NCBI GenBank assembly: GCA_012519495.1
Contig: JAAYQA010000084.1
Coordinates: 1-64,000, forward strand
DNA from: Tissierellia bacterium
GTDB taxonomy: Bacteria > Bacillota > Clostridia > Tissierellales > Peptoniphilaceae
Length of the DNA stretch: 64,000 nucleotides
Direction: 5' to 3'
A program made the position numbers and the translations under genes. Positions 1-64,000 of the stretch are shown here, one piece after another; within the stretch, counting starts at the first letter, position 1, and each line of letters begins with the position of its first letter. The notes under the pieces were generated by a model. It was given only the letters and a program-made list of their open reading frames with translations. It was not told the origin of the DNA and made no database searches.

Positions 1-89
1 CGCCGGGCCTGCTGAAAAAAATAACTGCGCATAAACCATAATATAACCAGTATCCCGATGATTGCCGCAATCAGTTTTTGCCACCACAT
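1..89 (-). CDS. Partial hypothetical protein, N-terminal membrane segment
   Basis: Only the first 29 codons lie in the window; the gene continues past the left edge. The ATG at 89 follows a clear GGAGGAGA ribosome binding site. The visible peptide starts MWWQKLIAAIIGILVILW and is one hydrophobic helix followed by a basic residue, so it is a signal anchor or the first membrane segment of a small membrane protein. Too little is present to assign a family. A promoter lies just upstream, so the gene seems transcribed separately from the phosphofructokinase gene behind it. Confidence 0.6.
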   Translation of the reverse strand, partial: MWWQKLIAAIIGILVILWFMRSYFFQQAR

Positions 90-128
90 TCTGCTTTCTC
101 CTCCGTTTTTTCATTTCAGTCTACCAGC

Positions 129-157
129 ATTATACCTTATATTCTTCCCTTGCAAAA
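129..157 (-). promoter_or_regulatory. Sigma-A promoter of the partial left-edge gene
   Basis: On the minus strand TTTTGC (152-157), a 17-nt spacer, and TATAAT (129-134). The -35 box shares bases with the T-run of the terminator of the preceding phosphofructokinase gene. Confidence 0.5.
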
Positions 158-180
158 AAGAACCGGCTTGTGCCGGTTCT
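153..180 (-). terminator. Rho-independent terminator of pfp
   Basis: A 9-bp perfect stem AGAACCGGC/GCCGGTTCT (159-167 with 172-180), a 4-nt loop and a T-run on the minus strand, 11 bp after the pfp stop. Confidence 0.85.
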
Positions 181-191
181 GAGTGTTTCGT

Positions 192-1445
192 TTAGTTATC
201 TTCGCGATTGACGCGTACTTTCTTCAGATCGGCAAAACGGGGCAGTCCATCCTCCCATACATATTCGGAATTGCCCTGGATCAGCGGAAGCGCATAATCG
301 ATAAACTCCTGATTTATATGATTGCCGGCTTTGTTGATCCATTCGCGGGGTACGCATTTTTCCTCATTGGCGACCTCTTCCAACGGCACATACTTGATTT
401 TGGTTTCATAGGGACCGTCCGCCGGTCGTTCCAGGCCGATCATAATGTCCGACTTGCCTGAAATGGCGGCGCGTACCGCTTCCTGTCCGGAAAGGAATGC
501 TTCTTCCACATCAACAGCCGATGCCACGTGCGCGGCGGAACGCTGCATGAGAGACAGTTCAATCCCGCGTACCTTGCAATTGAGTTTTTCCTGAATGTAT
601 TCCGCCAGGATCGTTGCAGAACCACCCATTTGCTTGTGACCGAATGCATCCGTGGAAAGCTCTCCCACCAATTCGGGAATATATTTTCCGTCGGCGGTTT
701 TAACCCCTTCCGACACGCATACAATGACTTTTCTGTCCCGGTGGAATTCCCGTTGTACATCTTCCATCATTTCATCCAGATCAAACGGGACCTCCGGCAG
801 ATAAATCAGCTCGGGGCCGTATCCTTTATAGGATGCAAGGGCAGCGGCCGCCGCCAGCCAACCGGCGTTTCGACCCATGATCTCAATGACTGTTACCATA
901 CCGATATCGTAAACGCGTGCATCCAAAAACACTTCCATGACGGTTGTGGCGATATACTTGGCAGCTGAACCATAGCCCGGGCAGTGATCGGTTCCTGCGA
1001 GGTCGTTGTCGATGGTTTTCGGCACACCTACGACCCGGCATTCATAGCCTTCTTTTTGCAAGAACTTGGATACCTTATTGCAGGTGTCCATGGAATCATT
1101 TCCGCCGTTGTAGAAAAAATACCGGATATTGTACTTTTTAAAAACTTCCAGGATACGACGATAATCCTTATCGTCTTCTTCTATGTCCTCCAGTTTATAG
1201 CGGCAGGAACCCAATGCGGAAGAAGGCGTCGTTTTTAGAATTTCTAATTCTCTTTCGTCTTCTTCGCTCATATCATAAAACACTTCGTCCAATATACCGA
1301 CGATGCCGTGAGCGGCTCCATATACTTTGTCTATAATACCTTCTTGTTTGAGTGCTTCGGTGAATACACCGGCTGCACTCGCGTTGATCACGGCGGTCGG
1401 TCCACCGGACTGACCGAACATCACATTTCCTTTTAGTACTTCCAT
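192..1445 (-). CDS. pfp: Pyrophosphate-dependent 6-phosphofructokinase
   Basis: Phosphorylates fructose 6-phosphate at C1 with pyrophosphate, a reversible cytoplasmic step of glycolysis. The 417-residue protein has the PFK fold. The phosphoryl-donor loop reads GGNDS (residues 114-118), with Asp where ATP enzymes have Gly, and the next motif is PKTIDND (142-148) with the Lys typical of PPi enzymes; MGRNAGW follows. This contrasts with the ATP-type motifs of the second phosphofructokinase at 7658-8617. Monocistronic, with its own promoter and terminator. The ATG follows AGGAGG. Donor specificity is inferred from these motifs. Confidence 0.9.
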   Translation of the reverse strand: MEVLKGNVMFGQSGGPTAVINASAAGVFTEALKQEGIIDKVYGAAHGIVGILDEVFYDMSEEDERELEILKTTPSSALGSCRYKLEDIEEDDKDYRRILEVFKKYNIRYFFYNGGNDSMDTCNKVSKFLQKEGYECRVVGVPKTIDNDLAGTDHCPGYGSAAKYIATTVMEVFLDARVYDIGMVTVIEIMGRNAGWLAAAAALASYKGYGPELIYLPEVPFDLDEMMEDVQREFHRDRKVIVCVSEGVKTADGKYIPELVGELSTDAFGHKQMGGSATILAEYIQEKLNCKVRGIELSLMQRSAAHVASAVDVEEAFLSGQEAVRAAISGKSDIMIGLERPADGPYETKIKYVPLEEVANEEKCVPREWINKAGNHINQEFIDYALPLIQGNSEYVWEDGLPRFADLKKVRVNREDN

Positions 1446-1481
1446 TGCAACCTCCTGTCGATAATTGCGGTTCCGATGTAT

Positions 1482-1510
1482 ATTTTATCACATTGAAGCA
1501 GATGTCTCAA
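1482..1510 (-). promoter_or_regulatory. Promoter of pfp
   Basis: TTGAGA (1505-1510), 17-nt spacer, TAAAAT (1482-1487), with a TG one base before the -10 (extended -10). Confidence 0.65.
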
Positions 1511-1533
1511 ATGAAAACACAAGGGCTATTTTA

Positions 1534-1562
1534 TTGACAATCCTCCAGATTTGAATTACTCT
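1534..1562 (+). promoter_or_regulatory. Probable promoter of kbl
   Basis: Consensus -35 TTGACA (1534-1539), 17-nt spacer, weaker -10 TACTCT (1557-1562). A 10-bp palindrome TACTATAGTA lies just downstream and may be an operator. Confidence 0.5.
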
Positions 1563-1643
1563 TACTATAGTAGTACGCGCAGAACAAAGAAAACGATATA
1601 GCACTCGTTTTCATATTTGGCACAAAATATGCAGGAGGAGATT

Positions 1644-2831
1644 ATGTACACAAACGACGTCAAGAAGCATTTTGAAGACATTCTGTCGGACATTAAGGAA
1701 CAAGGTCTGTGGAAAAATGAACGTGTGATTGTCAGCCCGCAAAGATCGCGCATTGACATTACAGAGCAGGACAATGTATTGAACATGTGCGCCAACAACT
1801 ATCTGGGCCTGTCCAATCATCCCGATGTAAAAGCGGCTGCACAAAAAAGCTATGAGAACTGGGGATACGGACTCTCTTCGGTTCGCTTTATTTGCGGTAC
1901 GCAGTCGGTTCATAAAGAACTGGAGAATAAAATCTCCGGTTTTCTCGGGATGGAAGATACCATCTTATACTCATCCTGCTTTGATGCCAACGGCGGTTTG
2001 TTTGAAACCATACTCGGTGAGAATGACACCATTTTCAGCGATGAACTGAACCATGCGAGCATCATCGACGGCATGCGTTTATGCAAAGCGAAAAAATTCA
2101 TTTACAAGAATAACAATATGGACGATCTGGAAGATAAGCTGAAACAAAAACCCGAAGGCGGCCTCTCCCTCATCGTAACGGACGGCGTTTTCTCTATGGA
2201 CGGGATTATTGCCAATCTGGAAGGCATTTGTGATCTGGCAGAAAAATACGGCGCCATGGTCGTGGTCGACGACTCCCATGCCACCGGATTTATGGGAAAA
2301 ACCGGTCGCGGCACGCATGAACATTGCGGCGTGATGGGTCGCGTGGATATTATTACCAGCACGCTCGGTAAAGCGTTGGGCGGTGCATCCGGCGGATTCA
2401 CCAGTGCAAAAAAAGAAATCATCGACCTGCTTCGCCAAAGAAGCCGTCCCTATCTCTTCTCCAATTCCCTGGCACCGGCCATTGCAACAACCTCGCTGAC
2501 CGTACTGAATATGCTGGAAGCCTCTACAGAACACCGGGACCGTCTGGAAGAAAACACCCGTTATTTCCGTGAAGGCATTGCGAAAATCGGATTCGAAATC
2601 ATCGACAGCACCCATCCCATTGTTCCCATTATGCTGGGAGATGCCGTACTGTCACAAAAAATGGCAGACTTCCTCTTAACAGAAGGCGTTTATGTCATCG
2701 GTTTCTTCTTCCCGGTTGTACCCAAAGGAAAAGCCCGTATCCGTACACAAATCAGTGCGGCGCACACAAGAGAAGATCTCGACTTTGCTCTGGCGGCTTT
2801 CCAAAAAGCCTACGACAAATTCATGAAATAA
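1644..2831 (+). CDS. kbl: Glycine C-acetyltransferase (2-amino-3-ketobutyrate CoA ligase)
   Basis: PLP enzyme of the alpha-oxoamine synthase family; converts 2-amino-3-ketobutyrate plus CoA to glycine plus acetyl-CoA, the second step of threonine breakdown through threonine dehydrogenase. The start at 1644 directly follows AGGAGGAG and gives 395 residues, the usual length; an upstream ATG would add nine unsupported residues. The PLP lysine lies in [12 protein letters not shown], and VVDDSHATG supplies the conserved Asp and His. No threonine dehydrogenase gene adjoins it, so it acts with a partner elsewhere or in serine/glycine metabolism. Flanked by its own promoter and terminator. Confidence 0.93.
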
Positions 2832-2837
2832 AAAATC

Positions 2838-2873
2838 AAGACCGCTGGCACAAAAAGCCTGCGGTCTTTTTTT
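2838..2873. terminator. Bidirectional terminator between kbl and rlmD
   Basis: Stem AAGACCGC (2838-2845) with GCGGTCTT (2861-2868), T-run on the plus side and an A-run on the other, serving both convergent transcripts. Confidence 0.8.
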
Positions 2874-2881
2874 GTATGAAA

Positions 2882-4099
2882 CTACCGGGTAAAACACTGC
2901 ACATTTTCTATATGCCCGGTCCAGGGAAAAAGATCAAACGGCTGCACGGCAGAACGCGTCCATCCCTGTTCTGCGAACCGTTTTGCATCTCTGGCCAATG
3001 TAGCCGGGTCGCAGCTGATATATACCACACGCGGCACCGTCAGCCGGGTCAGCGTATCAATCAAAGCGGCATCTAAGCCGGCTCGGGGCGGATCGACAAA
3101 TACGCCGGCCGGTTTTTCTTTCTTTATCACATTTTCCGCAGCCGCTTCCGAGGGCGCACACAAGAAGCGGATGTTTTCGATCCCCTCTTCTTTTGCCGTT
3201 CGTTTTGCCATTTGCACCGAACTTTGTGAAATTTCCACGCCGGTAATCCGCCGTGCTTGTTTTGCTGCAAGCATCCCTAAAGGTCCGATCCCACAATACA
3301 GATCGATATAGTTATGGGAAGGATTTATTTCCATTGTTTTTAGTGCATAGGAAAACAACTGTTCTGCCATAGTCGAATTCACCTGGAAGAAAGTATCCGG
3401 ATGCAGCGCGAATTGCCTGCCGGAAAGCTCGGTATAGAAGGATTCTTTTCCGTAGATTCTCTCCCATTTCGGTTTCCTTTGCCAGATCGTGCTCACACCG
3501 GCAGCCGTTAGAAGGTCGATTGCAGCGGAAGGAACCGCTCCGTCAAACCCTGCCATGGCCTGCTCTTTTTCCGTACGCACGATAATTCGGTGCAGGTCTG
3601 CCGGCAGAACGATCTTTTGCAGCGCTTGTATGACGCGATTGGCGGTTTCTGACTGAATGAGACAGTTTTGTACGGGGACAATCGAATGACTGCCCCTTTC
3701 AAAAAAGCCGCTTACTCCGTTTTTTACCTGCAATTGCAAGTGATTTCTGTATCCCCAGGGACTTTCCATGCCGATAGCCGGATGTACCTCAGTTTCCACG
3801 CCGGCCTTCCGGAAAAGCATCCGGGTTCTTTTTTGTTTCCACAAAAGCCCGGCTGCGTAGGCATAGTGCTGAATGTCACAGCCGCCGCACACGGGAAAAT
3901 ACGGGCAAGGCGATTGGATCCGGTCTTCAGCAGCCCTATCAACCGACGCCAAATCGGCCTCTGCATAGCGCTTCTTTTTCTGAATATTGTGTATGGTTAC
4001 CGTTTCACCGGGAAGGGCGCCTGCCACAAAGTAGACTTGCGTATCAAACCGCCCCACGCCTCGTCCGTCATGGGTCAGATCGGTAATATCAAACTGCAT
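2882..4099 (-). CDS. rlmD: 23S rRNA (uracil-C5)-methyltransferase, RlmD/RumA type
   Basis: SAM-dependent methyltransferase of the TrmA/RumA family; makes 5-methyluridine in rRNA. 405 residues: N-terminal TRAM-like domain with DGRGVGR, then an iron-sulfur cluster motif CPYFPVCGGCDIQH with a further Cys in VQNCLIQ, then the Rossmann methyltransferase domain. VDPPRAGLD and VVYISCDPATLARD supply the catalytic Cys. The first 11 bp overlap the end of the MATE gene, so it is the last gene of the dnaE-pfkA-pyk operon. The exact uridine modified cannot be told from sequence. Confidence 0.88.
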   Translation of the reverse strand: MQFDITDLTHDGRGVGRFDTQVYFVAGALPGETVTIHNIQKKKRYAEADLASVDRAAEDRIQSPCPYFPVCGGCDIQHYAYAAGLLWKQKRTRMLFRKAGVETEVHPAIGMESPWGYRNHLQLQVKNGVSGFFERGSHSIVPVQNCLIQSETANRVIQALQKIVLPADLHRIIVRTEKEQAMAGFDGAVPSAAIDLLTAAGVSTIWQRKPKWERIYGKESFYTELSGRQFALHPDTFFQVNSTMAEQLFSYALKTMEINPSHNYIDLYCGIGPLGMLAAKQARRITGVEISQSSVQMAKRTAKEEGIENIRFLCAPSEAAAENVIKKEKPAGVFVDPPRAGLDAALIDTLTRLTVPRVVYISCDPATLARDAKRFAEQGWTRSAVQPFDLFPWTGHIENVQCFTR

Positions 4100-5468
4100 G
4101 GGATTCTTCCTCCCCCGTGATATTTCGCATCCACTTGCCGGAACGGTAGCGCGGCACCAGAGCGAACATTTTAATGAATTCTTCCATACTCACGATCACG
4201 AAAATCCATTCGACGGGCCACTGCAAGAGCAAAACACCCGCAAAAGCCATCGGGATCGCAAAAATCCACATCGTACAGATCTCAATCAGAAAAGGTATTT
4301 TTGTATCTCCGCCTGCCCGAAAGATTCCAACGAAAAGCATCCCGTTCAAAAAACGGAAGGTAATAAACAAACCCCGTATGATCAGCAGCGCTCTTGCCGT
4401 TTGATACAGGCCCGGTTCCAGCCCGCTGTAGATCGACAATAACAGATCCGGCAAAAAAGCCAGAACGGCCGTAGAGAGCAAACCCGTAATCAATGTCAGT
4501 TGGATAAAGTAGCCGGATTCGGTACGCGCGCGTTCTTTCTCTTCAGCACCGAGCGCATGCCCGATCAGCACGGCCGCTGCAGAAGCCATGGAATTGACCA
4601 GAATGAAAAATACATTCTGTATTGTTGTCGTCAGCTGCATGGCGGCTGCCGCCTGCGCACCGATACGCGCATAGGCCACGGCAAACAGAAGCTGGGCAAA
4701 GGACCACTGCGTTTCCGCCGCAATAATCGGCAATGCAATCTGAAAATACCTTTTCATACGGTCTTTGTGGAAGTGGAGCAGCTCCGCAGGCCTTACATCG
4801 ACGCCGATGTTTTTTCCGTACCAGATCATCCAGCTTAACAGAGCAATTTCCAAAACACGAGCAATCAGGGTGCCGATGGCTGCCCCCACGACCCCTAAAG
4901 CCGGCGCACCGAATTTACCGAAGATAAAGATATAATTAAAAAACACATTGGTGAAAAAAGCGATCACGGAAACCTTCAGCGGTTCGTTTGCCCGATTCAC
5001 ACTGCGCAAAACGGTATTGAAACACTGAGATATTCCGGTGAATACAAAGGTCAGGGCAATGATCTGCAGATAGCCGGTTCCCAGACGGATAACTTCCGGA
5101 TCGGGTATCAGAAGACGCATGATCCTCTCCGGAAACAGTAAGGAGATCACCATGAATACGAGGGCAACCGATACAGCCAATTGTAGTGCGATCGACAAAT
5201 AGCGCCGTACATTCAGCATATCCCGGCTGCCGAAGTATTGCGCAAAAAACACGGCACCTGCGCTGCAGATGCCAAAACTGACCACCATAAAGAAAAATAC
5301 AAATTGATTGACCAGACCCACGGCCGCGATACTTGCGCCACCCAAAGAGCTGATCATTACTGTGTCCGCCATATTAATGGAGGTAGATATCAACAGCTGC
5401 ACCGATACGGGCAACGCAAGCGCCAGCATTCTTCGGAGAAAGGGCCGGTCATGTAGAAATAATGTCAT
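4089..5468 (-). CDS. MATE family efflux transporter
   Basis: Twelve-helix cytoplasmic-membrane antiporter of the multidrug and toxin extrusion family, expelling drugs or metabolites against Na+ or H+. The reading frame stays open 35 codons further upstream, but the ATG at 5468 has AAGAAGGA six bases before it and gives 459 residues, the family norm; the longer version would run into the preceding gene. The N-terminus (ALALPVSVQLLISTSINMADTVMIS) shows the MATE first helix and NMADT motif. It lies between a zinc-ribbon membrane protein and rlmD, overlapping rlmD by 11 bp. The substrate is unknown. Confidence 0.88.
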   Translation of the reverse strand: MTLFLHDRPFLRRMLALALPVSVQLLISTSINMADTVMISSLGGASIAAVGLVNQFVFFFMVVSFGICSAGAVFFAQYFGSRDMLNVRRYLSIALQLAVSVALVFMVISLLFPERIMRLLIPDPEVIRLGTGYLQIIALTFVFTGISQCFNTVLRSVNRANEPLKVSVIAFFTNVFFNYIFIFGKFGAPALGVVGAAIGTLIARVLEIALLSWMIWYGKNIGVDVRPAELLHFHKDRMKRYFQIALPIIAAETQWSFAQLLFAVAYARIGAQAAAAMQLTTTIQNVFFILVNSMASAAAVLIGHALGAEEKERARTESGYFIQLTLITGLLSTAVLAFLPDLLLSIYSGLEPGLYQTARALLIIRGLFITFRFLNGMLFVGIFRAGGDTKIPFLIEICTMWIFAIPMAFAGVLLLQWPVEWIFVIVSMEEFIKMFALVPRYRSGKWMRNITGEEESHAV

Positions 5469-5482
5469 GCAAAATCCTTCTT

Positions 5483-5878
5483 TTATGTCTTTTTCGTAAA
5501 AGTATGTCCGCATTGGGGACAGGTGATACGGATGGTCCCCTTGCCTTTCGGGACTTTCATTGTTTCTCCGCATTGGTCGCAGTGGAAGATGCGATGCGTC
5601 TTACGGGTTTTTGCCCGTGCGATCCACTTACGAAACGGAGCGGTTATTTTAGCCCGGAACGGCAGATATTTCTGCCGCTCCGCCGCTCTTTTCGCCACAT
5701 CTTTCGACAAAATCCGATACCAGGCATACCCCGTCAAACCGACGGCAAGCCAGGTGATGATAGATTGTCTGATGACAATCCCCAACAATAGCATGCCTAA
5801 GCTGCCTCGCACCAGATCCTGTGACAATATATCAGGCCCGTGTCTACCGGCCATAAAACGTCTGAAACGTTCTTCCAA
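5483..5878 (-). CDS. Small membrane protein with C-terminal zinc ribbon
   Basis: 131 residues. Residues about 25-55 form one or two hydrophobic segments (GMLLLGIVIRQ, IITWLAVGLTGYAWY), followed by a basic stretch and a C-terminal zinc ribbon CDQC...CPQC (about residues 99-124), which probably lies in the cytoplasm. The start is TTG at 5878 with GGAG six bases upstream. Located 27 bp after pyk and 14 bp before the MATE gene, so it belongs to this operon. I do not recognise a characterised family; the function is unknown. Confidence 0.75.
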   Translation of the reverse strand: MEERFRRFMAGRHGPDILSQDLVRGSLGMLLLGIVIRQSIITWLAVGLTGYAWYRILSKDVAKRAAERQKYLPFRAKITAPFRKWIARAKTRKTHRIFHCDQCGETMKVPKGKGTIRITCPQCGHTFTKKT

Positions 5879-5905
5879 GTGTAACTCCGTTCTAAATTCC
5901 GTTGC

Positions 5906-7648
5906 TTACAGGACTTTTGCCTTCCCGTTATACACAACACCTGAGAATGCATCGACGGTAATAATCTGCCCGTTATGCAATACATTCATGGCATCTTCCG
6001 CACCCACTATCGTCGGGATCCCAAGATTCAGTCCGACAATGGCTGCATGGGATGTCAGACCGCCGCGTTCAACAATAATCGCCTTGGCCTGCTGCAAAAG
6101 TTCCATATGCTCCCGGTCGGTTGCAGGAGCAACCAGGATTCCGTCATGCGGGAAGGAAGCAAAATCTTCCACCTGCGTGCCCACAACCGCCTGCCCGACA
6201 ATCGTACCGGTTCCGATCCCTTGCCCCTGCAGGATTACATCTCCGATTGTGTGGACTTTGATCGTATTGGTCACACCGGGCAAACCGACAGGGATTCCTG
6301 CCGTTATTACGATCAGATCCCCTTCTTTTACCTCCCCTGAAGCCATGGAAGCAAATACCGCACGCTCGATCACTTCGTCCGTATCATCGGACATCCGTGT
6401 CATCATCGGTAAAACGCCCCAGCTTAAAGCGAGCTGCCTGCGAACGCGTTCGGTTGTGGTTACCGCAATAATCGGCAGATGCGGGCGGAATTTGGAGACC
6501 GCGCGCGCCGTCGCACCGGACACCGTGGCTGTAACAATGGCGGTAGCCCCCAGCTTTTCAGCGATTTTGCACGTTGCCTGCGAAATGGCATTGGTTGTGG
6601 AAAGTTCATTAAAATCGGGAATCAGCGGCATTTTCAGTTCAGAATTCTCTACACTGATGGCGATATCGGCCATAGTCTGCACAGATAAAACCGGGTACTT
6701 GCCGGCAGCGGTTTCGCCGGATAGCATGACCGCATCCGAACCGTCCAGCACCGCATTGGCAACGTCTGTTACTTCCGCGCGTGTTGCCCGTGGGTTTCTC
6801 GTCATGGAGTCCAGCATTTGCGTAGCCGTGATGACCGGTTTTCCGAATTCATTGCTCATCCGGATCATGTTTTTTTGGATCACCGGGATTTCCTGCGGTT
6901 TGAGCTGCACGCCCAGATCTCCTCTGGCAACCATGACCCCGTCGGCTACGCGCAAGATTTCTTCCAGATTATCCACGCCTTCACGGCTTTCAATTTTTGC
7001 AATGATCTGGATGGCTTCGCCGCCGTTTTCTTCCAGGACCTTTCGTATGCCGTTTACATCGTCGGCTTTGCGGATAAACGAAGCCGCAACGAAATCCACC
7101 TCGTTTTTGATACCGAACAAAAGGTCTTGTACATCTTTTTCCGTCAAGGCGGGCAAATTAATGACCGCATTGGGAACATTGACCCCTTTGCGGGATTTGA
7201 TTTCGCCGCTATTGAGCACCTGGGTATGGATCTCGGTTCCCTCTACCTCCAAAACGACCAGTTCGATCAAACCGTCATCGATCAGTATCTGTGTGCCCTT
7301 TTGCACATCATTTGCCAGGCCTTCGTAGCTCACAGACGCCACCCGGTCATCGCCGATGATATCGCGCGTGGTGAGGGTAAACCGCTCGCCCGGAGACAGT
7401 GTGTAGCTCTCTTCTTTTAATTGTCCCAAGCGGATTTCAGGACCTTTTGTATCCAGCATCAAGGCAACCGGTTCTTCCACCTTCCGGCGGACGGCCTTGA
7501 TTGTATCGATGCGCTTTTGGTGTTCTTCATACGAGCCGTGCGAAAAATTCAACCGGGCTACATTCATGCCCGCTTTGATCATCCCTGTGAGGGTTTCTTC
7601 CGTTTCCGATGCCGGTCCGATCGTACATACAATTTTGGTTCGTTTCAT
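5906..7648 (-). CDS. pyk: Pyruvate kinase with C-terminal PEP-utiliser domain
   Basis: Transfers phosphate from phosphoenolpyruvate to ADP, the last step of glycolysis. 580 residues: TIM barrel with MKRTKIVCTIGPAS at the start and MVARGDLGVQ and ITATQMLDSM motifs, B and C domains, and an extra domain of roughly 100 residues with ERGGLTSHAAIVGL. That extension, found in many Firmicutes pyruvate kinases, resembles the phosphohistidine domain of PEP synthases and keeps the His. Nine bases separate it from pfkA upstream, so the two irreversible glycolytic kinases are co-transcribed. Confidence 0.96.
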   Translation of the reverse strand: MKRTKIVCTIGPASETEETLTGMIKAGMNVARLNFSHGSYEEHQKRIDTIKAVRRKVEEPVALMLDTKGPEIRLGQLKEESYTLSPGERFTLTTRDIIGDDRVASVSYEGLANDVQKGTQILIDDGLIELVVLEVEGTEIHTQVLNSGEIKSRKGVNVPNAVINLPALTEKDVQDLLFGIKNEVDFVAASFIRKADDVNGIRKVLEENGGEAIQIIAKIESREGVDNLEEILRVADGVMVARGDLGVQLKPQEIPVIQKNMIRMSNEFGKPVITATQMLDSMTRNPRATRAEVTDVANAVLDGSDAVMLSGETAAGKYPVLSVQTMADIAISVENSELKMPLIPDFNELSTTNAISQATCKIAEKLGATAIVTATVSGATARAVSKFRPHLPIIAVTTTERVRRQLALSWGVLPMMTRMSDDTDEVIERAVFASMASGEVKEGDLIVITAGIPVGLPGVTNTIKVHTIGDVILQGQGIGTGTIVGQAVVGTQVEDFASFPHDGILVAPATDREHMELLQQAKAIIVERGGLTSHAAIVGLNLGIPTIVGAEDAMNVLHNGQIITVDAFSGVVYNGKAKVL

Positions 7649-7657
7649 AGGCTCTCC

Positions 7658-8617
7658 TTATATTGACAATTCGCGCATAACGCGGTAAATTTCGGTATTG
7701 AATTTGTGCGGTGTATTGACGGCTTCTTCCATTGACACATAGTGCAGTTCGCTGCCGTTTGTGGCTATGGCAACTCCCGTTTTTTTCTGCACGAGCAGTT
7801 CTACCGCCAACGATCCCATTCTGGAAGCCAGAATACGGTCCAATGCAGACGGTGCACCGCCTCTTTGTACATGGCCGAGTATGGTTGTACGAAAATCGAT
7901 ACCGGTCCGTTCTTCCAGAATCCGGCAAATTTCTTCCGTACGTTGCACCCCTTCCGCTTTAATAATAATCTGGTGTTTCTTTCCCCGTTTTTCTCCGTTG
8001 GTGATCTTTCGTTCCAGTTCGTCCAGATCAAATTCCACTTCCGGTACGATAACAGCCTCCGCCCCGCCGGCCAGTCCGGCAAATAGAGCGATATCCCCGC
8101 AGTGCCGTCCCATCACTTCTACAATGACGCCGATCCCGTGCGAGGAAGAAGTGTCACGAAGGCGTCCTACCGCGTCTAGAACCGTTTCTACCGCGGTTAA
8201 AAAGCCGATGGTATAGGTAGTATAGCCGAGATCATTATCGATCGTACAAGGGATGCCTATGACCTGCATGCCTTTTTCCTGCAGATCCAGGGCTCCTTTG
8301 AAACTGCCATCGCCACCGAGAACGATCAGGCCGTCGATATCGTGCTCTTTTAGCACTTCATACGCGCGCTGCTGGCCTTCCTCGTGACGGAAGCGCTCCG
8401 ATCGGGCCGAACCCAATACCGTACCGCCCCGCTGCATAATATCGGAAACGGAGCTGACTTTCAACTCCTCAATATCATTATCGATCAATCCCCGGTATCC
8501 GTCATGTATGCCGTAAATGCGCATCCCGTTGAAAATCGCCGTACGAACTACAGCGCGCAGCGCTGCGTTCATGCCGGGTGCATCGCCGCCGGAACACAAG
8601 ACCGCAATGGATTCCAT
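7658..8617 (-). CDS. pfkA: ATP-dependent 6-phosphofructokinase
   Basis: Phosphorylates fructose 6-phosphate with ATP. GGDGS (residues 101-105) and PCTIDND (123-129) carry the Gly and non-Lys residues of ATP-type enzymes. The start at 8617 gives 319 residues beginning MESIAVLCSGGDAPGMN, exactly the family norm; an alternative ATG at 8638 would add seven residues and overlap dnaE. It starts 2 bp after the dnaE stop and is followed by pyk. This is the second phosphofructokinase in the window. Confidence 0.95.
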   Translation of the reverse strand: MESIAVLCSGGDAPGMNAALRAVVRTAIFNGMRIYGIHDGYRGLIDNDIEELKVSSVSDIMQRGGTVLGSARSERFRHEEGQQRAYEVLKEHDIDGLIVLGGDGSFKGALDLQEKGMQVIGIPCTIDNDLGYTTYTIGFLTAVETVLDAVGRLRDTSSSHGIGVIVEVMGRHCGDIALFAGLAGGAEAVIVPEVEFDLDELERKITNGEKRGKKHQIIIKAEGVQRTEEICRILEERTGIDFRTTILGHVQRGGAPSALDRILASRMGSLAVELLVQKKTGVAIATNGSELHYVSMEEAVNTPHKFNTEIYRVMRELSI

Positions 8618-8619
8618 TT

Positions 8620-11600
8620 TTATATTCTCCCTTTCCATACCACATTCTCCTCTCCCAATAATTCCTTCAGACTCTGCAATAGTTTCGGTTCTCCGGCATT
8701 GATGCGGAAATTCTTGCCTTTGAGTTTTTTCTGTTCCTTGGTAAAATACAAACCTACATCGGAAGGCCCCGGATACCGGCGCAACAGCTCCATTGTACGC
8801 GAGGTCTGTTCATTCGTTTCGGATAATAAACGCAAATACAGGGTACCGTCGGATCTTGCGGTGCTTCCGGCTTCCAAAATACGGTCGGCGATGATTTTTG
8901 CAGTTTCATCCTGCTCGGTTATCTGCAGCCGCCCGTGGATTTCCAGAATTGCATCATCCGACAATAGATCCCGCACCTTTTGGAACAGTTTCGGAAAAAC
9001 GATAATCTCCGCCTCGCCGTATAAGTCTTCCACGGTAAGAAAGCTCATGGGTTCGTTCTTTTTCGTCATCAGATCACTTCGGGCCGTCAGCAAGCCGATG
9101 TATACGACGGGTTTGCGATCCAGGGCCAGGCGCTCTTCTTCTGCATCGGTAAAATCCAAAGTGGAGAAGGTCGACTTGGTTTCTATAAGCTCCTGATGAT
9201 CTTTCAGCGGATGATCCGATAAATACAGTCCCAGTACTTCTTTTTCCCTTTGCAGGCGCAGGCGGCGGGCAAATTCCGGTCTGTGGGGAATCTCTGCCGC
9301 ATCGGGCACCTCGTCAAAGAAGGAGTACTGCCCCACGAGATTGTTCTTGTTCAGATGGCTGATCGCATCCATTTCCTGTTCAAAGATGCCGATCAGTTCT
9401 GCGCGGTTTCCGTGCAGCGTGTCAAACGCACCGGCCCAAATCAGATTTTCTACGGCTTTTTTCTGCAAACTGCCTGCGGCCATGACGCGTTCCAAAAAGT
9501 TCCGAAAAGAGGTATAAGGGCCCTTTTGTCTTTCTTTTACGATTTCATCAATGACACCTGCACCTAGCGATTTTATCGCAAGCAAACCAAAGCGTACGGC
9601 ACCGTCTTCTACATCAAACTTCTTCTTCGAACGGTTTACATCCGGCGGTAAAAGCGTAATCCCCATTTTTTTGGTTTCCGACAGATACAATGCGATCTGC
9701 GTATTCTGTCCGATAACCGATGACAGTAAAGCTGCCATGTACTCTACCGGATAATAGTGTTTCAGCCAGGCCGTCTGCATTGCAACCAAGGCATAGGCGG
9801 CGGAGTGCGATTTGTTAAATGCATAATCTGCAAACACGGCCATCTGATCATAGATCTGGTGTGCTATGGTCTCCGGTACCCCGTTGGCAACCGCGCCGAC
9901 GGTGTAACGGCCTTGCGGGTCTTCCCCTCCATGCACAAAGCGCTCTCTGCCCTGTGCCATAACATCCCGCTTTTTCTTTCCCATGGCACGGCGCAAAAGA
10001 TCCGCATCGCCCAGCGAAAATCCGCCGATCTCCTGCACAATCTGCATAACCTGTTCCTGATAGACGATAATGCCGTAGGTCTTTTCCAGAATCGGGCGCA
10101 GTTTATCGTGCATATACGTCACCTTTTCCGGATGATGTTTGCTTTCTACATAATGCGGGATTTCCTGCATAGGCCCGGGTCGGAACAAACTGTTGGCTGC
10201 AATGAGATCTTCAAAGCGCGTCGCTTTCAGTTCACGCAGAAAACTGCGCATCCCCCGCGATTCAAACTGGAAGATGCCAATGGTATCGGCATCATGAAAG
10301 TGTTTAAGAACGGCCGGATCATTCAGGTCGATGGTATCCAGATCGATGGTTTTTCCATGTTCTTTTTCAATCATATGCACCGTGTCCTGGAGGACCGTCA
10401 GCGTGCGCAGCCCCAAAAAGTCCATTTTCAACAGACCCAGTTCCTCCAGCTCCGTCATGGTATACTGTGTGGCCACGGCACCGCTGTTGATGCATAGGGG
10501 AACATAATTGGTGATCGGTTCTTTGGATATGACAACTCCTGCCGCATGGGTTGAGGTATGTCGGGGCAGACCCTCCACCTGGCGCGCAATATCGAGCATT
10601 TCCTTGACTTCTTCGTCGGTTTCATACGCCTCTTTCAAGTCGCGGCCAATCTCTAATGCCCGGTGCAGAGTAATATTCAGTTCGGCCGGTACCATTTTTG
10701 CCACGCGATCCACTTTCTGATACGGAAGATCCATCACCCGCCCCACATCGCGGATCGCCCCACGGGCAGCCATAGTACCGAATGTCACGATTTGGGCTAC
10801 ATGGTCTTCCCCGTATTTGTCAACGACATAGCGGATGACTTCTTCTCTACGTTCGTAGCAGAAATCGATGTCGATATCGGGCATGGAAACCCGTTCCGGG
10901 TTCAGAAACCGTTCAAAAAGCAAATCATAGGCCAGAGGATCTATATTGGTGATACCTAAGGCATAGGACACAATCGAACCGGCTGCGCTCCCGCGGCCGG
11001 GCCCTACGATAATGTCTTTGCTGCGCGCATAGCGGATAAAGTCCCAAACGATGAGAAAATAATCCACATAGCCCATGGATTCGATCGTTTGCAGTTCAAA
11101 TTCGGCACGGCTTCGTATCGTATCGCTTATTTCGGTATATCTTTCATGAAGCCCCTCTTCCACCAGTCTGCGCAGATAACTGCCGTTGTTCATGCCGTCG
11201 GGAGCGGTGAATCCCGGTAGGTGCATCGTGGAAAAGTCCAGGTCCACATGACAGCGACGGGCAATTTTCATTGTGTTTTCCAGCGCTTCAGGCACATCCG
11301 GGAAAAGTTCCCGCATTTCTTCTCCGCTTTTCAGATAAAACTGGGTGCCTTCAAACCGCATCCGGTCTGTGTCGGCCAGCTTTTTGCCGGTCTGTATGCA
11401 TAAAAGGGCATCATGTACCGCAGCATCTTCCTGTTTGACATAGTGCACATCATTGCTCGCTATCAGAGGAATGCCGGTTTCATCCGACAATTGGATCAAC
11501 AGGCGGTTTACAAGTTTCTGTTCCCGCATCCCGTGATCCTGCAATTCCAGAAAAAAGTTCCCCTCGCCAAACAGGTCCCGGTATTCGAGGGCCAAATCTC

Positions 11601-12063
11601 TGGCCCGGTCTATATTGCCCGAGAGGAGTTGCGCCTGTACCTCCCCACCCAGACAGGCACTGGTCGCAATAATACCGTCTTTGTATTTGCGCAGGACCGT
11701 ACGGTCTACTCGAGGCCGGTAATAGAATCCGTGCACATACCCTTCGGATACGATATGCATCAGATTCTTAAAGCCGGTTTCATTTTCTGCGAGCAGCACA
11801 AGATGATACTGCCCGCGGTCTTTCGGGTCTTTTTCCCGATAATCGGCAAAGGCAGTATATACTTCACAGCCTAAAATGGGATTAATCCCCCGCTTTTTGG
11901 CCTCTTTATAAAACTGAACCACACCGTGCATATTGCCGTGATCGGTAATAGCCAGGGCTTCCATCCCGTGGGCCTTGGCCTCATCCAGTAGCCGGTCGAG
12001 CGGGCTGTAACCGTCCAACAGGCTGTATACGGTATGCACATGTAGATGGGTAAATTCCTGCAT
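8620..12063 (-). CDS. dnaE: DNA polymerase III subunit alpha
   Basis: Replicative or lagging-strand DNA polymerase of family C. 1147 residues, the usual DnaE length: N-terminal PHP domain (FTHLHVHTVYSLLDG), palm with the catalytic PDIDIDF motif near residue 400, helix-hairpin-helix region, and a C-terminal OB-fold. It lacks the proofreading exonuclease insertion of PolC. First gene of the operon dnaE-pfkA-pyk, an order common in Clostridia that links replication and glycolysis. ATG at 12063 behind GAAAGGAAG. Its promoter must lie in the 71 bp shared with the divergent grdX gene. Confidence 0.96.
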   Translation of the reverse strand: MQEFTHLHVHTVYSLLDGYSPLDRLLDEAKAHGMEALAITDHGNMHGVVQFYKEAKKRGINPILGCEVYTAFADYREKDPKDRGQYHLVLLAENETGFKNLMHIVSEGYVHGFYYRPRVDRTVLRKYKDGIIATSACLGGEVQAQLLSGNIDRARDLALEYRDLFGEGNFFLELQDHGMREQKLVNRLLIQLSDETGIPLIASNDVHYVKQEDAAVHDALLCIQTGKKLADTDRMRFEGTQFYLKSGEEMRELFPDVPEALENTMKIARRCHVDLDFSTMHLPGFTAPDGMNNGSYLRRLVEEGLHERYTEISDTIRSRAEFELQTIESMGYVDYFLIVWDFIRYARSKDIIVGPGRGSAAGSIVSYALGITNIDPLAYDLLFERFLNPERVSMPDIDIDFCYERREEVIRYVVDKYGEDHVAQIVTFGTMAARGAIRDVGRVMDLPYQKVDRVAKMVPAELNITLHRALEIGRDLKEAYETDEEVKEMLDIARQVEGLPRHTSTHAAGVVISKEPITNYVPLCINSGAVATQYTMTELEELGLLKMDFLGLRTLTVLQDTVHMIEKEHGKTIDLDTIDLNDPAVLKHFHDADTIGIFQFESRGMRSFLRELKATRFEDLIAANSLFRPGPMQEIPHYVESKHHPEKVTYMHDKLRPILEKTYGIIVYQEQVMQIVQEIGGFSLGDADLLRRAMGKKKRDVMAQGRERFVHGGEDPQGRYTVGAVANGVPETIAHQIYDQMAVFADYAFNKSHSAAYALVAMQTAWLKHYYPVEYMAALLSSVIGQNTQIALYLSETKKMGITLLPPDVNRSKKKFDVEDGAVRFGLLAIKSLGAGVIDEIVKERQKGPYTSFRNFLERVMAAGSLQKKAVENLIWAGAFDTLHGNRAELIGIFEQEMDAISHLNKNNLVGQYSFFDEVPDAAEIPHRPEFARRLRLQREKEVLGLYLSDHPLKDHQELIETKSTFSTLDFTDAEEERLALDRKPVVYIGLLTARSDLMTKKNEPMSFLTVEDLYGEAEIIVFPKLFQKVRDLLSDDAILEIHGRLQITEQDETAKIIADRILEAGSTARSDGTLYLRLLSETNEQTSRTMELLRRYPGPSDVGLYFTKEQKKLKGKNFRINAGEPKLLQSLKELLGEENVVWKGRI

Positions 12064-12106
12064 GAAGCTTCCTTTCGTTCTGCTATGTAATTCATACCCA
12101 GCTCTT

Positions 12107-12115
12107 TGGTATAAT
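12107..12115 (+). promoter_or_regulatory. Extended -10 promoter of grdX
   Basis: TGG-TATAAT, an extended -10, 19 bp before the grdX start codon; the -35 region is weak. Confidence 0.6.
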
Positions 12116-12134
12116 CAGTAGGAGGTGATAAGCA

Positions 12135-12536
12135 ATGCGTAAAGTTGTTGTAACCAATAATCCCATGGTACGTGATCAATACGAGAAAATGCTGGATGTC
12201 GATTTTGTGGCATCCTATGGATATTTAGATGTGCTGGACCGGGTTCGTCGTCTTGTGCACCGCGGTTGGATTGTCGCTACCCATCCGTTATCCGGCAGTA
12301 TCAAACCCAATGAGACGCCCTATAAGTCAATCATCATGCAGCCGATGCAAGAAGGCAGTCCGTTGGACTATCAGTCACTGAACCTGATTGAAGAAGCGAT
12401 TCAAACGTATCAGAAGTTTCATCATGCGAAGAAATTGCCCCAATGGAAAGAAACCGTATTGGAGGAATTTCAGATTATCGACAAATCGCTGATCGATTCC
12501 GCGCTGCCCAGCATGGGATTGAACTATCGGTCCTGA
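12135..12536 (+). CDS. grdX: GrdX family protein
   Basis: 133 residues recognised as GrdX by the N-terminal VVTNNPMV and the central motif THPLSGSIKPNETPYKSI (residues about 55-72). GrdX genes were first seen in operons for selenium-dependent glycine reductase of amino-acid-fermenting Clostridia; the molecular role is not established. Here it stands alone between dnaE and whiA with an excellent ribosome binding site (AGGAGGTGA), so its presence hints at a glycine or betaine reductase elsewhere. Its last 13 bp overlap the end of whiA on the opposite strand. Confidence 0.8.
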   Translation: MRKVVVTNNPMVRDQYEKMLDVDFVASYGYLDVLDRVRRLVHRGWIVATHPLSGSIKPNETPYKSIIMQPMQEGSPLDYQSLNLIEEAIQTYQKFHHAKKLPQWKETVLEEFQIIDKSLIDSALPSMGLNYRS

Positions 12537-13459
12537 CCGGTCGGTTCGTCCGCCATCTGCATCAGCTTCCGAAAACGGTGATTCACTGTTGATTTACTAA
12601 CCGGCGGGTCCAACATTTCCCCCAGTTCTTTCAGACTGGCCGACGGATTCTTGAGCCGTAAATACGCCAGTTCCCGCAGACGGGGATCCAGCCGTTCCCA
12701 TTCGTGCCCTTCCTGCAATTGCTGAATGATGGCGAGCTGTTTCATCGAAGCATCCACCGTTTTGTCTAAATTGGCCGTTTCGAAATTGATCCGCCGGTTA
12801 ATCTGATTGCGAATGTCTTTCATAGCGCGTTCGTCTTCAAAACGCAGGAGCGATTGATGGGTTTCTATTACACGTAAAAACATGGCGATCGCATCGCCGT
12901 CTTTTACGTACACACCGGTTTCTTTTTTTTCATACAGTTTTGCATCAATATCAAATTTTTTAAAGATCCGGACCAGGGTCTGTGCCATCAAAGGCTGCGC
13001 TTCGATTTCCAGATGTGCCGCCTTTTCCGGCGCAGCAATATACCCGGCTACTAAAAATGCGCCCCGTAAGAAGGCAGCCGAACGCCGGGGACCCCAGATT
13101 TGTTTGGAAGGTACCCTCGCCGTGATCATTCCGTCGGTTTGTATCATACCCACAGCCTGCAAAAGACGCAGGGTGGCCTTTTGGTCATCCAATGCAATCT
13201 GCAGTAACTTTCTTTTACCGGATGGATTTTGTATGGTGAGAAGAAGCGGATCCTGCTTGACCGTTTCTTTCAACAAAAAAAAGATCCGCCGTGCAACCGA
13301 ATAGTTCGAGGTCGTAAAGCGGATGCGCGGTTCTTGAAAAGACTGCGTGTATAAAGTTCCGTTGATCCGTGCGATAGCGGACAACTCCGCTAAAAGAACA
13401 TTCGGGTCCGCATGCCGGATTCGGCAGGATTCATCTTTAACTGTCTTGGTAAAAGACAT
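12524..13459 (-). CDS. whiA: DNA-binding protein WhiA
   Basis: Homologue of the Streptomyces sporulation regulator and of B. subtilis WhiA (YvcL), which affects cell division and metabolism. 311 residues: an N-terminal domain derived from a LAGLIDADG homing endonuclease but without nuclease activity, and a C-terminal helix-turn-helix (LKELGEMLDPPVSKSTVNHRFRKL). It follows the Nudix gene by one base. In many Firmicutes the order is rapZ-yvcK-whiA; here a Nudix gene with its own promoter stands between yvcK and whiA. No terminator separates it from convergent grdX. Confidence 0.93.
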   Translation of the reverse strand: MSFTKTVKDESCRIRHADPNVLLAELSAIARINGTLYTQSFQEPRIRFTTSNYSVARRIFFLLKETVKQDPLLLTIQNPSGKRKLLQIALDDQKATLRLLQAVGMIQTDGMITARVPSKQIWGPRRSAAFLRGAFLVAGYIAAPEKAAHLEIEAQPLMAQTLVRIFKKFDIDAKLYEKKETGVYVKDGDAIAMFLRVIETHQSLLRFEDERAMKDIRNQINRRINFETANLDKTVDASMKQLAIIQQLQEGHEWERLDPRLRELAYLRLKNPSASLKELGEMLDPPVSKSTVNHRFRKLMQMADEPTGQDR

Positions 13460-13460
13460 C

Positions 13461-13868
13461 TCAATCTCTTCTCCGGTCTAATTCCTGTGCTTTTTGAATC
13501 ATCTTTTTCTCGGCTTCAAATCGGATTAATTTCAATGCCATTTCCGTTTCCATCATAGCCGCCTGGGCAAAGCCTTCTTCTCGTTGCGGAATCAAACGGT
13601 TCTTTATGGGACGCATATAGTAAAAATGAACCGTCTTAAAAATCTGCATGGAACCGCGAATGGTATAGGCATATTTAATATAGCCGATATATTTTTGGAT
13701 TTCTGCCAGGGTACCCGTTTCTTCTTCTACTTCGCGTACCGCAGCTTCTTCTTTCGTTTCTCCGTCTTCGATACGGCCTTTGGGTAAAACCCAATGCCCG
13801 TTAAATTTTTTTAAAAGGAGTACGCGGCCTTCGTGCATGACGACCCCGCCGCAGCTGATCTCTTCCAC
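13461..13868 (-). CDS. Nudix hydrolase
   Basis: 135 residues with a complete Nudix box, GRIEDGETKEEAAVREVEEETG (GX5EX7REUXEEXGU), so it hydrolyses a nucleoside diphosphate linked to another group, using Mg2+. The substrate is unknown; small family members of this kind include (di)nucleotide polyphosphate and RNA 5'-pyrophosphate hydrolases. The start is GTG at 13868, with AGGGGGA eight bases upstream; no better start exists. It has its own extended -10 promoter and is transcribed into whiA. Confidence 0.85.
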   Translation of the reverse strand: MEEISCGGVVMHEGRVLLLKKFNGHWVLPKGRIEDGETKEEAAVREVEEETGTLAEIQKYIGYIKYAYTIRGSMQIFKTVHFYYMRPIKNRLIPQREEGFAQAAMMETEMALKLIRFEAEKKMIQKAQELDRRRD

Positions 13869-13891
13869 CGTATATTCCCCCTGTTCGGATT

Positions 13892-13900
13892 ATTATATCA
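13892..13900 (-). promoter_or_regulatory. Extended -10 promoter of nudix-whiA
   Basis: On the minus strand TGA-TATAAT, 24 bp upstream of the GTG start. No convincing -35. Confidence 0.6.
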
Positions 13901-13971
13901 TAGCTGCGGGCAGAATACTTAAAAGGTGTCTGTCAATGCAAAACGGTGAGACAAAGCGGAACATGGCAAGC

Positions 13972-14964
13972 TTAGGGTTTTTTGTATATGCGGGTACGGC
14001 TCTCTATCAGCCGGCCGACCAATGCACGGCTGTCATGTCGGATATAGTTCTTTTTGACTTCGATAAAAGGACCCCCGTGCAGGGCAATATCCAGAGAAGC
14101 AAAATATGCCTGGTCTTCCTCGGTTAACACAACCGGAACGGTCTGATCAATCCGGTAATAGTGTTCACGGATATCGTTCGGTATCGACTCGGTATTGTAG
14201 AAAACTTCATCAATAAACGGCTGTTTCGTATGGCGGTAGATGGCCCGTACATGATCCCCCAAGGTATAGCCGTCGGTTTCGCCGGACTGGGTCATCACAT
14301 TTCCGATGTATATCACCGGTGCTTCTGCCTGTTGTAAAGCCTCCACAATCCCCCCTACGAGCAGATTCGGCATCACGCTGGTATAGAGGCTTCCCGGACC
14401 CAAAAGGATCAGATCGGCATCGCGTATGGCTTCCAGCGTGGCATCCAGCGGACGGGGATCCTTATGGGTCATATGCACACGACGAATGCTCGTCTGATGC
14501 ATGCGGACAAAATCCGGGATGACCGACTCACCCTGCACCGTCGTATTGTTTTCCAATTCAGCCACCAGGGCAACATCTTCTAATGTCATCGGCAAAACGC
14601 GGCCCGTAATGGCGAGAATATTGGCGGTTTTTTGTACTGCAATGTCAAAACTGCCGAAGACTTCGTTCATGGCAGCCAAAAAGAGATTCCCGAAACTCTG
14701 TCCGTTCAGTTCCCCTTCGGCAAAACGATACTGAAACAGTCGCTGCAAATCCGTTTCCGTATTGGCCAGGGCCACCAGGCACGAACGGATATCGCCGGGC
14801 GGCAGCATGCCTAAATCTTCCCGAAGCCGGCCGGAACTCCCGCCGTCATCAACGACATTGACTACAGCCGTAATATTGCTGGTATAGTGTTTTAAACCGG
14901 ACAACAGCACGCTCAAACCGGTGCCGCCACCCATGGCCACAACTTTTGTATTTTGTTTATTCAT
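13972..14964 (-). CDS. yvcK: Gluconeogenesis factor YvcK (CofD-like)
   Basis: UDP-sugar-binding protein of the CofD/YvcK family that in B. subtilis is needed for growth on gluconeogenic carbon sources and for cell shape. 330 residues from ATG 14964, which overlaps the rapZ stop by 8 bp; the frame is open 14 codons further but that would run into rapZ. Motifs: MGGGTGLSVLLSGLK at the N-terminus, VVDDGGSSGRLR near residue 40, and LLGPGSLYTS. Despite the family name this branch does not make coenzyme F420. Part of the mgtE-murB-PHP-rapZ-yvcK operon. Confidence 0.92.
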   Translation of the reverse strand: MNKQNTKVVAMGGGTGLSVLLSGLKHYTSNITAVVNVVDDGGSSGRLREDLGMLPPGDIRSCLVALANTETDLQRLFQYRFAEGELNGQSFGNLFLAAMNEVFGSFDIAVQKTANILAITGRVLPMTLEDVALVAELENNTTVQGESVIPDFVRMHQTSIRRVHMTHKDPRPLDATLEAIRDADLILLGPGSLYTSVMPNLLVGGIVEALQQAEAPVIYIGNVMTQSGETDGYTLGDHVRAIYRHTKQPFIDEVFYNTESIPNDIREHYYRIDQTVPVVLTEEDQAYFASLDIALHGGPFIEVKKNYIRHDSRALVGRLIESRTRIYKKP

Positions 14965-15820
14965 TCCAGTGTTTCCTGTCTCTATGATATAAAACGGTGC
15001 GTTCACCCAAACGGGTCAGCCGTTCACCCAATGCTTCCCCGATGGCAACCGACCGGTGTTTTCCGCCGGTGCAGCCCACGCCGATGGTAAGACCGCGCTT
15101 TCCTTCCCGTTTGTACAAGGGTATCAGGTATTCGCACAGATCCGTCAGTTTGTCCAGCACCACATCGGTTTCATTGAAATTAAACACGAATTCCTTTACT
15201 TCCGGATCCAATCCGCTTTTTTCCCGCAGTGCCTCCGTATAATACGGATTGGGCAGGAAACGCACATCGAATATTAAGTCTCCGTCCAAAAGCATTCCGT
15301 GTTTGAAGCCGAAGGTGATGATGGAAATGATGAAGGGAATATCGCCGCCTTCGGGGAGAAAATGCGCATCGATGGTTTCTTTCAGTGCACCCAGTGTGCG
15401 TCCGGATGTATCGATAATCAGATTGGCCTGTTCCTTGATTCCCTGCACGCGTTCGCGTTCTTTGCGGATACCCGTCAACAGATCCGCTTCTTCCCCCATG
15501 GGATGCGGTCGGCGCAATTCCTTAAACCGTCTGACAAGTACTTCATCCGAGGCGTCCAAAAACAGGATGAAAACATCGGTGCCGTCCTTGCGTAGTTGAT
15601 TGACCGCTTCTTCCAGTTCATCAAAAAAGATCCCGCCGCGGATATCGGCACCCACGGCCAGTTTGTCGAAACTGCGCCGGGATTGTTCGGTCAGTTCCAC
15701 AAAATTGGAAATGAGAGGCGGCGGGATATTATCAATGCTGTAATAACCAAGATCTTCAAATATATTCAGCGCGGAACTCTTCCCCGCCCCGGACATACCG
15801 GTTATTATGACGATTTGCAT
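14957..15820 (-). CDS. rapZ: RNase adapter RapZ / nucleotide-binding protein YvcJ
   Basis: P-loop nucleotidase of 287 residues. In E. coli RapZ guides RNase E to the small RNA GlmZ and senses glucosamine 6-phosphate; in B. subtilis YvcJ hydrolyses GTP and affects competence. Walker A GMSGAGKSS lies at residues 8-16, and the C-terminal domain contains IGVGCTGGKHRSVAI, close to the sugar-phosphate binding site of RapZ. The ATG at 15820 follows GGAGGAAG and lies inside the end of the PHP gene (16-bp overlap), indicating translational coupling. Confidence 0.93.
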   Translation of the reverse strand: MQIVIITGMSGAGKSSALNIFEDLGYYSIDNIPPPLISNFVELTEQSRRSFDKLAVGADIRGGIFFDELEEAVNQLRKDGTDVFILFLDASDEVLVRRFKELRRPHPMGEEADLLTGIRKERERVQGIKEQANLIIDTSGRTLGALKETIDAHFLPEGGDIPFIISIITFGFKHGMLLDGDLIFDVRFLPNPYYTEALREKSGLDPEVKEFVFNFNETDVVLDKLTDLCEYLIPLYKREGKRGLTIGVGCTGGKHRSVAIGEALGERLTRLGERTVLYHRDRKHWNE

Positions 15821-16578
15821 ACTTCCTCCTGTTCTACTGCGTTGACAATCCGGTCTGCCGGCAAGCCGGCTCTTTTTGCCCGCACAATACCTGCTTCCAC
15901 CTCACCGATGGTTTCCGGTCGATGCGCATCGGAATTGATAACAAATTTGGCCCCGGCTACCTGCATTGCGGTTTTTATGCTTTCAATATCCAGTTGTTCA
16001 TGACTGGCGTTGATCTCCAGCCAGACATCTTCTTTTGCACAGGCTTTTGCCAAACGGTCGATCTCCACTTCCGCTTTTTCCCCCGGATGCGATAAAAATG
16101 TGATCGGGTATTTTTGGATCAGTGCAATGAGGGCATCGGTGTTTTTTCGTCGCATATAGCGGCGCAATGGCGGAATAAAACGCGCCAGAGGATTTAAAAG
16201 AAAAAAGTGAAGGGTATCCGATAATCCTTTCATATGCACCCCGTAATGAAAACCGGCGGCCCGGATATCGGTCAGTTCGATCAGGCGGTCATCCAAATCC
16301 CAATCCCCTTTATAACTGATCACATTGGCTTCCACCCCGAGCAGTACGCGAAAGTCCTTATCGCGCATCTCTTCGTTGATTGCATCAATCTCTTTTCGGA
16401 TATGAGGCAGTAATTCTCTTTTTACACCGTATATATAGTGACCCGGACCGTGATCGCTGATAGCTACTGTACGCAGACCCTTTTTATAGGCCGCCATCGC
16501 ATTGTCCCGGATCGAACCTTTCCCGTGATTGTGACGACTGTAGACCGTATGCGTATGATAATCCGCTGTTATTCGCAA
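15805..16578 (-). CDS. PHP domain phosphoesterase
   Basis: 257 residues of the polymerase-and-histidinol-phosphatase superfamily, a trinuclear metal phosphoesterase. Metal ligands appear in DYHTHT (residues 6-11), SDHGPGH (about 41-47), GVEANV, FLSHPGE and INSDAHRP. This class resembles YcdX-type enzymes; the substrate is not known. The start is TTG at 16578, seven bases after GGAG, overlapping the murB end by 10 bp. The gene commonly sits between murB and rapZ in Clostridia, which suggests a link to cell-wall or sugar-phosphate control. Confidence 0.85.
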   Translation of the reverse strand: MRITADYHTHTVYSRHNHGKGSIRDNAMAAYKKGLRTVAISDHGPGHYIYGVKRELLPHIRKEIDAINEEMRDKDFRVLLGVEANVISYKGDWDLDDRLIELTDIRAAGFHYGVHMKGLSDTLHFFLLNPLARFIPPLRRYMRRKNTDALIALIQKYPITFLSHPGEKAEVEIDRLAKACAKEDVWLEINASHEQLDIESIKTAMQVAGAKFVINSDAHRPETIGEVEAGIVRAKRAGLPADRIVNAVEQEEVCKSS

Positions 16579-17471
16579 AGGTCTTCTCCGATCACTTTGA
16601 CTTCCCGCTCCAAATGCACACCGAATTCTTCATAGACGGCTTTTTGGACGCTTTCTATCAGCGTCTGTATATCCTGAAAGCTTGCATTGCCCCGGTTGAT
16701 GACAAAACCGCAGTGTTTTTCCGAAACCTGTGCGTCCTTATAGCGGAATCCGCGCAAGCCCGCATCATCAATCAGTTTCCCGGCAAAATACCCTTCCGGG
16801 CGTTTGAAAGTCGAACCGGCGCTCGGCCATTCCAATGGTTGTTTAGTGGTGCGCTGCTGTGTCAAATCATCAATCCGTGCCTGAATCTCTTCCGCATCAT
16901 CCGTTTGCAAAGAGAATTCGGCACCCAATACGATCCATTGTTTGGGCAGTACGTGGCTGTACCGGTACGCAAATCCCATTTCCGCGGCCGGTATCTCGCG
17001 GATTGTTTCACCGTCCAGTACACGTACGCGCACCGTGACATCTTTCATTTCACCGCCATAGGCGCCGGCATTCATCACCATGGCGCCGCCGATCGTACCG
17101 GGGATTCCGCTGGCAAATTCCAAACCGGCCAAAGACGCTTTGGCTGCGCGTTTTGCCACAGTCGACAAAAGCGCACCCGCTTCGGCATACAGCGTTTCAC
17201 CCTCTATCCGGATCGCGGAGAAATCTTCACCTATTTTTATAACCGCTCCGCGTATACCGCCGTCACGAACCAGCAGATTGCTCCCGTTTCCCAGAATCAT
17301 ATACGGTATATTAAGCGCTTGCACGGTTTTCAGGGCTTGTATGATCTCTTCTTCTGTGGAAGGAACAAGCATCCAGTCACAGGGACCGCCGACTTTCATC
17401 GTCGTATGGTTTTTCATCGGTTCGTTTTGCAACACACGCCCGATTCCTTGTATTTCAGATAATTCTTTCAT
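16569..17471 (-). CDS. murB: UDP-N-acetylmuramate dehydrogenase
   Basis: FAD enzyme that reduces UDP-GlcNAc-enolpyruvate to UDP-MurNAc in peptidoglycan precursor synthesis. 300 residues, type II MurB as usual in Gram-positives. FAD-binding motifs ILGNGSNLLV and GLEFASGIPGTIGGAMVMNAGAYGGE are intact, the catalytic Ser is in AGSTFKRPEG, and the C-terminus carries the conserved acidic residue in LEREVKVIGE. Lies 14 bp downstream of mgtE. Confidence 0.96.
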   Translation of the reverse strand: MKELSEIQGIGRVLQNEPMKNHTTMKVGGPCDWMLVPSTEEEIIQALKTVQALNIPYMILGNGSNLLVRDGGIRGAVIKIGEDFSAIRIEGETLYAEAGALLSTVAKRAAKASLAGLEFASGIPGTIGGAMVMNAGAYGGEMKDVTVRVRVLDGETIREIPAAEMGFAYRYSHVLPKQWIVLGAEFSLQTDDAEEIQARIDDLTQQRTTKQPLEWPSAGSTFKRPEGYFAGKLIDDAGLRGFRYKDAQVSEKHCGFVINRGNASFQDIQTLIESVQKAVYEEFGVHLEREVKVIGEDLCE

Positions 17472-17485
17472 GGTTTTCTACCTGC

Positions 17486-18829
17486 CTATAATGTTAATAA
17501 ATGGGGCATCATCCGCGTTGCCAGACCTAAAAGCAAAAAGAAACCGACAATGTCAGTCGTCGTGGTTACAAACATGGAAGAAGCCAGTGCCGGGTCCATA
17601 TTCAGCTTGGCCAGAACCACCGGGACGATAAAACCGATGATATTTGCTATCAACTGATTGCCGAGCATCGCGGCAAACACAATCAGCGACAGCGCCCAGT
17701 TATGCAATATGACATACACAAACACCGCAGCGATGGTCCCGATCAAAACCCCGTTGATCAAGCCTACGGCAATCTGCTTTTTAATAATCGGATGGCTGTC
17801 GCGCAGGCGCAACTCCCCCATCGCGAGACTTCGTATCACAACCGAGAGCGTCTGCGAACCGGCACTCCCGCCTAATCCGGCAATAATCGGCATGATGGCA
17901 GCCAATACGGCTACTTTTGCAATCGTTGACTCAAACTGCGCCACGATCATGGAAGACAAAAACGCCGTTGCCAAATTGACAATCAGCCAGGGGACCCGTT
18001 TTGTCACAGAACTCCAGATACTGGAATCGAGTCGCTCATCCTTGCTGACACCGGACATCATGAGCATGTCTTCGGTATGCTCATCAATCAGGACATCGAT
18101 AATATCGTCAATGGTAATGATACCCAACAAAGCGCCGCGCCGATTGGTTACCGGCATAACCTGCAAGTCGTACTTTGATACGATCAGCGATACTTCTTCC
18201 TGGTCGGTATCAGTTACCACACTGATCGGATTGGGTTCCATTATTTCTGAAAGTCTTTCATTTGCATCTGCGGCAAACAGATTCCGCAGGTCGACCGTAC
18301 CCAACAGACGATGTGTATAATCGGTCACAAATAATGTATCGATCACTTCGGTAGAAGGAGCGATCTCCTTTAGTTTTTGCAGGGCTTGTATCGCACTCAG
18401 GCTGCCGCGCAGGGCAATATACTCGGTTGTCATCAGACCGCCGGCTGTCTCCGGATCATAACTCAATAACTGACTGATTTCCTCCGATTCACTCTTTGTC
18501 ATCAGATTCAGAATGTCTTTACGTTTGCGCACAGAAAGCGCACCGACAATGTCGGTAATATCGTCGGAAGACATATGTTGAAATATACCTAATATCGCAT
18601 CGATATCCAGTAAATTGATAATGCGGATCTGCTCGTCTTCTTCTTCCTCTTCCAGAAGCAGTGCCTTCTTTTCGTCATCCAGCAACGCAAAAACGCGGAG
18701 TATATCGGCATCTTCCAGCTCGGACAAAGCAATGGCGATGTCAATATCCTGCTCGTCTTCAAATAATTGATTGGCATCTGCCCGATCGTCGGTTTCCACA
18801 ATCTGCAATAGCCGTTCTCGTAAATCCAA
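17486..18829 (-). CDS. mgtE: Magnesium transporter MgtE
   Basis: Mg2+ channel with the full MgtE layout: acidic N-terminal superhelical domain (to about residue 110), two CBS domains (about 115-245), a linking helix and five membrane helices with PIIAGLGGSAGSQT, the pore signature. The frame is open to a TTG at 18883, but that codon is the -35 box of a promoter. The predicted transcript starts near 18847, and TTG at 18829, five bases after AGGCGGTG, is the first sensible start, giving 447 residues, the normal size. No Mg2+ riboswitch fits in the short leader. First gene of the mgtE-murB-PHP-rapZ-yvcK operon. Confidence 0.9.
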   Translation of the reverse strand: MDLRERLLQIVETDDRADANQLFEDEQDIDIAIALSELEDADILRVFALLDDEKKALLLEEEEEDEQIRIINLLDIDAILGIFQHMSSDDITDIVGALSVRKRKDILNLMTKSESEEISQLLSYDPETAGGLMTTEYIALRGSLSAIQALQKLKEIAPSTEVIDTLFVTDYTHRLLGTVDLRNLFAADANERLSEIMEPNPISVVTDTDQEEVSLIVSKYDLQVMPVTNRRGALLGIITIDDIIDVLIDEHTEDMLMMSGVSKDERLDSSIWSSVTKRVPWLIVNLATAFLSSMIVAQFESTIAKVAVLAAIMPIIAGLGGSAGSQTLSVVIRSLAMGELRLRDSHPIIKKQIAVGLINGVLIGTIAAVFVYVILHNWALSLIVFAAMLGNQLIANIIGFIVPVVLAKLNMDPALASSMFVTTTTDIVGFFLLLGLATRMMPHLLTL

Positions 18830-18853
18830 TGAAACACCGCCTTTCCTCACGCT

Positions 18854-18883
18854 ATTGTAACCCAAATGCCAAGTATTCGGCAA
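18854..18883 (-). promoter_or_regulatory. Promoter of mgtE operon
   Basis: TTGCCG (18878-18883), 18-nt spacer, TACAAT (18854-18859). Transcription would begin about 18 nt before the TTG start, and the nifJ terminator lies just upstream. Confidence 0.65.
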
Positions 18884-18888
18884 GCATA

Positions 18889-18920
18889 CAAAAAGGCCGA
18901 CTCTTAAACAGAGTCGGCCT
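18889..18920 (-). terminator. Rho-independent terminator of nifJ
   Basis: A 10-bp stem AGGCCGACTC/GAGTCGGCCT (18894-18903 with 18911-18920) with a T-run on the minus strand, 13 bp after the nifJ stop. Confidence 0.9.
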
Positions 18921-18933
18921 CTTGTTGCTTCTA

Positions 18934-21900
18934 TTATGCGTCAGCCAGCTTTTTATAGGTATTGTAACGATGCTTAGCGTCAGCTTCTGCTGCTTGGAAC
19001 AATGCGTCTGCATCTTCCGGGAAAGATCTTCTGAGCGAGGTGTAACGTACTTCGCTTTCGAGGAAGTCAGTGAAGGGTTTGGTCGGTTCTTTGCTATCCA
19101 GCTGGAACGGATTTTTGCCTTCTTCTGCCAGTCTCGGGTCGAAGCGATACAGATGCCAGTAGCCCGTTTCAACGGCTTTAAGCTGCTGTTTCGAGCTGGT
19201 GCCCATACCGGTCGTGATTCCGTGGTTAATGCACGGAGCGTACGCGATAACCAAGGAAGGTCCGTCGTAGCTAGCCGCTTCACGCAATGCTTTGAGCGTT
19301 TGGTTCATGTCGGCACCCATGGAGATCTGTGCTACATAGACATAACCGTAGGACATAGCTTGCATGCCGAGGTCTTTTTTGCGGATCTTCTTACCGGAAG
19401 CCGCAAATTTTGCAACGGCTGCAGTCGGGGTCGACTTGGACGATTGTCCGCCGGTGTTCGAGTATACTTCGGTGTCGATGACAAGAACATTGACATTCTC
19501 GCCGGACGCCAATACGTGGTCGAGTCCGCCGTATCCGATGTCATAAGCCCATCCGTCACCGCCAAAGATCCATTGGGTTCTTTGTACGAGATAGTCGGTC
19601 AGACCGTTCAGATCGTCTACGATGGCTTTTGCATCGCCATCCGGATTGGCCGCTTCCATCGCTTTAACGAGATTGTAACCCGCTTCTTTGGAACCGACAT
19701 AATCCTGTTTGTTTTCGATCCAGGCTTTTCCGGCTTTCGCAATATCGTCGTCCGCGCCCAGTTCGATATATTTGTTCAGGAGATTTTCAATCTGATTTCT
19801 CTTGTCTTCTACGGCAACGTGCATACCAAAGCCGAATTCGGCATTGTCTTCAAACAGGGAATTCGCCCAGGTCGGACCGTTTCCTGTATTGCGGTTTATC
19901 GTGTAAGGTGTAGCCGGAGCCGAAGCACCCCAGATGCTGGAGCAGCCGGTTGCGTTGGCGACCATCATGTGCTCGCCGTACAATTGGGTAATCAGCTTGA
20001 CATACGGCGTTTCTCCGCAGCCTGCGCAAGCGCCCGAGAACTCAAGCAACGGCTGTTTGAACTGCGTGCCTTTGAGGGTTTCGGTGCCCATAACATCTTC
20101 TTTGTAACCGACGACATTGTGTGCGTAGGTCCAATTGTCTTTTTGCGCATCCATTTGTTCTTCAAACGGCTTCATGATCAGCGCTTTTTCTTTCGACGGG
20201 CAGATGTCTGCACAGTTTCCGCAGCCGGTGCAATCCAACGGGCTGACCTGGATACGGAATCCGTAGTCTTCCAGTCCTTTGCCGACGGCTTTTTTGATTT
20301 CAAAGCCTTCCGGTGCATTTTGTTTTTCTTCTTCGGTTACGAGGAACGGACGGATAACCGCATGCGGGCAAACATAGGCACAACGGTTACACTGAATGCA
20401 GTTGTCGATTTGCCATTCCGGTACAGCAGCGGCAATACCGCGTTTTTCGTATTGCGCGGTTCCCGGCGGGAACTCGCCGTTCGGACGATCTGCAAAGGTC
20501 GATACAGGCAGGTCATTTCCTTCCTGGCGGTTCATTGCGAGTACAACGTCTTCAATAAAGGCCGGTACATCTTCTGTGGCTTTTACGGCATCGTCGGTCG
20601 CGTTCTTCCAGCTTTCCGGAACATCGATTTTCACAACGGCATCGCTGCCGGCGTCGATGGCTTTATGGTTCATGGCAACAATCTTTTCACCTTTTCTGCC
20701 GTATTCTTTGACAACAGAATCTTTCAGGTGTTTCATGGCATCTTCAATCGGAAGCACTTCCGAGAGTTTAAAGAAAGCCGATTGCATAATCATATTGGTG
20801 CGTCCGCCCAGACCGATCTCTCCGGCGATCTTCGATGCATTGATGATGTAGAAGGAGATATTGTGATCGGCAATGTATTTTTTCATGGAAGCCGGCAGGT
20901 GTTCATTCAGCTCTTCTTCCGACCAGATGGTGTTCAGAAGGAATGTGCCGCCGTCTTTCAAGCCACGCAGCAATTGATACTGATTTACATAGGATTGTTT
21001 CGAGCAGGATACAAAGTCTGCTTCGTCGATCAGATAGGTGGAGCGGATCGGGTTGTTACCGAAACGCAAGTGCGAAATCGTTACGCCGCCGGATTTCTTG
21101 GAGTCGTAGTCGAAATAGCCCTGTGCGTACATGTCGGTATCGTCACCGATGATCTTGATCGCTTGCTTGTTTGCACCAACGGTTCCGTCGGAACCGAAGC
21201 CCCAGAATTTGCAGCGGATGGTTCCGTCTTGTACGGCGTTGACATGCTCGGTGACTTCCAGCGAAGTATTGGTCAGATCGTCAACAATACCTACAGTGAA
21301 GCCGGTTTTCGGATTGTCGGATTTCAGGTTTTCAAATACCGCGTTCAGATGCGAGGGGTTCGTGTCTTTCGAACCGAGGCCGTAACGTCCACCTACGATA
21401 ACGGGACGTTGGTCGGATTCAAAGAAGGCCGAACGAACATCAAGATACAGCGGTTCGCCGATGGAGCCCTTTTCTTTTGTACGGTCCAGTACGGCAATTT
21501 TCTTTGCGGTTGCAGGAATGGCATCCATGAAATGCTTCGTGGAGAAAGGACGATACAGATGTACTTTTACAACACCGACTTTTTCGCCTTTAGCCATTAA
21601 ATAATCAACGGTTTCTTCCAAAGCTTCGGTAACAGAACCCATAGCGATGACAACGCGGTCTGCGTCTTCGGCGCCATAGTAATTGAACAAGCCGTAGTCT
21701 CTTCCCGTTATTTCATTAATCTTTCCTATGTATTCTTCAACAACACCGACGATATTCTCGTAATACGGGTTTGAAGCTTCTACATTTTGGAAATAGATGT
21801 CGGGGTTTTGTGCCATACCCGTAGTTTTCGGACGGGACGGATGATTGGAAGTTTTTCTGAATTCGTTAAGAGCATCTTTGTCAAGCAATTTGCCGAGTTC

Positions 21901-22467
21901 GTCATAATCCATGACTTCGATCTTCTGAATTTCATGACTGGTTCGGAAACCGTCGAAGAAATGTACGAAAGGAACCTTGCCTTTGATGGCGGCCAGGTGT
22001 GCAACCGAACCCAGGTCCATAACTTCCTGTACCGATCCGGAAGCTAACAGGGCAAAGCCGGTTTGACGGACTGCCATGACATCCTGATGGTCTCCGAAGA
22101 TGGAGAGTGCATGGCTGGCGAGGGCACGTGCAGATACGTGGAATACGCCCGGTAAGTTCTCCCCTGCGATTTTGTACATATTGGGCAGCATGAGAAGCAG
22201 ACCCTGCGATGCGGTGAATGTGGTGGTTAAAGCACCCGCTGTCAACGAACCGTGCACAGCACCGGCTGCGCCGCCTTCCGATTGCATTTCGCGAACGGTT
22301 ACCGTTTCACCAAAAATGTTTTTGAGACCGTTTGCCGACCATTCGTCCACCATCTCCGCCATATTGGACGAAGGGGTGATCGGGTAAATCGCTGCAACGT
22401 CGGTGAATGCATAGGCGACGTGTGCCGCTGCGGTATTACCGTCCATGGTCTTCATCGTTCTTGCCAT
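18934..22467 (-). CDS. nifJ: Pyruvate:ferredoxin (flavodoxin) oxidoreductase
   Basis: Oxidises pyruvate to acetyl-CoA and CO2 with ferredoxin or flavodoxin as acceptor, the key oxygen-sensitive step of anaerobic fermentation. Single chain of 1177 residues: TPP-binding pyrimidine domain (TAAAHVAYAFTDVAAIYPITPSS), CoA-binding domain, domain V with two 4Fe-4S motifs (CIQCNRCAYVCPHA and CTGCGNCADICPS), and the TPP pyrophosphate domain (GDGWAYDIGYGGLDH, DTEVYSNTGGQ). The extra proximal cluster ligands include CAGCGETPY. Strong sigma-A promoter and ribosome binding site suggest high expression. Monocistronic. Confidence 0.97.
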   Translation of the reverse strand: MARTMKTMDGNTAAAHVAYAFTDVAAIYPITPSSNMAEMVDEWSANGLKNIFGETVTVREMQSEGGAAGAVHGSLTAGALTTTFTASQGLLLMLPNMYKIAGENLPGVFHVSARALASHALSIFGDHQDVMAVRQTGFALLASGSVQEVMDLGSVAHLAAIKGKVPFVHFFDGFRTSHEIQKIEVMDYDELGKLLDKDALNEFRKTSNHPSRPKTTGMAQNPDIYFQNVEASNPYYENIVGVVEEYIGKINEITGRDYGLFNYYGAEDADRVVIAMGSVTEALEETVDYLMAKGEKVGVVKVHLYRPFSTKHFMDAIPATAKKIAVLDRTKEKGSIGEPLYLDVRSAFFESDQRPVIVGGRYGLGSKDTNPSHLNAVFENLKSDNPKTGFTVGIVDDLTNTSLEVTEHVNAVQDGTIRCKFWGFGSDGTVGANKQAIKIIGDDTDMYAQGYFDYDSKKSGGVTISHLRFGNNPIRSTYLIDEADFVSCSKQSYVNQYQLLRGLKDGGTFLLNTIWSEEELNEHLPASMKKYIADHNISFYIINASKIAGEIGLGGRTNMIMQSAFFKLSEVLPIEDAMKHLKDSVVKEYGRKGEKIVAMNHKAIDAGSDAVVKIDVPESWKNATDDAVKATEDVPAFIEDVVLAMNRQEGNDLPVSTFADRPNGEFPPGTAQYEKRGIAAAVPEWQIDNCIQCNRCAYVCPHAVIRPFLVTEEEKQNAPEGFEIKKAVGKGLEDYGFRIQVSPLDCTGCGNCADICPSKEKALIMKPFEEQMDAQKDNWTYAHNVVGYKEDVMGTETLKGTQFKQPLLEFSGACAGCGETPYVKLITQLYGEHMMVANATGCSSIWGASAPATPYTINRNTGNGPTWANSLFEDNAEFGFGMHVAVEDKRNQIENLLNKYIELGADDDIAKAGKAWIENKQDYVGSKEAGYNLVKAMEAANPDGDAKAIVDDLNGLTDYLVQRTQWIFGGDGWAYDIGYGGLDHVLASGENVNVLVIDTEVYSNTGGQSSKSTPTAAVAKFAASGKKIRKKDLGMQAMSYGYVYVAQISMGADMNQTLKALREAASYDGPSLVIAYAPCINHGITTGMGTSSKQQLKAVETGYWHLYRFDPRLAEEGKNPFQLDSKEPTKPFTDFLESEVRYTSLRRSFPEDADALFQAAEADAKHRYNTYKKLADA

Positions 22468-22538
22468 AAAATTACCTCCTGTTCAATTTATAAACATACA
22501 TTTGCGCGCTAAAAAAACACGCTATTACTACTTCTCTA

Positions 22539-22567
22539 AGTATATCCCTGTGACAGACGAAAGTCAA
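22539..22567 (-). promoter_or_regulatory. Strong sigma-A promoter of nifJ
   Basis: TTGACT (22562-22567), exact 17-nt spacer, TATACT (22539-22544). Predicted leader of about 65 nt. Confidence 0.8.
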
Positions 22568-22592
22568 ATATAATCCGGTTGGATCGCCTGTC

Positions 22593-22607
22593 TGCAAGCG
22601 TTTATCA
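22593..22607. promoter_or_regulatory. Possible CcpA (cre-like) site upstream of nifJ
   Basis: TGCAAGCGTTTATCA resembles the catabolite-responsive element TGWAANCGNTNNCA but carries one extra base before the final CA. Its centre is about 68 bp upstream of the predicted nifJ start of transcription. Confidence 0.3.
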
Positions 22608-22684
22608 CAAAGTTTACAGAATTAATTGTTTTAATGAGTTTTTATCATGAAAGTAATATATTATCTGTACATGAATAATCTATG

Positions 22685-23599
22685 TTATTTTTCATGGCGG
22701 AATAAACGCTTGTTCAGTTCCAGCGCCGCATTGTAACCCAGGGTTCTCTGTCGGTGATTCCTGGTAGCCACCTCAATAATCATCGCGATATTTCTGCCGG
22801 TTTTAACCGGAATAACAAATTTGGGAATCAGGGCTCCCAGTATCTCGTAATGCTCTTCCTCCAGACCGAGGCGTTCATATTCTTCCTCGTCATCCCAGGT
22901 TTTCAGTTCGATCACAAGGTCGATATACTCTTCGGTTTTGACCGAGCCCAAACCGTATAATCTGCCGATATCCAGGATGCCCAAACCGCGTATTTCCATA
23001 AAATGGCGGATATTTTCAGGCGAGGTGCCCAAGAGTCCGGTTACCATGCGTTTAATCACGACCACATCATCTGCAACCAGCCGGTGCCCGCGAATGATCA
23101 GATCCAGTGCCGTCTCCGACTTCCCGACCGAACTGTCGCCCAGCAAAAGAACACCGGACCCGAAGATTTCCACCAATACGCCGTGTATCGTGATTTCATC
23201 GGCCAGCAACAGTTCGAGCGTGGTATTAATCCGTGTGATCAGGTCCGTTGTCGGCAGTTCCGACCGGATAAAGCTCTTGTCGTAGTGTTTGGCCAGGTCC
23301 AGAATGTCCTGGCGTATTTCCAGACCGCGCGAAAAAAACATCGCCGGAATATCATAGCTCAGCAGTCCCCGAAACCGCTCGTAACAGGTTTGCGAGTCCA
23401 GCGTCAGATAATAGTCGTGTTCCACTTGCCCGATCAGCTGAATCCGCTCATAGGGGTAACGGTCCATATAGCCGAACAACTGCAGGCCCGGACGGTTGAT
23501 ATCGCGGCTTTCGATGATCACATCGTCGTAATCGGACGCCTTGTGCACAATCTCCAGATCCAGTGTGTCGACGAGTTCTTTCAGTCTAACTTCCTTCAT
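22685..23599 (-). CDS. hprK: HPr kinase/phosphorylase
   Basis: Phosphorylates Ser46 of the PTS carrier HPr when fructose 1,6-bisphosphate and ATP are high, and reverses it with phosphate; the product is the CcpA corepressor in Firmicutes. 304 residues from ATG 23599, ten codons inside the longest frame, chosen for its GGAGG and normal length. Walker A GDSSVGKSE and the family signature EIRGLGILDIGRLYG are intact. Overlaps the end of uvrC by 14 bp, third gene of pepP-uvrC-hprK. No clear terminator is visible downstream. Confidence 0.95.
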   Translation of the reverse strand: MKEVRLKELVDTLDLEIVHKASDYDDVIIESRDINRPGLQLFGYMDRYPYERIQLIGQVEHDYYLTLDSQTCYERFRGLLSYDIPAMFFSRGLEIRQDILDLAKHYDKSFIRSELPTTDLITRINTTLELLLADEITIHGVLVEIFGSGVLLLGDSSVGKSETALDLIIRGHRLVADDVVVIKRMVTGLLGTSPENIRHFMEIRGLGILDIGRLYGLGSVKTEEYIDLVIELKTWDDEEEYERLGLEEEHYEILGALIPKFVIPVKTGRNIAMIIEVATRNHRQRTLGYNAALELNKRLFRHEK

Positions 23600-25433
23600 G
23601 CGTACCTCCGCGGAAAAATTCATATACACTCGCAGCCGCCTTGCGGTTCATGCCGGGAACGGCTGCCAACTCTTCTTCGGTTGCTTCCTGAATGGCCGGT
23701 ATCGTTTTGAACGCAGTAAGAAGCGCCCGCTTGCGTTTCATGCCGATTCCCGGAATGTCATCCAGCACCGTGCGGCGCAACGTATCTCCGCGCAGCTTTC
23801 TGTGATACTGATAGGCGAAGCGATGTGCTTCTTCCTGTACCGCATAGACAAAGCGATACAGCGGTGTACGTACCGAAAGGGGAATCTCCGCATTGTTCCA
23901 GATCAAACCTCTTGTATTATGAAAGGCGTCTTTTACCAGTCCGCAAACCGGAATCGACAAGCCGGCTTCCGTAACCACCTGCTGTGCCGCGTTGACCTGT
24001 CCCTTCCCTCCGTCCACGAGAATTAAATCCGGCAACTGTCCGAAACCTTCGTCTTTGTTCTTTTCGTTTAACCCGCGGCGCAGACGGCGCGTCAATACTT
24101 CTTTATGACTGCCGACATCATCCGCCTGCTCGACGGTTTTGATTTTGAACTTCCGGTATTCGCGCGTGGCTTTTTCTCCGTCCAGAAAAACCACCATCGA
24201 TCCGACCGACTGCGCACCGGATACATTGGATATGTCATAGCATTCGATACGGGACAGATCCTGCAATCCCAAAAGAGATTCCAATTGCTCCAGACCGAGA
24301 GGACGCGTCCGTTCCCGCCGTTTCATTTTCTCTTCAAAATTCTTGAGCATATCTCCGGCATTGGTGCGAACGGTTTCCAACAAATCGGTCTTGTTTCCGC
24401 GTACCGGACGGCGGATGCGTACACCGCTCCCCCGTCGGTCGGTCAGTAAGCGTTCCAGCGACGCCGATTCCCGCGGCAAAGTGTCAACAAGAACCTCGCC
24501 GGGGATATAACTGGAATCCATGTAAAACTGCAAAAGGAAAGCACGCAGTATTTCTCCGTCTTCTTCCTTGTAGTCGTCGTCGATAATAAAGTGCTCCCGG
24601 TCGACGGTTTTACCGCCGCGCATAAAGAAGATCTGCACACAACAGTGGCGATCGGAACGCGCCATGGCGATCAGATCAATATCCACTTGTTTTGTTGTGG
24701 AGATCGTCTGTTTCTCCAACAGGGTTGCTATGGACTGCAAATAATCGCGGTACCGTGCCGCCACTTCATATTGCAGCGCTTCTGCTGCGCTATGCATCCG
24801 CTCTTCCACTTCCTTCAACAGATCGCCGGATCGGCCACGCAAAAAGGAGCGGATTTTTTCCACATTTTGGTTATAGATTGCTTCATCGGCTTTATCCACA
24901 CAAGGTGCCGGACAGCGTCCGATAAAATAATTGAGACAGGGTCTTTTTAGGCGCTCGCCTTTTTCAAATTGCAGATTGCAGGTTCGCAACGGATAGATCT
25001 GCTGCAAAAGCTCAATCAGATCGTTGACCGCATAGGCATTGGGAAAAGGCCCAAAGAACTCCCCACCCTTTTTTTCTACCTTACGCACTTTCAAAAGCCT
25101 GGGATACTGCTGATCGGTAATCTGAATATACGGATACTGCTTATCGTCCCGCAGGAGAATATTGTATCGCGGTTTGTTTTCCTTGATCAGATTGGACTCC
25201 AGGACGAACGCTTCAATCTCATTGTCGACGATGATATATTCAAAACGCGCAATATGGCGCACCATAGCAGCTACTTTGGCGTGCTGCCTCTTTGGTGAAC
25301 CGAAATACGACCGAACGCGGTTTTTCAGAGAGATGGCTTTTCCGACATATATAATCCTGTCTTCCTCATCATACATCAGATACACACCGGGTAAATCCGG
25401 GAGTGTGCGCAGTTGTTCTTCTCTTTCTATCAA
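23586..25433 (-). CDS. uvrC: UvrABC excinuclease subunit C
   Basis: Makes both incisions in nucleotide excision repair. 615 residues in the standard order: GIY-YIG nuclease (GVYLMYDEEDRIIYVGKA, residues 15-32), Cys-rich segment (CNLQFEKGERLKRPCLNYFIGRCPAPC), UVR motif near 205-240, RNase H-like nuclease domain (IECYDISNVSG, DGGKGQ) and tandem helix-hairpin-helix motifs at the C-terminus (IPGIGMKRKRALL, VPGMNRKAAASVYEF). Start overlaps the pepP stop by 4 bp (ATGA). Confidence 0.96.
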   Translation of the reverse strand: MIEREEQLRTLPDLPGVYLMYDEEDRIIYVGKAISLKNRVRSYFGSPKRQHAKVAAMVRHIARFEYIIVDNEIEAFVLESNLIKENKPRYNILLRDDKQYPYIQITDQQYPRLLKVRKVEKKGGEFFGPFPNAYAVNDLIELLQQIYPLRTCNLQFEKGERLKRPCLNYFIGRCPAPCVDKADEAIYNQNVEKIRSFLRGRSGDLLKEVEERMHSAAEALQYEVAARYRDYLQSIATLLEKQTISTTKQVDIDLIAMARSDRHCCVQIFFMRGGKTVDREHFIIDDDYKEEDGEILRAFLLQFYMDSSYIPGEVLVDTLPRESASLERLLTDRRGSGVRIRRPVRGNKTDLLETVRTNAGDMLKNFEEKMKRRERTRPLGLEQLESLLGLQDLSRIECYDISNVSGAQSVGSMVVFLDGEKATREYRKFKIKTVEQADDVGSHKEVLTRRLRRGLNEKNKDEGFGQLPDLILVDGGKGQVNAAQQVVTEAGLSIPVCGLVKDAFHNTRGLIWNNAEIPLSVRTPLYRFVYAVQEEAHRFAYQYHRKLRGDTLRRTVLDDIPGIGMKRKRALLTAFKTIPAIQEATEEELAAVPGMNRKAAASVYEFFRGGTHEGS

Positions 25434-27160
25434 GAAACCGGCCTCGTCTTTTTATAGAGGAAGTCTTTCACTTCGGGTGCAAGTTCCTTTTCCAGGCGGT
25501 CATATACGCCCTGATTATACGCATTCAGCCAGCTGCGTTCTTTCGGTGAAAGCATATCCGTGCAAACGGGGGCGGTGTCGATATAGCAGTCAGAGAGTAT
25601 ACCGAATCGGTAGAATTCGCCAAATTCCGTTTGCGTATCCTTTTCGACATAGACGATGTTCTCTATCCGGACACCGTGCTTGCCGGCCCGGTAAATACCG
25701 GGTTCGATCGATACGATATGCCCTTCTTCCAGCGGGACATCCAAAAATGCGGTACTGATACTCATGGGTCCTTCATGTACAGACAGCATAAAACCGACGC
25801 CATGCCCGGTGCCGTGCTTGTAGTCCATCCCTTCCTGCCAGAAAGGATAGCGGGCAAACCCGTCCAGCACATGGCCGCGGGTTCCTTTCAGAAACCGGGC
25901 TGCGATCAGCTGGATATGCGAACGCAGGGTCAGCGTATAATCGCGCTTTTCCTCGTCGGTAAGCGGCCCCATGGCCACTGTACGGGTAATATCGGTCGTT
26001 CCGTCATCGTATTGTCCGCCGGAATCAAGGAGCAAAAGACTCTTGTTTTCCAATGTAGCGGAATCGTCTTCCGGCTTATAGTGAATAATCGCGCCATTGG
26101 GTCCGTAGCCGGCGATCGTTTCAAAGCTGGGTTCAGAAAAACCCGGCTGTTCCCGGCGGAAGGCAAGCAAACGCTCTGCTATTTCTTTTTCCGTATGCCC
26201 GGTGCCTTCCTGTTCTAGCCAGTAGAAAAAGTTTGTCAATGCAATACCGTCTTTATGAAAGGCTTCTTTCATGCAGGCAATTTCATCTTTTGTCTTTCTT
26301 GCTTTCAGTTTGGTAGTTGGATTCATGCCGTCCACTCGACGATTCGCCGCAATGGACTGATAGAGACGGATATTGGTCCGCGTGGGATCAAATAATATCT
26401 TCTCTTCCCTTTTTTGCAAGAACGCTTCCGCTTCCGTGTAGGAGAGGGTCTGAATTCCCTTTTGATGCAAATCTTCCTGTATGTCTGCGGGGAGTTTCTC
26501 CGGATCGATAAACAGCGCCGCATCCTCTTCTCCCAGCCAAAAATAGGCGTAGAATACCGGCGTTCCGTATACATCCGAGCCTCGCAGATTTAAAAGCCAG
26601 GCGATATCTTCCGTTGCGCCGATCCAGACGGCTTGTGCACCGGCTTTTTGCACTTCTTTGCGAACCCGTGTCAGCTTGTCCGCGACCGTTCCGCCTGCCG
26701 CGGCATGGATCGGTTGGGTAATCGGGTCTTTGGGCAATGCAGGACCGTCCGGCCACAAATCGGGGGAATGCAGATCCGGGCACAATTCTGCCGTTACCGC
26801 CTCTTTGATCTTTCGGTATTCCGATACGCTCATGCGCCATCCGTCCACGGCAATGACCGCGTCTTTCGGTAATTCCTGCAAAAAGCTCTCGATGCTTTTC
26901 GTCTCGGGATACGCCGTACAGTACAAGTCTATCCCCGTGCCGCGCAGCTGCTTTTCTCCTTGCAACTCATAGCGGCCGTCGGTCCAGAGACCGGCGCTTT
27001 CCTTTGTCACAACCAGTGTGCCGGCGCTGCCGGTGAAGCCCGATAAGTGTGCGCGCAAACGGTAAGCCGGCGCCGGGTATTCACTCTGATGCGGGTCTGC
27101 TGTCGGAATGACAATAGCGTCATATCCCTTGTTTTTCATATAATCTCGTATCGTTTTCAT
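25430..27160 (-). CDS. pepP: Xaa-Pro aminopeptidase P, long form
   Basis: M24 metallopeptidase that removes N-terminal residues preceding proline; cytoplasmic peptide recycling. 576 residues from ATG 27160 (GGGAG five bases upstream); the frame is open 34 codons further but crosses the promoter at 27194-27223. Two creatinase-type N-terminal domains, a pita-bread catalytic domain with metal ligands in LLDSGGQYDDGTTDITRT, HGTGHGVG and SIEPG, and the extra C-terminal M24C domain of the long eukaryote-like form. First gene of pepP-uvrC-hprK. Confidence 0.92.
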   Translation of the reverse strand: MKTIRDYMKNKGYDAIVIPTADPHQSEYPAPAYRLRAHLSGFTGSAGTLVVTKESAGLWTDGRYELQGEKQLRGTGIDLYCTAYPETKSIESFLQELPKDAVIAVDGWRMSVSEYRKIKEAVTAELCPDLHSPDLWPDGPALPKDPITQPIHAAAGGTVADKLTRVRKEVQKAGAQAVWIGATEDIAWLLNLRGSDVYGTPVFYAYFWLGEEDAALFIDPEKLPADIQEDLHQKGIQTLSYTEAEAFLQKREEKILFDPTRTNIRLYQSIAANRRVDGMNPTTKLKARKTKDEIACMKEAFHKDGIALTNFFYWLEQEGTGHTEKEIAERLLAFRREQPGFSEPSFETIAGYGPNGAIIHYKPEDDSATLENKSLLLLDSGGQYDDGTTDITRTVAMGPLTDEEKRDYTLTLRSHIQLIAARFLKGTRGHVLDGFARYPFWQEGMDYKHGTGHGVGFMLSVHEGPMSISTAFLDVPLEEGHIVSIEPGIYRAGKHGVRIENIVYVEKDTQTEFGEFYRFGILSDCYIDTAPVCTDMLSPKERSWLNAYNQGVYDRLEKELAPEVKDFLYKKTRPVS

Positions 27161-27193
27161 ATTCACTCCCGTATTTCTTTGATTATTACCATC

Positions 27194-27223
27194 ATTATAC
27201 CAGTGTCCTCCTATAGACGCCAA
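27194..27223 (-). promoter_or_regulatory. Promoter of pepP-uvrC-hprK
   Basis: TTGGCG (27218-27223), 18-nt spacer, extended -10 TGG-TATAAT (27194-27202). Confidence 0.65.
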
Positions 27224-27321
27224 ATACGCGACAGATAAAATACAACGCGGAAATCTGTACAAGAATCATGCGTTATGTTACGATAATGCGGACTTGGAAT
27301 GTACGTAATGGTTTGCTGCTC

Positions 27322-27344
27322 TTGCGATGCATACCGTATCGCAA
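27322..27344 (+). other. Leader hairpin upstream of ychF
   Basis: Perfect 7-bp inverted repeat TTGCGAT / ATCGCAA with a 9-nt loop inside the long ychF leader. No T-run follows directly. Role unknown. Confidence 0.35.
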
Positions 27345-27412
27345 AGGCAAAAACCGCTGTCGCGCCTGTGGGCGTGTTTTATTTTGTGTTTAATGAGAAG
27401 AAAGAGGATAAA

Positions 27413-28507
27413 ATGAAATTAGGAATCGTGGGTTTGCCCAATGTAGGCAAGAGTACCCTGTTTAACGCTATTACCCATGCCAAAGTCGAAATGGCCAATT
27501 ACCCGTTTTGCACAATCGACCCCAATGTAGGGCTCGTAAAAGTGCCGGATGAACGCCTGCAAAAACTGGCGGATATGTATAACAGTCAGCGTATTGTGCA
27601 TGCAGCGATTGAATTCTATGATATAGCGGGCCTCGTCCGGGGCGCCAGCAAAGGCGAAGGGCTGGGTAATCAGTTTTTGTCGCATATCCGCGAAGTGGAT
27701 GCCATCGTGGAGGTGCTTCGCTGCTTTGAAGATGAAAATGTCGTGCACGTAGACGGATCGGTAGATCCGATACGTGATATTGAAACCATCCATGTGGAAC
27801 TGATGCTGGCCGATCTGGAAATTGTCGAAAAGAAGCTGGAAAAGATACGCAAAGTCGCTAAAGCCGACAAGGCCATGCGACCGGAGGCCGATGCCCTGGA
27901 GAAGGTTTATGCCACCCTGTCGGCCGGTAAATCCGCCCGCACGGCGCCCTTGTCCAAAGAAGAATGGGATCTCCTGCGCGGGTACGGTTTGCTGTCTGCC
28001 AAACCGATGATTTTCGTCGCCAATGTAGCCGAAGCAGAGATCGCAGACGACGGGGCAAACAATCCGCATGTGGCTGCACTAAGAAACTTTGCACAGGAGA
28101 ACAAGGCCGAGGTTGTCGTCATATCCGCCGAGATTGAAGCGGAGATTGCCGCATTGGACGATGCCGACCGCGCCGTTTTTATGGACGAATTAGGGCTTCA
28201 CTCATCCGGACTGGACCGACTGATCGTTTCTTCGTATGATTTGCTGGGCCTGATGAGCTTTCTCACCGCCGGCCCCCAGGAAGTCCGCGCATGGACGATC
28301 CGTAAAGGAACGCCGGCCGTGGAGGCCGCGGGCAAGATTCATACCGATATACAGCGCGGCTTTATCCGCGCGGAAACCATCTCTTATCCGGAACTCATGC
28401 AATGCGGATCGATGCAGAACGCCAAAGAAAAAGGCCTGGTCCGTTTGGAAGGAAAAGACTATATTCTCCAGGAAGGCGATATCGTCCTGTTCCGATTCAA
28501 TGTATAA
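27413..28507 (+). CDS. ychF: Redox-regulated ATPase YchF
   Basis: Universally conserved Obg-family P-loop protein that binds ribosomes and hydrolyses ATP rather than GTP. 364 residues: [21 protein letters not shown] at the N-terminus, switch region [22 protein letters not shown], the NVAE motif replacing NKxD (explains ATP preference), coiled-coil domain and C-terminal TGS domain. The ATG at 27413 follows GAGGA and matches the family N-terminus; the frame is open 38 codons upstream but that stretch is leader RNA. Alone on the plus strand with a terminator after it. Confidence 0.96.
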
Positions 28508-28518
28508 GGAGTATGCGA

Positions 28519-28560
28519 AAGACGCATGTTCGTAAACACTTACGGCATGCGTCTTTTTTT
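28519..28560 (+). terminator. Terminator of ychF
   Basis: 10-bp stem AAGACGCATG/CATGCGTCTT (28519-28528 with 28546-28555) and a seven-base T-run. The left arm begins with A-rich sequence, so it may also end the opposing esterase transcript. Confidence 0.85.
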
Positions 28561-29371
28561 ATGCTTCGATCAGGAATCGGAAAAAGCGCGGGAACACTTT
28601 CCGCCACGCGCGTTCGGAATGGTTTAAGCCGTGTTCGATCACGATTTGCAGCTGATCGGGGTGCATGCCCTGTGCCAGAAGAGCCTGTGCCAACCAAAGC
28701 GTGGCATTGATATAAGCCTGCGAGAGGGATTTCTTTCTCCCCCCTTCTTCTGTCCCGCACTGAATAAAAAAGGTGCTGTCCGTAAACCGGTTTTGCCTGT
28801 TTCCATCCTCATCCTGCATACAGGCGGATAAAAACCGCTGCAGTTCCGACTCACGGAACAACCAGATCGCAGGGGAAAACAGCCCGATTTTAGAGAACAC
28901 CTCAGCGTGGGCGATCCCTGCGTAAAACGAAATATTCGCTCCGGCAGAACTGCCGGCCATGAAAGTGGTTTCTTTTCCGGGCAACGTACGAAGTGTCTGA
29001 TCGATATAGGGTTTCAGATCGTAAACGATCCAATCCAGATAATGCGCCCCATAGAATTCCGCATTTGTATTGTTTTGTTCCTGTATCGCAAAGGCGGAGT
29101 ATTCCTGAATGCGGGCATCCTGTGCATTTTCGATTCCGACAACGATCATGCCGGAAAAACCCTTGCGTTCTGCAGCTTCCATGGTTTGGCGGACCCCCCA
29201 GGAAACGCCGGCGTAGGAGGTTTCGTTGAAAAAGAGATTCTGTCCGTCATGCATATATAAAACGGGAAAATGCTCCCGCTTGCGTTTTTCATATTGGCGC
29301 GGCAGATAGATCTGTATATTGCGCGGTTTGTCATAAGGGATTTCCTTTTGTATCTGAATGATTTTACCCAT
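28559..29371 (-). CDS. Alpha/beta hydrolase, esterase (Fes/YbbA-like) family
   Basis: 270 residues of the putative esterase family related to enterochelin esterase and esterase D. Catalytic triad candidates: Ser in MAGSSAGANIS (nucleophile elbow, about residue 143), His in EHGLNHSERAW near the C-terminus, and an acid between them. VLYMHDGQNLFF is the conserved oxyanion-side motif. No signal peptide, so it is cytoplasmic. Unrelated neighbours; the substrate is unknown (carbohydrate ester, siderophore ester or acyl ester are all possible). Confidence 0.8.
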   Translation of the reverse strand: MGKIIQIQKEIPYDKPRNIQIYLPRQYEKRKREHFPVLYMHDGQNLFFNETSYAGVSWGVRQTMEAAERKGFSGMIVVGIENAQDARIQEYSAFAIQEQNNTNAEFYGAHYLDWIVYDLKPYIDQTLRTLPGKETTFMAGSSAGANISFYAGIAHAEVFSKIGLFSPAIWLFRESELQRFLSACMQDEDGNRQNRFTDSTFFIQCGTEEGGRKKSLSQAYINATLWLAQALLAQGMHPDQLQIVIEHGLNHSERAWRKVFPRFFRFLIEA

Positions 29372-29446
29372 GGTTTATCCTTTCTTTGGATCGCTCCTAT
29401 ACTTTACCCGAAATCGAGCGTTTAGAAAAGGATCCCCGCCGGACAA

Positions 29447-29480
29447 AGAAAAAGAGAGAGCCTTTTGCCCTCTCTTTTTC
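29447..29480 (-). terminator. Terminator of the sugar-acid-type catabolic operon
   Basis: Stem AAAAAGAGAG/CTCTCTTTTT (29449-29458 with 29470-29479) with T-rich sequence following on the minus strand, about 60 bp after the SDR stop. Confidence 0.75.
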
Positions 29481-29537
29481 CGGAACCGCTTTTTCCTATT
29501 TCAACACCCTTCAAAAACAGAAGAATGGGGTTGATCC

Positions 29538-30296
29538 TTAATCCATGTGCATGCCGCCGTTGATGTCGATTTCTTCTCCGGTGATATACGAAGCCTCTTC
29601 CGATGCAAGAAACAGAATCGCTGCAGCGACTTCTTTGATCTCTCCGGGGCGACCGACAGGGATGTTCTCAATAATTTTGTCTGCCTGTTCCTTAGGCAAT
29701 GTCTTCCAGATATCGGTATTGATCAAACCCGGGCATACACTGTTGTTGGTGATACCATGCATGGCATATTCGCGCGAAAAATTCTTGGCAAAACCGAGGT
29801 CCCCGGCTTTAGCGGCTGAATAGTGCGCGCCGCCGAAGATTCCGCCGCCCCTTTTCGCCGATACAGAAGAAAGATTCACAATACGCCCATATCCTCTTTC
29901 TTTCATCGCTGCCGCTGCCGGTTTGGTAATATTGAACATGCCGTAGAAGTTGACCTTAAAGATGCGTTCCACATCCTGAATGGTCATGTCGGCGATCGTG
30001 ACTTTTTGCGAAATACCGGCATTGTTTACCAGCACATCCAGTTTACCGAATGTATCGACGACCTCTTGTACGGCTTTTTCACAGGCTTCCGGATCGGTTA
30101 CATCCAGATGGATGGGCAGGGCTTTTCTGCCTAATTCTTCAATCAGTGCGCAGGTATTTTGCGCCCCGGCAAAATCCAGGTCTGCAATAGCCAGATCCGC
30201 ACCGGCTTTCGCAAATTCCAACGCGGTGGCGCGTCCGATCCCTTTTTCCGATCCGGCGCCGGTAATTAAAACAACACGTCCGTCAAATGTAAACAT
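29538..30296 (-). CDS. SDR family NAD-dependent dehydrogenase
   Basis: 252-residue classical short-chain dehydrogenase: cofactor loop TGAGSEKGIG (12-21), NNAG (91-94), catalytic Ser 143/144, Tyr159 and Lys163 (YSAAK). The acidic DLD after the second strand (about residues 39-41) predicts NAD(H) over NADP(H). Last gene of the TRAP/transketolase operon; its ATG overlaps the preceding stop by one base (TAATG). In this context it most likely oxidises a hydroxyl of the imported compound to a ketone that the transketolase can use. A general annotation would be 3-oxoacyl-ACP reductase-like, but the neighbours argue against fatty acid synthesis. Confidence 0.85.
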   Translation of the reverse strand: MFTFDGRVVLITGAGSEKGIGRATALEFAKAGADLAIADLDFAGAQNTCALIEELGRKALPIHLDVTDPEACEKAVQEVVDTFGKLDVLVNNAGISQKVTIADMTIQDVERIFKVNFYGMFNITKPAAAAMKERGYGRIVNLSSVSAKRGGGIFGGAHYSAAKAGDLGFAKNFSREYAMHGITNNSVCPGLINTDIWKTLPKEQADKIIENIPVGRPGEIKEVAAAILFLASEEASYITGEEIDINGGMHMD

Positions 30297-31237
30297 TACT
30301 TTGCCTCCAAAAGTTCTTTTGCTTGTGCTACGATATTTTCCACCGTGATTCCATTAAGTTCGAGAAGTTTCTCATACGGAGCCGATTCCCCGAAAGCATC
30401 CTGAATCGCTACGATACGCTGCAATGCACCGCCTTTTTGTGCCACAACTTCCGCCACGGCAGAACCCAGTCCATTGTATTTGTTATGGTCTTCCACCGTT
30501 ACGATCCGGCCGGTCTGTATGCAGTTACCCACTTCTTCCTCATCGAGCGGTTTAATCGTATGCATGTCTACCAAACGAACGGATACACCCTCTTTTTCCA
30601 AGGCATCGGCCGCTTCTATCGCCAGGCGTACGGTATCGCCGTTGGCAATAATGGCTACATCGCTTCCTTCGCGAATGACTTTCGCTTTGCCCAGTTCAAA
30701 AGTATCCTCTTCCGAATAGATTATCGGCATGGCGTCCCGGGTAAAGCGCAGATATACGGCACCATCGTGTTCTGCCGCAGCGCGTACCAGCTTTTTCGTT
30801 GCATAATAGTCTGCAGGCATCACAACCGACATATTGGGTAAAGTACGTAAAACTCCCATGTCTTCAATTGCCTGATGCGAACCGCCGTCATTGGCGGGAG
30901 TTAGCCCCCCGTGCGAGCAGGCGATTTTCACATTCAGATTCGGATACAGGATCGACTGGCGGATCTGTTCGCCCATTCGCATGGAACCGAAAATAGCATA
31001 GGTGACAATAAACGGGATCTTGCCGGTTGTGGCAAGGCCTGCGGCAATCCCTGCGCAGTTTTGTTCCGCGATACCTACGTTTACATATTGATCGGGCAGC
31101 GCCTTTTTGAATTCACTCGTCTTGCAGGATTTTCCGATATCCGCATCGATCACGTAGATATTCGGATTTTCTTGTCCCAAAGAAACGACTTCTTCTCCAA
31201 ATGCGTCTCGTGTTGCAATCTTTTTGCTGTCCGCCAT
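30296..31237 (-). CDS. Transketolase C-terminal subunit
   Basis: 313 residues covering the pyrimidine-binding and C-terminal domains of transketolase. Catalytic Glu is in VNVGIAEQN (Glu58) and the substrate-channel His in SHGGLTPANDGGSHQ. It pairs with the N-terminal subunit upstream; the junction is TAATG, so both are made in equal amounts. A complete housekeeping transketolase is present at 60847-62805, so this split enzyme is dedicated to the operon. Two-subunit transketolases act in apulose phosphate and sulfofructose catabolism, which shows the arrangement is used for unusual sugars. Confidence 0.92.
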   Translation of the reverse strand: MADSKKIATRDAFGEEVVSLGQENPNIYVIDADIGKSCKTSEFKKALPDQYVNVGIAEQNCAGIAAGLATTGKIPFIVTYAIFGSMRMGEQIRQSILYPNLNVKIACSHGGLTPANDGGSHQAIEDMGVLRTLPNMSVVMPADYYATKKLVRAAAEHDGAVYLRFTRDAMPIIYSEEDTFELGKAKVIREGSDVAIIANGDTVRLAIEAADALEKEGVSVRLVDMHTIKPLDEEEVGNCIQTGRIVTVEDHNKYNGLGSAVAEVVAQKGGALQRIVAIQDAFGESAPYEKLLELNGITVENIVAQAKELLEAK

Positions 31238-32070
31238 TACTTCAGCCCGCCTTTCAGTTCTTCTACCGCCTGTGCATATTGTTCGTCATTCGGTGCTTTT
31301 CCGTGCCAGTCGCAGACATCTTCCATAAAGGAAACCCCGCGGCCCTTCTTCGTATTCAAAATGATCGCTTTGGGTTTTCCATTGTCCTGATAGCGGATCT
31401 GCTCCAGCACATCTACAATCTGCTGCATATCATTGCCGTCTACAACGGAATACGCATCCCATCCGAATGCAACGAATTTCTTGATAAAATCATGATTATC
31501 ATTGACTTCCCAGGTGTAACCATCCAGCTGCAGCTGATTATTGTCTACAAAAGCAATCAGATTGTCCAAATGATAATGCGCCGCACTCATAATCGCTTCC
31601 CAGATCTGTCCTTCCTGCATTTCTCCGTCACCGAGCATGGCGAAAACGCGATAGTCCTTTTTGTCCCGCTTGCCGGCTAATGCCATGCCGGTCGCGGCGG
31701 ATAATCCCTGTCCCAACGAACCGGTGGAAATATCAATCCCGGGCAGTTTTTTCATATCCGGATGCCCCTGAAAAGGAGACCCGTACTGGCGTAGAGTATA
31801 GATGGTTTCTTTCGGTACAAAGCCCAAATCGGCCAGAACGGCATACTGGATCGGTGCCACATGACCCTTGGAAAGAACAAAGCGGTCTCTGTCATCCCAT
31901 TTGGGATTGTTAGGATCGATATTCATTTCTCCGTAGTAGACGGCTACGATCGCATCTGTGCAGGAGAGCGCTCCGCCCGGATGGCCGCTTTGTGCCTTGT
32001 GAATCATCGTCAGAACGTCTATGCGGCGATCGATGGCGATTTGTTTGAGTTCTTCCACAGTTTTCTTCAT
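31237..32070 (-). CDS. Transketolase N-terminal subunit
   Basis: 277 residues with the thiamine diphosphate domain: GDGEMQEG...DNN (from residue 147), plus the conserved His in SGHPGG (30), KGH (70) and GHPD (103). Start ATG 32070 has GGGAG seven bases upstream; an upstream ATG would overlap the GarR-like gene. Together with the C-terminal subunit it forms an enzyme that moves a two-carbon glycolaldehyde unit from a ketose-like donor to an aldehyde. The donor here is not known; see findings for a proposal. Confidence 0.92.
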   Translation of the reverse strand: MKKTVEELKQIAIDRRIDVLTMIHKAQSGHPGGALSCTDAIVAVYYGEMNIDPNNPKWDDRDRFVLSKGHVAPIQYAVLADLGFVPKETIYTLRQYGSPFQGHPDMKKLPGIDISTGSLGQGLSAATGMALAGKRDKKDYRVFAMLGDGEMQEGQIWEAIMSAAHYHLDNLIAFVDNNQLQLDGYTWEVNDNHDFIKKFVAFGWDAYSVVDGNDMQQIVDVLEQIRYQDNGKPKAIILNTKKGRGVSFMEDVCDWHGKAPNDEQYAQAVEELKGGLK

Positions 32071-32074
32071 TTTC

Positions 32075-32971
32075 TTACTCCCTTTCCTTCTTTCGTACTT
32101 CAACGCCCGCTAAGCGTTCAAAATACTTGACGATGCTTCCGTGGTCTTCTTCCATCTGTCCGGCCACTTTTAACGATTGCATAATTTCATACAGCTGCGC
32201 GGACAAAGGTACCGGACAGTCAATCGCATTGGCTTCATTCAATACGTTCCGGATGTCTTTTCGATTGATCGAAATACGTCCACCCGGTTTGAAATCCCGA
32301 TTGAGTATCATAGGTGCTTTTGCATCCAGCATGACACTGCCGGCCGCGCCGCCTCGTATGGCTTCATAGACTTTCTCGACGTCGGCACCGGCTTTTTGCG
32401 CAAGGACCAGAGCTTCCGATAAAGAAGCGATATTCATATTTACGATGATCTGATTAGCCAGTTTCGTTACACAGCCGCTACCGACAGGCCCTGTCAAAAT
32501 GGCCGAAGCGCCCATTTTCAGATAATACGGTTTCAGTTTTTCAAACACATCGGCCGAACCGCCGGCCATAAAGGACAAAGTGCCGTCCATGGCTTTGGGT
32601 TCGCCCCCGCTGACCGGGCAATCGACAAAGTGCACGCCGATCCGTTCCAGACGCTCCCCGAACGAACGGGCTTCATAAGGGCTTACAGAACTCAGATCCG
32701 ATACGATCTGCCCCGGTTTCAGATGGGTGGCAAGGCCTGTTTCGGAAAACAGAGCCATGTCCACTATCGGTCCGTTGGGCAGGATGGTAAAAATAATCGG
32801 GCATTGTGCCGCAATACTTGCATAATCACCATATTCCGCCCCGGCCTCGGTTAAAACGGCGACCGCTTCTTCGACGATATCGTTCACCATCAATGGCACA
32901 CCTTTGCGTAAAAGATTCAGTGCCATGGGCCGGCCCATAATGCCCAGCCCGATAAATCCGATTTTTTGCAT
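32075..32971 (-). CDS. Tartronate semialdehyde reductase-like (GarR) beta-hydroxyacid dehydrogenase
   Basis: 298 residues of the 3-hydroxyisobutyrate dehydrogenase family, very close in motif to E. coli GarR/GlxR: GFIGLGIMG (N-terminal Rossmann), DCPVSGGEPKAMDGTLSFM (about 117-135), VTKLANQIIV with catalytic Lys170, and IRGGAAGSVMLDAKAPMI. The Asp after strand 2 (VND, residue 31) suggests NADH. GarR reduces 2-hydroxy-3-oxopropanoate (tartronate semialdehyde) to D-glycerate. Start chosen at ATG 32971, five bases after AAGGAG, rather than GTG 32977. Lies between dctM and the transketolase pair. Confidence 0.85.
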   Translation of the reverse strand: MQKIGFIGLGIMGRPMALNLLRKGVPLMVNDIVEEAVAVLTEAGAEYGDYASIAAQCPIIFTILPNGPIVDMALFSETGLATHLKPGQIVSDLSSVSPYEARSFGERLERIGVHFVDCPVSGGEPKAMDGTLSFMAGGSADVFEKLKPYYLKMGASAILTGPVGSGCVTKLANQIIVNMNIASLSEALVLAQKAGADVEKVYEAIRGGAAGSVMLDAKAPMILNRDFKPGGRISINRKDIRNVLNEANAIDCPVPLSAQLYEIMQSLKVAGQMEEDHGSIVKYFERLAGVEVRKKERE

Positions 32972-32980
32972 AGCCACTCC

Positions 32981-34261
32981 TTACTTCAGCATATTCGGCA
33001 GGAACATGGAGATCTGCGGAATATAGGTAACCAGCAATAATACAATCAGGGAAGAAAACAGAAGCAGCATCGTCGGCTTCAGGATTTTTTCCAGGGAGAT
33101 TTGCGAAACGGAACAGGCCACATACAGATTCACGCCGACAGGCGGTGTGTACAAACCGATCGCCAGGTTTACGATCATAACCACACCCAAATGGACCAGA
33201 TCCACACCGAGCGCTGTAGCTACGGGGATAAACAAGGGGGTGAAGATATACAGTGCCGATGTGGAGTCCAAAAGCATGCCGGCAATCAGCAGGACGATAT
33301 TGACGATAATGTAGAAAATAATCGTGCTCCCGCCGGTAAAGGTCGTAAATGCCGTAGTAATGACTTCTTTGATTCCCGATACCGTCAACACCCAGGCAAA
33401 GATGCTTGCATTGGCCGTAATCCACATAATGGTTGCCGAAGTCGATATCGAATCAATAAAGAGACTGCGAATGTCTTTGAGTTTGAGTTCCCGGTAGACA
33501 AACAGACCGACAACCAGACCGTATACCGCCGAGAAAGCCGCCGCTTCCGTAGGAGTAAAGATCCCGCCGTAAATACCGCCCAGTATAATCACCGGCATCA
33601 GAAGTCCCCAGAAGGCATCGCGGAAGGCAAGCCATCTTTCTTTTCCGCTCGCTTTTTCTTTTGTGACGAGATTGCAGTTTTTGTTGCCGTAGATCAGCGC
33701 GGTTACAGCAAAGCCGATCCCCATCAGGAGTCCCGGTATCAAACCGCCCATAAACAGTTTTCCGACCGATGCCCCTGCAATCGAACCGTATACAACAAAG
33801 GTAATGGAAGGCGGGATGACCACCCCGATCGCTCCGGATGTTGCCATCAGCGACGAGGCAAAGGGTACATCGTATCCGCTGGAGGCCATGGCAGGAATCA
33901 TAATCATGCCCAGGGCGGCCACCGTTGCGGGACCGGAACCGGAGATCGCCGCAAAGAAACAGGCTACGGCAACGCACACCACCGCCATACCGCCTTTTCT
34001 GTGGCCGACCGCGGTGTCGGCCAATTTGATCAGTCGTTTGGAAATACCCGCTTTATCCATAATGTTTCCGCCCAGGATAAAGAAGGGAATCGCCATAAGT
34101 ACCCACTTGCTTGTAGAAGAATAAATATTGATCGGAATCGTGATGAGGTCCACGCCTTCTACAATCAGTGCCAACATGCTCGATACACCCAGCGCAATGG
34201 CTATCGGTGTTGAGATCGCCAACAGGATGGCGAAAGATATGAATAATACAGCAGCCGTCAT
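32981..34261 (-). CDS. dctM: TRAP transporter large permease (DctM)
   Basis: 426 residues, about twelve membrane helices, the transport subunit of a tripartite ATP-independent periplasmic transporter driven by Na+ or H+. Conserved features include FILGGNIMDKAGISKRLI, GSGPATVAALG, PPSITFVVYGSIAG and the C-terminal NLAIGLYTPPVGVNLYV. The start overlaps the dctQ stop by one base (TAATG). With DctQ and DctP it imports an organic acid, most often a sugar acid or dicarboxylate. Confidence 0.95.
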   Translation of the reverse strand: MTAAVLFISFAILLAISTPIAIALGVSSMLALIVEGVDLITIPINIYSSTSKWVLMAIPFFILGGNIMDKAGISKRLIKLADTAVGHRKGGMAVVCVAVACFFAAISGSGPATVAALGMIMIPAMASSGYDVPFASSLMATSGAIGVVIPPSITFVVYGSIAGASVGKLFMGGLIPGLLMGIGFAVTALIYGNKNCNLVTKEKASGKERWLAFRDAFWGLLMPVIILGGIYGGIFTPTEAAAFSAVYGLVVGLFVYRELKLKDIRSLFIDSISTSATIMWITANASIFAWVLTVSGIKEVITTAFTTFTGGSTIIFYIIVNIVLLIAGMLLDSTSALYIFTPLFIPVATALGVDLVHLGVVMIVNLAIGLYTPPVGVNLYVACSVSQISLEKILKPTMLLLFSSLIVLLLVTYIPQISMFLPNMLK

Positions 34262-34737
34262 TATAATACATCCCCCGGTTTCGCTTTAAACGCATCCACC
34301 AGACGCAGCAGATGGCGGATAAAGATCAGTATGGCGCCGATGACTACAAAGGAACCAAAGATCCACTCAGGCCATTGCATAGTCGGCGTTTTCTGGTTCA
34401 GCAGCAATTCTCCCGCAACCATGCGGATGCCGTAGAAAATGATCAGTATCAGATAGATATTGGTCAGAACCAGTGCAAAGATACGGCAGAACTTCTGCAT
34501 CCGGAAGGGCATGCGTTCAAACAAGACCGTTACGCCCAGATGTTCTTTTCTTTTTGCCGCAATCGATGTTCCCATGAGCGTTACGAGCACAAACATATTC
34601 ACGGAAATCTCTTCAGTAAACGAGAGAGACAGACCTGCAAACTGCCGCATGATGACATTTGCAAAGGTAATCAGCGTCATGACAGCCAGGCTGACATACG
34701 ATACGGTTTCTTCAATTTTGTCGAATACTTGTCGCAT
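34261..34737 (-). CDS. dctQ: TRAP transporter small permease (DctQ)
   Basis: 158 residues with four membrane helices, the usual size of the small TRAP subunit; the ANVIMRQFAGLSLSFTEEISVNMFV stretch is typical of DctQ. Lies between dctP (10-bp gap) and dctM (1-bp overlap). It links the binding protein to the large permease. Confidence 0.93.
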   Translation of the reverse strand: MRQVFDKIEETVSYVSLAVMTLITFANVIMRQFAGLSLSFTEEISVNMFVLVTLMGTSIAAKRKEHLGVTVLFERMPFRMQKFCRIFALVLTNIYLILIIFYGIRMVAGELLLNQKTPTMQWPEWIFGSFVVIGAILIFIRHLLRLVDAFKAKPGDVL

Positions 34738-34747
34738 ACTTTGCTCC

Positions 34748-35803
34748 TTATTCCAGACCGGTCAGATTAAACGCGCGATCCGCTTCTTCCCCGTATATTT
34801 CGGCATACCGGGCAATCATCGGCTGAACCACCGCTTTAAACGCCGCCATTTCTTCTTCTGTCGGAATGTAGACATCCATCCCGGAATCCATGAACTTTTG
34901 ACGCAGTTCCAGTTCTTCCTTTTCCACCTTGTCTCTTCCCCAGTTTGCGGCTTCTGTAGCGGCTTCCTGCAAAAGTGTCTGTGTTTCCGGGGTGAGTCCG
35001 TCCCAGACCCGTTGGTTTACAACAAATAAGTATTGTTCGTATGTGTAATTCCATTCGGTCATATATTTTTGAATTTCAAAAACATTGGCTGAATTGGTTA
35101 CACTGTAACCATTTTCCTGTCCATCCAGCGTTCCCTGCTGCAGGGCCGTGTAAACTTCTCCCCACGACATCGCGACGGGATCGGCCTTGAAGGCCTGCCA
35201 GAATTCCCGGTAAATCTGCCCGCCCGGAATACGGATCTTCAAACCGAAGATATCCTCCGGTGTGCGAATGGTGCGTTCGTTATTCGTAATCTGGCGGAAT
35301 CCGTTATGCGTGGATGCCAGATAATGCAATCCCTTTTCTTTCAGTAATTTTGCATAGAAGGGGCCGCCTGTCGTATCGATTACTTCTCTTGCCTCGGTAT
35401 AGTCCGCAAAGAGCCAGGGCAAGGCTCCCACCATCAGTCTCTGATCGATCGCGGCAAGAACCGACGTCGCATAAGCGGAGATATCGGTGGCTCCCTGGGC
35501 TACCATTTCCACGCCCTTGGACATATTGCCGCCTGCCAGCTGATCATCCGAAAAGACGCTGATCTGAATATTGTTACCGGAGCGTTCGGCTACAATTTCT
35601 GCAAATCGCTGCGCGGATACCGTATCGGTTGCGATTGCGGTCCCGTTTGTTGTCATGCGGAGCCTCATGCGCGGATACTTGTCGGTATCGCCGGTTTGTT
35701 CGACGGTGCTTCCGGATGTGCAGCCGGAAAGCAGACTGACAACCAGTACAATGACCAACAAGCATGCGGTGCCTCGCAGCCCTTTGTGTTTTTTTACTCT
35801 CAT
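34748..35803 (-). CDS. dctP: TRAP transporter substrate-binding lipoprotein (DctP)
   Basis: 351 residues with a basic N-terminus, hydrophobic stretch and lipobox LLSGC at about residues 24-28, so it is anchored outside the cytoplasmic membrane. The DctP fold is shown by LKIRIPGG (about residues 155-162), whose Arg normally makes the salt bridge to the ligand carboxylate, and WGEVYTALQQGTLDGQENGYSV. The ligand is therefore probably a carboxylate. The ATG overlaps the stop of a 40-codon ORF (ATGA) and has its own GGGAG. Confidence 0.93.
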   Translation of the reverse strand: MRVKKHKGLRGTACLLVIVLVVSLLSGCTSGSTVEQTGDTDKYPRMRLRMTTNGTAIATDTVSAQRFAEIVAERSGNNIQISVFSDDQLAGGNMSKGVEMVAQGATDISAYATSVLAAIDQRLMVGALPWLFADYTEAREVIDTTGGPFYAKLLKEKGLHYLASTHNGFRQITNNERTIRTPEDIFGLKIRIPGGQIYREFWQAFKADPVAMSWGEVYTALQQGTLDGQENGYSVTNSANVFEIQKYMTEWNYTYEQYLFVVNQRVWDGLTPETQTLLQEAATEAANWGRDKVEKEELELRQKFMDSGMDVYIPTEEEMAAFKAVVQPMIARYAEIYGEEADRAFNLTGLE

Positions 35804-35922
35804 TTACCTAACTCCCTTAGTTTGTATTTGGTTCTTTTGGCTTTACCTTTGATATAGCGTTTTCCTGCTTCCTGTGAAATGATCTTGCTGTCCCCTCCTT
35901 TGATGCAATATCCTTTCGTCAT
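35800..35922 (-). CDS. 40-residue basic small protein, coupled to neighbours
   Basis: ATG at 35922 overlaps the stop of the upstream membrane protein (ATGA), and its TGA overlaps the dctP ATG in the same way (ATGA). The peptide begins MTKGYCIKGGDSK and is rich in Lys and Arg, with no membrane segment. It lacks its own strong ribosome binding site, so translation would depend on the upstream gene. It may be a real microprotein, or a translated spacer that couples dctP expression to the membrane gene. No family recognised. Confidence 0.45.
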   Translation of the reverse strand: MTKGYCIKGGDSKIISQEAGKRYIKGKAKRTKYKLRELGK

Positions 35923-36257
35923 CGCGACTGTTTGCGTTTGCTTGCCTCTTGTTTGACACGGGAGAAAAGCAAGATCATACAAGCCGCTATAGCAAGGAGT
36001 GTAGAATACGGATAGTAACTCTCGTTTTTCATAACTCCGGCTAAACCGAACAGTATCAGTGCCCCGCCGATGGTTAAAAAGACCAACGACTGTTTGCGAT
36101 CCGGTGCGGGATTCTGCCCGCTCTTCTTTTTTTCCTTCTCTTCTTGTGTGTAGGAAAATACGTGGGAAAGTGCTGAGATAGGATTGCCACCAAATGCGAT
36201 AACAATGCCTGTGACAAAAACGGCGATACCAATGAGCAACAGTATGCTATGTATCAT
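35919..36257 (-). CDS. Small membrane protein, first gene of the TRAP operon
   Basis: 112 residues with three predicted membrane helices (IHSILLLIGIAVFVTGIVIAF, FLTIGGALILFGLAG, YSTLLAIAACMILLF) and a charged loop rich in Lys and Glu between the first two. ATG follows AGGAG. It resembles the small DUF3784-type membrane proteins of Firmicutes only in general layout. First gene downstream of the operator region, so it is co-regulated with the TRAP transporter. Function unknown. Confidence 0.7.
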   Translation of the reverse strand: MIHSILLLIGIAVFVTGIVIAFGGNPISALSHVFSYTQEEKEKKKSGQNPAPDRKQSLVFLTIGGALILFGLAGVMKNESYYPYSTLLAIAACMILLFSRVKQEASKRKQSR

Positions 36258-36331
36258 GATTTCTCCTGACGGTTCGCGGCGCAGGCCGCTGTGGGAAACG
36301 ATAACATCGTTTTTTTAAACCCTGACGCAAT

Positions 36332-36343
36332 ATCGCATACAAT
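36332..36343 (-). promoter_or_regulatory. Probable GntR operator, copy 1
   Basis: ATTGTATGCGAT on the minus strand, a one-base variant of copy 2. It lies 75 bp before the first operon gene, probably in or near its promoter. Confidence 0.6.
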
Positions 36344-36375
36344 TATCATTTTTATTGTTCATGTAATGTTAGATT

Positions 36376-36387
36376 ATTGTATGCAAT
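36376..36387 (+). promoter_or_regulatory. Probable GntR operator, copy 2
   Basis: ATTGTATGCAAT, an imperfect palindrome ATTG-N4-CAAT of the kind bound by FCD-type GntR regulators. Centre 44 bp, about four helical turns, from copy 1. Confidence 0.65.
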
Positions 36388-36519
36388 CTGTTAAGTGTAA
36401 TAATACAATCCTTGGAAGGCCCTATCAAGCCTTTTCTTATTAATTATTTAGTTGTCATTTATAATCAATTGATTTCACAATCAAGTCTGAAATTTATCAC
36501 AATAAACCCTTGTCAAATG

Positions 36520-36528
36520 TGGTATACT
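36520..36528 (+). promoter_or_regulatory. Extended -10 promoter of the GntR gene
   Basis: TGG-TATACT; the predicted transcription start is near 36535, immediately before operator copy 3. Confidence 0.6.
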
Positions 36529-36536
36529 GAAAGAAA

Positions 36537-36548
36537 ATCGTATGCAAT
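36537..36548 (+). promoter_or_regulatory. Probable GntR operator, copy 3 (autoregulation)
   Basis: ATCGTATGCAAT, one base different from copy 2, located just downstream of the predicted transcription start of the regulator gene, where binding would block its own transcription. The region 36258-36586 holds the three sites, an AT-rich stretch and the two divergent promoters, but no gene. Confidence 0.65.
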
Positions 36549-36586
36549 CAATTATGATTTTGTACACTTGCCTATAGGAGGTTTGT

Positions 36587-37255
36587 ATGAGAACCCCGGA
36601 ATCTTCGGCGGATATCGCTTATGATTATATTTTGGAGTCCATCTCGTCAAGAAAATTAAAAGGCGGCGAACGTCTGAATGAAAGTACCATCGCTACGGCA
36701 TTGGATATGAGTCGTACGCCCGTGCGGGAGGCCATCCGCCGGCTGCAGCAAGACGGCTTGGTAGAAGTAAGAAAGAACCAGGGCAGTTTTTTGCGGAAAT
36801 ATACCTATTCGGAAATGGCAGACGGCTACGAGATTACCGCTATGCTGACGCAAATGGCGGTTCGCCATCTGGCGGAAAAATACGAAACACTGGACCCGGC
36901 CGGCTTAGCGGACATCCGCAATACCATTGAACGCATGGATACGTATCAGAAAGAAGGAAAGAAACAGGAATGGGTTGCTCTGGATATGTATTTTCACAAT
37001 TGCCTGATCGAACTTACAGGAATCTGGCAGCTGGTCCATACCTATCAGAATTTGATGGTCTGGGTCAATCAGGTACTCTGGCTCATCTCCCCTGTCTTTA
37101 TCGATCTGGAACGTTCCACCGGCGACCATCGTGAGATCATGCGCCTCATCGCCGAAAAAGATCCGGAAGCCGCCGGACGCTATGCCTTTGAACACCAACT
37201 GCGCACCGTTAAGCTGATGCGCACACTGGGTGAGATTAATGATGAAGTAAAATGA
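36587..37255 (+). CDS. GntR family transcriptional regulator, FCD type
   Basis: 222 residues: N-terminal winged helix (residues about 6-70; ESTIATALDMSRTPVREAIRRLQQDGLVEV) and an all-helical FCD ligand domain. The metal-ligand residues of FCD proteins are present: Asp and His in DMYFHNC, His in DHREIM and His in FEHQLRTV. FCD regulators usually sense carboxylates such as sugar acids. ATG at 36587 behind AGGAGG. Divergent from the TRAP/transketolase operon, which it most likely controls through the three operator copies. Confidence 0.9.
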   Translation: MRTPESSADIAYDYILESISSRKLKGGERLNESTIATALDMSRTPVREAIRRLQQDGLVEVRKNQGSFLRKYTYSEMADGYEITAMLTQMAVRHLAEKYETLDPAGLADIRNTIERMDTYQKEGKKQEWVALDMYFHNCLIELTGIWQLVHTYQNLMVWVNQVLWLISPVFIDLERSTGDHREIMRLIAEKDPEAAGRYAFEHQLRTVKLMRTLGEINDEVK

Positions 37256-37295
37256 AAAAATCTGCTTCCCTTTCACAGAGAAGCAGATTTTTCTA
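37255..37295. terminator. Bidirectional terminator between gntR and the DJ-1 gene
   Basis: Stem AAAAAATCTGCTTC with GAAGCAGATTTTT (37255-37268 with 37280-37292), T-runs on both strands. Confidence 0.85.
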
Positions 37296-37832
37296 TTTTT
37301 TCAATAAACCCTCGGCGACCTCGTCGCGTTTTTCTCTTCCAAACAGCTGTTCGGTAATCATCAGGGCAAAGTCCATGGCAAAAGCCGGCCCTTTACCGGT
37401 AATCAGCGGCCCGTCTGTTACGATGCCGTCATTTACATGCGTGCCTTCCCGGATATCGGCTTCTACGCCGGGATACGCCGTAAAGCGGCGGCCGGCCAAA
37501 ACCCCTGCCGCATCCAGAGCCAGCGGAGCGGCACATATGGCGCCGACCGTTTTGTCCTTTTGCAGCTGCGAACGGATCATTTTTTGTACCCGTTCATCGG
37601 CGGCCAGATTGGTTGCGCCCGGAAGCCCGCCCGGGAGCACCACGGCATCGGCTTCTTCTTCGCCGGTGAAAACTCCGTCGGCCATCACGGTGACAGCATG
37701 CGCACCGGTTACTTTCTCTTCCTTATGAATGGAGAGCGTCCGTACCTCGGCGCCGGCTCTTCGCAGCACATCCACCGGGGTGAGCGCTTCCACTTCTTCA
37801 AACCCATTGGCCAGTAAAACGATCACTTTCAT
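37293..37832 (-). CDS. DJ-1/PfpI family protein
   Basis: 179 residues of the DJ-1/ThiJ/PfpI superfamily. The nucleophile-elbow Cys is in AICAAPLALDAAG (about residue 102), with the conserved Glu of VLLANGFEEVEA near residue 15, matching DJ-1/YajL. Such proteins are reported as chaperone-like, glyoxalase or deglycase enzymes involved in carbonyl stress; which applies here cannot be told. Monocistronic or followed by nothing on this strand; shares a terminator with gntR. Confidence 0.87.
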   Translation of the reverse strand: MKVIVLLANGFEEVEALTPVDVLRRAGAEVRTLSIHKEEKVTGAHAVTVMADGVFTGEEEADAVVLPGGLPGATNLAADERVQKMIRSQLQKDKTVGAICAAPLALDAAGVLAGRRFTAYPGVEADIREGTHVNDGIVTDGPLITGKGPAFAMDFALMITEQLFGREKRDEVAEGLLKK

Positions 37833-37861
37833 TGCATCACCTCGCTATAATTCATACCCTT

Positions 37862-38125
37862 TTATATCTTATATAAATACCATCGGAAGGTGGCAGCTTC
37901 ATAACGCAACTCATAGCGGCGCTCTATACCGCCCCATTCGCTCTGGCACGCGTAGGTCAGCATAAGATTGCCCGCGCGCTTGTCTTCTTTTCGCCACAGC
38001 ACCCGGTCTACGCCGATCACCTGCAGCTCGCCTTCTTCATTTGCAATCCGATAGCGCAAAGGCACCGGCAAGCCCTCTTTCTGAAAATAAGCGATCATTT
38101 CAATTTCTTTCATCATGGTTTTCAT
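37862..38125 (-). CDS. Small protein downstream of the Y-family polymerase
   Basis: 87 residues, soluble, mixed alpha/beta with a C-terminal half rich in aromatic and basic residues (GGIERRYELRYE, FRWYLYKI). ATG at 38125 with AGAGGATC eight bases upstream, 12 bp after the polymerase stop, so it is in the same LexA-controlled transcript. Not similar to YolD-type partners of B. subtilis UvrX that I can see. Possible polymerase accessory factor, by position only. Confidence 0.65.
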   Translation of the reverse strand: MKTMMKEIEMIAYFQKEGLPVPLRYRIANEEGELQVIGVDRVLWRKEDKRAGNLMLTYACQSEWGGIERRYELRYEAATFRWYLYKI

Positions 38126-38137
38126 AACGGATCCTCT

Positions 38138-39373
38138 TTACAGTAAACTGGCCATCATCGGATAGTCTTCTTCAGCAATTACACCGCCGATCACCGGATG
38201 AATTCCTGAATCCAAAAAGCTGCTCCGATACAAGGCGGTCTGTCCGTATTTGTTTCTTACTTGGTCCACCGTGCGATCCAGCTGTACGGCTTCTTCGTCC
38301 CAGGTTTCAAAAAAACTCAGCTGGGTTACATCATTGGGAGACAAACGTCCGACACTGACACCGAGCTGGCGCAGCGGCTCACCTTCCCACAATTCCCGAA
38401 ACAGGGTTTTGACCATCGAATAAATCCGTGCAGTACTGTCGGTCGCGCTATAGAGGGTCCGCTCCCTGCCGTATCCTACAAAAGAATAATTGCGGAAATG
38501 GACATTCACTAAACGCGTATACATCCGATGCGCGCGCAATCGCATACACACGGTCTCGGTGAGTCCCAAAAGTACCAGCAGCGCATCTTCTTCCGTTTCC
38601 ACATCAAAAGCCGTTGTCGTGGAGTTGCCCACGCTTTTGGGTGGCGGTCCTTCATTTTTCACCGGGGAATTTTCAATCCCGTTGGCATATTCCCAGATCG
38701 TCAGACCCGGTTTTTTCAGCCAGTGCAGAATATAGTCCCGGTCCAGTGCCGCCAGATCACCGATCGTCCAGATGCCGCGGTCATTTAATTTCTTTTTTGT
38801 GCGCCGACCCACCATAAAGAGATCCTCGACCGGAAGAGGCCACATTTTCCGTTTTATTTCTTCCCGATATAAAGTATGTACCCGGTCCGGCTTTGTAAAA
38901 TCCGATGCCACTTTGGCCAGCAGCTTGTTTTCGCCTACTCCGATATTCACGGTAAAGCCCAGCGTGGTTTTAATACGCTCGCGGATTTCCTCTGCCACAT
39001 CCAAAGGATCACGCTTCCCCTGATAATCCAAAAACACCTCGTCTACCGAATAGCGCTGTACATACGGCGAATATTCCCGGATCAATGCCACCATGGAATC
39101 GCTGGCTACGACATAGCGCTCATATTGCGGCGCCACACTGATCAGCGACGGACATTTCTGTACCGCCGAATACACGGTTTCGCCGGTTTGTATCCCGTAG
39201 GCCTTCGCAGGAATCGACTTGGCCAGAACAATGCCTCTTCTTTTTTTAACATCTCCGCCAACGATCGACGGAATATCCCGTAAATCCAACGTTTCTCCGT
39301 GTTGAAGGCGCCAGGCCGCTTCCCAGGACAGATACGCGGAATTGACATCGATATGAAAAATCTTTCTGTGCAT
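38138..39373 (-). CDS. Y-family DNA polymerase (Pol IV/UvrX-like)
   Basis: Translesion DNA polymerase of 411 residues. Catalytic residues: FHIDVNSAYLSWEA (first Asp) and YSVDEVFLDY (second acidic pair); the steric region SVDE and finger/little-finger domains follow. It has the layout of UmuC/UvrX-like Firmicutes enzymes; QLSFF near residue 345 is a probable sliding-clamp binding motif (QLSFF). Transcribed from a promoter with a LexA box exactly between the -35 and -10, so it is SOS-induced. Followed by a small co-transcribed gene. Confidence 0.9.
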   Translation of the reverse strand: MHRKIFHIDVNSAYLSWEAAWRLQHGETLDLRDIPSIVGGDVKKRRGIVLAKSIPAKAYGIQTGETVYSAVQKCPSLISVAPQYERYVVASDSMVALIREYSPYVQRYSVDEVFLDYQGKRDPLDVAEEIRERIKTTLGFTVNIGVGENKLLAKVASDFTKPDRVHTLYREEIKRKMWPLPVEDLFMVGRRTKKKLNDRGIWTIGDLAALDRDYILHWLKKPGLTIWEYANGIENSPVKNEGPPPKSVGNSTTTAFDVETEEDALLVLLGLTETVCMRLRAHRMYTRLVNVHFRNYSFVGYGRERTLYSATDSTARIYSMVKTLFRELWEGEPLRQLGVSVGRLSPNDVTQLSFFETWDEEAVQLDRTVDQVRNKYGQTALYRSSFLDSGIHPVIGGVIAEEDYPMMASLL

Positions 39374-39394
39374 CTACTTCGCCTCCGTGTTTAC

Positions 39395-39423
39395 AGTATA
39401 CACGAACATATGTTCTGTGTAAA
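39395..39423 (-). promoter_or_regulatory. SOS promoter of the Y-family polymerase
   Basis: TTTACA (39418-39423), 17-nt spacer, TATACT (39395-39400). Confidence 0.75.
39403..39416. promoter_or_regulatory. LexA (Cheo) box
   Basis: CGAACATATGTTCT matches the B. subtilis LexA consensus CGAACRNRYGTTYC in all but the last base, and fills the promoter spacer. Confidence 0.88.
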
Positions 39424-39435
39424 GTTCTTCTTCCT

Positions 39436-39464
39436 TTTGCATTTTGTAAATTCTATGTTATAAT
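39436..39464 (+). promoter_or_regulatory. Promoter of tRNA-Pro
   Basis: TTTGCA (39436-39441), 17-nt spacer, consensus TATAAT (39459-39464), 12 bp before the tRNA. Confidence 0.75.
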
Positions 39465-39476
39465 GAGTAGGCTCAA

Positions 39477-39553
39477 CGGGATGTGGCGCAGTTCGGTAGC
39501 GTACTAGTATGGGGTACTAGGGGCCGCAGGTTCGAATCCTGTCATCCCGACCA
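39477..39553 (+). tRNA. tRNA-Pro (anticodon GGG)
   Basis: Acceptor stem CGGGATG/CATCCCG, D arm, anticodon stem CTAGT/ACTAG around the loop ATGGGGT (anticodon GGG, reads CCC/CCU), T arm GGTTCGAATCC, discriminator A and encoded CCA. Single isolated gene with its own promoter and terminator. Confidence 0.95.
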
Positions 39554-39555
39554 AA

Positions 39556-39590
39556 AAGAGGTCATTGCATTTTTGCAATGACCTTTTTCT
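39556..39590 (+). terminator. Terminator of tRNA-Pro
   Basis: 11-bp perfect stem AGGTCATTGCA/TGCAATGACCT with a 4-nt loop and a T-run. Confidence 0.88.
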
Positions 39591-39680
39591 TATGTATGGA
39601 TGACTCGCGCTTGTCCGGACAAAGCGATTCGCACACCGCGATGTCTTCGTGTAAAATAGAAACAGAAGGAAGGTGATTTT

Positions 39681-40163
39681 TTGAAAAAAATCGCAAGCTT
39701 TGCGCTCAATCACGATGTGCTGCAAAAGGGCATGTATCTCTCCCGCACCGACGGCGATATTCTGACCTATGACCTGCGCATGCGGGTTCCCAATCAGGGG
39801 GATTATCTGGACAATGCCGCCATCCATACGTTTGAACATCTATTTGCTACCTTTGCACGCAATACATCGGACCAAAACCAAATCGTCTACTTTGGGCCCA
39901 TGGGTTGCCGGACCGGTTTTTATCTGCTGACGCGCGACGCGCTGCCGCATACCGGCGCCATACAGCTCACCAAAGACGCCATGGACTTTATCGCAAACTA
40001 CAACGAAGAAATTCCCGGCACAAAAAAAGAAGAATGCGGAAACTATAAAGAACACGATCTGCAGGGAGCCCGGGCCATTGCCAAAGACATGCAAACCGTA
40101 TTGGCCGACTGGACCGAACAGGACCTCGCCTATCCCGAAGCCCCCGAAGGAACTTTCGTATAA
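39681..40163 (+). CDS. luxS: S-ribosylhomocysteine lyase LuxS
   Basis: Cleaves S-ribosylhomocysteine to homocysteine and the precursor of autoinducer-2; part of the activated methyl cycle. 160 residues with the Fe2+/Zn2+ ligands HTFEH (residues about 48-52) and Cys in KEECGNYKEHDL, plus the catalytic Cys in GPMGCRTGFYL. Starts with TTG at 39681 behind AAGGAAGGTG. Stands alone; no mtnN or metabolic-cycle genes next to it. Confidence 0.95.
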   Translation: MKKIASFALNHDVLQKGMYLSRTDGDILTYDLRMRVPNQGDYLDNAAIHTFEHLFATFARNTSDQNQIVYFGPMGCRTGFYLLTRDALPHTGAIQLTKDAMDFIANYNEEIPGTKKEECGNYKEHDLQGARAIAKDMQTVLADWTEQDLAYPEAPEGTFV

Positions 40164-40167
40164 AATA

Positions 40168-40203
40168 AAGAAAGACATCGCCTGTATGACGATGTCTTTT
40201 TCT
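40168..40203. terminator. Bidirectional terminator between luxS and ctpA
   Basis: 10-bp stem AAAGACATCG/CGATGTCTTT (40171-40180 with 40190-40199) followed by T-rich sequence on the plus strand; also placed to end the ctpA transcript. Confidence 0.85.
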
Positions 40204-41414
40204 TATTCTCCGATTTGTTTTTGCAGCTCTTCCATTGCCCGCTGCAGCTGAATATCGGTATCTATAAACTCCGGTCCGAAGGAAAGTACCTCTTCCGGCG
40301 GGGCTACTTCAATATCCGGCACGACACCGATCTCATGGATTTTTCGTTCTTCCGGTGTGTAGTATTCGCTGACCGTCAGTTTAAAACCGCTGCCGTCATC
40401 CAAGGGAATAATGCGCTGCACAATGCCTTTGCCAAATGAGGTCTCTCCGATAATCGGCGCACGTTCATAGTCCTGTATGGCGCCGGCGAGTATCTCCGAC
40501 GCCGACGCAGAGCCCTTGTTGATGAGTACCGTCATGGGAATGGCATCCATTTTTCGATCCGAACGCTCTACCACTTCCTGTCCGTTTTTTGTGCGGGTAA
40601 TCACAACCGGTCCTTCCGGCAGTAGATCATCGGCAATGGCCAGCACCGAATCCAATAGTCCCCCGGGATTGTTGCGCAAGTCCAGTACAATGCCTTGGGC
40701 ACCCTGTTCTTTTATTTCTTTTAGCGCATTACTGAAATACCGGTCGGTATTCTCATCAAAAGAGGAAATGGCCAGATAACCGATCGTATCGTTCAGCATT
40801 TCGCCCTGTGCGGAGATAATATTGATGATCTCCCGGGTAATTTCCAGATCAAATTCTTCCGGCGGGCGCTCCGGGGAAAGTCGGCGGATCGTGATGTTCA
40901 CATTGGTGCCGGCCTCGCCCCGCATTTCTTTTACCGCAGCGTCCATTTGGTCGCCGGTGTATTCTGTGCCTTCTATTTTGATGATTTTGTCGCCCGGTTG
41001 GATCCCGGCCCGTTCACCGGGGGTATCGCGTATCGGTGCGACAACCGTGATCAGATTGTCTTCTTCACCGGGTGAAACCGTAATGCCGATACCGCCGAAG
41101 CTGCCCGCATTGTCTTCCATCAGCGCGGTAAATTCATCGGCGTTCATATATTGGGAATAAGGATCCTCCAGCGAAAGAAACAAGCCCTTGAGCATCCCTT
41201 CATTCATTTCTTCTTCCGTTGTATCAAAAAGATAATTCTGCTGGATAAAAGTTTTCAAATATTCCGCTTTTTCCAGCGTTTGTCCGGTATCGGTATCAAC
41301 GCCTTCGGGGATTACGGCATCCCGGTATTCCCATTCGGCCCGGGCCTGTCCGAGCTGATACCCTCCATATAAAGCCAAAAGAATCAATAGCATGGCAGCG
41401 ATTCGGTTTTTCAC
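40203..41414 (-). CDS. ctpA: Carboxy-terminal processing protease (S41, CtpA/CtpB-like)
   Basis: Extracytoplasmic serine protease with an N-terminal anchor (IAAMLLILLALYGGYQLG), a PDZ domain (about residues 95-175) and an S41 catalytic domain with Ser in NKGSASASEIL and Lys in GETSFGKGIVQ. 403 residues from GTG 41414; a GTG nine bases upstream lies too close to the ribosome binding site. Adjacent to a small membrane gene and the ftsEX-hydrolase operon, a frequent arrangement suggesting a cell-wall or signalling role. Confidence 0.92.
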   Translation of the reverse strand: MKNRIAAMLLILLALYGGYQLGQARAEWEYRDAVIPEGVDTDTGQTLEKAEYLKTFIQQNYLFDTTEEEMNEGMLKGLFLSLEDPYSQYMNADEFTALMEDNAGSFGGIGITVSPGEEDNLITVVAPIRDTPGERAGIQPGDKIIKIEGTEYTGDQMDAAVKEMRGEAGTNVNITIRRLSPERPPEEFDLEITREIINIISAQGEMLNDTIGYLAISSFDENTDRYFSNALKEIKEQGAQGIVLDLRNNPGGLLDSVLAIADDLLPEGPVVITRTKNGQEVVERSDRKMDAIPMTVLINKGSASASEILAGAIQDYERAPIIGETSFGKGIVQRIIPLDDGSGFKLTVSEYYTPEERKIHEIGVVPDIEVAPPEEVLSFGPEFIDTDIQLQRAMEELQKQIGE

Positions 41415-41450
41415 ACACTTCACACCTTTCTCATCCTGATTATATCCGTT

Positions 41451-41960
41451 TTATTGGTTTGTGAACAGAGTACCGGAAAGCAACATCGCTAAACCGAAAT
41501 ACAAAAGCCATACCGCAAGAGCAATACACATACTGATGAAAAAACGCGTAAACGGTTTGAACAACGGTATGCGGGAAAGGATACTGATCCCCCACATGCC
41601 CGCAAAGGCCAACAGCAAGGGAATGAGACCTGCCTGCGTATAGACCGGCAGCATTAAACACAGGGAAAACCACGGAACCACCCAAATGGGAAACGCCTCC
41701 AGGGCTTGTACCGGGCGCCGGTAGCTCTGCGATATCCCGTCCATTACGATATCCACATACGGCCCGTGCACCAATAGTTCAAACGTGTGCCCCTTATAAG
41801 AAAACGAAAGCACATCTCCGGTCAGGATCCGAAACGCTTTGTTCTTCTCCAGAAGGACATGGCCTTCCGCCTCCAGACGCAAGTGCGTTTGCAAGCGATT
41901 CATTTGCAAATGTATCGGTACGGTCTTTTTTCCGATCTCAATCATCCAGGTTTTATTCAC
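41451..41960 (-). CDS. Membrane protein of unknown function
   Basis: 169 residues: a soluble N-terminal beta-rich half (residues 1-85; IEIGKKTVPIHLQMNRL, YKGHTFELLVHGPYVDIVMDG) and three hydrophobic helices in the C-terminal half. GTG start at 41960 after GGAAG. It lies between the terminator of the PcsB-like gene and ctpA, 36 bp before ctpA. No family recognised. Confidence 0.65.
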   Translation of the reverse strand: MNKTWMIEIGKKTVPIHLQMNRLQTHLRLEAEGHVLLEKNKAFRILTGDVLSFSYKGHTFELLVHGPYVDIVMDGISQSYRRPVQALEAFPIWVVPWFSLCLMLPVYTQAGLIPLLLAFAGMWGISILSRIPLFKPFTRFFISMCIALAVWLLYFGLAMLLSGTLFTNQ

Positions 41961-41975
41961 ATCGGCTTCCTTCCC

Positions 41976-42007
41976 AAAAAAAAAGCTGCTTCCTAAGAAA
42001 CAGCTCT
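41976..42007 (-). terminator. Terminator of the ftsEX-hydrolase operon
   Basis: Imperfect stem with outer AGCTG/CAGCT arms and inner TTC/GAA pairs, followed by nine Ts on the minus strand. Confidence 0.8.
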
Positions 42008-42014
42008 TGTATTC

Positions 42015-43343
42015 CTACTGCAGGTAATTCATCGGATTGACTTTTGCTCCGTTCAGGATGACTTCAAAGTGCAGATGCGGGCCGGTCGACAAACCGGTGT
42101 TTCCCACTTCTCCGATCGATTGTCCCTTTTCCACCCACTGGCCCGAACTGACATAAAAAGCGTTCATATGACCATAGAGCGTGACCATGCCGTTTCCGTG
42201 GTTAATCATCACGCAGTTGCCATAGCCGCCATTCCAGGCAGAGAGTATCACGGTGCCGGACTGTGCGGCAACCAGCGTACTGCCGGTAGCTGCTCCTACG
42301 TCAATCCCTGTATGGTGATGGTAGACGCCCGAAATCGGGTGAATGCGTCCGCCAAAGGTGTCGGTAATGCGATACGAAGCCGGTACCGGCCAGGCCAGTC
42401 CGTCTCCTACCGAAGCGTAATCCGGCGTCGAATCCAGATTGTTTTGTGCCTGTGCGGCACGCTCCTGGGCTTCTAATTTGGCTCTTTCCGCTTCATCGGC
42501 TGCAGCGGCTTCCGCCTCTCTGGCGGCCTGCTCGGCTGCGATGCGGGCGGCTTCGGCTGCGGCGGCTTCTTCTTCCAGCCGACGTTTTTCAGCCGCAATC
42601 CGCTCAGCTTCAATGCGGGCTTCTTCGATCAGTTCGGCGATGCGTCCTTCCGCTTGCTGAAACTCAGCGGTCAGCACATCGATCAGTTCTTCCTGATCAT
42701 TGATCTGGCTTTGCAGCTGTGAAACATAATTGCCTTTTTCTTCCGAAACAACTTCCAGCGCCTTCTTTTCTTCCTGCAGTTCCGTTTCCTTCTCCAGAAG
42801 TTCCGCTAAATCCCGGTCCAGATTCTTTTTAACCGTTTCCAGTTTTTCCCGGTCGCTTTTTAAAGCCTCAATCAGACTGGTATCGTAGTCCGCCAAAGAC
42901 TGCATCATCTGACCACGTGTCAAAAGCTCCGACAGATTCTCCGAACTTAAAAGAACCTGCATATAAGAACCTTTGGGGCTCTTGAACATGACATTGACAC
43001 GCTCGGCAAAGAGTTTTTCATTTTCTTCTATACGCTGCTCCAGCCGGCGGATTTCCTGTTTGTTTTTCTCGATATTATCGTTTAAAACGGAAATCTCACC
43101 TTCAATGACGCGTATGTTCTCGTCCAGATTCGTGATCGTGGCGTCCAATTCCGCAATCTCATCCAGAACGCTGTTTTTCTCCGATTCTTTAATCTGTATG
43201 CTTTCTTGTGTTTCATTCATTTTTTGCTGGCGTTTTTCGTTTTCCTGACGCAGCGTATCGATACTGTTCGCAAACACAGGAGTGACCGGCCCAATCAGCA
43301 AAATGAAAGCCAATACGGCCGCGATTCCTTTTTTGTGCTGCAT
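42015..43343 (-). CDS. Peptidoglycan hydrolase with coiled coil and M23 domain (PcsB/CwlO/EnvC-like)
   Basis: 442 residues: signal peptide (GIAAVLAFILLIGPVTPVFA), two long coiled-coil stretches (about residues 25-245), an Ala/Glu/Arg-rich linker (about 245-300) and a C-terminal M23/LytM domain with Zn ligands in HHHTGIDVGA and GPHLHFEV. Both motifs are complete, so it should be a DD-endopeptidase rather than only an activator. Directly downstream of ftsX, whose extracellular loop normally docks the coiled coil and opens the enzyme through FtsE ATP hydrolysis. Confidence 0.92.
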   Translation of the reverse strand: MQHKKGIAAVLAFILLIGPVTPVFANSIDTLRQENEKRQQKMNETQESIQIKESEKNSVLDEIAELDATITNLDENIRVIEGEISVLNDNIEKNKQEIRRLEQRIEENEKLFAERVNVMFKSPKGSYMQVLLSSENLSELLTRGQMMQSLADYDTSLIEALKSDREKLETVKKNLDRDLAELLEKETELQEEKKALEVVSEEKGNYVSQLQSQINDQEELIDVLTAEFQQAEGRIAELIEEARIEAERIAAEKRRLEEEAAAAEAARIAAEQAAREAEAAAADEAERAKLEAQERAAQAQNNLDSTPDYASVGDGLAWPVPASYRITDTFGGRIHPISGVYHHHTGIDVGAATGSTLVAAQSGTVILSAWNGGYGNCVMINHGNGMVTLYGHMNAFYVSSGQWVEKGQSIGEVGNTGLSTGPHLHFEVILNGAKVNPMNYLQ

Positions 43344-43360
43344 ACTTTATCCCCCTTGTC

Positions 43361-44278
43361 TTAAATCCTGCGGTACTTGCGAAGCGAAAACAAACTCCCA
43401 AGCATCCCCACACCGGCTCCCATGACCGCGAATATGATGACAAATTCCTTGCGTATCAGCAGTGGATGCATCATCTGGCTGGATGAAAGCTGAAAAAACT
43501 GTTCACTGTACCGTTCAAACAATTCCCGATATCCCAAATAGATAAGCAGAAATGCGACGGCAGCTCCCACCAATCCGAAGAGCATACCTTCAATAACGAA
43601 CGGGCCTTCGATCATGCCGGATCCTGCGCCCACATACCGCATAACTTCGATCTCTTTTTCCCTTGCCACCACGGTCAGTTTGATCGTGTTGGAAATGACG
43701 AAAAAGGAAATCAGAACCAGCGCGGCTACCACAATAATACCGGCATATTGTACCGTGCGTGAAATCGCTTCAATCCGGTCAATCAAATCCTGCGAATAAT
43801 TGACCAGGTCCACGCCCGGCATCGTTCGGATGTCTGATACAAACTGGTGCGATTCGTTAATATCAGCCAGAACAACTACATAATACGGTTGAAATGCACC
43901 TACCATACCTTCCAGAAGATAGCCTTTTTCTTCCCAGGAGTCCTTGAAGATCTCATAAGCTTCTTCTTTCGTATAAAATCTGAGTTCGGCAATCCCCGCG
44001 TCATCACGCAGATGATCATCGACGGCTTTTGCGTCTTCTGCCGTGATTTCTTCCAAAAGAAAGATCGTAATATCGCCGACACTTTCCTGCGTATCCCGCA
44101 TAAAAATATTGATATTCAGCAGGATTAAAAGCATGGCACCCAGCATCAAAAGCATAGTCGTTACAGAAAACACCGATGCAAAACCCATTCCCTTATGCCG
44201 CCAAACGCCTTTGATTCCGTCGCGGATGATATTCTTTCCGATTCTAAGCCTGGACAGAATACGCACCCCCTTCTTCAT
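43361..44278 (-). CDS. ftsX: Cell division protein FtsX
   Basis: 305-residue ABC-type permease with four membrane helices and a large extracellular loop (about residues 55-165) between the first two. RHKGMGFASVFSVTTMLLML is the N-terminal helix; EKEIEVMRYVGAGSGMIEGPF is the FtsX/MacB coupling motif. The ATG at 44278 overlaps the end of ftsE by 35 bp; its ribosome binding site is weak, so translation is probably coupled to ftsE. Controls the downstream hydrolase. Confidence 0.92.
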   Translation of the reverse strand: MKKGVRILSRLRIGKNIIRDGIKGVWRHKGMGFASVFSVTTMLLMLGAMLLILLNINIFMRDTQESVGDITIFLLEEITAEDAKAVDDHLRDDAGIAELRFYTKEEAYEIFKDSWEEKGYLLEGMVGAFQPYYVVVLADINESHQFVSDIRTMPGVDLVNYSQDLIDRIEAISRTVQYAGIIVVAALVLISFFVISNTIKLTVVAREKEIEVMRYVGAGSGMIEGPFVIEGMLFGLVGAAVAFLLIYLGYRELFERYSEQFFQLSSSQMMHPLLIRKEFVIIFAVMGAGVGMLGSLFSLRKYRRI

Positions 44279-44936
44279 CGCGTACAAGGTGCCCGCTGTG
44301 CAGCTCCAGCACGCGCTTTCGCATGCGGTTGACGATATCGGAAGCATGGGTGGCCATAAGAATGGTGGTACCCGTATTGTTTATATCGCGCAATGCCCGA
44401 AGAATTTCCCATGAGGTGTCCGGGTCTAAGTTTCCCGTCGGCTCATCCGCAATCAGTAAAGCCGGATTGTTCACCATGGCCCGCGCAATGGATACGCGCT
44501 GGCGTTCTCCGCCTGAGAGCTGATTCGGATAGGATCCTGCTTTTCTCGTTAAATCCACCAGTTCCAGAACATCGGCTACTTTTCGTTTGATCTGCGCGTT
44601 CGGATAACCGAAGATCTCCAGCGCAAAGCTGATATTATCGAATACGGTCCGATCGTCCAGCAAACGAAAGTCCTGAAAAACCACACCCATACTCTGCCGG
44701 TGTCTTGGAATGCGCCGGGCACGAATCGATGCTACATTGTTTCCCTGATAGAGCACCTTCCCGAAATTGGGAACTTCTTCCCGGAGCAACAGCTTGATTA
44801 AGGTGGATTTACCCGCTCCCGATTCTCCGATCAGAAAAACAAATTCTCCCGGAGCAATATGAAAGCTCACATCATCGAGCGCACGAACCTGATTTTTATA
44901 GACACGGGAGACATTTTGAAATTCGATCAAATTCAT
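44244..44936 (-). CDS. ftsE: Cell division ATP-binding protein FtsE
   Basis: 230-residue ABC ATPase: Walker A GESGAGKST (residues 38-46), signature LSGGERQR, Walker B LLIADEPTGNLD and the switch His in ATHA. Partner of FtsX; ATP hydrolysis transmits a conformational change to the extracellular hydrolase. First gene of the operon, read from an extended -10 promoter covered by a WalR-type box. The leader has a 10-bp hairpin near its 5' end. Confidence 0.95.
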   Translation of the reverse strand: MNLIEFQNVSRVYKNQVRALDDVSFHIAPGEFVFLIGESGAGKSTLIKLLLREEVPNFGKVLYQGNNVASIRARRIPRHRQSMGVVFQDFRLLDDRTVFDNISFALEIFGYPNAQIKRKVADVLELVDLTRKAGSYPNQLSGGERQRVSIARAMVNNPALLIADEPTGNLDPDTSWEILRALRDINNTGTTILMATHASDIVNRMRKRVLELHSGHLVRDEEGGAYSVQA

Positions 44937-44950
44937 CGCCTCCGGTTCTT

Positions 44951-44978
44951 GTGTACGCGCAAAAATAGCGCGTTACAC
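44951..44978 (-). other. 5' leader hairpin of the ftsE mRNA
   Basis: GTGTAACGCGC pairs with GCGCGTACAC with one bulged A and a 7-nt loop, starting about 8 nt after the predicted 5' end. It could protect the transcript or mask the leader. Confidence 0.4.
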
Positions 44979-44992
44979 ACGTTATCGGGAAT

Positions 44993-45001
44993 ATTATACC
45001 A
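44993..45001 (-). promoter_or_regulatory. Extended -10 promoter of ftsE operon
   Basis: TGG-TATAAT on the minus strand, with no good -35 hexamer; the -35 position lies inside the WalR-type box. Confidence 0.7.
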
Positions 45002-45005
45002 TAAA

Positions 45006-45022
45006 GTTACAAAAATGTTACA
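45006..45022 (-). promoter_or_regulatory. WalR-type binding site
   Basis: TGTAAC-N5-TGTAAC on the minus strand, a full match to the WalR consensus TGTWAH-N5-TGTWAH, overlapping the -35 region of the ftsE promoter. Confidence 0.65.
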
Positions 45023-45092
45023 AAAACATTGCAAAATTCCAACAAATTTATAATTAATCTTTTTTAAGCGCCTTTTTTTTCTGGTTCGGTAT

Positions 45093-45101
45093 TGCTATAC
45101 T
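45093..45101 (+). promoter_or_regulatory. Extended -10 promoter of the cyclo-ligase operon
   Basis: TGC-TATACT, 19 bp before the start codon. Confidence 0.6.
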
Positions 45102-45119
45102 GATACCGAGGTGGTTATG

Positions 45120-45692
45120 ATGAAGGCTCTTAAGAAAGAACTTCGTGATTCAATGATACGAAAACGGGACGCTTTGCCCGAAGAGAAACGAAAAGAATAT
45201 ACGGAGATTATAACAAATTGCATCTTATCGCAAGAAGAAGTGAAAAATGCAAAAGGCATTTTTTGTTTTGTCGGTTTCGGATCGGAACCGGATACAAGGA
45301 AACTGATTCAAACCCTGCTTACAGACGGAAAACGGGTCTTTATACCCAAAACAGAAAAAGGGAATCCCGTTATGAAGATGGCGGAAATCCGTTCTTTGAA
45401 TGAATTGGAAATCGGACATTACGGCATCCTCTCTCCCAAAGAAGACCACGCAAACTGGGGTGAGCGCTCCGATGCAGATGTGGTTCTCGTACCGGGCGTC
45501 CTTTTTGACAAACGCGGGTACCGTATCGGTTACGGAGCTGGGTTTTATGACCGCTTTCTCGCAGGCAGCCCGGCGCCTTACAAATTGGCTGTTGGCTATT
45601 CCATGCAGGTTGTAGACAGCGTACCTGTGAACGAGTTCGATATTCCTGTCGACGCTTTTATCAGCGAGATGGGGATTCGGCATTTTGATTGA
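45120..45692 (+). CDS. 5-formyltetrahydrofolate cyclo-ligase
   Basis: Converts 5-formyl-THF to 5,10-methenyl-THF with ATP, a folate salvage step. 190 residues; KRDALPEEKRKEY at the N-terminus, PKTEKGNPVMKM in the middle and the family signature LVPGVLFDKRGYRIGYGAGFYDRFL near residue 130. Of three possible starts (GTG 45111, ATG 45117, ATG 45120) the last has the best spacing from GAGGTG. The end overlaps the next gene by 8 bp. In the family called MTHFS/YgfA. Confidence 0.93.
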   Translation: MKALKKELRDSMIRKRDALPEEKRKEYTEIITNCILSQEEVKNAKGIFCFVGFGSEPDTRKLIQTLLTDGKRVFIPKTEKGNPVMKMAEIRSLNELEIGHYGILSPKEDHANWGERSDADVVLVPGVLFDKRGYRIGYGAGFYDRFLAGSPAPYKLAVGYSMQVVDSVPVNEFDIPVDAFISEMGIRHFD

Positions 45693-46881
45693 TATGAACG
45701 CGCGCATAACAGGAACCCGGGCAATGGGCATCCGGCTTCCGATTATTAAAAAAGGAAACGATCTGGCTGCATCCGTCGTCGATGCTCTTGCCCGGGGCAT
45801 GGAAAACGGTGAGTTCACACTGAAAGACCGCGATATTGTTGCCGTCACGGAATCGATTTTAGCCCGTTGCCAGGGAAATTTTGTAAATCTCTCTACGGTA
45901 ACAAAAGAACTGCAGACTAAATACAAAGAAGGCATCGGCGTTGTCTTTCCGGTCCTGTCAAGAAACCGCTTTTCGCTCATATTGGAAGCGGTCATCCGGA
46001 CCGGTCTGCCCGTAACCGTCGTTCTTACCTACCCCACCGATGAAGTCGGCAATCAGCTGATGCATGTGGAAACCCTGATCGATCACAATATCAACCCCTA
46101 TACCGACGTATTCACGGAAGAAGAGTACCGGAAAATGGCAGGTGCATCCTTCCATCATCCGTTTACCGGGATCGACTATGTACAGCTCTATAAGGACATG
46201 GGGATCGATGACAATGTGACGCTGGTATTCTCCAATGACCCTGTTGCCGTACTGCAATACACCGATGAGGTCCTGGTAGCCAATATTCACGACCGGCACA
46301 ATGTGAAGCGAAAGCTTTTGGAAGCCGGCGCCAAAACCGTGTACGCACTGGACGAAATCTGTGCCACCCCGGGAGAAGAAGGCTATAATCCGATGTTTGG
46401 CCTCTTGGGGTCCAATCTGTCTTCCGACAAGCAGCTCAAACTCTTCCCCCGTGATTCGGAGGAATTCGTGTTTTCTTTGCAAAAGCGCCTGTATGACCGC
46501 TTTGGCGTTAAGATGGAAGTCATGGTCTATGGAGACGGTGCCTTCAAAGACCCGGTCGGAAAAATATGGGAACTGGCCGATCCGGTCGTATCGCCCGGCT
46601 TTACCCGCGGACTGGAAGGCATGCCGAGCGAACTTAAACTGAAATACGTAGCCGATAACGAATTTGCGCACCTGGAAGGAGAAGATTTGGGTCTTGCGAT
46701 GCGCGAAAAAATCAAAGAACGAGGCACCCATCCGGTCGGACAAAAAGAGAGTGTCGGAACAACGCCACGTCATATTACCGATCTGTTGGGCAGTCTGGCC
46801 GATCTTGTAAGCGGTTCCGGTGACAAAGGAACCCCCGTTGTATTGGTGCAGGGTTATTTCGACAATTACGCGACCGAATAA
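45685..46881 (+). CDS. CofE-like gamma-glutamyl ligase family protein
   Basis: 398 residues of the coenzyme F420-0:L-glutamate ligase family (COG1478), longer than CofE (about 250). N-terminal motifs GIRLPIIKKGNDLA and DIVAVTESILARCQG resemble the CofE GTP/metal site; YGDGAFKDPVGKIWELADP and HPVGQKESVGTTPRH follow. No F420 pathway genes are visible. Likely start TTG 45685, nine bases after GGGGA; ATG 45694 is an alternative. The overlap with a folate gene suggests it glutamylates folate or a related compound, as proposed for CofE homologues that replace FolC in Chlamydia (from memory). Confidence 0.8.
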   Translation: MIDMNARITGTRAMGIRLPIIKKGNDLAASVVDALARGMENGEFTLKDRDIVAVTESILARCQGNFVNLSTVTKELQTKYKEGIGVVFPVLSRNRFSLILEAVIRTGLPVTVVLTYPTDEVGNQLMHVETLIDHNINPYTDVFTEEEYRKMAGASFHHPFTGIDYVQLYKDMGIDDNVTLVFSNDPVAVLQYTDEVLVANIHDRHNVKRKLLEAGAKTVYALDEICATPGEEGYNPMFGLLGSNLSSDKQLKLFPRDSEEFVFSLQKRLYDRFGVKMEVMVYGDGAFKDPVGKIWELADPVVSPGFTRGLEGMPSELKLKYVADNEFAHLEGEDLGLAMREKIKERGTHPVGQKESVGTTPRHITDLLGSLADLVSGSGDKGTPVVLVQGYFDNYATE

Positions 46882-46893
46882 AAGGAGTCGTCT

Positions 46894-48150
46894 ATGAACG
46901 ATGCTGTGATGGAACGATTAAAGCAAGCAGAGCCGGTTTTTTACCCGAACCCGCATTATGATCCGAAACAGATCCGCAAACAGGCAGATCCCAAGGTAGA
47001 CGATGCTGCAAGGCGGCTGGAACGTTTCGCCCCGTTTCTTTCCCTGGCGTTTCCGGAAACCGAAACCTATAACGGAAAAATCGAAAGCCCGCTGGTACAT
47101 GTGCCGCATTTGGCACACAGGTTGCGCGCCATGCATCCTTTTGCCGGGACTTTGTGGCTGAAAGATGACGCCCGTCTGCCTGTATCCGGTTCGATCAAAG
47201 CGCGCGGCGGCATTTATGAAGTCCTGCTCTTTGCCGAGCAGATCGCTCTGTCGCAGAATAAAATCACCACCGATTCCGACTACGCTGTATTTCAGGATCC
47301 TGCCATGCAGGCCTTTCTCTCAAACTATGAAATCTCGGTCGGTTCAACAGGCAATCTGGGTCTTTCCATCGGCATAATGGGACGCGCATTGGGTTTTCGG
47401 GTGACTGTGCATATGAGTGCCGATGCAAGACAATGGAAAAAGGACATGCTTCGTTCCATCGGCGCCCGGGTCATTGAATATAAAAGTGACTATGAAGAGG
47501 CGGTACGCTGCGGAAGAGAAGAAGCGGAACGTTCCGCCCATACGCATTTTGTCGACGATGAAAACAGCGAAGATCTCTTTCTCGGCTACGCGGTGGCCGG
47601 TATGCGGCTGAAAGAACAATTGCTGGCAGAAAACCTGACTGTAGATGCATCCCATCCCCTGTTTGTCTATCTGCCCTGCGGAGTCGGCGGCGGACCGGGC
47701 GGTGTAGCCTACGGCATACAAAACGCAATGGGGCCACATGCCCATTGTCTGTTTGTGGAACCCGTACAGGCTCCCTGCATGCTTCTTTCCATCCTGACGC
47801 AAACCCACGGCAAACGGAGCGTGAAAGACATCGGTCTGCACGGCAAAACCGAAGCAGACGGCTTGGCGGTCGGGCGCGCCTCCACCCTCGTCAGTCAGAA
47901 GATGACACCGCGTTTGGACGCCCTCTTTACAACAGATGACGCCTCCCTTTATACCCATCTGCGTCTTTTGTATGAGACCGAAGGCCTGTTTATCGAACCT
48001 TCGGCCGCCTCCACGTTCGCCGGTCCCTCTCTTGTGCAGACCTGGGGGCAGTATCCCGCAGAAAGCCTGCACGGCGCCAATCATATACTCTGGGCCACCG
48101 GCGGCGGTATGGTACCTGAAAAAGAACAACGGGACTTTTTGGCCCGTTAA
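46894..48150 (+). CDS. dsdA: D-serine ammonia-lyase
   Basis: PLP enzyme that turns D-serine into pyruvate and ammonia; detoxifies or uses D-serine. 418 residues, slightly shorter than E. coli DsdA (442). PLP Lys is in LPVSGSIKARGG, the phosphate-binding Gly loop is GVGGGPGGVAYG, and VGSTGNLGLSIG is conserved. It lies 12 bp after the CofE-like gene and ends at a strong terminator. Why it is with two folate-type genes is not clear; pyruvate formation fits the PFOR-based metabolism. Confidence 0.93.
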   Translation: MNDAVMERLKQAEPVFYPNPHYDPKQIRKQADPKVDDAARRLERFAPFLSLAFPETETYNGKIESPLVHVPHLAHRLRAMHPFAGTLWLKDDARLPVSGSIKARGGIYEVLLFAEQIALSQNKITTDSDYAVFQDPAMQAFLSNYEISVGSTGNLGLSIGIMGRALGFRVTVHMSADARQWKKDMLRSIGARVIEYKSDYEEAVRCGREEAERSAHTHFVDDENSEDLFLGYAVAGMRLKEQLLAENLTVDASHPLFVYLPCGVGGGPGGVAYGIQNAMGPHAHCLFVEPVQAPCMLLSILTQTHGKRSVKDIGLHGKTEADGLAVGRASTLVSQKMTPRLDALFTTDDASLYTHLRLLYETEGLFIEPSAASTFAGPSLVQTWGQYPAESLHGANHILWATGGGMVPEKEQRDFLAR

Positions 48151-48153
48151 CGC

Positions 48154-48191
48154 AAAAAGAGCGGCATTCGTTGGAATGCCGCTCTTTTTAT
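48154..48191. terminator. Bidirectional terminator between dsdA and the PII-like gene
   Basis: A perfect 16-bp inverted repeat (48154-48169 with 48174-48189) with a 4-nt loop and T-runs on both strands. Confidence 0.92.
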
Positions 48192-48205
48192 CGATTTCTA
48201 TGGGA

Positions 48206-48874
48206 TTAGATAACCGGTTCTTTCACCATACCGACGGCGTTGTCCACATTCAGAATAAACATCATACCGTTGCCGGGTTCTTCAATCTTCATATCTTCCG
48301 CAATGGTTTTTGCAATATGTTTCGCATCTTCGGTGGGTGCAATCACCATGAGTATTTCCTTTTCCGGTTCTACTTGAATATTGAAAAGCATTTTCTTTTC
48401 ATGGATCCCGGCACCCCGCGCATGGATCAGTGTGCCCCCGCGCGCTCCGGCGCGTTCGGCGGCATCCATGACATCGTCCGCCTTGTCCTTGTCTACTATG
48501 GTAAAGATCGCTTTATAGGTCACTTCTGCCTCCTTGTCGATTTCACTTGCGTTTAATCCACTGCCTGCCATACCGAATGATCGCATAATGTCGATGGCAA
48601 TCAGTATGCCTGTATTCTTTTCCTGCAGCTTGTATTCATCGATCGCCATGCGAAAAAAGGCATCTTCGTCTTCTTTCGGCACAATCAGCATCGCAATTTC
48701 TTTTTTTACCTCATCGATTCCCAGCCATTGTAGAACCCGGTTTCGGGCGGTTCCGTGACCGAGAAAGATCGTATGGCCGGTGTTTCGGATTTTTTCTGCC
48801 GAACGGCAAAACGGAGTTGCGAGTCCGTGCTGCAACACCGCAAGAAGCATGGTGCTGTCGCTATTTGTCAGCAT
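48206..48874 (-). CDS. PII-like protein with two tandem domains
   Basis: 222 residues; two ferredoxin-like PII-type domains in tandem. The second (about 115-222) shows the PII pattern AIFTIVDKDKADDVMDAAERAGARGGTLIHARGAG and a C-terminal strand; the first (about 8-110) is more divergent. Such proteins sense adenine nucleotides or small effectors and gate a membrane partner. Its start overlaps the DUF1538 gene by 14 bp, so the two products are probably a transporter and its regulator. Neither glnA nor amtB is near, so a role in nitrogen control is not implied. Confidence 0.8.
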   Translation of the reverse strand: MLTNSDSTMLLAVLQHGLATPFCRSAEKIRNTGHTIFLGHGTARNRVLQWLGIDEVKKEIAMLIVPKEDEDAFFRMAIDEYKLQEKNTGILIAIDIMRSFGMAGSGLNASEIDKEAEVTYKAIFTIVDKDKADDVMDAAERAGARGGTLIHARGAGIHEKKMLFNIQVEPEKEILMVIAPTEDAKHIAKTIAEDMKIEEPGNGMMFILNVDNAVGMVKEPVI

Positions 48875-50348
48875 TTGCTTTCATCTCCTTTCGTGATTGT
48901 CTCGCGTAAATGAGACCAAGCACTTGTATGGCAACGGTGGGTGTCATGGCAATCAAGGCAATGACGCCGAATCCATCGGCCAAAACATCCGCCGTGGGTA
49001 CAATGGATGCAGCCCCCTGTGCATAAGCAAGGATAAAGGTAGCGGCCATCGGTCCGGACGCTACCCCGCCCGAGTCAAAGGCCAGGCCGGTAAACAACGG
49101 TTTGGAAAAAAACGACATGGCACACGCCAGTCCAAAGCCCGGCAGAAGAATATGCCACAACTGCAGTCCGGGGAGCCAGATCCGAAGGGCTGACAAAGCC
49201 ACCGCGACCCCCACGCCCAAGCTCAGAGAAAGCAAAATATAACTCCGTCTGATCGCACCGGCGGTAACATCCTCCACCTGATCGGATAAAACGTGCACAG
49301 CCGGTTCGGCCAGAATTACAACCAGCCCCATCAAAAAGCTGATTCCGACAAAGAGAATCCCGCTCCCATAGCCGGCCAGGCCCGACCCGATATAAATGCC
49401 GACATCCATAAATCCGATATTGACTCCGGTTAAAAAGAGTACCAGACCGATAAAGGTATAGACAAAACCGATGAAAATGCGGCGGTTCTGCCTGCGCGGC
49501 GCTTTTTGGATAAAGGCCTGAAACAGGGCAAATGTAATAATAAGCGGTATGACGGCAACGAGCACTTCAATCACGACCTGCAGGAATTCGCCCAGCACAT
49601 GGCCCCAAAAAGAAGCGTACTGCGCCGCTTCAACGGTTTGGGCACGCAATTCCTGATTTCCTGTCAGTATGCTCATAATCGCGACGGCCAGAATCGGACC
49701 GATGGAACAAATTCCGACATAGCCGAATACATCGTCATCAGACGACTTGTCCATCAAGGTAGTAGATAAACCCTGCCCCAATGCCAGAACAAAGGGCACG
49801 GTCATCGCACCGGTCGTCGCACCCGATGTATCAAAAGCCATGGCAAGAAATGCCGGCGGTACAAAAAGGCTGATCAAAAATATCAGTCCGTAAAATCCGA
49901 TAAATACGCGATACAGCGGCCAACGGCGGATCGTCCGCGTCAGACCGATTGCGAGCATAAAACCGACGCCTACGCTGACTACACCTACGATCGAATAACT
50001 GGACAAAGCGTTCTGTGTAGCGGTTTGAATCTGATTGCCCAAAATATGTAAGTCCGGTTCTGCCACCGTAATCAGAAAACCCAGTAAGGCCCCTACGATA
50101 ACAACCAGACGGAAGTTATTTGTTTTGGCCAGGCTTGAACCCATATGGTTCCCCATCTCGCCGATCCCCAGATCCGCCCCGAACAGGAAGACGGTCAGCC
50201 CCATAAACACTAAAACCGCTCCCAATAAAAAGGCGGTGAATACCTGAGGCTCCAGGGGAACCAGCGTCCAGTTCAGTACAACCACAATGAGAATGATCGG
50301 CAGCATCGACATACCGACCTCTTGCATTTTTTCTCTGAATAGTGTCAC
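48861..50348 (-). CDS. DUF1538 integral membrane protein, internally duplicated
   Basis: 495 residues, about twelve membrane helices, formed by two DUF1538 halves. Each half has an AEP-x-x-H motif (96-101 AEPDLH; 347-352 AEPAVH) and, 75-76 residues later, an AFD-[TS]-[SG]-G-x3-G-x-M motif (171-182; 423-434), showing a clear tandem duplication. GTG start at 50348 after AGGGAGG. DUF1538 proteins UmpA/UmpB of Halomonas have been reported as Na+(K+)/H+ antiporter parts (from memory); here both units are in one chain with an adjacent PII-like gene. Probable cation transporter. Confidence 0.82.
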   Translation of the reverse strand: MTLFREKMQEVGMSMLPIILIVVVLNWTLVPLEPQVFTAFLLGAVLVFMGLTVFLFGADLGIGEMGNHMGSSLAKTNNFRLVVIVGALLGFLITVAEPDLHILGNQIQTATQNALSSYSIVGVVSVGVGFMLAIGLTRTIRRWPLYRVFIGFYGLIFLISLFVPPAFLAMAFDTSGATTGAMTVPFVLALGQGLSTTLMDKSSDDDVFGYVGICSIGPILAVAIMSILTGNQELRAQTVEAAQYASFWGHVLGEFLQVVIEVLVAVIPLIITFALFQAFIQKAPRRQNRRIFIGFVYTFIGLVLFLTGVNIGFMDVGIYIGSGLAGYGSGILFVGISFLMGLVVILAEPAVHVLSDQVEDVTAGAIRRSYILLSLSLGVGVAVALSALRIWLPGLQLWHILLPGFGLACAMSFFSKPLFTGLAFDSGGVASGPMAATFILAYAQGAASIVPTADVLADGFGVIALIAMTPTVAIQVLGLIYARQSRKEMKANADK

Positions 50349-50360
50349 ATGATCCCTCCC

Positions 50361-51854
50361 TTATTCAATAATTTCTACTGTAACGGGTACTGCATCGGAC
50401 AGTGTATCTTCCGTGCGCCCCCAATCTGCGATCATCCATTCGCTGGTATCTTCATCCAGGACCAGTTCGTATGCCATTACGGCATCGTCACGCCACAATG
50501 TGTCGATGTCGATCTCGGGTGTACCGATCGTATACGTCTGATACACATAGGTAGTCAGTCCCAATACGCGGATTGTCGCCTGATCGCCCTGCTTCCGGAA
50601 CGTGAAACTCTCCGGATCAAAAGCCACACGGTCATAGGTGCCGGCATAGTTCTGATTGCCTGCGATCAGCTTAGCTACATTGTCTTTTGCCTTCTCCAAT
50701 GCAGGATCCACCAATGTCGTAAAACCGTCGGCATTCTTCTCGTGCAGCATCATAGCATCTTCAATCAGCATCGCACGGATCCGTTGATAGACCGTTTCAC
50801 GCAATCCCTCTGTATCATAACGGATCGGCATGGCAAAATGGCCTTGCTGTGTGACGCGTACTTCATCGGACAAACCGATGCCGCCACGCCACAGATCCAC
50901 AATCTGTATGGTATCTCCCGGATTGACCTGCAAGGGCCCGTTTCCGACCGGGATACTCGTATCTTCGCCGTTTCGGCGGAGTTTTCCGTTTTGTGCATCG
51001 GTTTCTACGGTTATACGAAGGGAACCTTCAGATACCGGCGTCTGTGTATCTGTGCTTTCTTCTGTGACGGACTGTCTGTCGGCTGCAATCTGCGGCGGAA
51101 CTATGGTGCCTTCTACCACATCCGGATTGGTGGAATCCAATGGCAGTGGATAGCGGTTCATCCCGTATTCCACCGTATACTGTCCCATCAGGAAGTCGGG
51201 AAATAAGCCGTTTTCGTCACTCGGATATCCATCGACGGTCGCTCCGGTATCTCCTACATCGATCGTATAAGTTTCCACACCGATACGATAGCCTTCTTCT
51301 CCGTCCACTTCCGTTCGCAAAAGCTTGACCGGTAAATTGCTGACATAGGCCGGGTCCTGCATCAGATGTGAAAGATCCACTTCCAGATTCCGTACACTTT
51401 CATTTAAACGACCGGGGATTTCCATAGCGCGTAAAAAACCGTCGATACTTTTCGGATTGGGCGGAAGAAGGGTAACCGAAGACAAAAGAATCTGCTGCAG
51501 CTGTTCGGTATCTCTTGCACGCACCGCATCCGCATACTCCTGAATAATCGGTGGCATCTCATCATTTACGCGGCCGTATTGGCTGGCAAAGACCCAGATG
51601 AGAAATAAAATAAGCAGGGAAGCCAGTATGCCTGCGCCTTTTTTTGTGATCCGCAGACCCAGATGACGCTTTCTGCGCGGCGCTTTGGCGATATCGCTGT
51701 ACTTGCCTTCATACCGAACCGGCTCTTCAAATATAGAAGGGATATGTAAATCGTCATCCGCCGCTTTTTTGGGCGGAGCGGACAAGTCCAGCCCGCAGTT
51801 TTCACAATAACGAAAATCCGGCTCGTTCTCATAGCCGCATCGTCGGCATATCAT
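50361..51854 (-). CDS. Zinc-ribbon membrane-anchored protein (YvbJ/TcaA-like layout)
   Basis: 497 residues: N-terminal zinc ribbon CRRCGYENEPDFRYCENCG (residues 3-21), a basic cytoplasmic stretch, a single membrane helix (GILASLLILFLIWVFAS, about 75-92), and a long extracellular part with about two domains; the last (about 370-497) looks like an NTF2-type fold. The layout is that of YvbJ of B. subtilis and TcaA of staphylococci, whose roles are tied to cell-wall stress and teicoplanin response. Followed by 12 bp to the DUF1538 gene, so they may be co-transcribed. Confidence 0.72.
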   Translation of the reverse strand: MICRRCGYENEPDFRYCENCGLDLSAPPKKAADDDLHIPSIFEEPVRYEGKYSDIAKAPRRKRHLGLRITKKGAGILASLLILFLIWVFASQYGRVNDEMPPIIQEYADAVRARDTEQLQQILLSSVTLLPPNPKSIDGFLRAMEIPGRLNESVRNLEVDLSHLMQDPAYVSNLPVKLLRTEVDGEEGYRIGVETYTIDVGDTGATVDGYPSDENGLFPDFLMGQYTVEYGMNRYPLPLDSTNPDVVEGTIVPPQIAADRQSVTEESTDTQTPVSEGSLRITVETDAQNGKLRRNGEDTSIPVGNGPLQVNPGDTIQIVDLWRGGIGLSDEVRVTQQGHFAMPIRYDTEGLRETVYQRIRAMLIEDAMMLHEKNADGFTTLVDPALEKAKDNVAKLIAGNQNYAGTYDRVAFDPESFTFRKQGDQATIRVLGLTTYVYQTYTIGTPEIDIDTLWRDDAVMAYELVLDEDTSEWMIADWGRTEDTLSDAVPVTVEIIE

Positions 51855-51885
51855 ATACCCGCCTCCTTTCTTTTCCTTAAATTAG

Positions 51886-51911
51886 AGACAAAGCCCTCCG
51901 AGGAGGGCTTT
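51886..51911 (-). terminator. Terminator after mazF
   Basis: 10-bp perfect stem AAAGCCCTCC/GGAGGGCTTT with a 2-nt loop centre; only a short T-run on the minus strand. Confidence 0.65.
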
Positions 51912-51928
51912 ACTCTGACAATATGTAT

Positions 51929-52279
51929 TTAGTAGTCCGAGAGCCCGACCGAAACCTTTAATGCGTTGTTCACATTGCGCATGTTTTCGCCGTCGATACC
52001 CCCAAGCTTTTCCCGCAACCGCTTTTTGTCGATGGTTCTGATTTGTTCGCACAGCACAACCGAATTCTTCGGCAAGCTGTATGCAGAGGATACAATCTCC
52101 ACATGGGTCGGAAGCTTCGCCTTGTTGACCTGCGAAGTAATGGCGGCCACAATGACAGTAGGGCTGTACTTGTTGCCGACATTATTCTGGATAATCAACA
52201 CCGGCCGAATGCCTCCCTGTTCTGAACCGACTACCGGATTCAAATCCGCATAAAATACATCACCGCGCTTGACATTCAC
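51929..52279 (-). CDS. MazF/NdoA family endoribonuclease toxin
   Basis: 116 residues from GTG 52279, the exact length of B. subtilis NdoA (EndoA). MazF/PemK motifs [47 protein letters not shown] and [15 protein letters not shown] are intact, so a functional sequence-specific mRNA interferase is expected. It lies after alr, the standard Firmicutes position, but the antitoxin gene that should precede it is missing: the 132 bp between alr and mazF hold only a promoter and a hairpin. Its own sigma-A promoter gives separate expression. Confidence 0.92.
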
Positions 52280-52299
52280 TGCCCTATCACACCCTGTCT

Positions 52300-52316
52300 G
52301 CAAACCGATCGTTTGC
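52300..52316. promoter_or_regulatory. Inverted repeat in the mazF leader
   Basis: GCAAAC-N5-GTTTGC perfect inverted repeat, about 20 bp before the GTG start. Could be an operator or a leader hairpin controlling translation. Confidence 0.4.
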
Positions 52317-52385
52317 GTTGTTGGACTCTAAACTATACGTCATCTCTGGTGTCTATCGAGTGCGCCGCGAAGAAAGCCTGTCATT

Positions 52386-52414
52386 ATTATACTCAGATAA
52401 AGATACAATGACAA
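52386..52414 (-). promoter_or_regulatory. Promoter of mazF
   Basis: TTGTCA (52409-52414), exact 17-nt spacer, TATAAT (52386-52391); leader of about 100 nt. Confidence 0.8.
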
Positions 52415-52435
52415 GCTTTTCCACGACGCATGTAC

Positions 52436-53581
52436 TTATCCTTCCAGATAATTCACCGTTTCGACCACTTCTCCGCCCCGCTTGTAGACACGGCATACAC
52501 GCCGGCTCACCGCACAGAAAAGCTCATACGTAATCGTATCGGCCAGCTCGGCCATATGATACATATTGGTCTGTTCATAGTCTTTGTCGTAGAGGATGAC
52601 CGTATCCCCGATCTTTACATCGTCCCGTCCGGTGATATCCACCATGGTCTGATCCATACAGACCCGGCCGAGGATTTTCGCCGGTTTTCCGTGAATGATC
52701 ATTTCCGCTTTGCTGCTGAACGAACGGAAGTACCCGTCTGCATACCCGATGGTTACCGTGGCAATTTTCGTTTGCTTATCCGCTGTCCAGGTCTGTCCGT
52801 AGCTTACCCCCGCCCCTTTTTCAATCGTGCGGATACTGGCTACTTTGGCGCAAAAGCGCATGGCGGTCTGTGCATCCACTTCGGTCGGTCGGGGATTGGG
52901 GTTAATACCGTACAAAACAATACCGGCCCGCACCATATCCTCTTTGAAGCGGCCTTCCAGTATGCCTGCCGAATTGGCCACATGCCGCAGCCCGTATGCT
53001 ACTCCGGCTTCCTTCAGTGTGTCGGCAAAGTCCCGGTAACGCTGATACTGCTTTTCCGTAAAAGACAGATCCTCTGCATCAGCGCAGGCAAAATGGGTAA
53101 AAATACCCGCAATGCGAAGCCCTGGCATCGCAGAAATGGCAAGAATATCCTGCACGCTTTGCTCACCGGGCTGAAACCCGAGCCGGCTCATGCCCGTGTC
53201 AACCTTGATATGGATCGGACAGACATACGAAGCCTCTTCCATGGTTTTTGACAGGATCTCTGCTTGTCTTTTGTTGTAAATGGTTACCTCGGGCTGATAT
53301 TCCGGGAACGCAGCATACTCTTCCCGATCAATATAGCCCAGACACAGAATCGGCTTTTTGATCCCGTGCTTGCGGAGTTCTTTTACTTCATTGAAGTTTG
53401 CAACGGAAAAATAATCGGTGAACGGTTCCAGATGCTTTCCTACAACCACGCTGCCGTGGCCGTATGCGTTGGCTTTAATAACGCAGTTTACTTTCGCCGG
53501 AGCGGCCTGTTTCCGGATCGCGCGCAGGTTTTTCTCCAGCTGATCCAGATCGATCTCCACCCAGGTATTCCCATAACCCAT
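52436..53581 (-). CDS. alr: Alanine racemase
   Basis: PLP enzyme interconverting L- and D-alanine for peptidoglycan. 381 residues: PLP Lys in CVIKANAYGHGS (about residue 36), catalytic Tyr in RAGIVLYGINPNP region is the opposite-face motif, and VCMDQTMVDI is the C-terminal signature. ATG at 53581 has GGAGGAGG upstream. Its first 107 bp lie inside the acpS-nnrD gene, an unusually long overlap. Confidence 0.95.
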   Translation of the reverse strand: MGYGNTWVEIDLDQLEKNLRAIRKQAAPAKVNCVIKANAYGHGSVVVGKHLEPFTDYFSVANFNEVKELRKHGIKKPILCLGYIDREEYAAFPEYQPEVTIYNKRQAEILSKTMEEASYVCPIHIKVDTGMSRLGFQPGEQSVQDILAISAMPGLRIAGIFTHFACADAEDLSFTEKQYQRYRDFADTLKEAGVAYGLRHVANSAGILEGRFKEDMVRAGIVLYGINPNPRPTEVDAQTAMRFCAKVASIRTIEKGAGVSYGQTWTADKQTKIATVTIGYADGYFRSFSSKAEMIIHGKPAKILGRVCMDQTMVDITGRDDVKIGDTVILYDKDYEQTNMYHMAELADTITYELFCAVSRRVCRVYKRGGEVVETVNYLEG

Positions 53582-54761
53582 CGTTTACCTCCTCCAGATA
53601 TTTCTGTGCGAGAGGAATCCGTTCCAGTACATCGGAAGCTATCATCCCCTCCGCCCCGAGACTGTCACGTGCCAGATCGCCGGCTTTACCGTGTAACCAA
53701 ACCCCTATCCTTGCCGCTTGCAGCGGTGTGTAGCCACGTGCCAATAATCCGGCTAAGCAGCCTGTGAGTACATCTCCGGAACCGGCGGTTGCCAGCCCGG
53801 CATTGCCGCTTGTATTCACATAGCTCGCATCACGGGTGTGAATCCTTGTTGCGGGTCCCTTCTCTACTACAATAATATCATATTTACGTGCAAAAGCGGC
53901 TGCGTCTTTTGCACTTTCCTTATGTAAAAGACGCGAAAGTTCACCGGCATGCGGCGTCAGTATACATTCTCTTTGTTTCTTAGCAAGAAGCAGGGGTTCG
54001 CCGGCAAGAATCGTCAGCGCGTCGGCGTCCAATACCAAAGGGCATCCGGAGCGTGTAATCAGTGCTCTGACGATGGCTGTGGCAAGCGCATCGGTTCCCA
54101 AACCGGGTCCGATTGCACACCCGTTCATGGCATCGGATTGCTCGGTAAGTTCCCGGATCGGTTCGTTTACCAGCGGCCGGACGATGGGTTCTGTGAGCTT
54201 CAACTGAACCAGGGAAAAGATCTCCGGCCGGACAAAAGCATACGAATAACCGGCTCCTGCGCGCAGGGCCGCTTTCGCAGCTAAACTGATGCTTCCGAGC
54301 ATGCCCTCTTTCCCGCCGATCACACAAGCGCGCCCCACCGTTCCCTTATGCGCATCCTTTCGCCGGGGCAATAATAAGCGGTGCAAATCCCGCGCGGTTT
54401 CATCCGGCTGTAGATTGCGGTCTTCTGTCAGCATCGCCGAAGCCGCTACAAAACCGCCATCATGGGTAATAGAAACCGCCACCTTATGATACCTGCCGAA
54501 AACCCTGTCATGGACAAAGGCCCAGGGTTGTCCGAGCGGTGTATGACGCAATTCGATATCGCGCCAGCCGATCCGTCCGATACCCGTGCCCAGGGCTTTG
54601 GCGGCCGCTTCCTTCACGGCAAAAAACGCGGCGAGATTTTCCGCCACGGGCCGGCGCAAAAATACGGCGCGCTCCGTATCTGTCAGTATTTTTTTATGAA
54701 AGCGGGGATTGTCTACGTGTTTTTCGAAACGCGCCACAACTGCAATATCAATCCCGATCAT
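53475..54761 (-). CDS. Fused holo-ACP synthase / ADP-dependent NAD(P)H-hydrate dehydratase
   Basis: 428 residues in one frame. Residues 1-115 are AcpS: MIGIDIAVVARFEK with Asp5, FFAVKEAAAKALGTGI with Glu51, and SITHDG. Residues about 120-390 are NnrD (YjeF C-terminal): RRKDAHKGTVGRACVIGG, TPHAGE and the catalytic Asp330 in GSGDVLTG. The epimerase domain NnrE is missing. The two genes are often neighbours in Firmicutes, so this is a fusion of a familiar pair. The first domain attaches phosphopantetheine to ACP; the second repairs hydrated NAD(P)H. The last about 35 residues lie in the alr overlap and have no NnrD counterpart. Confidence 0.9.
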   Translation of the reverse strand: MIGIDIAVVARFEKHVDNPRFHKKILTDTERAVFLRRPVAENLAAFFAVKEAAAKALGTGIGRIGWRDIELRHTPLGQPWAFVHDRVFGRYHKVAVSITHDGGFVAASAMLTEDRNLQPDETARDLHRLLLPRRKDAHKGTVGRACVIGGKEGMLGSISLAAKAALRAGAGYSYAFVRPEIFSLVQLKLTEPIVRPLVNEPIRELTEQSDAMNGCAIGPGLGTDALATAIVRALITRSGCPLVLDADALTILAGEPLLLAKKQRECILTPHAGELSRLLHKESAKDAAAFARKYDIIVVEKGPATRIHTRDASYVNTSGNAGLATAGSGDVLTGCLAGLLARGYTPLQAARIGVWLHGKAGDLARDSLGAEGMIASDVLERIPLAQKYLEEVNDGLWEYLGGDRSGSAGEKPARDPETGRSGESKLRY

Positions 54762-56107
54762 GGCTCAAATCTCTGATGGAGCTTGGCTACCAATTGATCC
54801 GGATCCACATCCAGCAGATCTTCCGGTCGGGTAATCTGTTCCATAAATTCCGCGGTTGTCTGCTCCACAACGCGCATATGATCCAGGGTCAGATAATCCA
54901 GCTCACAATGTTCGCCATACCATTCGATCAGACGGATCAGGAGCACCTTGTGCATGCGCTTTTTATCCCGCTCCGATATCGGCGCGACATGCATGGCCCG
55001 TTCAACGCGATACGACATGGTAGATATCATATACTCGACAAATTGTTTAAACTCCGTCACAAAATCTGTTTGTTCAATATCCAGCAGGATACGAAACAGC
55101 AAATACCATTTGAAATCGCGGTTCACATAGGGAAGCAGCTTCTCTTTCAGTCCCTCCGCGATGGGATTATCCATGGAAAAACGGGGATATTCGATCCCTT
55201 CGGTAAAGTCCATCGGACTGCGTTGCCGCCTTTGTACCTTGGCAAGCGCTTGCACAAAATAAACCGCATACTGATCCTGCGGAACTCGTCTTCGTTTCGC
55301 AAAAATAAAGTCGACGATCAGATTGGACGGCTTCTGGAAATCGAAAAGCACACCGGTTGCTTCCCGCAATTTCATAATGTAGACATCATGAATCAGTTTG
55401 GAAAGCATCAGCTTCAGCTGGTCTTTGGTGGTATTCGGATTTCTCGAATCCATCGTCTCAATTTGTCGATACAGCTGCATCAAACGTTTGTCGATGACCC
55501 ATAGATTTTCTTTGATCGACACCAGCATTTCCCGGAAGAATTCTTCGGTCATCATATAATTGTAGTTTTTGTACAGCACTTTATGATCAATCTCTCCCCA
55601 GAATACATTGACCAGGGACTTGATCTGCAGCTCAAAATTGATCATGCGGGAGCCAGTCCAGACTTTTCCGTCCACCTTGTAGATTTCAAATCCGTTTTTC
55701 TGATACTGCGGCTGTTCCAGATTCAGGTCCATCCGGATTCCTTCGTTCAAGGCCGAAGAAAAGTACCCGTCTTCCATTTCTTCGGTAAACAGTTGAAACA
55801 GCGTCTCGTAAATCTCTCTTTCCTCGGCAATAAAGCGACATTCTATCCGTATGCCGATGATATCGTGTATATCTTCCATCATGTCTTCAGGCGTTTCGTA
55901 CTGACTGAACAGATTCTGGCGGAGTATCTTCTCGCGCAGACTCTCTTCGGACTTAATCCGCGTGTGAACATTCAGAAACGAATCCTTCCACGAAAAGCTA
56001 TCGGAAAAGAATCGGTCCAGCCGATGCGCGGCCGATTCATAGATCCGATTGTTTCTGTGAAGAATGTCTGCACTTTGATCAATAAACTGAAAAATTTCAT
56101 GCCGCAT
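54758..56107 (-). CDS. Divergent RelA/SpoT-domain protein with long C-terminal region
   Basis: 449 residues. Residues about 48-180 resemble the (p)ppGpp synthetase fold: RIKSEESLREK (50-60), DIIGIRIEC (82-90), ELQIKS (159-164) and EIDHKVLYK (172-180). The nucleotide loop usually NGYRSLH reads NGFEIYK (138-144), so the residues that stack on GTP are changed. The remaining 270 residues are helical and unlike known domains. No HD hydrolase. It is probably either a small-alarmone-synthetase relative with a different product or an inactive one. It overlaps acpS-nnrD by 4 bp. Confidence 0.78.
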   Translation of the reverse strand: MRHEIFQFIDQSADILHRNNRIYESAAHRLDRFFSDSFSWKDSFLNVHTRIKSEESLREKILRQNLFSQYETPEDMMEDIHDIIGIRIECRFIAEEREIYETLFQLFTEEMEDGYFSSALNEGIRMDLNLEQPQYQKNGFEIYKVDGKVWTGSRMINFELQIKSLVNVFWGEIDHKVLYKNYNYMMTEEFFREMLVSIKENLWVIDKRLMQLYRQIETMDSRNPNTTKDQLKLMLSKLIHDVYIMKLREATGVLFDFQKPSNLIVDFIFAKRRRVPQDQYAVYFVQALAKVQRRQRSPMDFTEGIEYPRFSMDNPIAEGLKEKLLPYVNRDFKWYLLFRILLDIEQTDFVTEFKQFVEYMISTMSYRVERAMHVAPISERDKKRMHKVLLIRLIEWYGEHCELDYLTLDHMRVVEQTTAEFMEQITRPEDLLDVDPDQLVAKLHQRFEP

Positions 56108-56124
56108 AGCATCTCCTCCTGTTA

Positions 56125-57807
56125 TTACTCCATACGGGCAATGGCACCGGGCATGGAACGCAGCAGATAAACATAGCTCAGTACAGCTAACACAATGTTA
56201 ATGATTGTCAGAACCAAAAATCCCGTTTGTATTAAGCGCTCCGGATCGGAAATATTCTTGTATAAAAGATACCCCGCCCCGAACAGAATCAATAGATAAG
56301 CAATGCCTGCAACGAAAGATAACAGCGAATTCAGATTCTGTTTGACCGCCTGATTCGGATCATCCCAGTTCATTTTGGGCCGGTGCACATCAATCAGCAA
56401 ACCGATAAAGCACAGAGGCAGGGAAAACAGACCGGAAAACAATAAGGCGACCGGTATGAGCCACAACGGATAGCGTAAAAAGACATAGCCTGCGACCAAG
56501 AAAATGGCAGTTGTCCCCATCGTAAGCAGCAAATTCAACAGGGAACGCCCGATGATTTCGTATGAAGCACGTATCGGCAGGACCCGTCTGAGCCAGAACG
56601 CCTGGCCTTCGCGGCTGAAACTGGTTGCTGTTTCCGAAAAGAGGCTCATGAATATCCCTACAGCGGCGCCAAATATCCCGGCTGCCATAAAATACAGCCA
56701 GCCCGGTACAGCCGCACTTTGTAATACGGTACGCAGATTCCCGATTTGCTTGGATAGGGTATCGTTCGTCAGAATCGGAATCAGCCAAATAATGGAAACC
56801 ATCAAGGGCGTGGAAAGGACATTAATCGCAAAAGCAGGCGTACGGGTCAATAAGCGCCATTCCGTCAGCAGCACGCGAAAAACGGGATGCATGCCGGATA
56901 TGCGTATCTTTTCTTTGGTCTTCTTTTTCTCTTTTGCCATTTCCGTACCGCTTAAGAGACTCTTCAGATAGACATTGGCTCCCATCCACTGTAAAACCCC
57001 TGCGGCCAAAACGCTGACAAGCAGATTTAAGCCGATATACAGCCATTTTTCGGCGCCTGTTGCGACGATACCGAAGCCGGTCCAGCGGGCGGGTAGAAAC
57101 AAGGTCGCTATATTTTCAATCAGGACACGATTATCCGTCAGAATCCGCAGCAAAAAGTTTTCATCCACGCTGCCGCCAGCAAAGTTTTGTGCCATGGCCT
57201 GAAAGCCGACAATCAATAAAAGAATGAGCAACGTTCCAAATGTCTTCAGTTTATCGGAATATTTGCCGACATTGGTGTAGCGCATCACGAGTAATACGAT
57301 CACAGCCGAGAGTACGGTCGGAAAAATCAGGGAGCCGACCACGCCGCTAAGGAGCAAAAGCCAGTCACTGCCCCCTGTCGGTACGCGCATCGCATGGATG
57401 ATGATTGCCGGCAGCAATAGCACCAGTGCTGTCAAAATCTGGGTCAGTAAAACCGGGATAAACCGGGACAGTAAAATATCGCCGGGTCGGATCGGCATGG
57501 CCAAGAGAATCGGATTGTCCCGGTTTCCATAGAACCGCCCCATAAAAACCGGAATACCGGTAAAAAGCAAAAAGAGTTGTGCCATTAAAAAGACCAGCAT
57601 AAAATAAGCCGGTATCTGATTCAGTACATAAAGGACCGAATGCAATTCTTTCAGTACCGTATAAAGCAAGAAAAACATCGGCAACATGGCAAGCACGATA
57701 AGGGGAATCAACAAAAACCGAACCGGATTAGGCTCCTTTTTCGGATTGCGCATCCCAAAATTCAACAATAATTCTTTTTTTGTTAAAAGGGCTAACCGGC
57801 TTTTCAT
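56125..57807 (-). CDS. ABC transporter permease (ABC-2 exporter type)
   Basis: 560 residues with about twelve membrane helices and a cytoplasmic insertion rich in Lys near residue 290 (GTEMAKEKKKTKEK). Layout resembles the large clostridial ABC-2 exporter subunits. Start overlaps the ATPase stop by 4 bp (ATGA), showing a two-gene exporter. Substrate unknown. Confidence 0.83.
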   Translation of the reverse strand: MKSRLALLTKKELLLNFGMRNPKKEPNPVRFLLIPLIVLAMLPMFFLLYTVLKELHSVLYVLNQIPAYFMLVFLMAQLFLLFTGIPVFMGRFYGNRDNPILLAMPIRPGDILLSRFIPVLLTQILTALVLLLPAIIIHAMRVPTGGSDWLLLLSGVVGSLIFPTVLSAVIVLLVMRYTNVGKYSDKLKTFGTLLILLLIVGFQAMAQNFAGGSVDENFLLRILTDNRVLIENIATLFLPARWTGFGIVATGAEKWLYIGLNLLVSVLAAGVLQWMGANVYLKSLLSGTEMAKEKKKTKEKIRISGMHPVFRVLLTEWRLLTRTPAFAINVLSTPLMVSIIWLIPILTNDTLSKQIGNLRTVLQSAAVPGWLYFMAAGIFGAAVGIFMSLFSETATSFSREGQAFWLRRVLPIRASYEIIGRSLLNLLLTMGTTAIFLVAGYVFLRYPLWLIPVALLFSGLFSLPLCFIGLLIDVHRPKMNWDDPNQAVKQNLNSLLSFVAGIAYLLILFGAGYLLYKNISDPERLIQTGFLVLTIINIVLAVLSYVYLLRSMPGAIARME

Positions 57808-58517
57808 TGAGTCAGCTCCAGGAACATTTTTTCCAATGTACCTTCGTGGTTTTCGCGGAGTTCATCCATTGTACCGATCGCGATGATTTTACCTTTGTTG
57901 ATGATCGCAATCCGATCGCAAATGCGCTCGGCTACATCCAATACATGTGTTGAGAAAAACACGGTTTTTCCTTCTTCGCAACGAGCGCGCATATGTTCTT
58001 TCAGAGAAAAGGAAGACTTCGGATCCAGTCCGACCATGGGTTCATCCAGTATGAAGACATCGGGTTCATGAATCAATGCTGCAATTAAAGCCAGCTTTTG
58101 CTGCATCCCGTGTGAATAGGTACCGATCATGTCCTGCAGATCATTGCGTAAGTTAAACATGGTCGCATACTCGTTGATCTTGGCGTCCCGCACCTCCGGC
58201 GCCATGCGGAACATATCCGCTACAAAAGCGAGATACTCCGTACCGCGCAGCCTTTCATACAAAACCGGATTATCCGGTACATAGGCAATCTGTTCTTTTA
58301 CTTTGAGCGGTTCTTCCAATGTATCAATCCCGTTTACCAGAATATGTCCCTGATTCTGTTCCAGAAGACCTACGATCATTTTTATGGTAGTTGTTTTTCC
58401 CGCGCCATTGGGTCCCAAAAAACCGAAAATTTCCCCGCTTGGTACATCAAAGCTGATATTGTTTACCGCCAGGTTTCCCTTGGCATATCGTTTGCTTACA
58501 TTACGTATCTCGATCAT
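57804..58517 (-). CDS. ABC transporter ATP-binding protein
   Basis: 237 residues: Walker A GPNGAGKTT (about residues 36-44), signature YSHGMQQKLAL (a variant LSGGQ), Walker B VFILDEPMVGLDPK and switch FSTHVLD. ABC-2 type exporter ATPase, pairing with the downstream permease. First gene of the transcript from an extended -10 promoter divergent from mnmH; the operon may run into the RelA-like, acpS-nnrD and alr genes. Confidence 0.93.
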   Translation of the reverse strand: MIEIRNVSKRYAKGNLAVNNISFDVPSGEIFGFLGPNGAGKTTTIKMIVGLLEQNQGHILVNGIDTLEEPLKVKEQIAYVPDNPVLYERLRGTEYLAFVADMFRMAPEVRDAKINEYATMFNLRNDLQDMIGTYSHGMQQKLALIAALIHEPDVFILDEPMVGLDPKSSFSLKEHMRARCEEGKTVFFSTHVLDVAERICDRIAIINKGKIIAIGTMDELRENHEGTLEKMFLELTQ

Positions 58518-58537
58518 GCAATCACCTCCGCATTTTT

Positions 58538-58546
58538 AGTATAACA
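58538..58546 (-). promoter_or_regulatory. Extended -10 promoter of the ABC exporter operon
   Basis: TGT-TATACT on the minus strand, about 20 bp before the ATPase start. Confidence 0.6.
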
Positions 58547-58582
58547 TACACAAAAGTACATAATCTGTCGATAGGATAACAA

Positions 58583-58611
58583 TTGCACTCTATGGCCGCG
58601 CGTTCTATAAT
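58583..58611 (+). promoter_or_regulatory. Promoter of mnmH
   Basis: TTGCAC (58583-58588), 17-nt spacer, TATAAT (58606-58611). The predicted transcription start falls on or next to the ATG at 58618. Confidence 0.75.
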
Positions 58612-58617
58612 GAGGGT

Positions 58618-59673
58618 ATGCATAATCAGATAACCATCGAAGAACTGAAAACAAAGACGGATGTCATCTACGTGGATGTCCGCACGCCGCAAGAATATAC
58701 GCACGCGCATATTCCGGGTGCGGTTTCTCTTCCTGTGCTGAACGATGCGGAGCATAAGGAAGTCAGTATCATCTATACAAAAGCCGATAAAGACGAGGCA
58801 CGAGCCATGGGAGTTCAATACGCATCGGCACGCTTGCCTGCACTCTTCACAAAAATCCAAGAACTCACCCTATCACATGACTATGTTGTCATGTATTGCT
58901 GGCGCGGTGGGTATCGGAGCCATGTCCTGTTCGGACTCCTTCATTCCTTAAGCGTACCCGTGTATAAACTGATCGGCGGATACAAAGAGTATCGCAAGTT
59001 TGTCAACCGCTCCTGGGCTATTGCGCTCGACAAAAAACCGTTTATTTCTTTGTACGGGGATACGGGAACGGGTAAAACCGAACTGTTGCATGCACTCAAA
59101 AACAGAGAAGCATCCGTTATTGACCTCGAAGGCTTGGCCGGTCACCGGGGTTCTCTTTTGGGCGGGATCGGGCTTCCGCAGCAGCCTTCCCAGAAAATGT
59201 TTGAGAGTGAATTGCAGGATGCGTTGTTTTCGCTGCCGGAGGGGCCGGTTTTTATTGAAGGCGAGAGCCGGAAAATCGGAGACTTGTTTTTGCCGGATCT
59301 CGTGTATCAGACACTGAAAACATCGCAAAAAATTCATATAACTTCCCCGGTATCACAGCGTATTCAACGTTTGAAAGAAGAATACGCCGTTTATCCTCCG
59401 GAGGAAATCCATGCGGCCATACAGAAACTGATCCCTTTCATCGGAAACCAGGCCGTTTTATCCCTGCACGATGCATTAAAAGAAGGCCGAGTCGACGAAG
59501 CTATCCACGCACTTCTCATCAACTACTACGATCCCCAATACCGTCACAGCAAAAAAGAGTACGCCGCAGAGCTTACCCATATAAACACCGAAACCGCAAT
59601 CGAAGAACTGCTGCATGTAAGCAGGCAGTTGTTTACCGGTGCATTTGCTCCGGGCGGCCCTGCACCAGATTAA
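58618..59673 (+). CDS. mnmH: tRNA 2-selenouridine synthase
   Basis: Replaces sulfur by selenium at wobble 2-thiouridine of tRNAs, using selenophosphate (also called SelU/YbbB). 351 residues: rhodanese domain with catalytic Cys94 in CWRGG, P-loop GDTGTGKT (147-154), LEGLAGHRGSLLG and EGESRKIG. The gene implies that the organism makes selenophosphate. The promoter's -10 ends six bases before the ATG, so the message may be leaderless. The last 41 bp overlap the flavoprotein gene on the other strand. Confidence 0.93.
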   Translation: MHNQITIEELKTKTDVIYVDVRTPQEYTHAHIPGAVSLPVLNDAEHKEVSIIYTKADKDEARAMGVQYASARLPALFTKIQELTLSHDYVVMYCWRGGYRSHVLFGLLHSLSVPVYKLIGGYKEYRKFVNRSWAIALDKKPFISLYGDTGTGKTELLHALKNREASVIDLEGLAGHRGSLLGGIGLPQQPSQKMFESELQDALFSLPEGPVFIEGESRKIGDLFLPDLVYQTLKTSQKIHITSPVSQRIQRLKEEYAVYPPEEIHAAIQKLIPFIGNQAVLSLHDALKEGRVDEAIHALLINYYDPQYRHSKKEYAAELTHINTETAIEELLHVSRQLFTGAFAPGGPAPD

Positions 59674-60217
59674 AAGCCATCGCCCGAATCTCCTCCAGGA
59701 CATCTTCTCTTTGTTCCACCGGATATTCATCCGTGGCTGAAACGAAACAGTTGGTCCGATACTCCGCATGCACCGAACCGAAATACATGCGCAGCGGTTT
59801 GTATGTAGCAAAAAACGCGTCCTGTTCATAGGGTCCGCCGTGACACGAAACAAAAGCGCCGATCTTCCGCTTCATGCCTTCGGTGCTTTTTTGGCGTTTC
59901 GTTCGCTCCCAATACGGCTGTCCGCGGTCCATCACTTTCTTTAAGTCGGATGCCACTGAATAAAAGTACAAAGGTGAGCACAGGACCAGGATATCCGCAT
60001 CGTCTATCGCGTCGTAAAACACATGCATTTCATCTTTCAATATGCAAACACCGGTTTCATAGCAGCTTTCGCATCCGGTACACGGCAAAATGGAATAATC
60101 TTTTATATGAAGAAATTCCACCTCATGTCCGGCTTTCTCCAGCCCTTCCTGAAAGGCACGCGCCATATGCCAGGTGTTCTTTTTTCTGTATCCTCCCAGA
60201 ATAATTACCGCTTTCAT
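59633..60217 (-). CDS. Flavodoxin-family NAD(P)H-dependent oxidoreductase
   Basis: 194 residues with the flavodoxin fold; FMN-phosphate loop GGYRKKNTWHMARAF near the N-terminus and SPLYFYSVASDLKKVMDR for the flavin ring. It has a Cys-rich insert PCTGCESCYETGVC (residues about 45-58), as in iron-sulfur flavoprotein and NADPH-FMN reductase relatives. Substrate unknown. Overlaps mnmH tail to tail by 41 bp. Confidence 0.85.
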   Translation of the reverse strand: MKAVIILGGYRKKNTWHMARAFQEGLEKAGHEVEFLHIKDYSILPCTGCESCYETGVCILKDEMHVFYDAIDDADILVLCSPLYFYSVASDLKKVMDRGQPYWERTKRQKSTEGMKRKIGAFVSCHGGPYEQDAFFATYKPLRMYFGSVHAEYRTNCFVSATDEYPVEQREDVLEEIRAMAFNLVQGRPEQMHR

Positions 60218-60259
60218 TTTATCTCCCCTGCATAGTTGGTTCTACCGGATGGACGGGTG

Positions 60260-60844
60260 TTAATCGACCATACGGCTGTACAATCGAATCTCTTGTTGTT
60301 TAAGCATTTCTTTCCAGCGCGCATCGCTTAGCGCCCGGTGATTCAGATACAATGTCCGCTCCTGCGGTTGCAAAAGCACCGGCATCCGGTCATGTATGCC
60401 TTCCATGGCATCGGTCGCAGCCGTTGTGAGAATCGTGAAGCACGGGGTCTCCTCCCCGTCTATGAGAAAAACTTCCCATAGCCCTGCCATGGCAAGGAAG
60501 GGTTCTTCTCCTTGAAACAGATGCTTTTCTTTTTGCTTGCCCTCTCCTTTTTTCCATTCATAAAAACCGGTTGCAGGAACAATACAACGACGTTTTAAAA
60601 AGGCGTTTCGAAACGTGCGTTTTTCAACGGCCGTTTCTCCACGGGCGTTTATCAGCGGAGCTTTGGTGTAAGCCGGTGAAAAACCCCAGCGGAGCAGGCG
60701 AAGCTGTCCGTCCGAAAAGAGCACCGGGGCTCTGTCGGTCGGACGGACTTCTTCCTGTTTTTCATATACCATGCGCTGCTGTGCCAGTTTCCACGCCGTG
60801 ATCAGTGCACCGATCTCTGTTTCAAAACTGTAACGGCCGCACAT
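60260..60844 (-). CDS. SRAP (YedK/HMCES) family DNA-protein crosslink protein
   Basis: 194 residues of the SOS-response-associated peptidase family, which attaches its N-terminal Cys to abasic sites in single-stranded DNA to protect them. Cys2 after Met removal (MCGRYSF), INARGET (about 67-73), GFYEWKK and HDRMPVLL with the catalytic His are intact, so it should be active. It lies 2 bp before the transketolase stop in the same direction. No LexA box is seen nearby. Confidence 0.92.
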   Translation of the reverse strand: MCGRYSFETEIGALITAWKLAQQRMVYEKQEEVRPTDRAPVLFSDGQLRLLRWGFSPAYTKAPLINARGETAVEKRTFRNAFLKRRCIVPATGFYEWKKGEGKQKEKHLFQGEEPFLAMAGLWEVFLIDGEETPCFTILTTAATDAMEGIHDRMPVLLQPQERTLYLNHRALSDARWKEMLKQQEIRLYSRMVD

Positions 60845-60846
60845 GT

Positions 60847-62805
60847 TTACTCCTTATTCATCCGTTTGCGGGCTGCCTGACAAACGGCTTCGGTCGTGAT
60901 TCCGAACTTTTCATAGATTTCTTCCCCGGGACCGGACGCGCCAAAGCTGCGCATACCGATAATCTCCCCGTCCAGGCCGGTATAGCGCTCCCAGCCAAAA
61001 ACACCGGCCGCTTCAATCGCAATGCGATTGCGAACGGCTTTCGGCAGCACCTTTTCCTTATAGGCGGCATCCTGCTTTTCAAAAACCTCCCAGGAAGGCA
61101 TGCTCACAACCCGGCAGAAGATGTCTTCTTTTGCCAATCGATCGGCCGCTTCCAGTGCCAGCTGCACCTCCGAACCGGTCGCAAGAAGGATCATCTGCGC
61201 CTCTTTCGGATCGTGCAGAATATATGCGCCGCGCTTGGCATCCGCGCCTGTACCTTCCAGTTCCGGTACGGTTTGTCGCGTCAGTGCCAAAGCGGTCGGC
61301 CCATTGGTATGATCCATCGCATAATCCCAGGCGGCCAGCGTCTCCTTGCCGTCGGCCGGTCTGAACACCGTCATATTGGGGATGGAACGCAGCATGGTCA
61401 GATGTTCAATCGGCTGATGCGTCGGGCCGTCTTCCCCGACACCGATACTGTCGTGGGTGAAAATGTATACCACCGGCAATCCCATTAAGGCCGCCAAACG
61501 AATGGCCGGTTTCATATAGTCGGAAAATACGAGGAAAGTCGCACAATACGGACGCAGACCCCCGTGCAAGGCCATACCGTTTGCCATCGCCGCCATGGCG
61601 AACTCGCGGATGCCGAAATGCAAATTGCTCCCTGCCCGATGCTCTCTTGTAAAGGAATCGCGTTGTTCCATTAATGATTTATTGGACGGCGCAAGATCCG
61701 CCGAGCCGCCGATCAGGTTTTCGCGTTTGTCCGCTATGGCATTTAACACCACCGAGGAAGATGCGCGGGTGGCCATGTCTTTTGCAAAGGAGAGCTCAAC
61801 TTTGGCCGGTCCTTCCTGTCCGAAATATGCATCATAGCGTGCCGCCATTTCCGGATGCGCTGCAAAGAGCCGTTCTTTTTTCTCTTCCCAGGCACGGTAG
61901 AGTACATCGCCTCTTTCCGTGTAGGCTTTTCGGTATGCGCCGGCTTCATCCGGCAGGACAAACGGTTCGTGTTCCCAGGAAAACGCCTCGCGCGTCAAAG
62001 TCACATTTTCTTCTCCGAGGGCTTCCCCATGGGCTTTCGCCGTACCTACGCGGGGTGAACCGAATCCGATCTGCGTTCGTACTTCAATCAGCGTCGGCCG
62101 TTCCGCCTGTTTCGCTTCATCAATGGCTTCCCGCAGGTCGTCTAAATTATTCCCGTCTTCAACCAAAAGGGTATGCCAGCCCAAGGCTTCATAGCGGCCA
62201 CGTACGCTTTCTGTGAAAGCGATAGCCGTATCCCCTTCTATGGATATCTCATTGGAATCATACAATACAATCAACTTGTTCAGACAAAGGGCGCCGGCTA
62301 AGGAGGAGGCTTCATTGGTAACTCCTTCCATCATATCCCCGTCCGATGCCAGCACAAAGGTATAGTGATCAAACAGGCTTTCTCCGTCGACAGAAAACCG
62401 GGCTGCCAGATGCGCTTCCGCCAACGCCATCCCCACGCCCATTGCCAGTCCCTGGCCCAGCGGACCCGTCGTGGCTTCGACTCCCTCCGTGTCGCCGTAT
62501 TCGGGATGTCCCGGTGTCCGGCTGCCGGTCTGACGGAAATTGCGCAGATCGTCTGCGGTTACGGCAAATCCGTGCACATGTAAAAGGGCGTATAAGAGCG
62601 CAGAACCGTGCCCGGCCGAAAGAATGAAACGGTCTCTGTCCGGCCATTCCGGATGGTTCGGGCTGATCTGCAATCGATCCTTCCAAAGAGCGAATGCCAT
62701 GGGCGCCGCCCCCAAAGGCAGACCCGGGTGACCGGAATTGGCTGCCTGCACCGCATCCACCGAGAGCATGCGCAGCGCGCTGATCATCGTCATATCGTCA
62801 TACAT
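60847..62805 (-). CDS. tkt: Transketolase
   Basis: Full-length 652-residue thiamine-diphosphate enzyme of the pentose phosphate pathway. SGHPGLPLG, GDGDMMEGV and FTHDSIGVGEDGPTHQP (active-site His and Asp) are all present, as in housekeeping transketolases. It contrasts with the split transketolase at 30296-32070. Its start overlaps nothing; a 12-bp gap separates it from the unknown gene upstream. Confidence 0.97.
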   Translation of the reverse strand: MYDDMTMISALRMLSVDAVQAANSGHPGLPLGAAPMAFALWKDRLQISPNHPEWPDRDRFILSAGHGSALLYALLHVHGFAVTADDLRNFRQTGSRTPGHPEYGDTEGVEATTGPLGQGLAMGVGMALAEAHLAARFSVDGESLFDHYTFVLASDGDMMEGVTNEASSLAGALCLNKLIVLYDSNEISIEGDTAIAFTESVRGRYEALGWHTLLVEDGNNLDDLREAIDEAKQAERPTLIEVRTQIGFGSPRVGTAKAHGEALGEENVTLTREAFSWEHEPFVLPDEAGAYRKAYTERGDVLYRAWEEKKERLFAAHPEMAARYDAYFGQEGPAKVELSFAKDMATRASSSVVLNAIADKRENLIGGSADLAPSNKSLMEQRDSFTREHRAGSNLHFGIREFAMAAMANGMALHGGLRPYCATFLVFSDYMKPAIRLAALMGLPVVYIFTHDSIGVGEDGPTHQPIEHLTMLRSIPNMTVFRPADGKETLAAWDYAMDHTNGPTALALTRQTVPELEGTGADAKRGAYILHDPKEAQMILLATGSEVQLALEAADRLAKEDIFCRVVSMPSWEVFEKQDAAYKEKVLPKAVRNRIAIEAAGVFGWERYTGLDGEIIGMRSFGASGPGEEIYEKFGITTEAVCQAARKRMNKE

Positions 62806-62817
62806 ACTATCTTCCTC

Positions 62818-63366
62818 CTATTTTACAAAGCGGAGCATCCACAAAAGCGGCAATGTCTCCATCATCGTGCGGGTGGCCGGATCGGTCGGCTCAGTCTCTT
62901 CCAATGCCGCATAAACCGGCGGGCTGAAGAGTCCGCGGCTCAGATCACACGCTGACAACAAAGAAAACAGCAACGGATCTTCCGTTTCCCCCTGCTGCAG
63001 GCGGGCCAGATGCGCCTCGTTGTCGGTTTTAACCGGTTCGCTCGCCAGTGCATGAAAAAATGCGTCTTTTTCCGCCTGGAGCGTCTCTCCTTCCGCGGTA
63101 CAATCCAAAAAGAACGCCACGACGCTTTTATCCACTGCACGCAGATAAAATGCCTGCAAATGCGCTTCTTCCGGCATTTTGCGCGGCAGGATCCTGCCAT
63201 GATGCGCGGGCTCGGCCGGTTCGATCCGTACAGCTCCTACCTCTTCCAGCGCGAAAACGACTGCTCCGATCAGGCAAACAAATGCTTTACTGTCCAAAGG
63301 GGAAAACAGGTGCTTCCCCTGCCTCTGAATCGCATGTGCCGCGCGTAAACTGATATCGGTTGTCAA
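62818..63366 (-). CDS. Unknown protein upstream of transketolase
   Basis: 182 residues from TTG 63366, which has GGAGGG six bases upstream; the frame continues 33 codons further but the sequence there contains a -10-like TACAAT and no ribosome binding site. Soluble, no membrane segment, acidic, with FSPLDSKAFVCLIGAVVFALEEVGAV as its most hydrophobic part. No family recognised. It is likely in the tkt transcript. Confidence 0.6.
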   Translation of the reverse strand: MTTDISLRAAHAIQRQGKHLFSPLDSKAFVCLIGAVVFALEEVGAVRIEPAEPAHHGRILPRKMPEEAHLQAFYLRAVDKSVVAFFLDCTAEGETLQAEKDAFFHALASEPVKTDNEAHLARLQQGETEDPLLFSLLSACDLSRGLFSPPVYAALEETEPTDPATRTMMETLPLLWMLRFVK

Positions 63367-63560
63367 TTCAATCCCTCCACGTATTTCAATAACTCTCAAC
63401 CGCTTGCTACTCTGATACCCAATCTTACTGTTCCTATTGTAACGTATAAAAACGGTTTCTTGCACCTTTCAAAAAAGTGTAACCAAATGAATGATTGTGC
63501 GTCTGGATATGTGAAGAGGGATTTACGATAAAAACAAAAAAGATACGAGGAGGGTTCCCT

Positions 63561-64000
63561 ATGAAAAAGTTACTTGCCGTCGTTCTGTCTTCCCTGATTC
63601 TGCTTGCTGCCTGTGCCGCCACACCGACGGACACGGCTCCGGCTGAATCCCCGTCCGCCGGGGCAGAACGAACCGAAGCCGTCACAGCAGACAGTGCCTA
63701 TGAAGAAGGAATTGCACCAAGCTCAATTGATGCGACCGCCTCTGCACCGCAGGAAAAAATGATTGAACGCTGGTTTCTTCACATGGAAACGGAAACTTTC
63801 GAAGAATCCTTTGAAAAGCTCCAGGACTCCATCGAAAAATACAACGCTTATCTCGACGGGGCAGACATTCACAATCAGACGATTTACGACCAGCAAAGGC
63901 ATCGCACAGCCATGCTCACCATTCGGGTCAATGCGGAAGATACCAACAAGCTGCTACAGGAAATACGCGGACTGGCGCATGTCGTAAACGAATCGCTGTC
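63561..64000 (+). CDS. DUF4349-type lipoprotein, partial
   Basis: Starts at ATG 63561 after GAGGAGGG and runs off the right edge. Signal peptide MKKLLAVVLSSLILLAAC with lipobox LAAC, an acidic Ser/Thr/Pro/Ala-rich linker, then FLHMETETFEESFEKLQDSIEKYNAYLDG, the beginning of the DUF4349 domain. A membrane-anchored extracellular protein; function not known. The 194-bp gap before it holds a promoter region that I cannot resolve. Confidence 0.8.
   Translation, partial: MKKLLAVVLSSLILLAACAATPTDTAPAESPSAGAERTEAVTADSAYEEGIAPSSIDATASAPQEKMIERWFLHMETETFEESFEKLQDSIEKYNAYLDGADIHNQTIYDQQRHRTAMLTIRVNAEDTNKLLQEIRGLAHVVNESL

What the first reader, a model, noticed from the sequence alone, without database searches (positions are those of the whole stretch)
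29538..35803. Candidate new sugar-acid pathway: TRAP import, SDR, split transketolase and GarR-like reductase
The genes combine into a chemically coherent route that needs no kinase. If the TRAP system imports a pentonate (such as L-arabinonate or D-xylonate), NAD-dependent oxidation at C4 by the SDR gives a 4-oxo-pentonate. This has the ketol end required by transketolase. Transfer of the glycolaldehyde unit to glyceraldehyde 3-phosphate would give xylulose 5-phosphate and leave tartronate semialdehyde, exactly the GarR substrate. GarR reduction to glycerate reoxidises the NADH. Both dehydrogenases carry an Asp that predicts NAD. Precedent: transketolase is reported to split 5-ketogluconate to tartaric semialdehyde in Gluconobacter, and two-subunit transketolases are dedicated to apulose phosphate and sulfofructose breakdown. 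The exact substrate is inference; a hexonate or sulfonated sugar is not excluded.
Basis: partly seen in the sequence, partly recalled or inferred. Interest (0 to 1): 0.78.

Follow-up and report, generated by a model that had tools for sequence, protein, structure and literature searches.

The report
Transketolase operon likely degrading sugar acids
A bacterium carries a compact gene set (an importer, two redox enzymes and a two-piece transketolase) that probably breaks down a small sugar acid by a route I could not find described; the gene set recurs in other bacteria, but its exact food is still unknown.

Summary
One tightly packed minus-strand operon (36257-29538) encodes a small membrane protein, DctP-DctQ-DctM (TRAP importer), a GarR-like reductase, a split transketolase (TK) and an SDR. 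A divergent GntR regulator follows, with three operator-like sites between.

The TRAP + split TK + SDR core is a conserved module: in another order, 15 of 20 TK loci inspected carry the SDR and 16 carry TRAP genes. Elsewhere the importer or dehydrogenase is swapped. The TK keeps every canonical residue checked, unlike sulfo-TK. A second GarR-TK linkage exists in a distant Firmicute.

Three corrections apply. L-arabinonate and D-xylonate have the wrong C3 configuration for a canonical TK donor; D-arabinonate, L-xylonate, D-ribonate or L-lyxonate fit. GarR is absent from the other copies of the module inspected, so it is accessory. A tetronate (D-erythronate or L-threonate, leaving glyoxylate) is a serious rival. 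I found no published description in an open-access library. Substrate and all reactions are inference.

The parts
29448..29480 (-). Inverted repeat after the SDR, possible terminator (weak)
   Evidence: 14-nt arms, 93% complementary, T-rich, between SDR and the next gene; not listed by the terminator scan
29538..30296 (-). SDR dehydrogenase, NAD-type, proposed to oxidise the penultimate hydroxyl of the sugar acid
   Evidence: PF13561 227 bits; catalytic Ser, Tyr, Lys and NAD-type Asp; 77% identical to L003 SDR
30296..31237 (-). TkC, C-terminal half of split transketolase
   Evidence: PF02779 and PF02780; best solved relative 6yaj, split TK of Carboxydothermus; phosphate and donor residues conserved
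31237..32070 (-). TkN, N-terminal (ThDP-binding) half of split transketolase; ATG at 32070 preferred over TTG at 32103
   Evidence: PF00456 200 bits; 6yak; ribosome-binding-like AAAGGGAG upstream and 4-nt gap to GarR
32075..32977 (-). GarR-like beta-hydroxyacid dehydrogenase, proposed tartronate semialdehyde reductase
   Evidence: PRK11559 393.7 bits, cut-off 397; best solved relative 1vpd tartronate semialdehyde reductase, E 3e-86; only copy in the genome
32981..34261 (-). DctM, large TRAP permease
   Evidence: TIGR00786 437 bits, cut-off 268
34261..34737 (-). DctQ, small TRAP permease
   Evidence: PF04290 103 bits
34748..35803 (-). DctP, TRAP solute-binding protein with lipobox-like LLSGC
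   Evidence: TIGR00787 197 bits, cut-off 175; carboxylate-binding R170, R191, N231 conserved
35919..36257 (-). 112-aa membrane protein ORF of unknown function, probably first gene of the operon
   Evidence: Same strand, 115 nt upstream of DctP; no convincing family
36332..36548 (.). Three ATTGTATGCAAT-like sites (36332, 36376, 36537), candidate operators of the GntR regulator
   Evidence: One exact and two with one mismatch; no others with at most one mismatch in the window; motif picked after the fact
36400..36428 (-). Promoter-like site TTGATA-17-TATTAT
   Evidence: 10 of 12 consensus matches, best in the region, but total count is near the chance level
36587..37255 (+). Divergent GntR/FCD transcriptional regulator
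   Evidence: PF07729 and PF00392 above cut-off

Best explanation
A sugar-acid catabolic operon. The TRAP system imports a short aldonate. The NAD-dependent SDR oxidises its penultimate hydroxyl, making an unphosphorylated ketol acid. The split transketolase transfers the CH2OH-CO unit to glyceraldehyde 3-phosphate, giving xylulose 5-phosphate and a short semialdehyde acid. The GarR-like enzyme reduces that acid with the NADH made in the first step. Most likely the aldonate is a pentonate with TK-compatible C3 (D-arabinonate, L-xylonate, D-ribonate or L-lyxonate) or its 4-oxo form, the leftover is tartronate semialdehyde (TSA) and the product is glycerate, phosphorylated by the glycerate kinase encoded elsewhere. 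Shown: genes, operon layout, family membership, conserved TK active-site residues, recurrence of the TRAP-TK-SDR core, glycerate kinase in the genome. Inferred: substrate, every reaction, TSA as product, regulation. The general scheme (acid import, penultimate oxidation, TK cleavage) I put at about 0.65; the number below is for the pentonate/TSA version.
For: Operon layout. GarR model 393.7 bits against 194 for L-threonate dehydrogenase and 166 for sulfolactaldehyde reductase. Canonical TK residues incl. R358, S385, H461, R520, D469, H26, H100 equivalents. Conserved TRAP-TK-SDR module, with importers swapped mostly for other organic-anion carriers. Independent TkN-TkC-GarR operon with GarR at 513.6 bits in L113. 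Glycerate kinase in the genome. The homologous SDR sits with aldonate-type enzymes: an IlvD/EDD-like dehydratase in L010 by eye, a DUF1537 kinase and class II aldolase in L009. 4-Keto-D-arabonate and 4-keto-D-ribonate are known bacterial products (PMC9171043).
Against: GarR is missing from every other copy of the module inspected. It falls 3.3 bits short of the curated GarR cut-off. L003, with the closest SDR, has a monosaccharide ABC importer instead of an acid carrier. No substrate, structure or activity data. Glycerate kinase is equally common in relatives without the module.
Confidence: 0.4

Rival explanations
1. Same mechanism, but the substrate is a C4 acid (D-erythronate or L-threonate). 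The SDR makes 3-oxotetronate, TK transfers its C2 unit to G3P and leaves glyoxylate, and the GarR-like enzyme (or another reductase) turns glyoxylate into glycolate.
For: Both common tetronates give the C3 configuration that a canonical TK accepts (own reasoning). Several solved TRAP binding proteins related to DctP hold erythronate or pantoate, per PMC11668362. Related TK loci carry D-2-hydroxyacid dehydrogenases of the glyoxylate/hydroxypyruvate reductase type (L110, L031). Proteobacterial clusters carry L-threonate-dehydrogenase-like enzymes. Absence of GarR elsewhere is easier to explain.
Against: GarR-family enzymes are best known for TSA (own knowledge), and this one is far closer to GarR than to L-threonate dehydrogenase. 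No glyoxylate carboligase passes the cut-off in the genome. The proteobacterial TKs are a diverged lineage, so analogy is weak.
Confidence: 0.25
2. Same mechanism with a hexonate or 5-ketogluconate: TK leaves tartaric semialdehyde (C4), which the GarR-like enzyme reduces.
For: TK cleavage of 5-ketogluconate is reported (PMC12016104), and 5-keto-D-gluconate has TK-compatible stereochemistry (own reasoning). A galactarate/altronate-dehydratase relative lies inside one related operon, L104.
Against: Tartaric semialdehyde is not a known GarR substrate and its reduction would give a tetronate that needs further enzymes not in the operon (own knowledge).
Confidence: 0.1
3. GarR belongs functionally to another route (galactarate/glucarate or glycerate metabolism) and was inserted into a TRAP-TK-SDR operon; the operon's own leftover aldehyde is something else.
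For: Only GarR in the genome. Galactarate-dehydratase-like genes lie beside the glycerate kinase on another contig. GarR absent from other copies of the module.
Against: GarR lies between DctM and TkN with 3- and 4-nt gaps, and a GarR-TK neighbourhood arises again in L113.
Confidence: 0.13
4. TK uses hydroxypyruvate as a decarboxylating donor: glycerate is oxidised (GarR in reverse or the SDR) and hydroxypyruvate + G3P gives xylulose 5-phosphate + CO2.
For: TK accepts hydroxypyruvate in vitro (own knowledge). Hyi-like isomerase, hydroxypyruvate-reductase-like and glycerate-kinase genes appear in some proteobacterial clusters.
Against: Leaves either the SDR or GarR without a job; no isomerase in the window operon.
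Confidence: 0.05

Closest known systems
Sulfo-TK pathway of sulfoquinovose (SqwGH; PMC11659671)
   Same: Two-subunit TK moves C2 units from an unphosphorylated, negatively charged ketose to G3P, giving xylulose 5-phosphate; the leftover short aldehyde can be reduced with NADH.
   Different: No isomerase in the window operon; starts from an acid by oxidation; importer is TRAP; TK keeps the Ser and His that sulfo-TK replaces with Ala and Asp.
Apulose 4-phosphate TK pathway (AptAB), from own knowledge
   Same: Dedicated split TK in a catabolic operon.
   Different: Needs a kinase; none in the window operon. Only a named AptB homologue at 32% identity was seen.
TK cleavage of 5-ketogluconate to tartaric semialdehyde (PMC12016104)
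   Same: TK splits a keto-aldonate at its ketol end.
   Different: Activity of a general or engineered TK, not a dedicated catabolic operon.
Four-carbon acid sugar catabolism (LtnD/DenD, OtnI, OtnK, OtnC), from own knowledge
   Same: Sugar-acid import and beta-hydroxyacid dehydrogenase; 3-oxo acid intermediate in the tetronate rival.
   Different: Uses a DUF1537 kinase and a decarboxylase; neither is in the window operon, which has TK instead.
Galactarate/glyoxylate routes to glycerate (GarD-GarL-GarR-GarK; Gcl-Hyi-GlxR), from own knowledge
   Same: TSA reduced by GarR to glycerate, then glycerate kinase.
   Different: TSA would come from transketolase rather than an aldolase or carboligase.

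Membership tests
Split transketolase | N-terminal ThDP domain and Pyr + C domains on two adjacent genes | tested here: met
   PF00456; PF02779 + PF02780; best solved relatives are the split TK of Carboxydothermus
Split transketolase | Catalytic, donor-contact and phosphate-binding residues | tested here: met
   All positions checked are canonical in window TkN and TkC
Split transketolase | C2 transfer from a ketol to an aldehyde | not testable with these tools
   Needs an enzyme assay
2-hydroxy-3-oxopropionate (TSA) reductase GarR | Curated NCBIfam cut-off of PRK11559 (397 bits) or TIGR01505 (340.75) | tested here: not met
   393.7 and 306.7 bits, short by 3.3 and 34; hence 'GarR-like', not filed as GarR
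2-hydroxy-3-oxopropionate (TSA) reductase GarR | Conserved SGG, TKLANQ and KD motifs, NAD-type Asp | tested here: met
   Motifs at 123, 171 and 240; VND at 31
2-hydroxy-3-oxopropionate (TSA) reductase GarR | Reduces TSA to glycerate | not testable with these tools
   Needs an enzyme assay
TRAP transporter (DctPQM) | DctP, DctQ and DctM together, DctP with the carboxylate-binding Arg/Arg/Asn | tested here: met
   PF03480, PF04290, PF06808; R170, R191, N231
Sulfo-TK pathway | TK with Ser to Ala and His to Asp at the phosphate site | tested here: not met
   Ser and His retained
Sulfo-TK pathway | Sulfoquinovose isomerase, sulfoerythrose isomerase and sulfoacetaldehyde enzyme in the cluster | tested here: not met
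   No such genes in 24000-42000 by ORF list and family scans
Apulose 4-phosphate TK pathway | Sugar kinase and apiose isomerase with the TK | tested here: not met
   None among the operon genes
Four-carbon acid sugar pathway (OtnK/OtnC) | DUF1537 kinase and OtnC-type decarboxylase | tested here: not met
   Absent from the operon; rest of genome not searched for them
SDR aldonate dehydrogenase | Oxidation of the penultimate hydroxyl of an aldonate | not testable with these tools
   Fold and motifs only; closest NCBIfam models are generic FabG-type and below cut-off

The most novel reading that the evidence does not exclude
A transketolase-based route for short aldonates with no sugar kinase in the operon: an SDR converts the acid to a ketol acid and a dedicated split transketolase cuts it to xylulose 5-phosphate plus a semialdehyde acid. 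It is spread among Firmicutes, and in Proteobacteria a homologous SDR and TRAP importer sit with a second, strongly diverged split-TK lineage.
Probability: 0.5. Interest if true: 0.75.

Novelty: new variant of a known kind. Interest (0 to 1): 0.58.

Why it matters
If true, transketolase joins dehydratases, kinases and aldolases as an entry point for sugar-acid breakdown. The gene signature (acid importer + dehydrogenase + split TK) could assign a function to many TKs now annotated only as 'transketolase'. It is directly testable with four purified proteins and known compounds such as 4-keto-D-arabonate.

Tried and rejected
AlphaFold model of DctP with the permitted shallow alignment was poor (pLDDT 47) and was not used. 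Glycerate kinase as a discriminator failed: found in 14 of 16 module genomes and 10 of 12 without, and no GarR lies beside the kinases inspected. Phosphoketolase and MOFRL glycerate kinase were not found. Proteobacterial SDR-TK-TRAP clusters were first taken as support, then down-weighted because their TK lacks canonical phosphate-site and donor residues and forms a separate clade. The sulfonated-sugar reading was rejected on operon content and TK residues. DHPS as substrate was rejected because TK needs a hydroxyl on the carbon next to the ketone (own knowledge). Literature searches found no such pathway; the library lacks most subscription papers, so this is weak evidence.
Full report
OBSERVATION. 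The genes are there. On the minus strand, 36257-29538 holds a 112-aa membrane-protein ORF, DctP, DctQ, DctM, a GarR-like beta-hydroxyacid dehydrogenase, TkN, TkC and an SDR. From DctP onward the gaps are 10, -1, 3, 4, -1 and -1 nt, so this is very probably one transcription unit. A divergent GntR/FCD regulator lies at 36587-37255. Three ATTGTATGCAAT-like sites (one exact, two with one mismatch) lie between them; no others with at most one mismatch occur in the window, and 0 of 5000 mononucleotide shuffles of the intergenic region reach three. The motif was chosen after seeing an inverted repeat, so that number is optimistic. A minus-strand promoter-like site at 36428-36400 lies beside the exact copy. 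An inverted repeat after the SDR (29448-29480) may be the terminator, but the terminator scan did not list it. The other window genes scanned are ordinary chromosomal ones.

THE PROTEINS. The TK halves match the split TK of Carboxydothermus best among solved structures (6yaj, 6yak). All residues checked for catalysis, donor contact and phosphate binding are canonical (E. coli numbering from own knowledge: H26, H66, H100, H261, E411, D469, H473, R358, S385, H461, R520). Sulfo-TK differs at two of these (PMC11659671). This predicts a TK that can take G3P as acceptor, with the usual 3S,4R donor preference (own knowledge). The reductase scores 393.7 bits on the GarR model (cut-off 397), well above L-threonate dehydrogenase (194) or sulfolactaldehyde reductase (166), and is the only such gene found in the genome. 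DctP keeps the two Arg and one Asn that bind a carboxylate. The SDR has an NAD-type Asp and intact catalytic residues.

RECURRENCE. None of 100 relatives of the host genome has a close SDR, which suggests acquisition by transfer. Close TkC homologues occur in 6 further genomes of 391 sampled in the class and in 37 of 189 genomes of another order. Of 20 loci fetched from that order, 15 carry the SDR and 16 carry DctM, usually as DctP-DctQ-DctM-TkN-TkC-SDR; one (L103) ends at a contig end. These loci come mostly from one genus, so they are not independent. Elsewhere the importer changes to an MFS (L026), TctABC (L029, L031) or a monosaccharide ABC system (L003); a CitMHS-type permease is added in L043, L099 and L110; a zinc-ADH takes the SDR's place in L029. 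In L104 a galactarate/altronate-dehydratase relative sits inside the operon. Apart from L003 these importer families mostly carry organic anions (own knowledge), which fits an acid substrate. A TkC tree puts the window in a supported Firmicutes clade of 18 rows (quick method, some long branches).

GarR AND TK. No other copy of the module inspected has GarR. One distant Firmicute, L113, has GntR, TkN, TkC and a GarR scoring 513.6 against the 397 cut-off, near an arabinofuranosidase and ABC importer genes. So GarR-TK linkage occurs twice in the data, in different TK lineages. Other GarR relatives sit with apparent carboligase and Hyi-like genes (L115, L117, identified by eye) or with DUF1537 (L114, L116). 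The host genome has glycerate kinase beside galactarate-dehydratase-like genes on another contig, so GarR could have a second job. Glycerate kinase does not discriminate, since relatives without the module have it too.

HOMOLOGOUS SDR IN OTHER SETTINGS. Proteobacterial plasmids show SDR-TkN-TkC-TRAP clusters, an MFS version in Acinetobacter and Pantoea, and SDR-full Tkt-D-2-hydroxyacid dehydrogenase-glycerate kinase in Azospirillum. Their split TK subunits lack the canonical residues at R358, S385 and H461 and change H26 and H100, and they form a separate clade. What they do is unclear, so they support only 'SDR plus TK-like enzyme plus importer', not the details. In Dictyobacter (L009) the homologous SDR is preceded by an L-threonate-dehydrogenase-like enzyme and followed by a DUF1537 kinase and a class II aldolase, which would be a kinase/aldolase way to cut the same kind of ketol acid.

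MECHANISM. A pentonate oxidised at C4 gives CH2OH-CO-CHOH-CHOH-COO-, and TK removal of C5-C4 leaves tartronate semialdehyde, the GarR substrate. A tetronate oxidised at C3 leaves glyoxylate; a hexonate leaves tartaric semialdehyde. By Fischer projection (own reasoning, not computed) the hydroxyl next to the ketone must be in the 3S sense. D-arabinonate and L-xylonate give the full D-threo donor; D-ribonate and L-lyxonate give the right C3 only. D-erythronate and L-threonate give the right 3-oxotetronate. 4-Keto-D-arabonate and 4-keto-D-ribonate are known products of acetic acid bacteria (PMC9171043), so uptake of the keto acid itself is possible. TK cleavage of 5-ketogluconate is reported (PMC12016104). 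'Needs no kinase' is true of the operon, but use of glycerate would need the glycerate kinase found elsewhere.

VERDICT. I rate the general mechanism at about 0.65, the pentonate/TSA version at 0.4 and the tetronate version at 0.25. It works like sulfo-TK but is not a member of that pathway. In the searchable open library I found no description of it. Nothing here shows a reaction; a few enzyme assays would settle it.

Noticed in passing
L006, L032-L034, L036, L051, L052, L054-L057 (proteobacterial TkN/TkC): Split TK-like enzymes beside a homologous SDR and TRAP or MFS importers, with canonical TK residues changed (R358 to P/A/S/N, S385 to Y, H461 to L, H26 to Y, H100 to S). Probably a different reaction or acceptor.
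   Followed up: partly
L113 190-5643: GntR, TkN, TkC and a GarR above the curated cut-off, next to an arabinofuranosidase and ABC importer genes: a second TK-GarR operon in a distant Firmicute.
   Followed up: partly
L042 (own genome contig C52) 2894-5495: A galactarate/altronate-dehydratase relative that appears split into a short SAF-type ORF and two overlapping ORFs (break near 3516-3519), followed by glycerate kinase. Could be a natural split or an assembly frameshift.
   Followed up: partly
L009 7059-11113 and L116 4150-7319: Beta-hydroxyacid dehydrogenase with DUF1537 kinase and class II aldolase (plus the SDR in L009): possibly a kinase/aldolase counterpart of the TK route.
   Followed up: partly
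L093, L094, L096, L097, L100, L102, L105-L108, between DctM and TkN: Small lipoprotein-like ORFs (MKK..., SxGCGN) where the window has GarR.
   Followed up: no
L028 11314-12066, L057 4373-5266, L003 7973-8638: Lactonase-like or cyclase-family hydrolases beside SDR-TK clusters, as if a sugar lactone were opened first.
   Followed up: no
window 60847-62805 (-): A separate full-length transketolase (PF00456, PF02779, PF22613) in the same window, so the split TK is not the housekeeping enzyme.
   Followed up: yes
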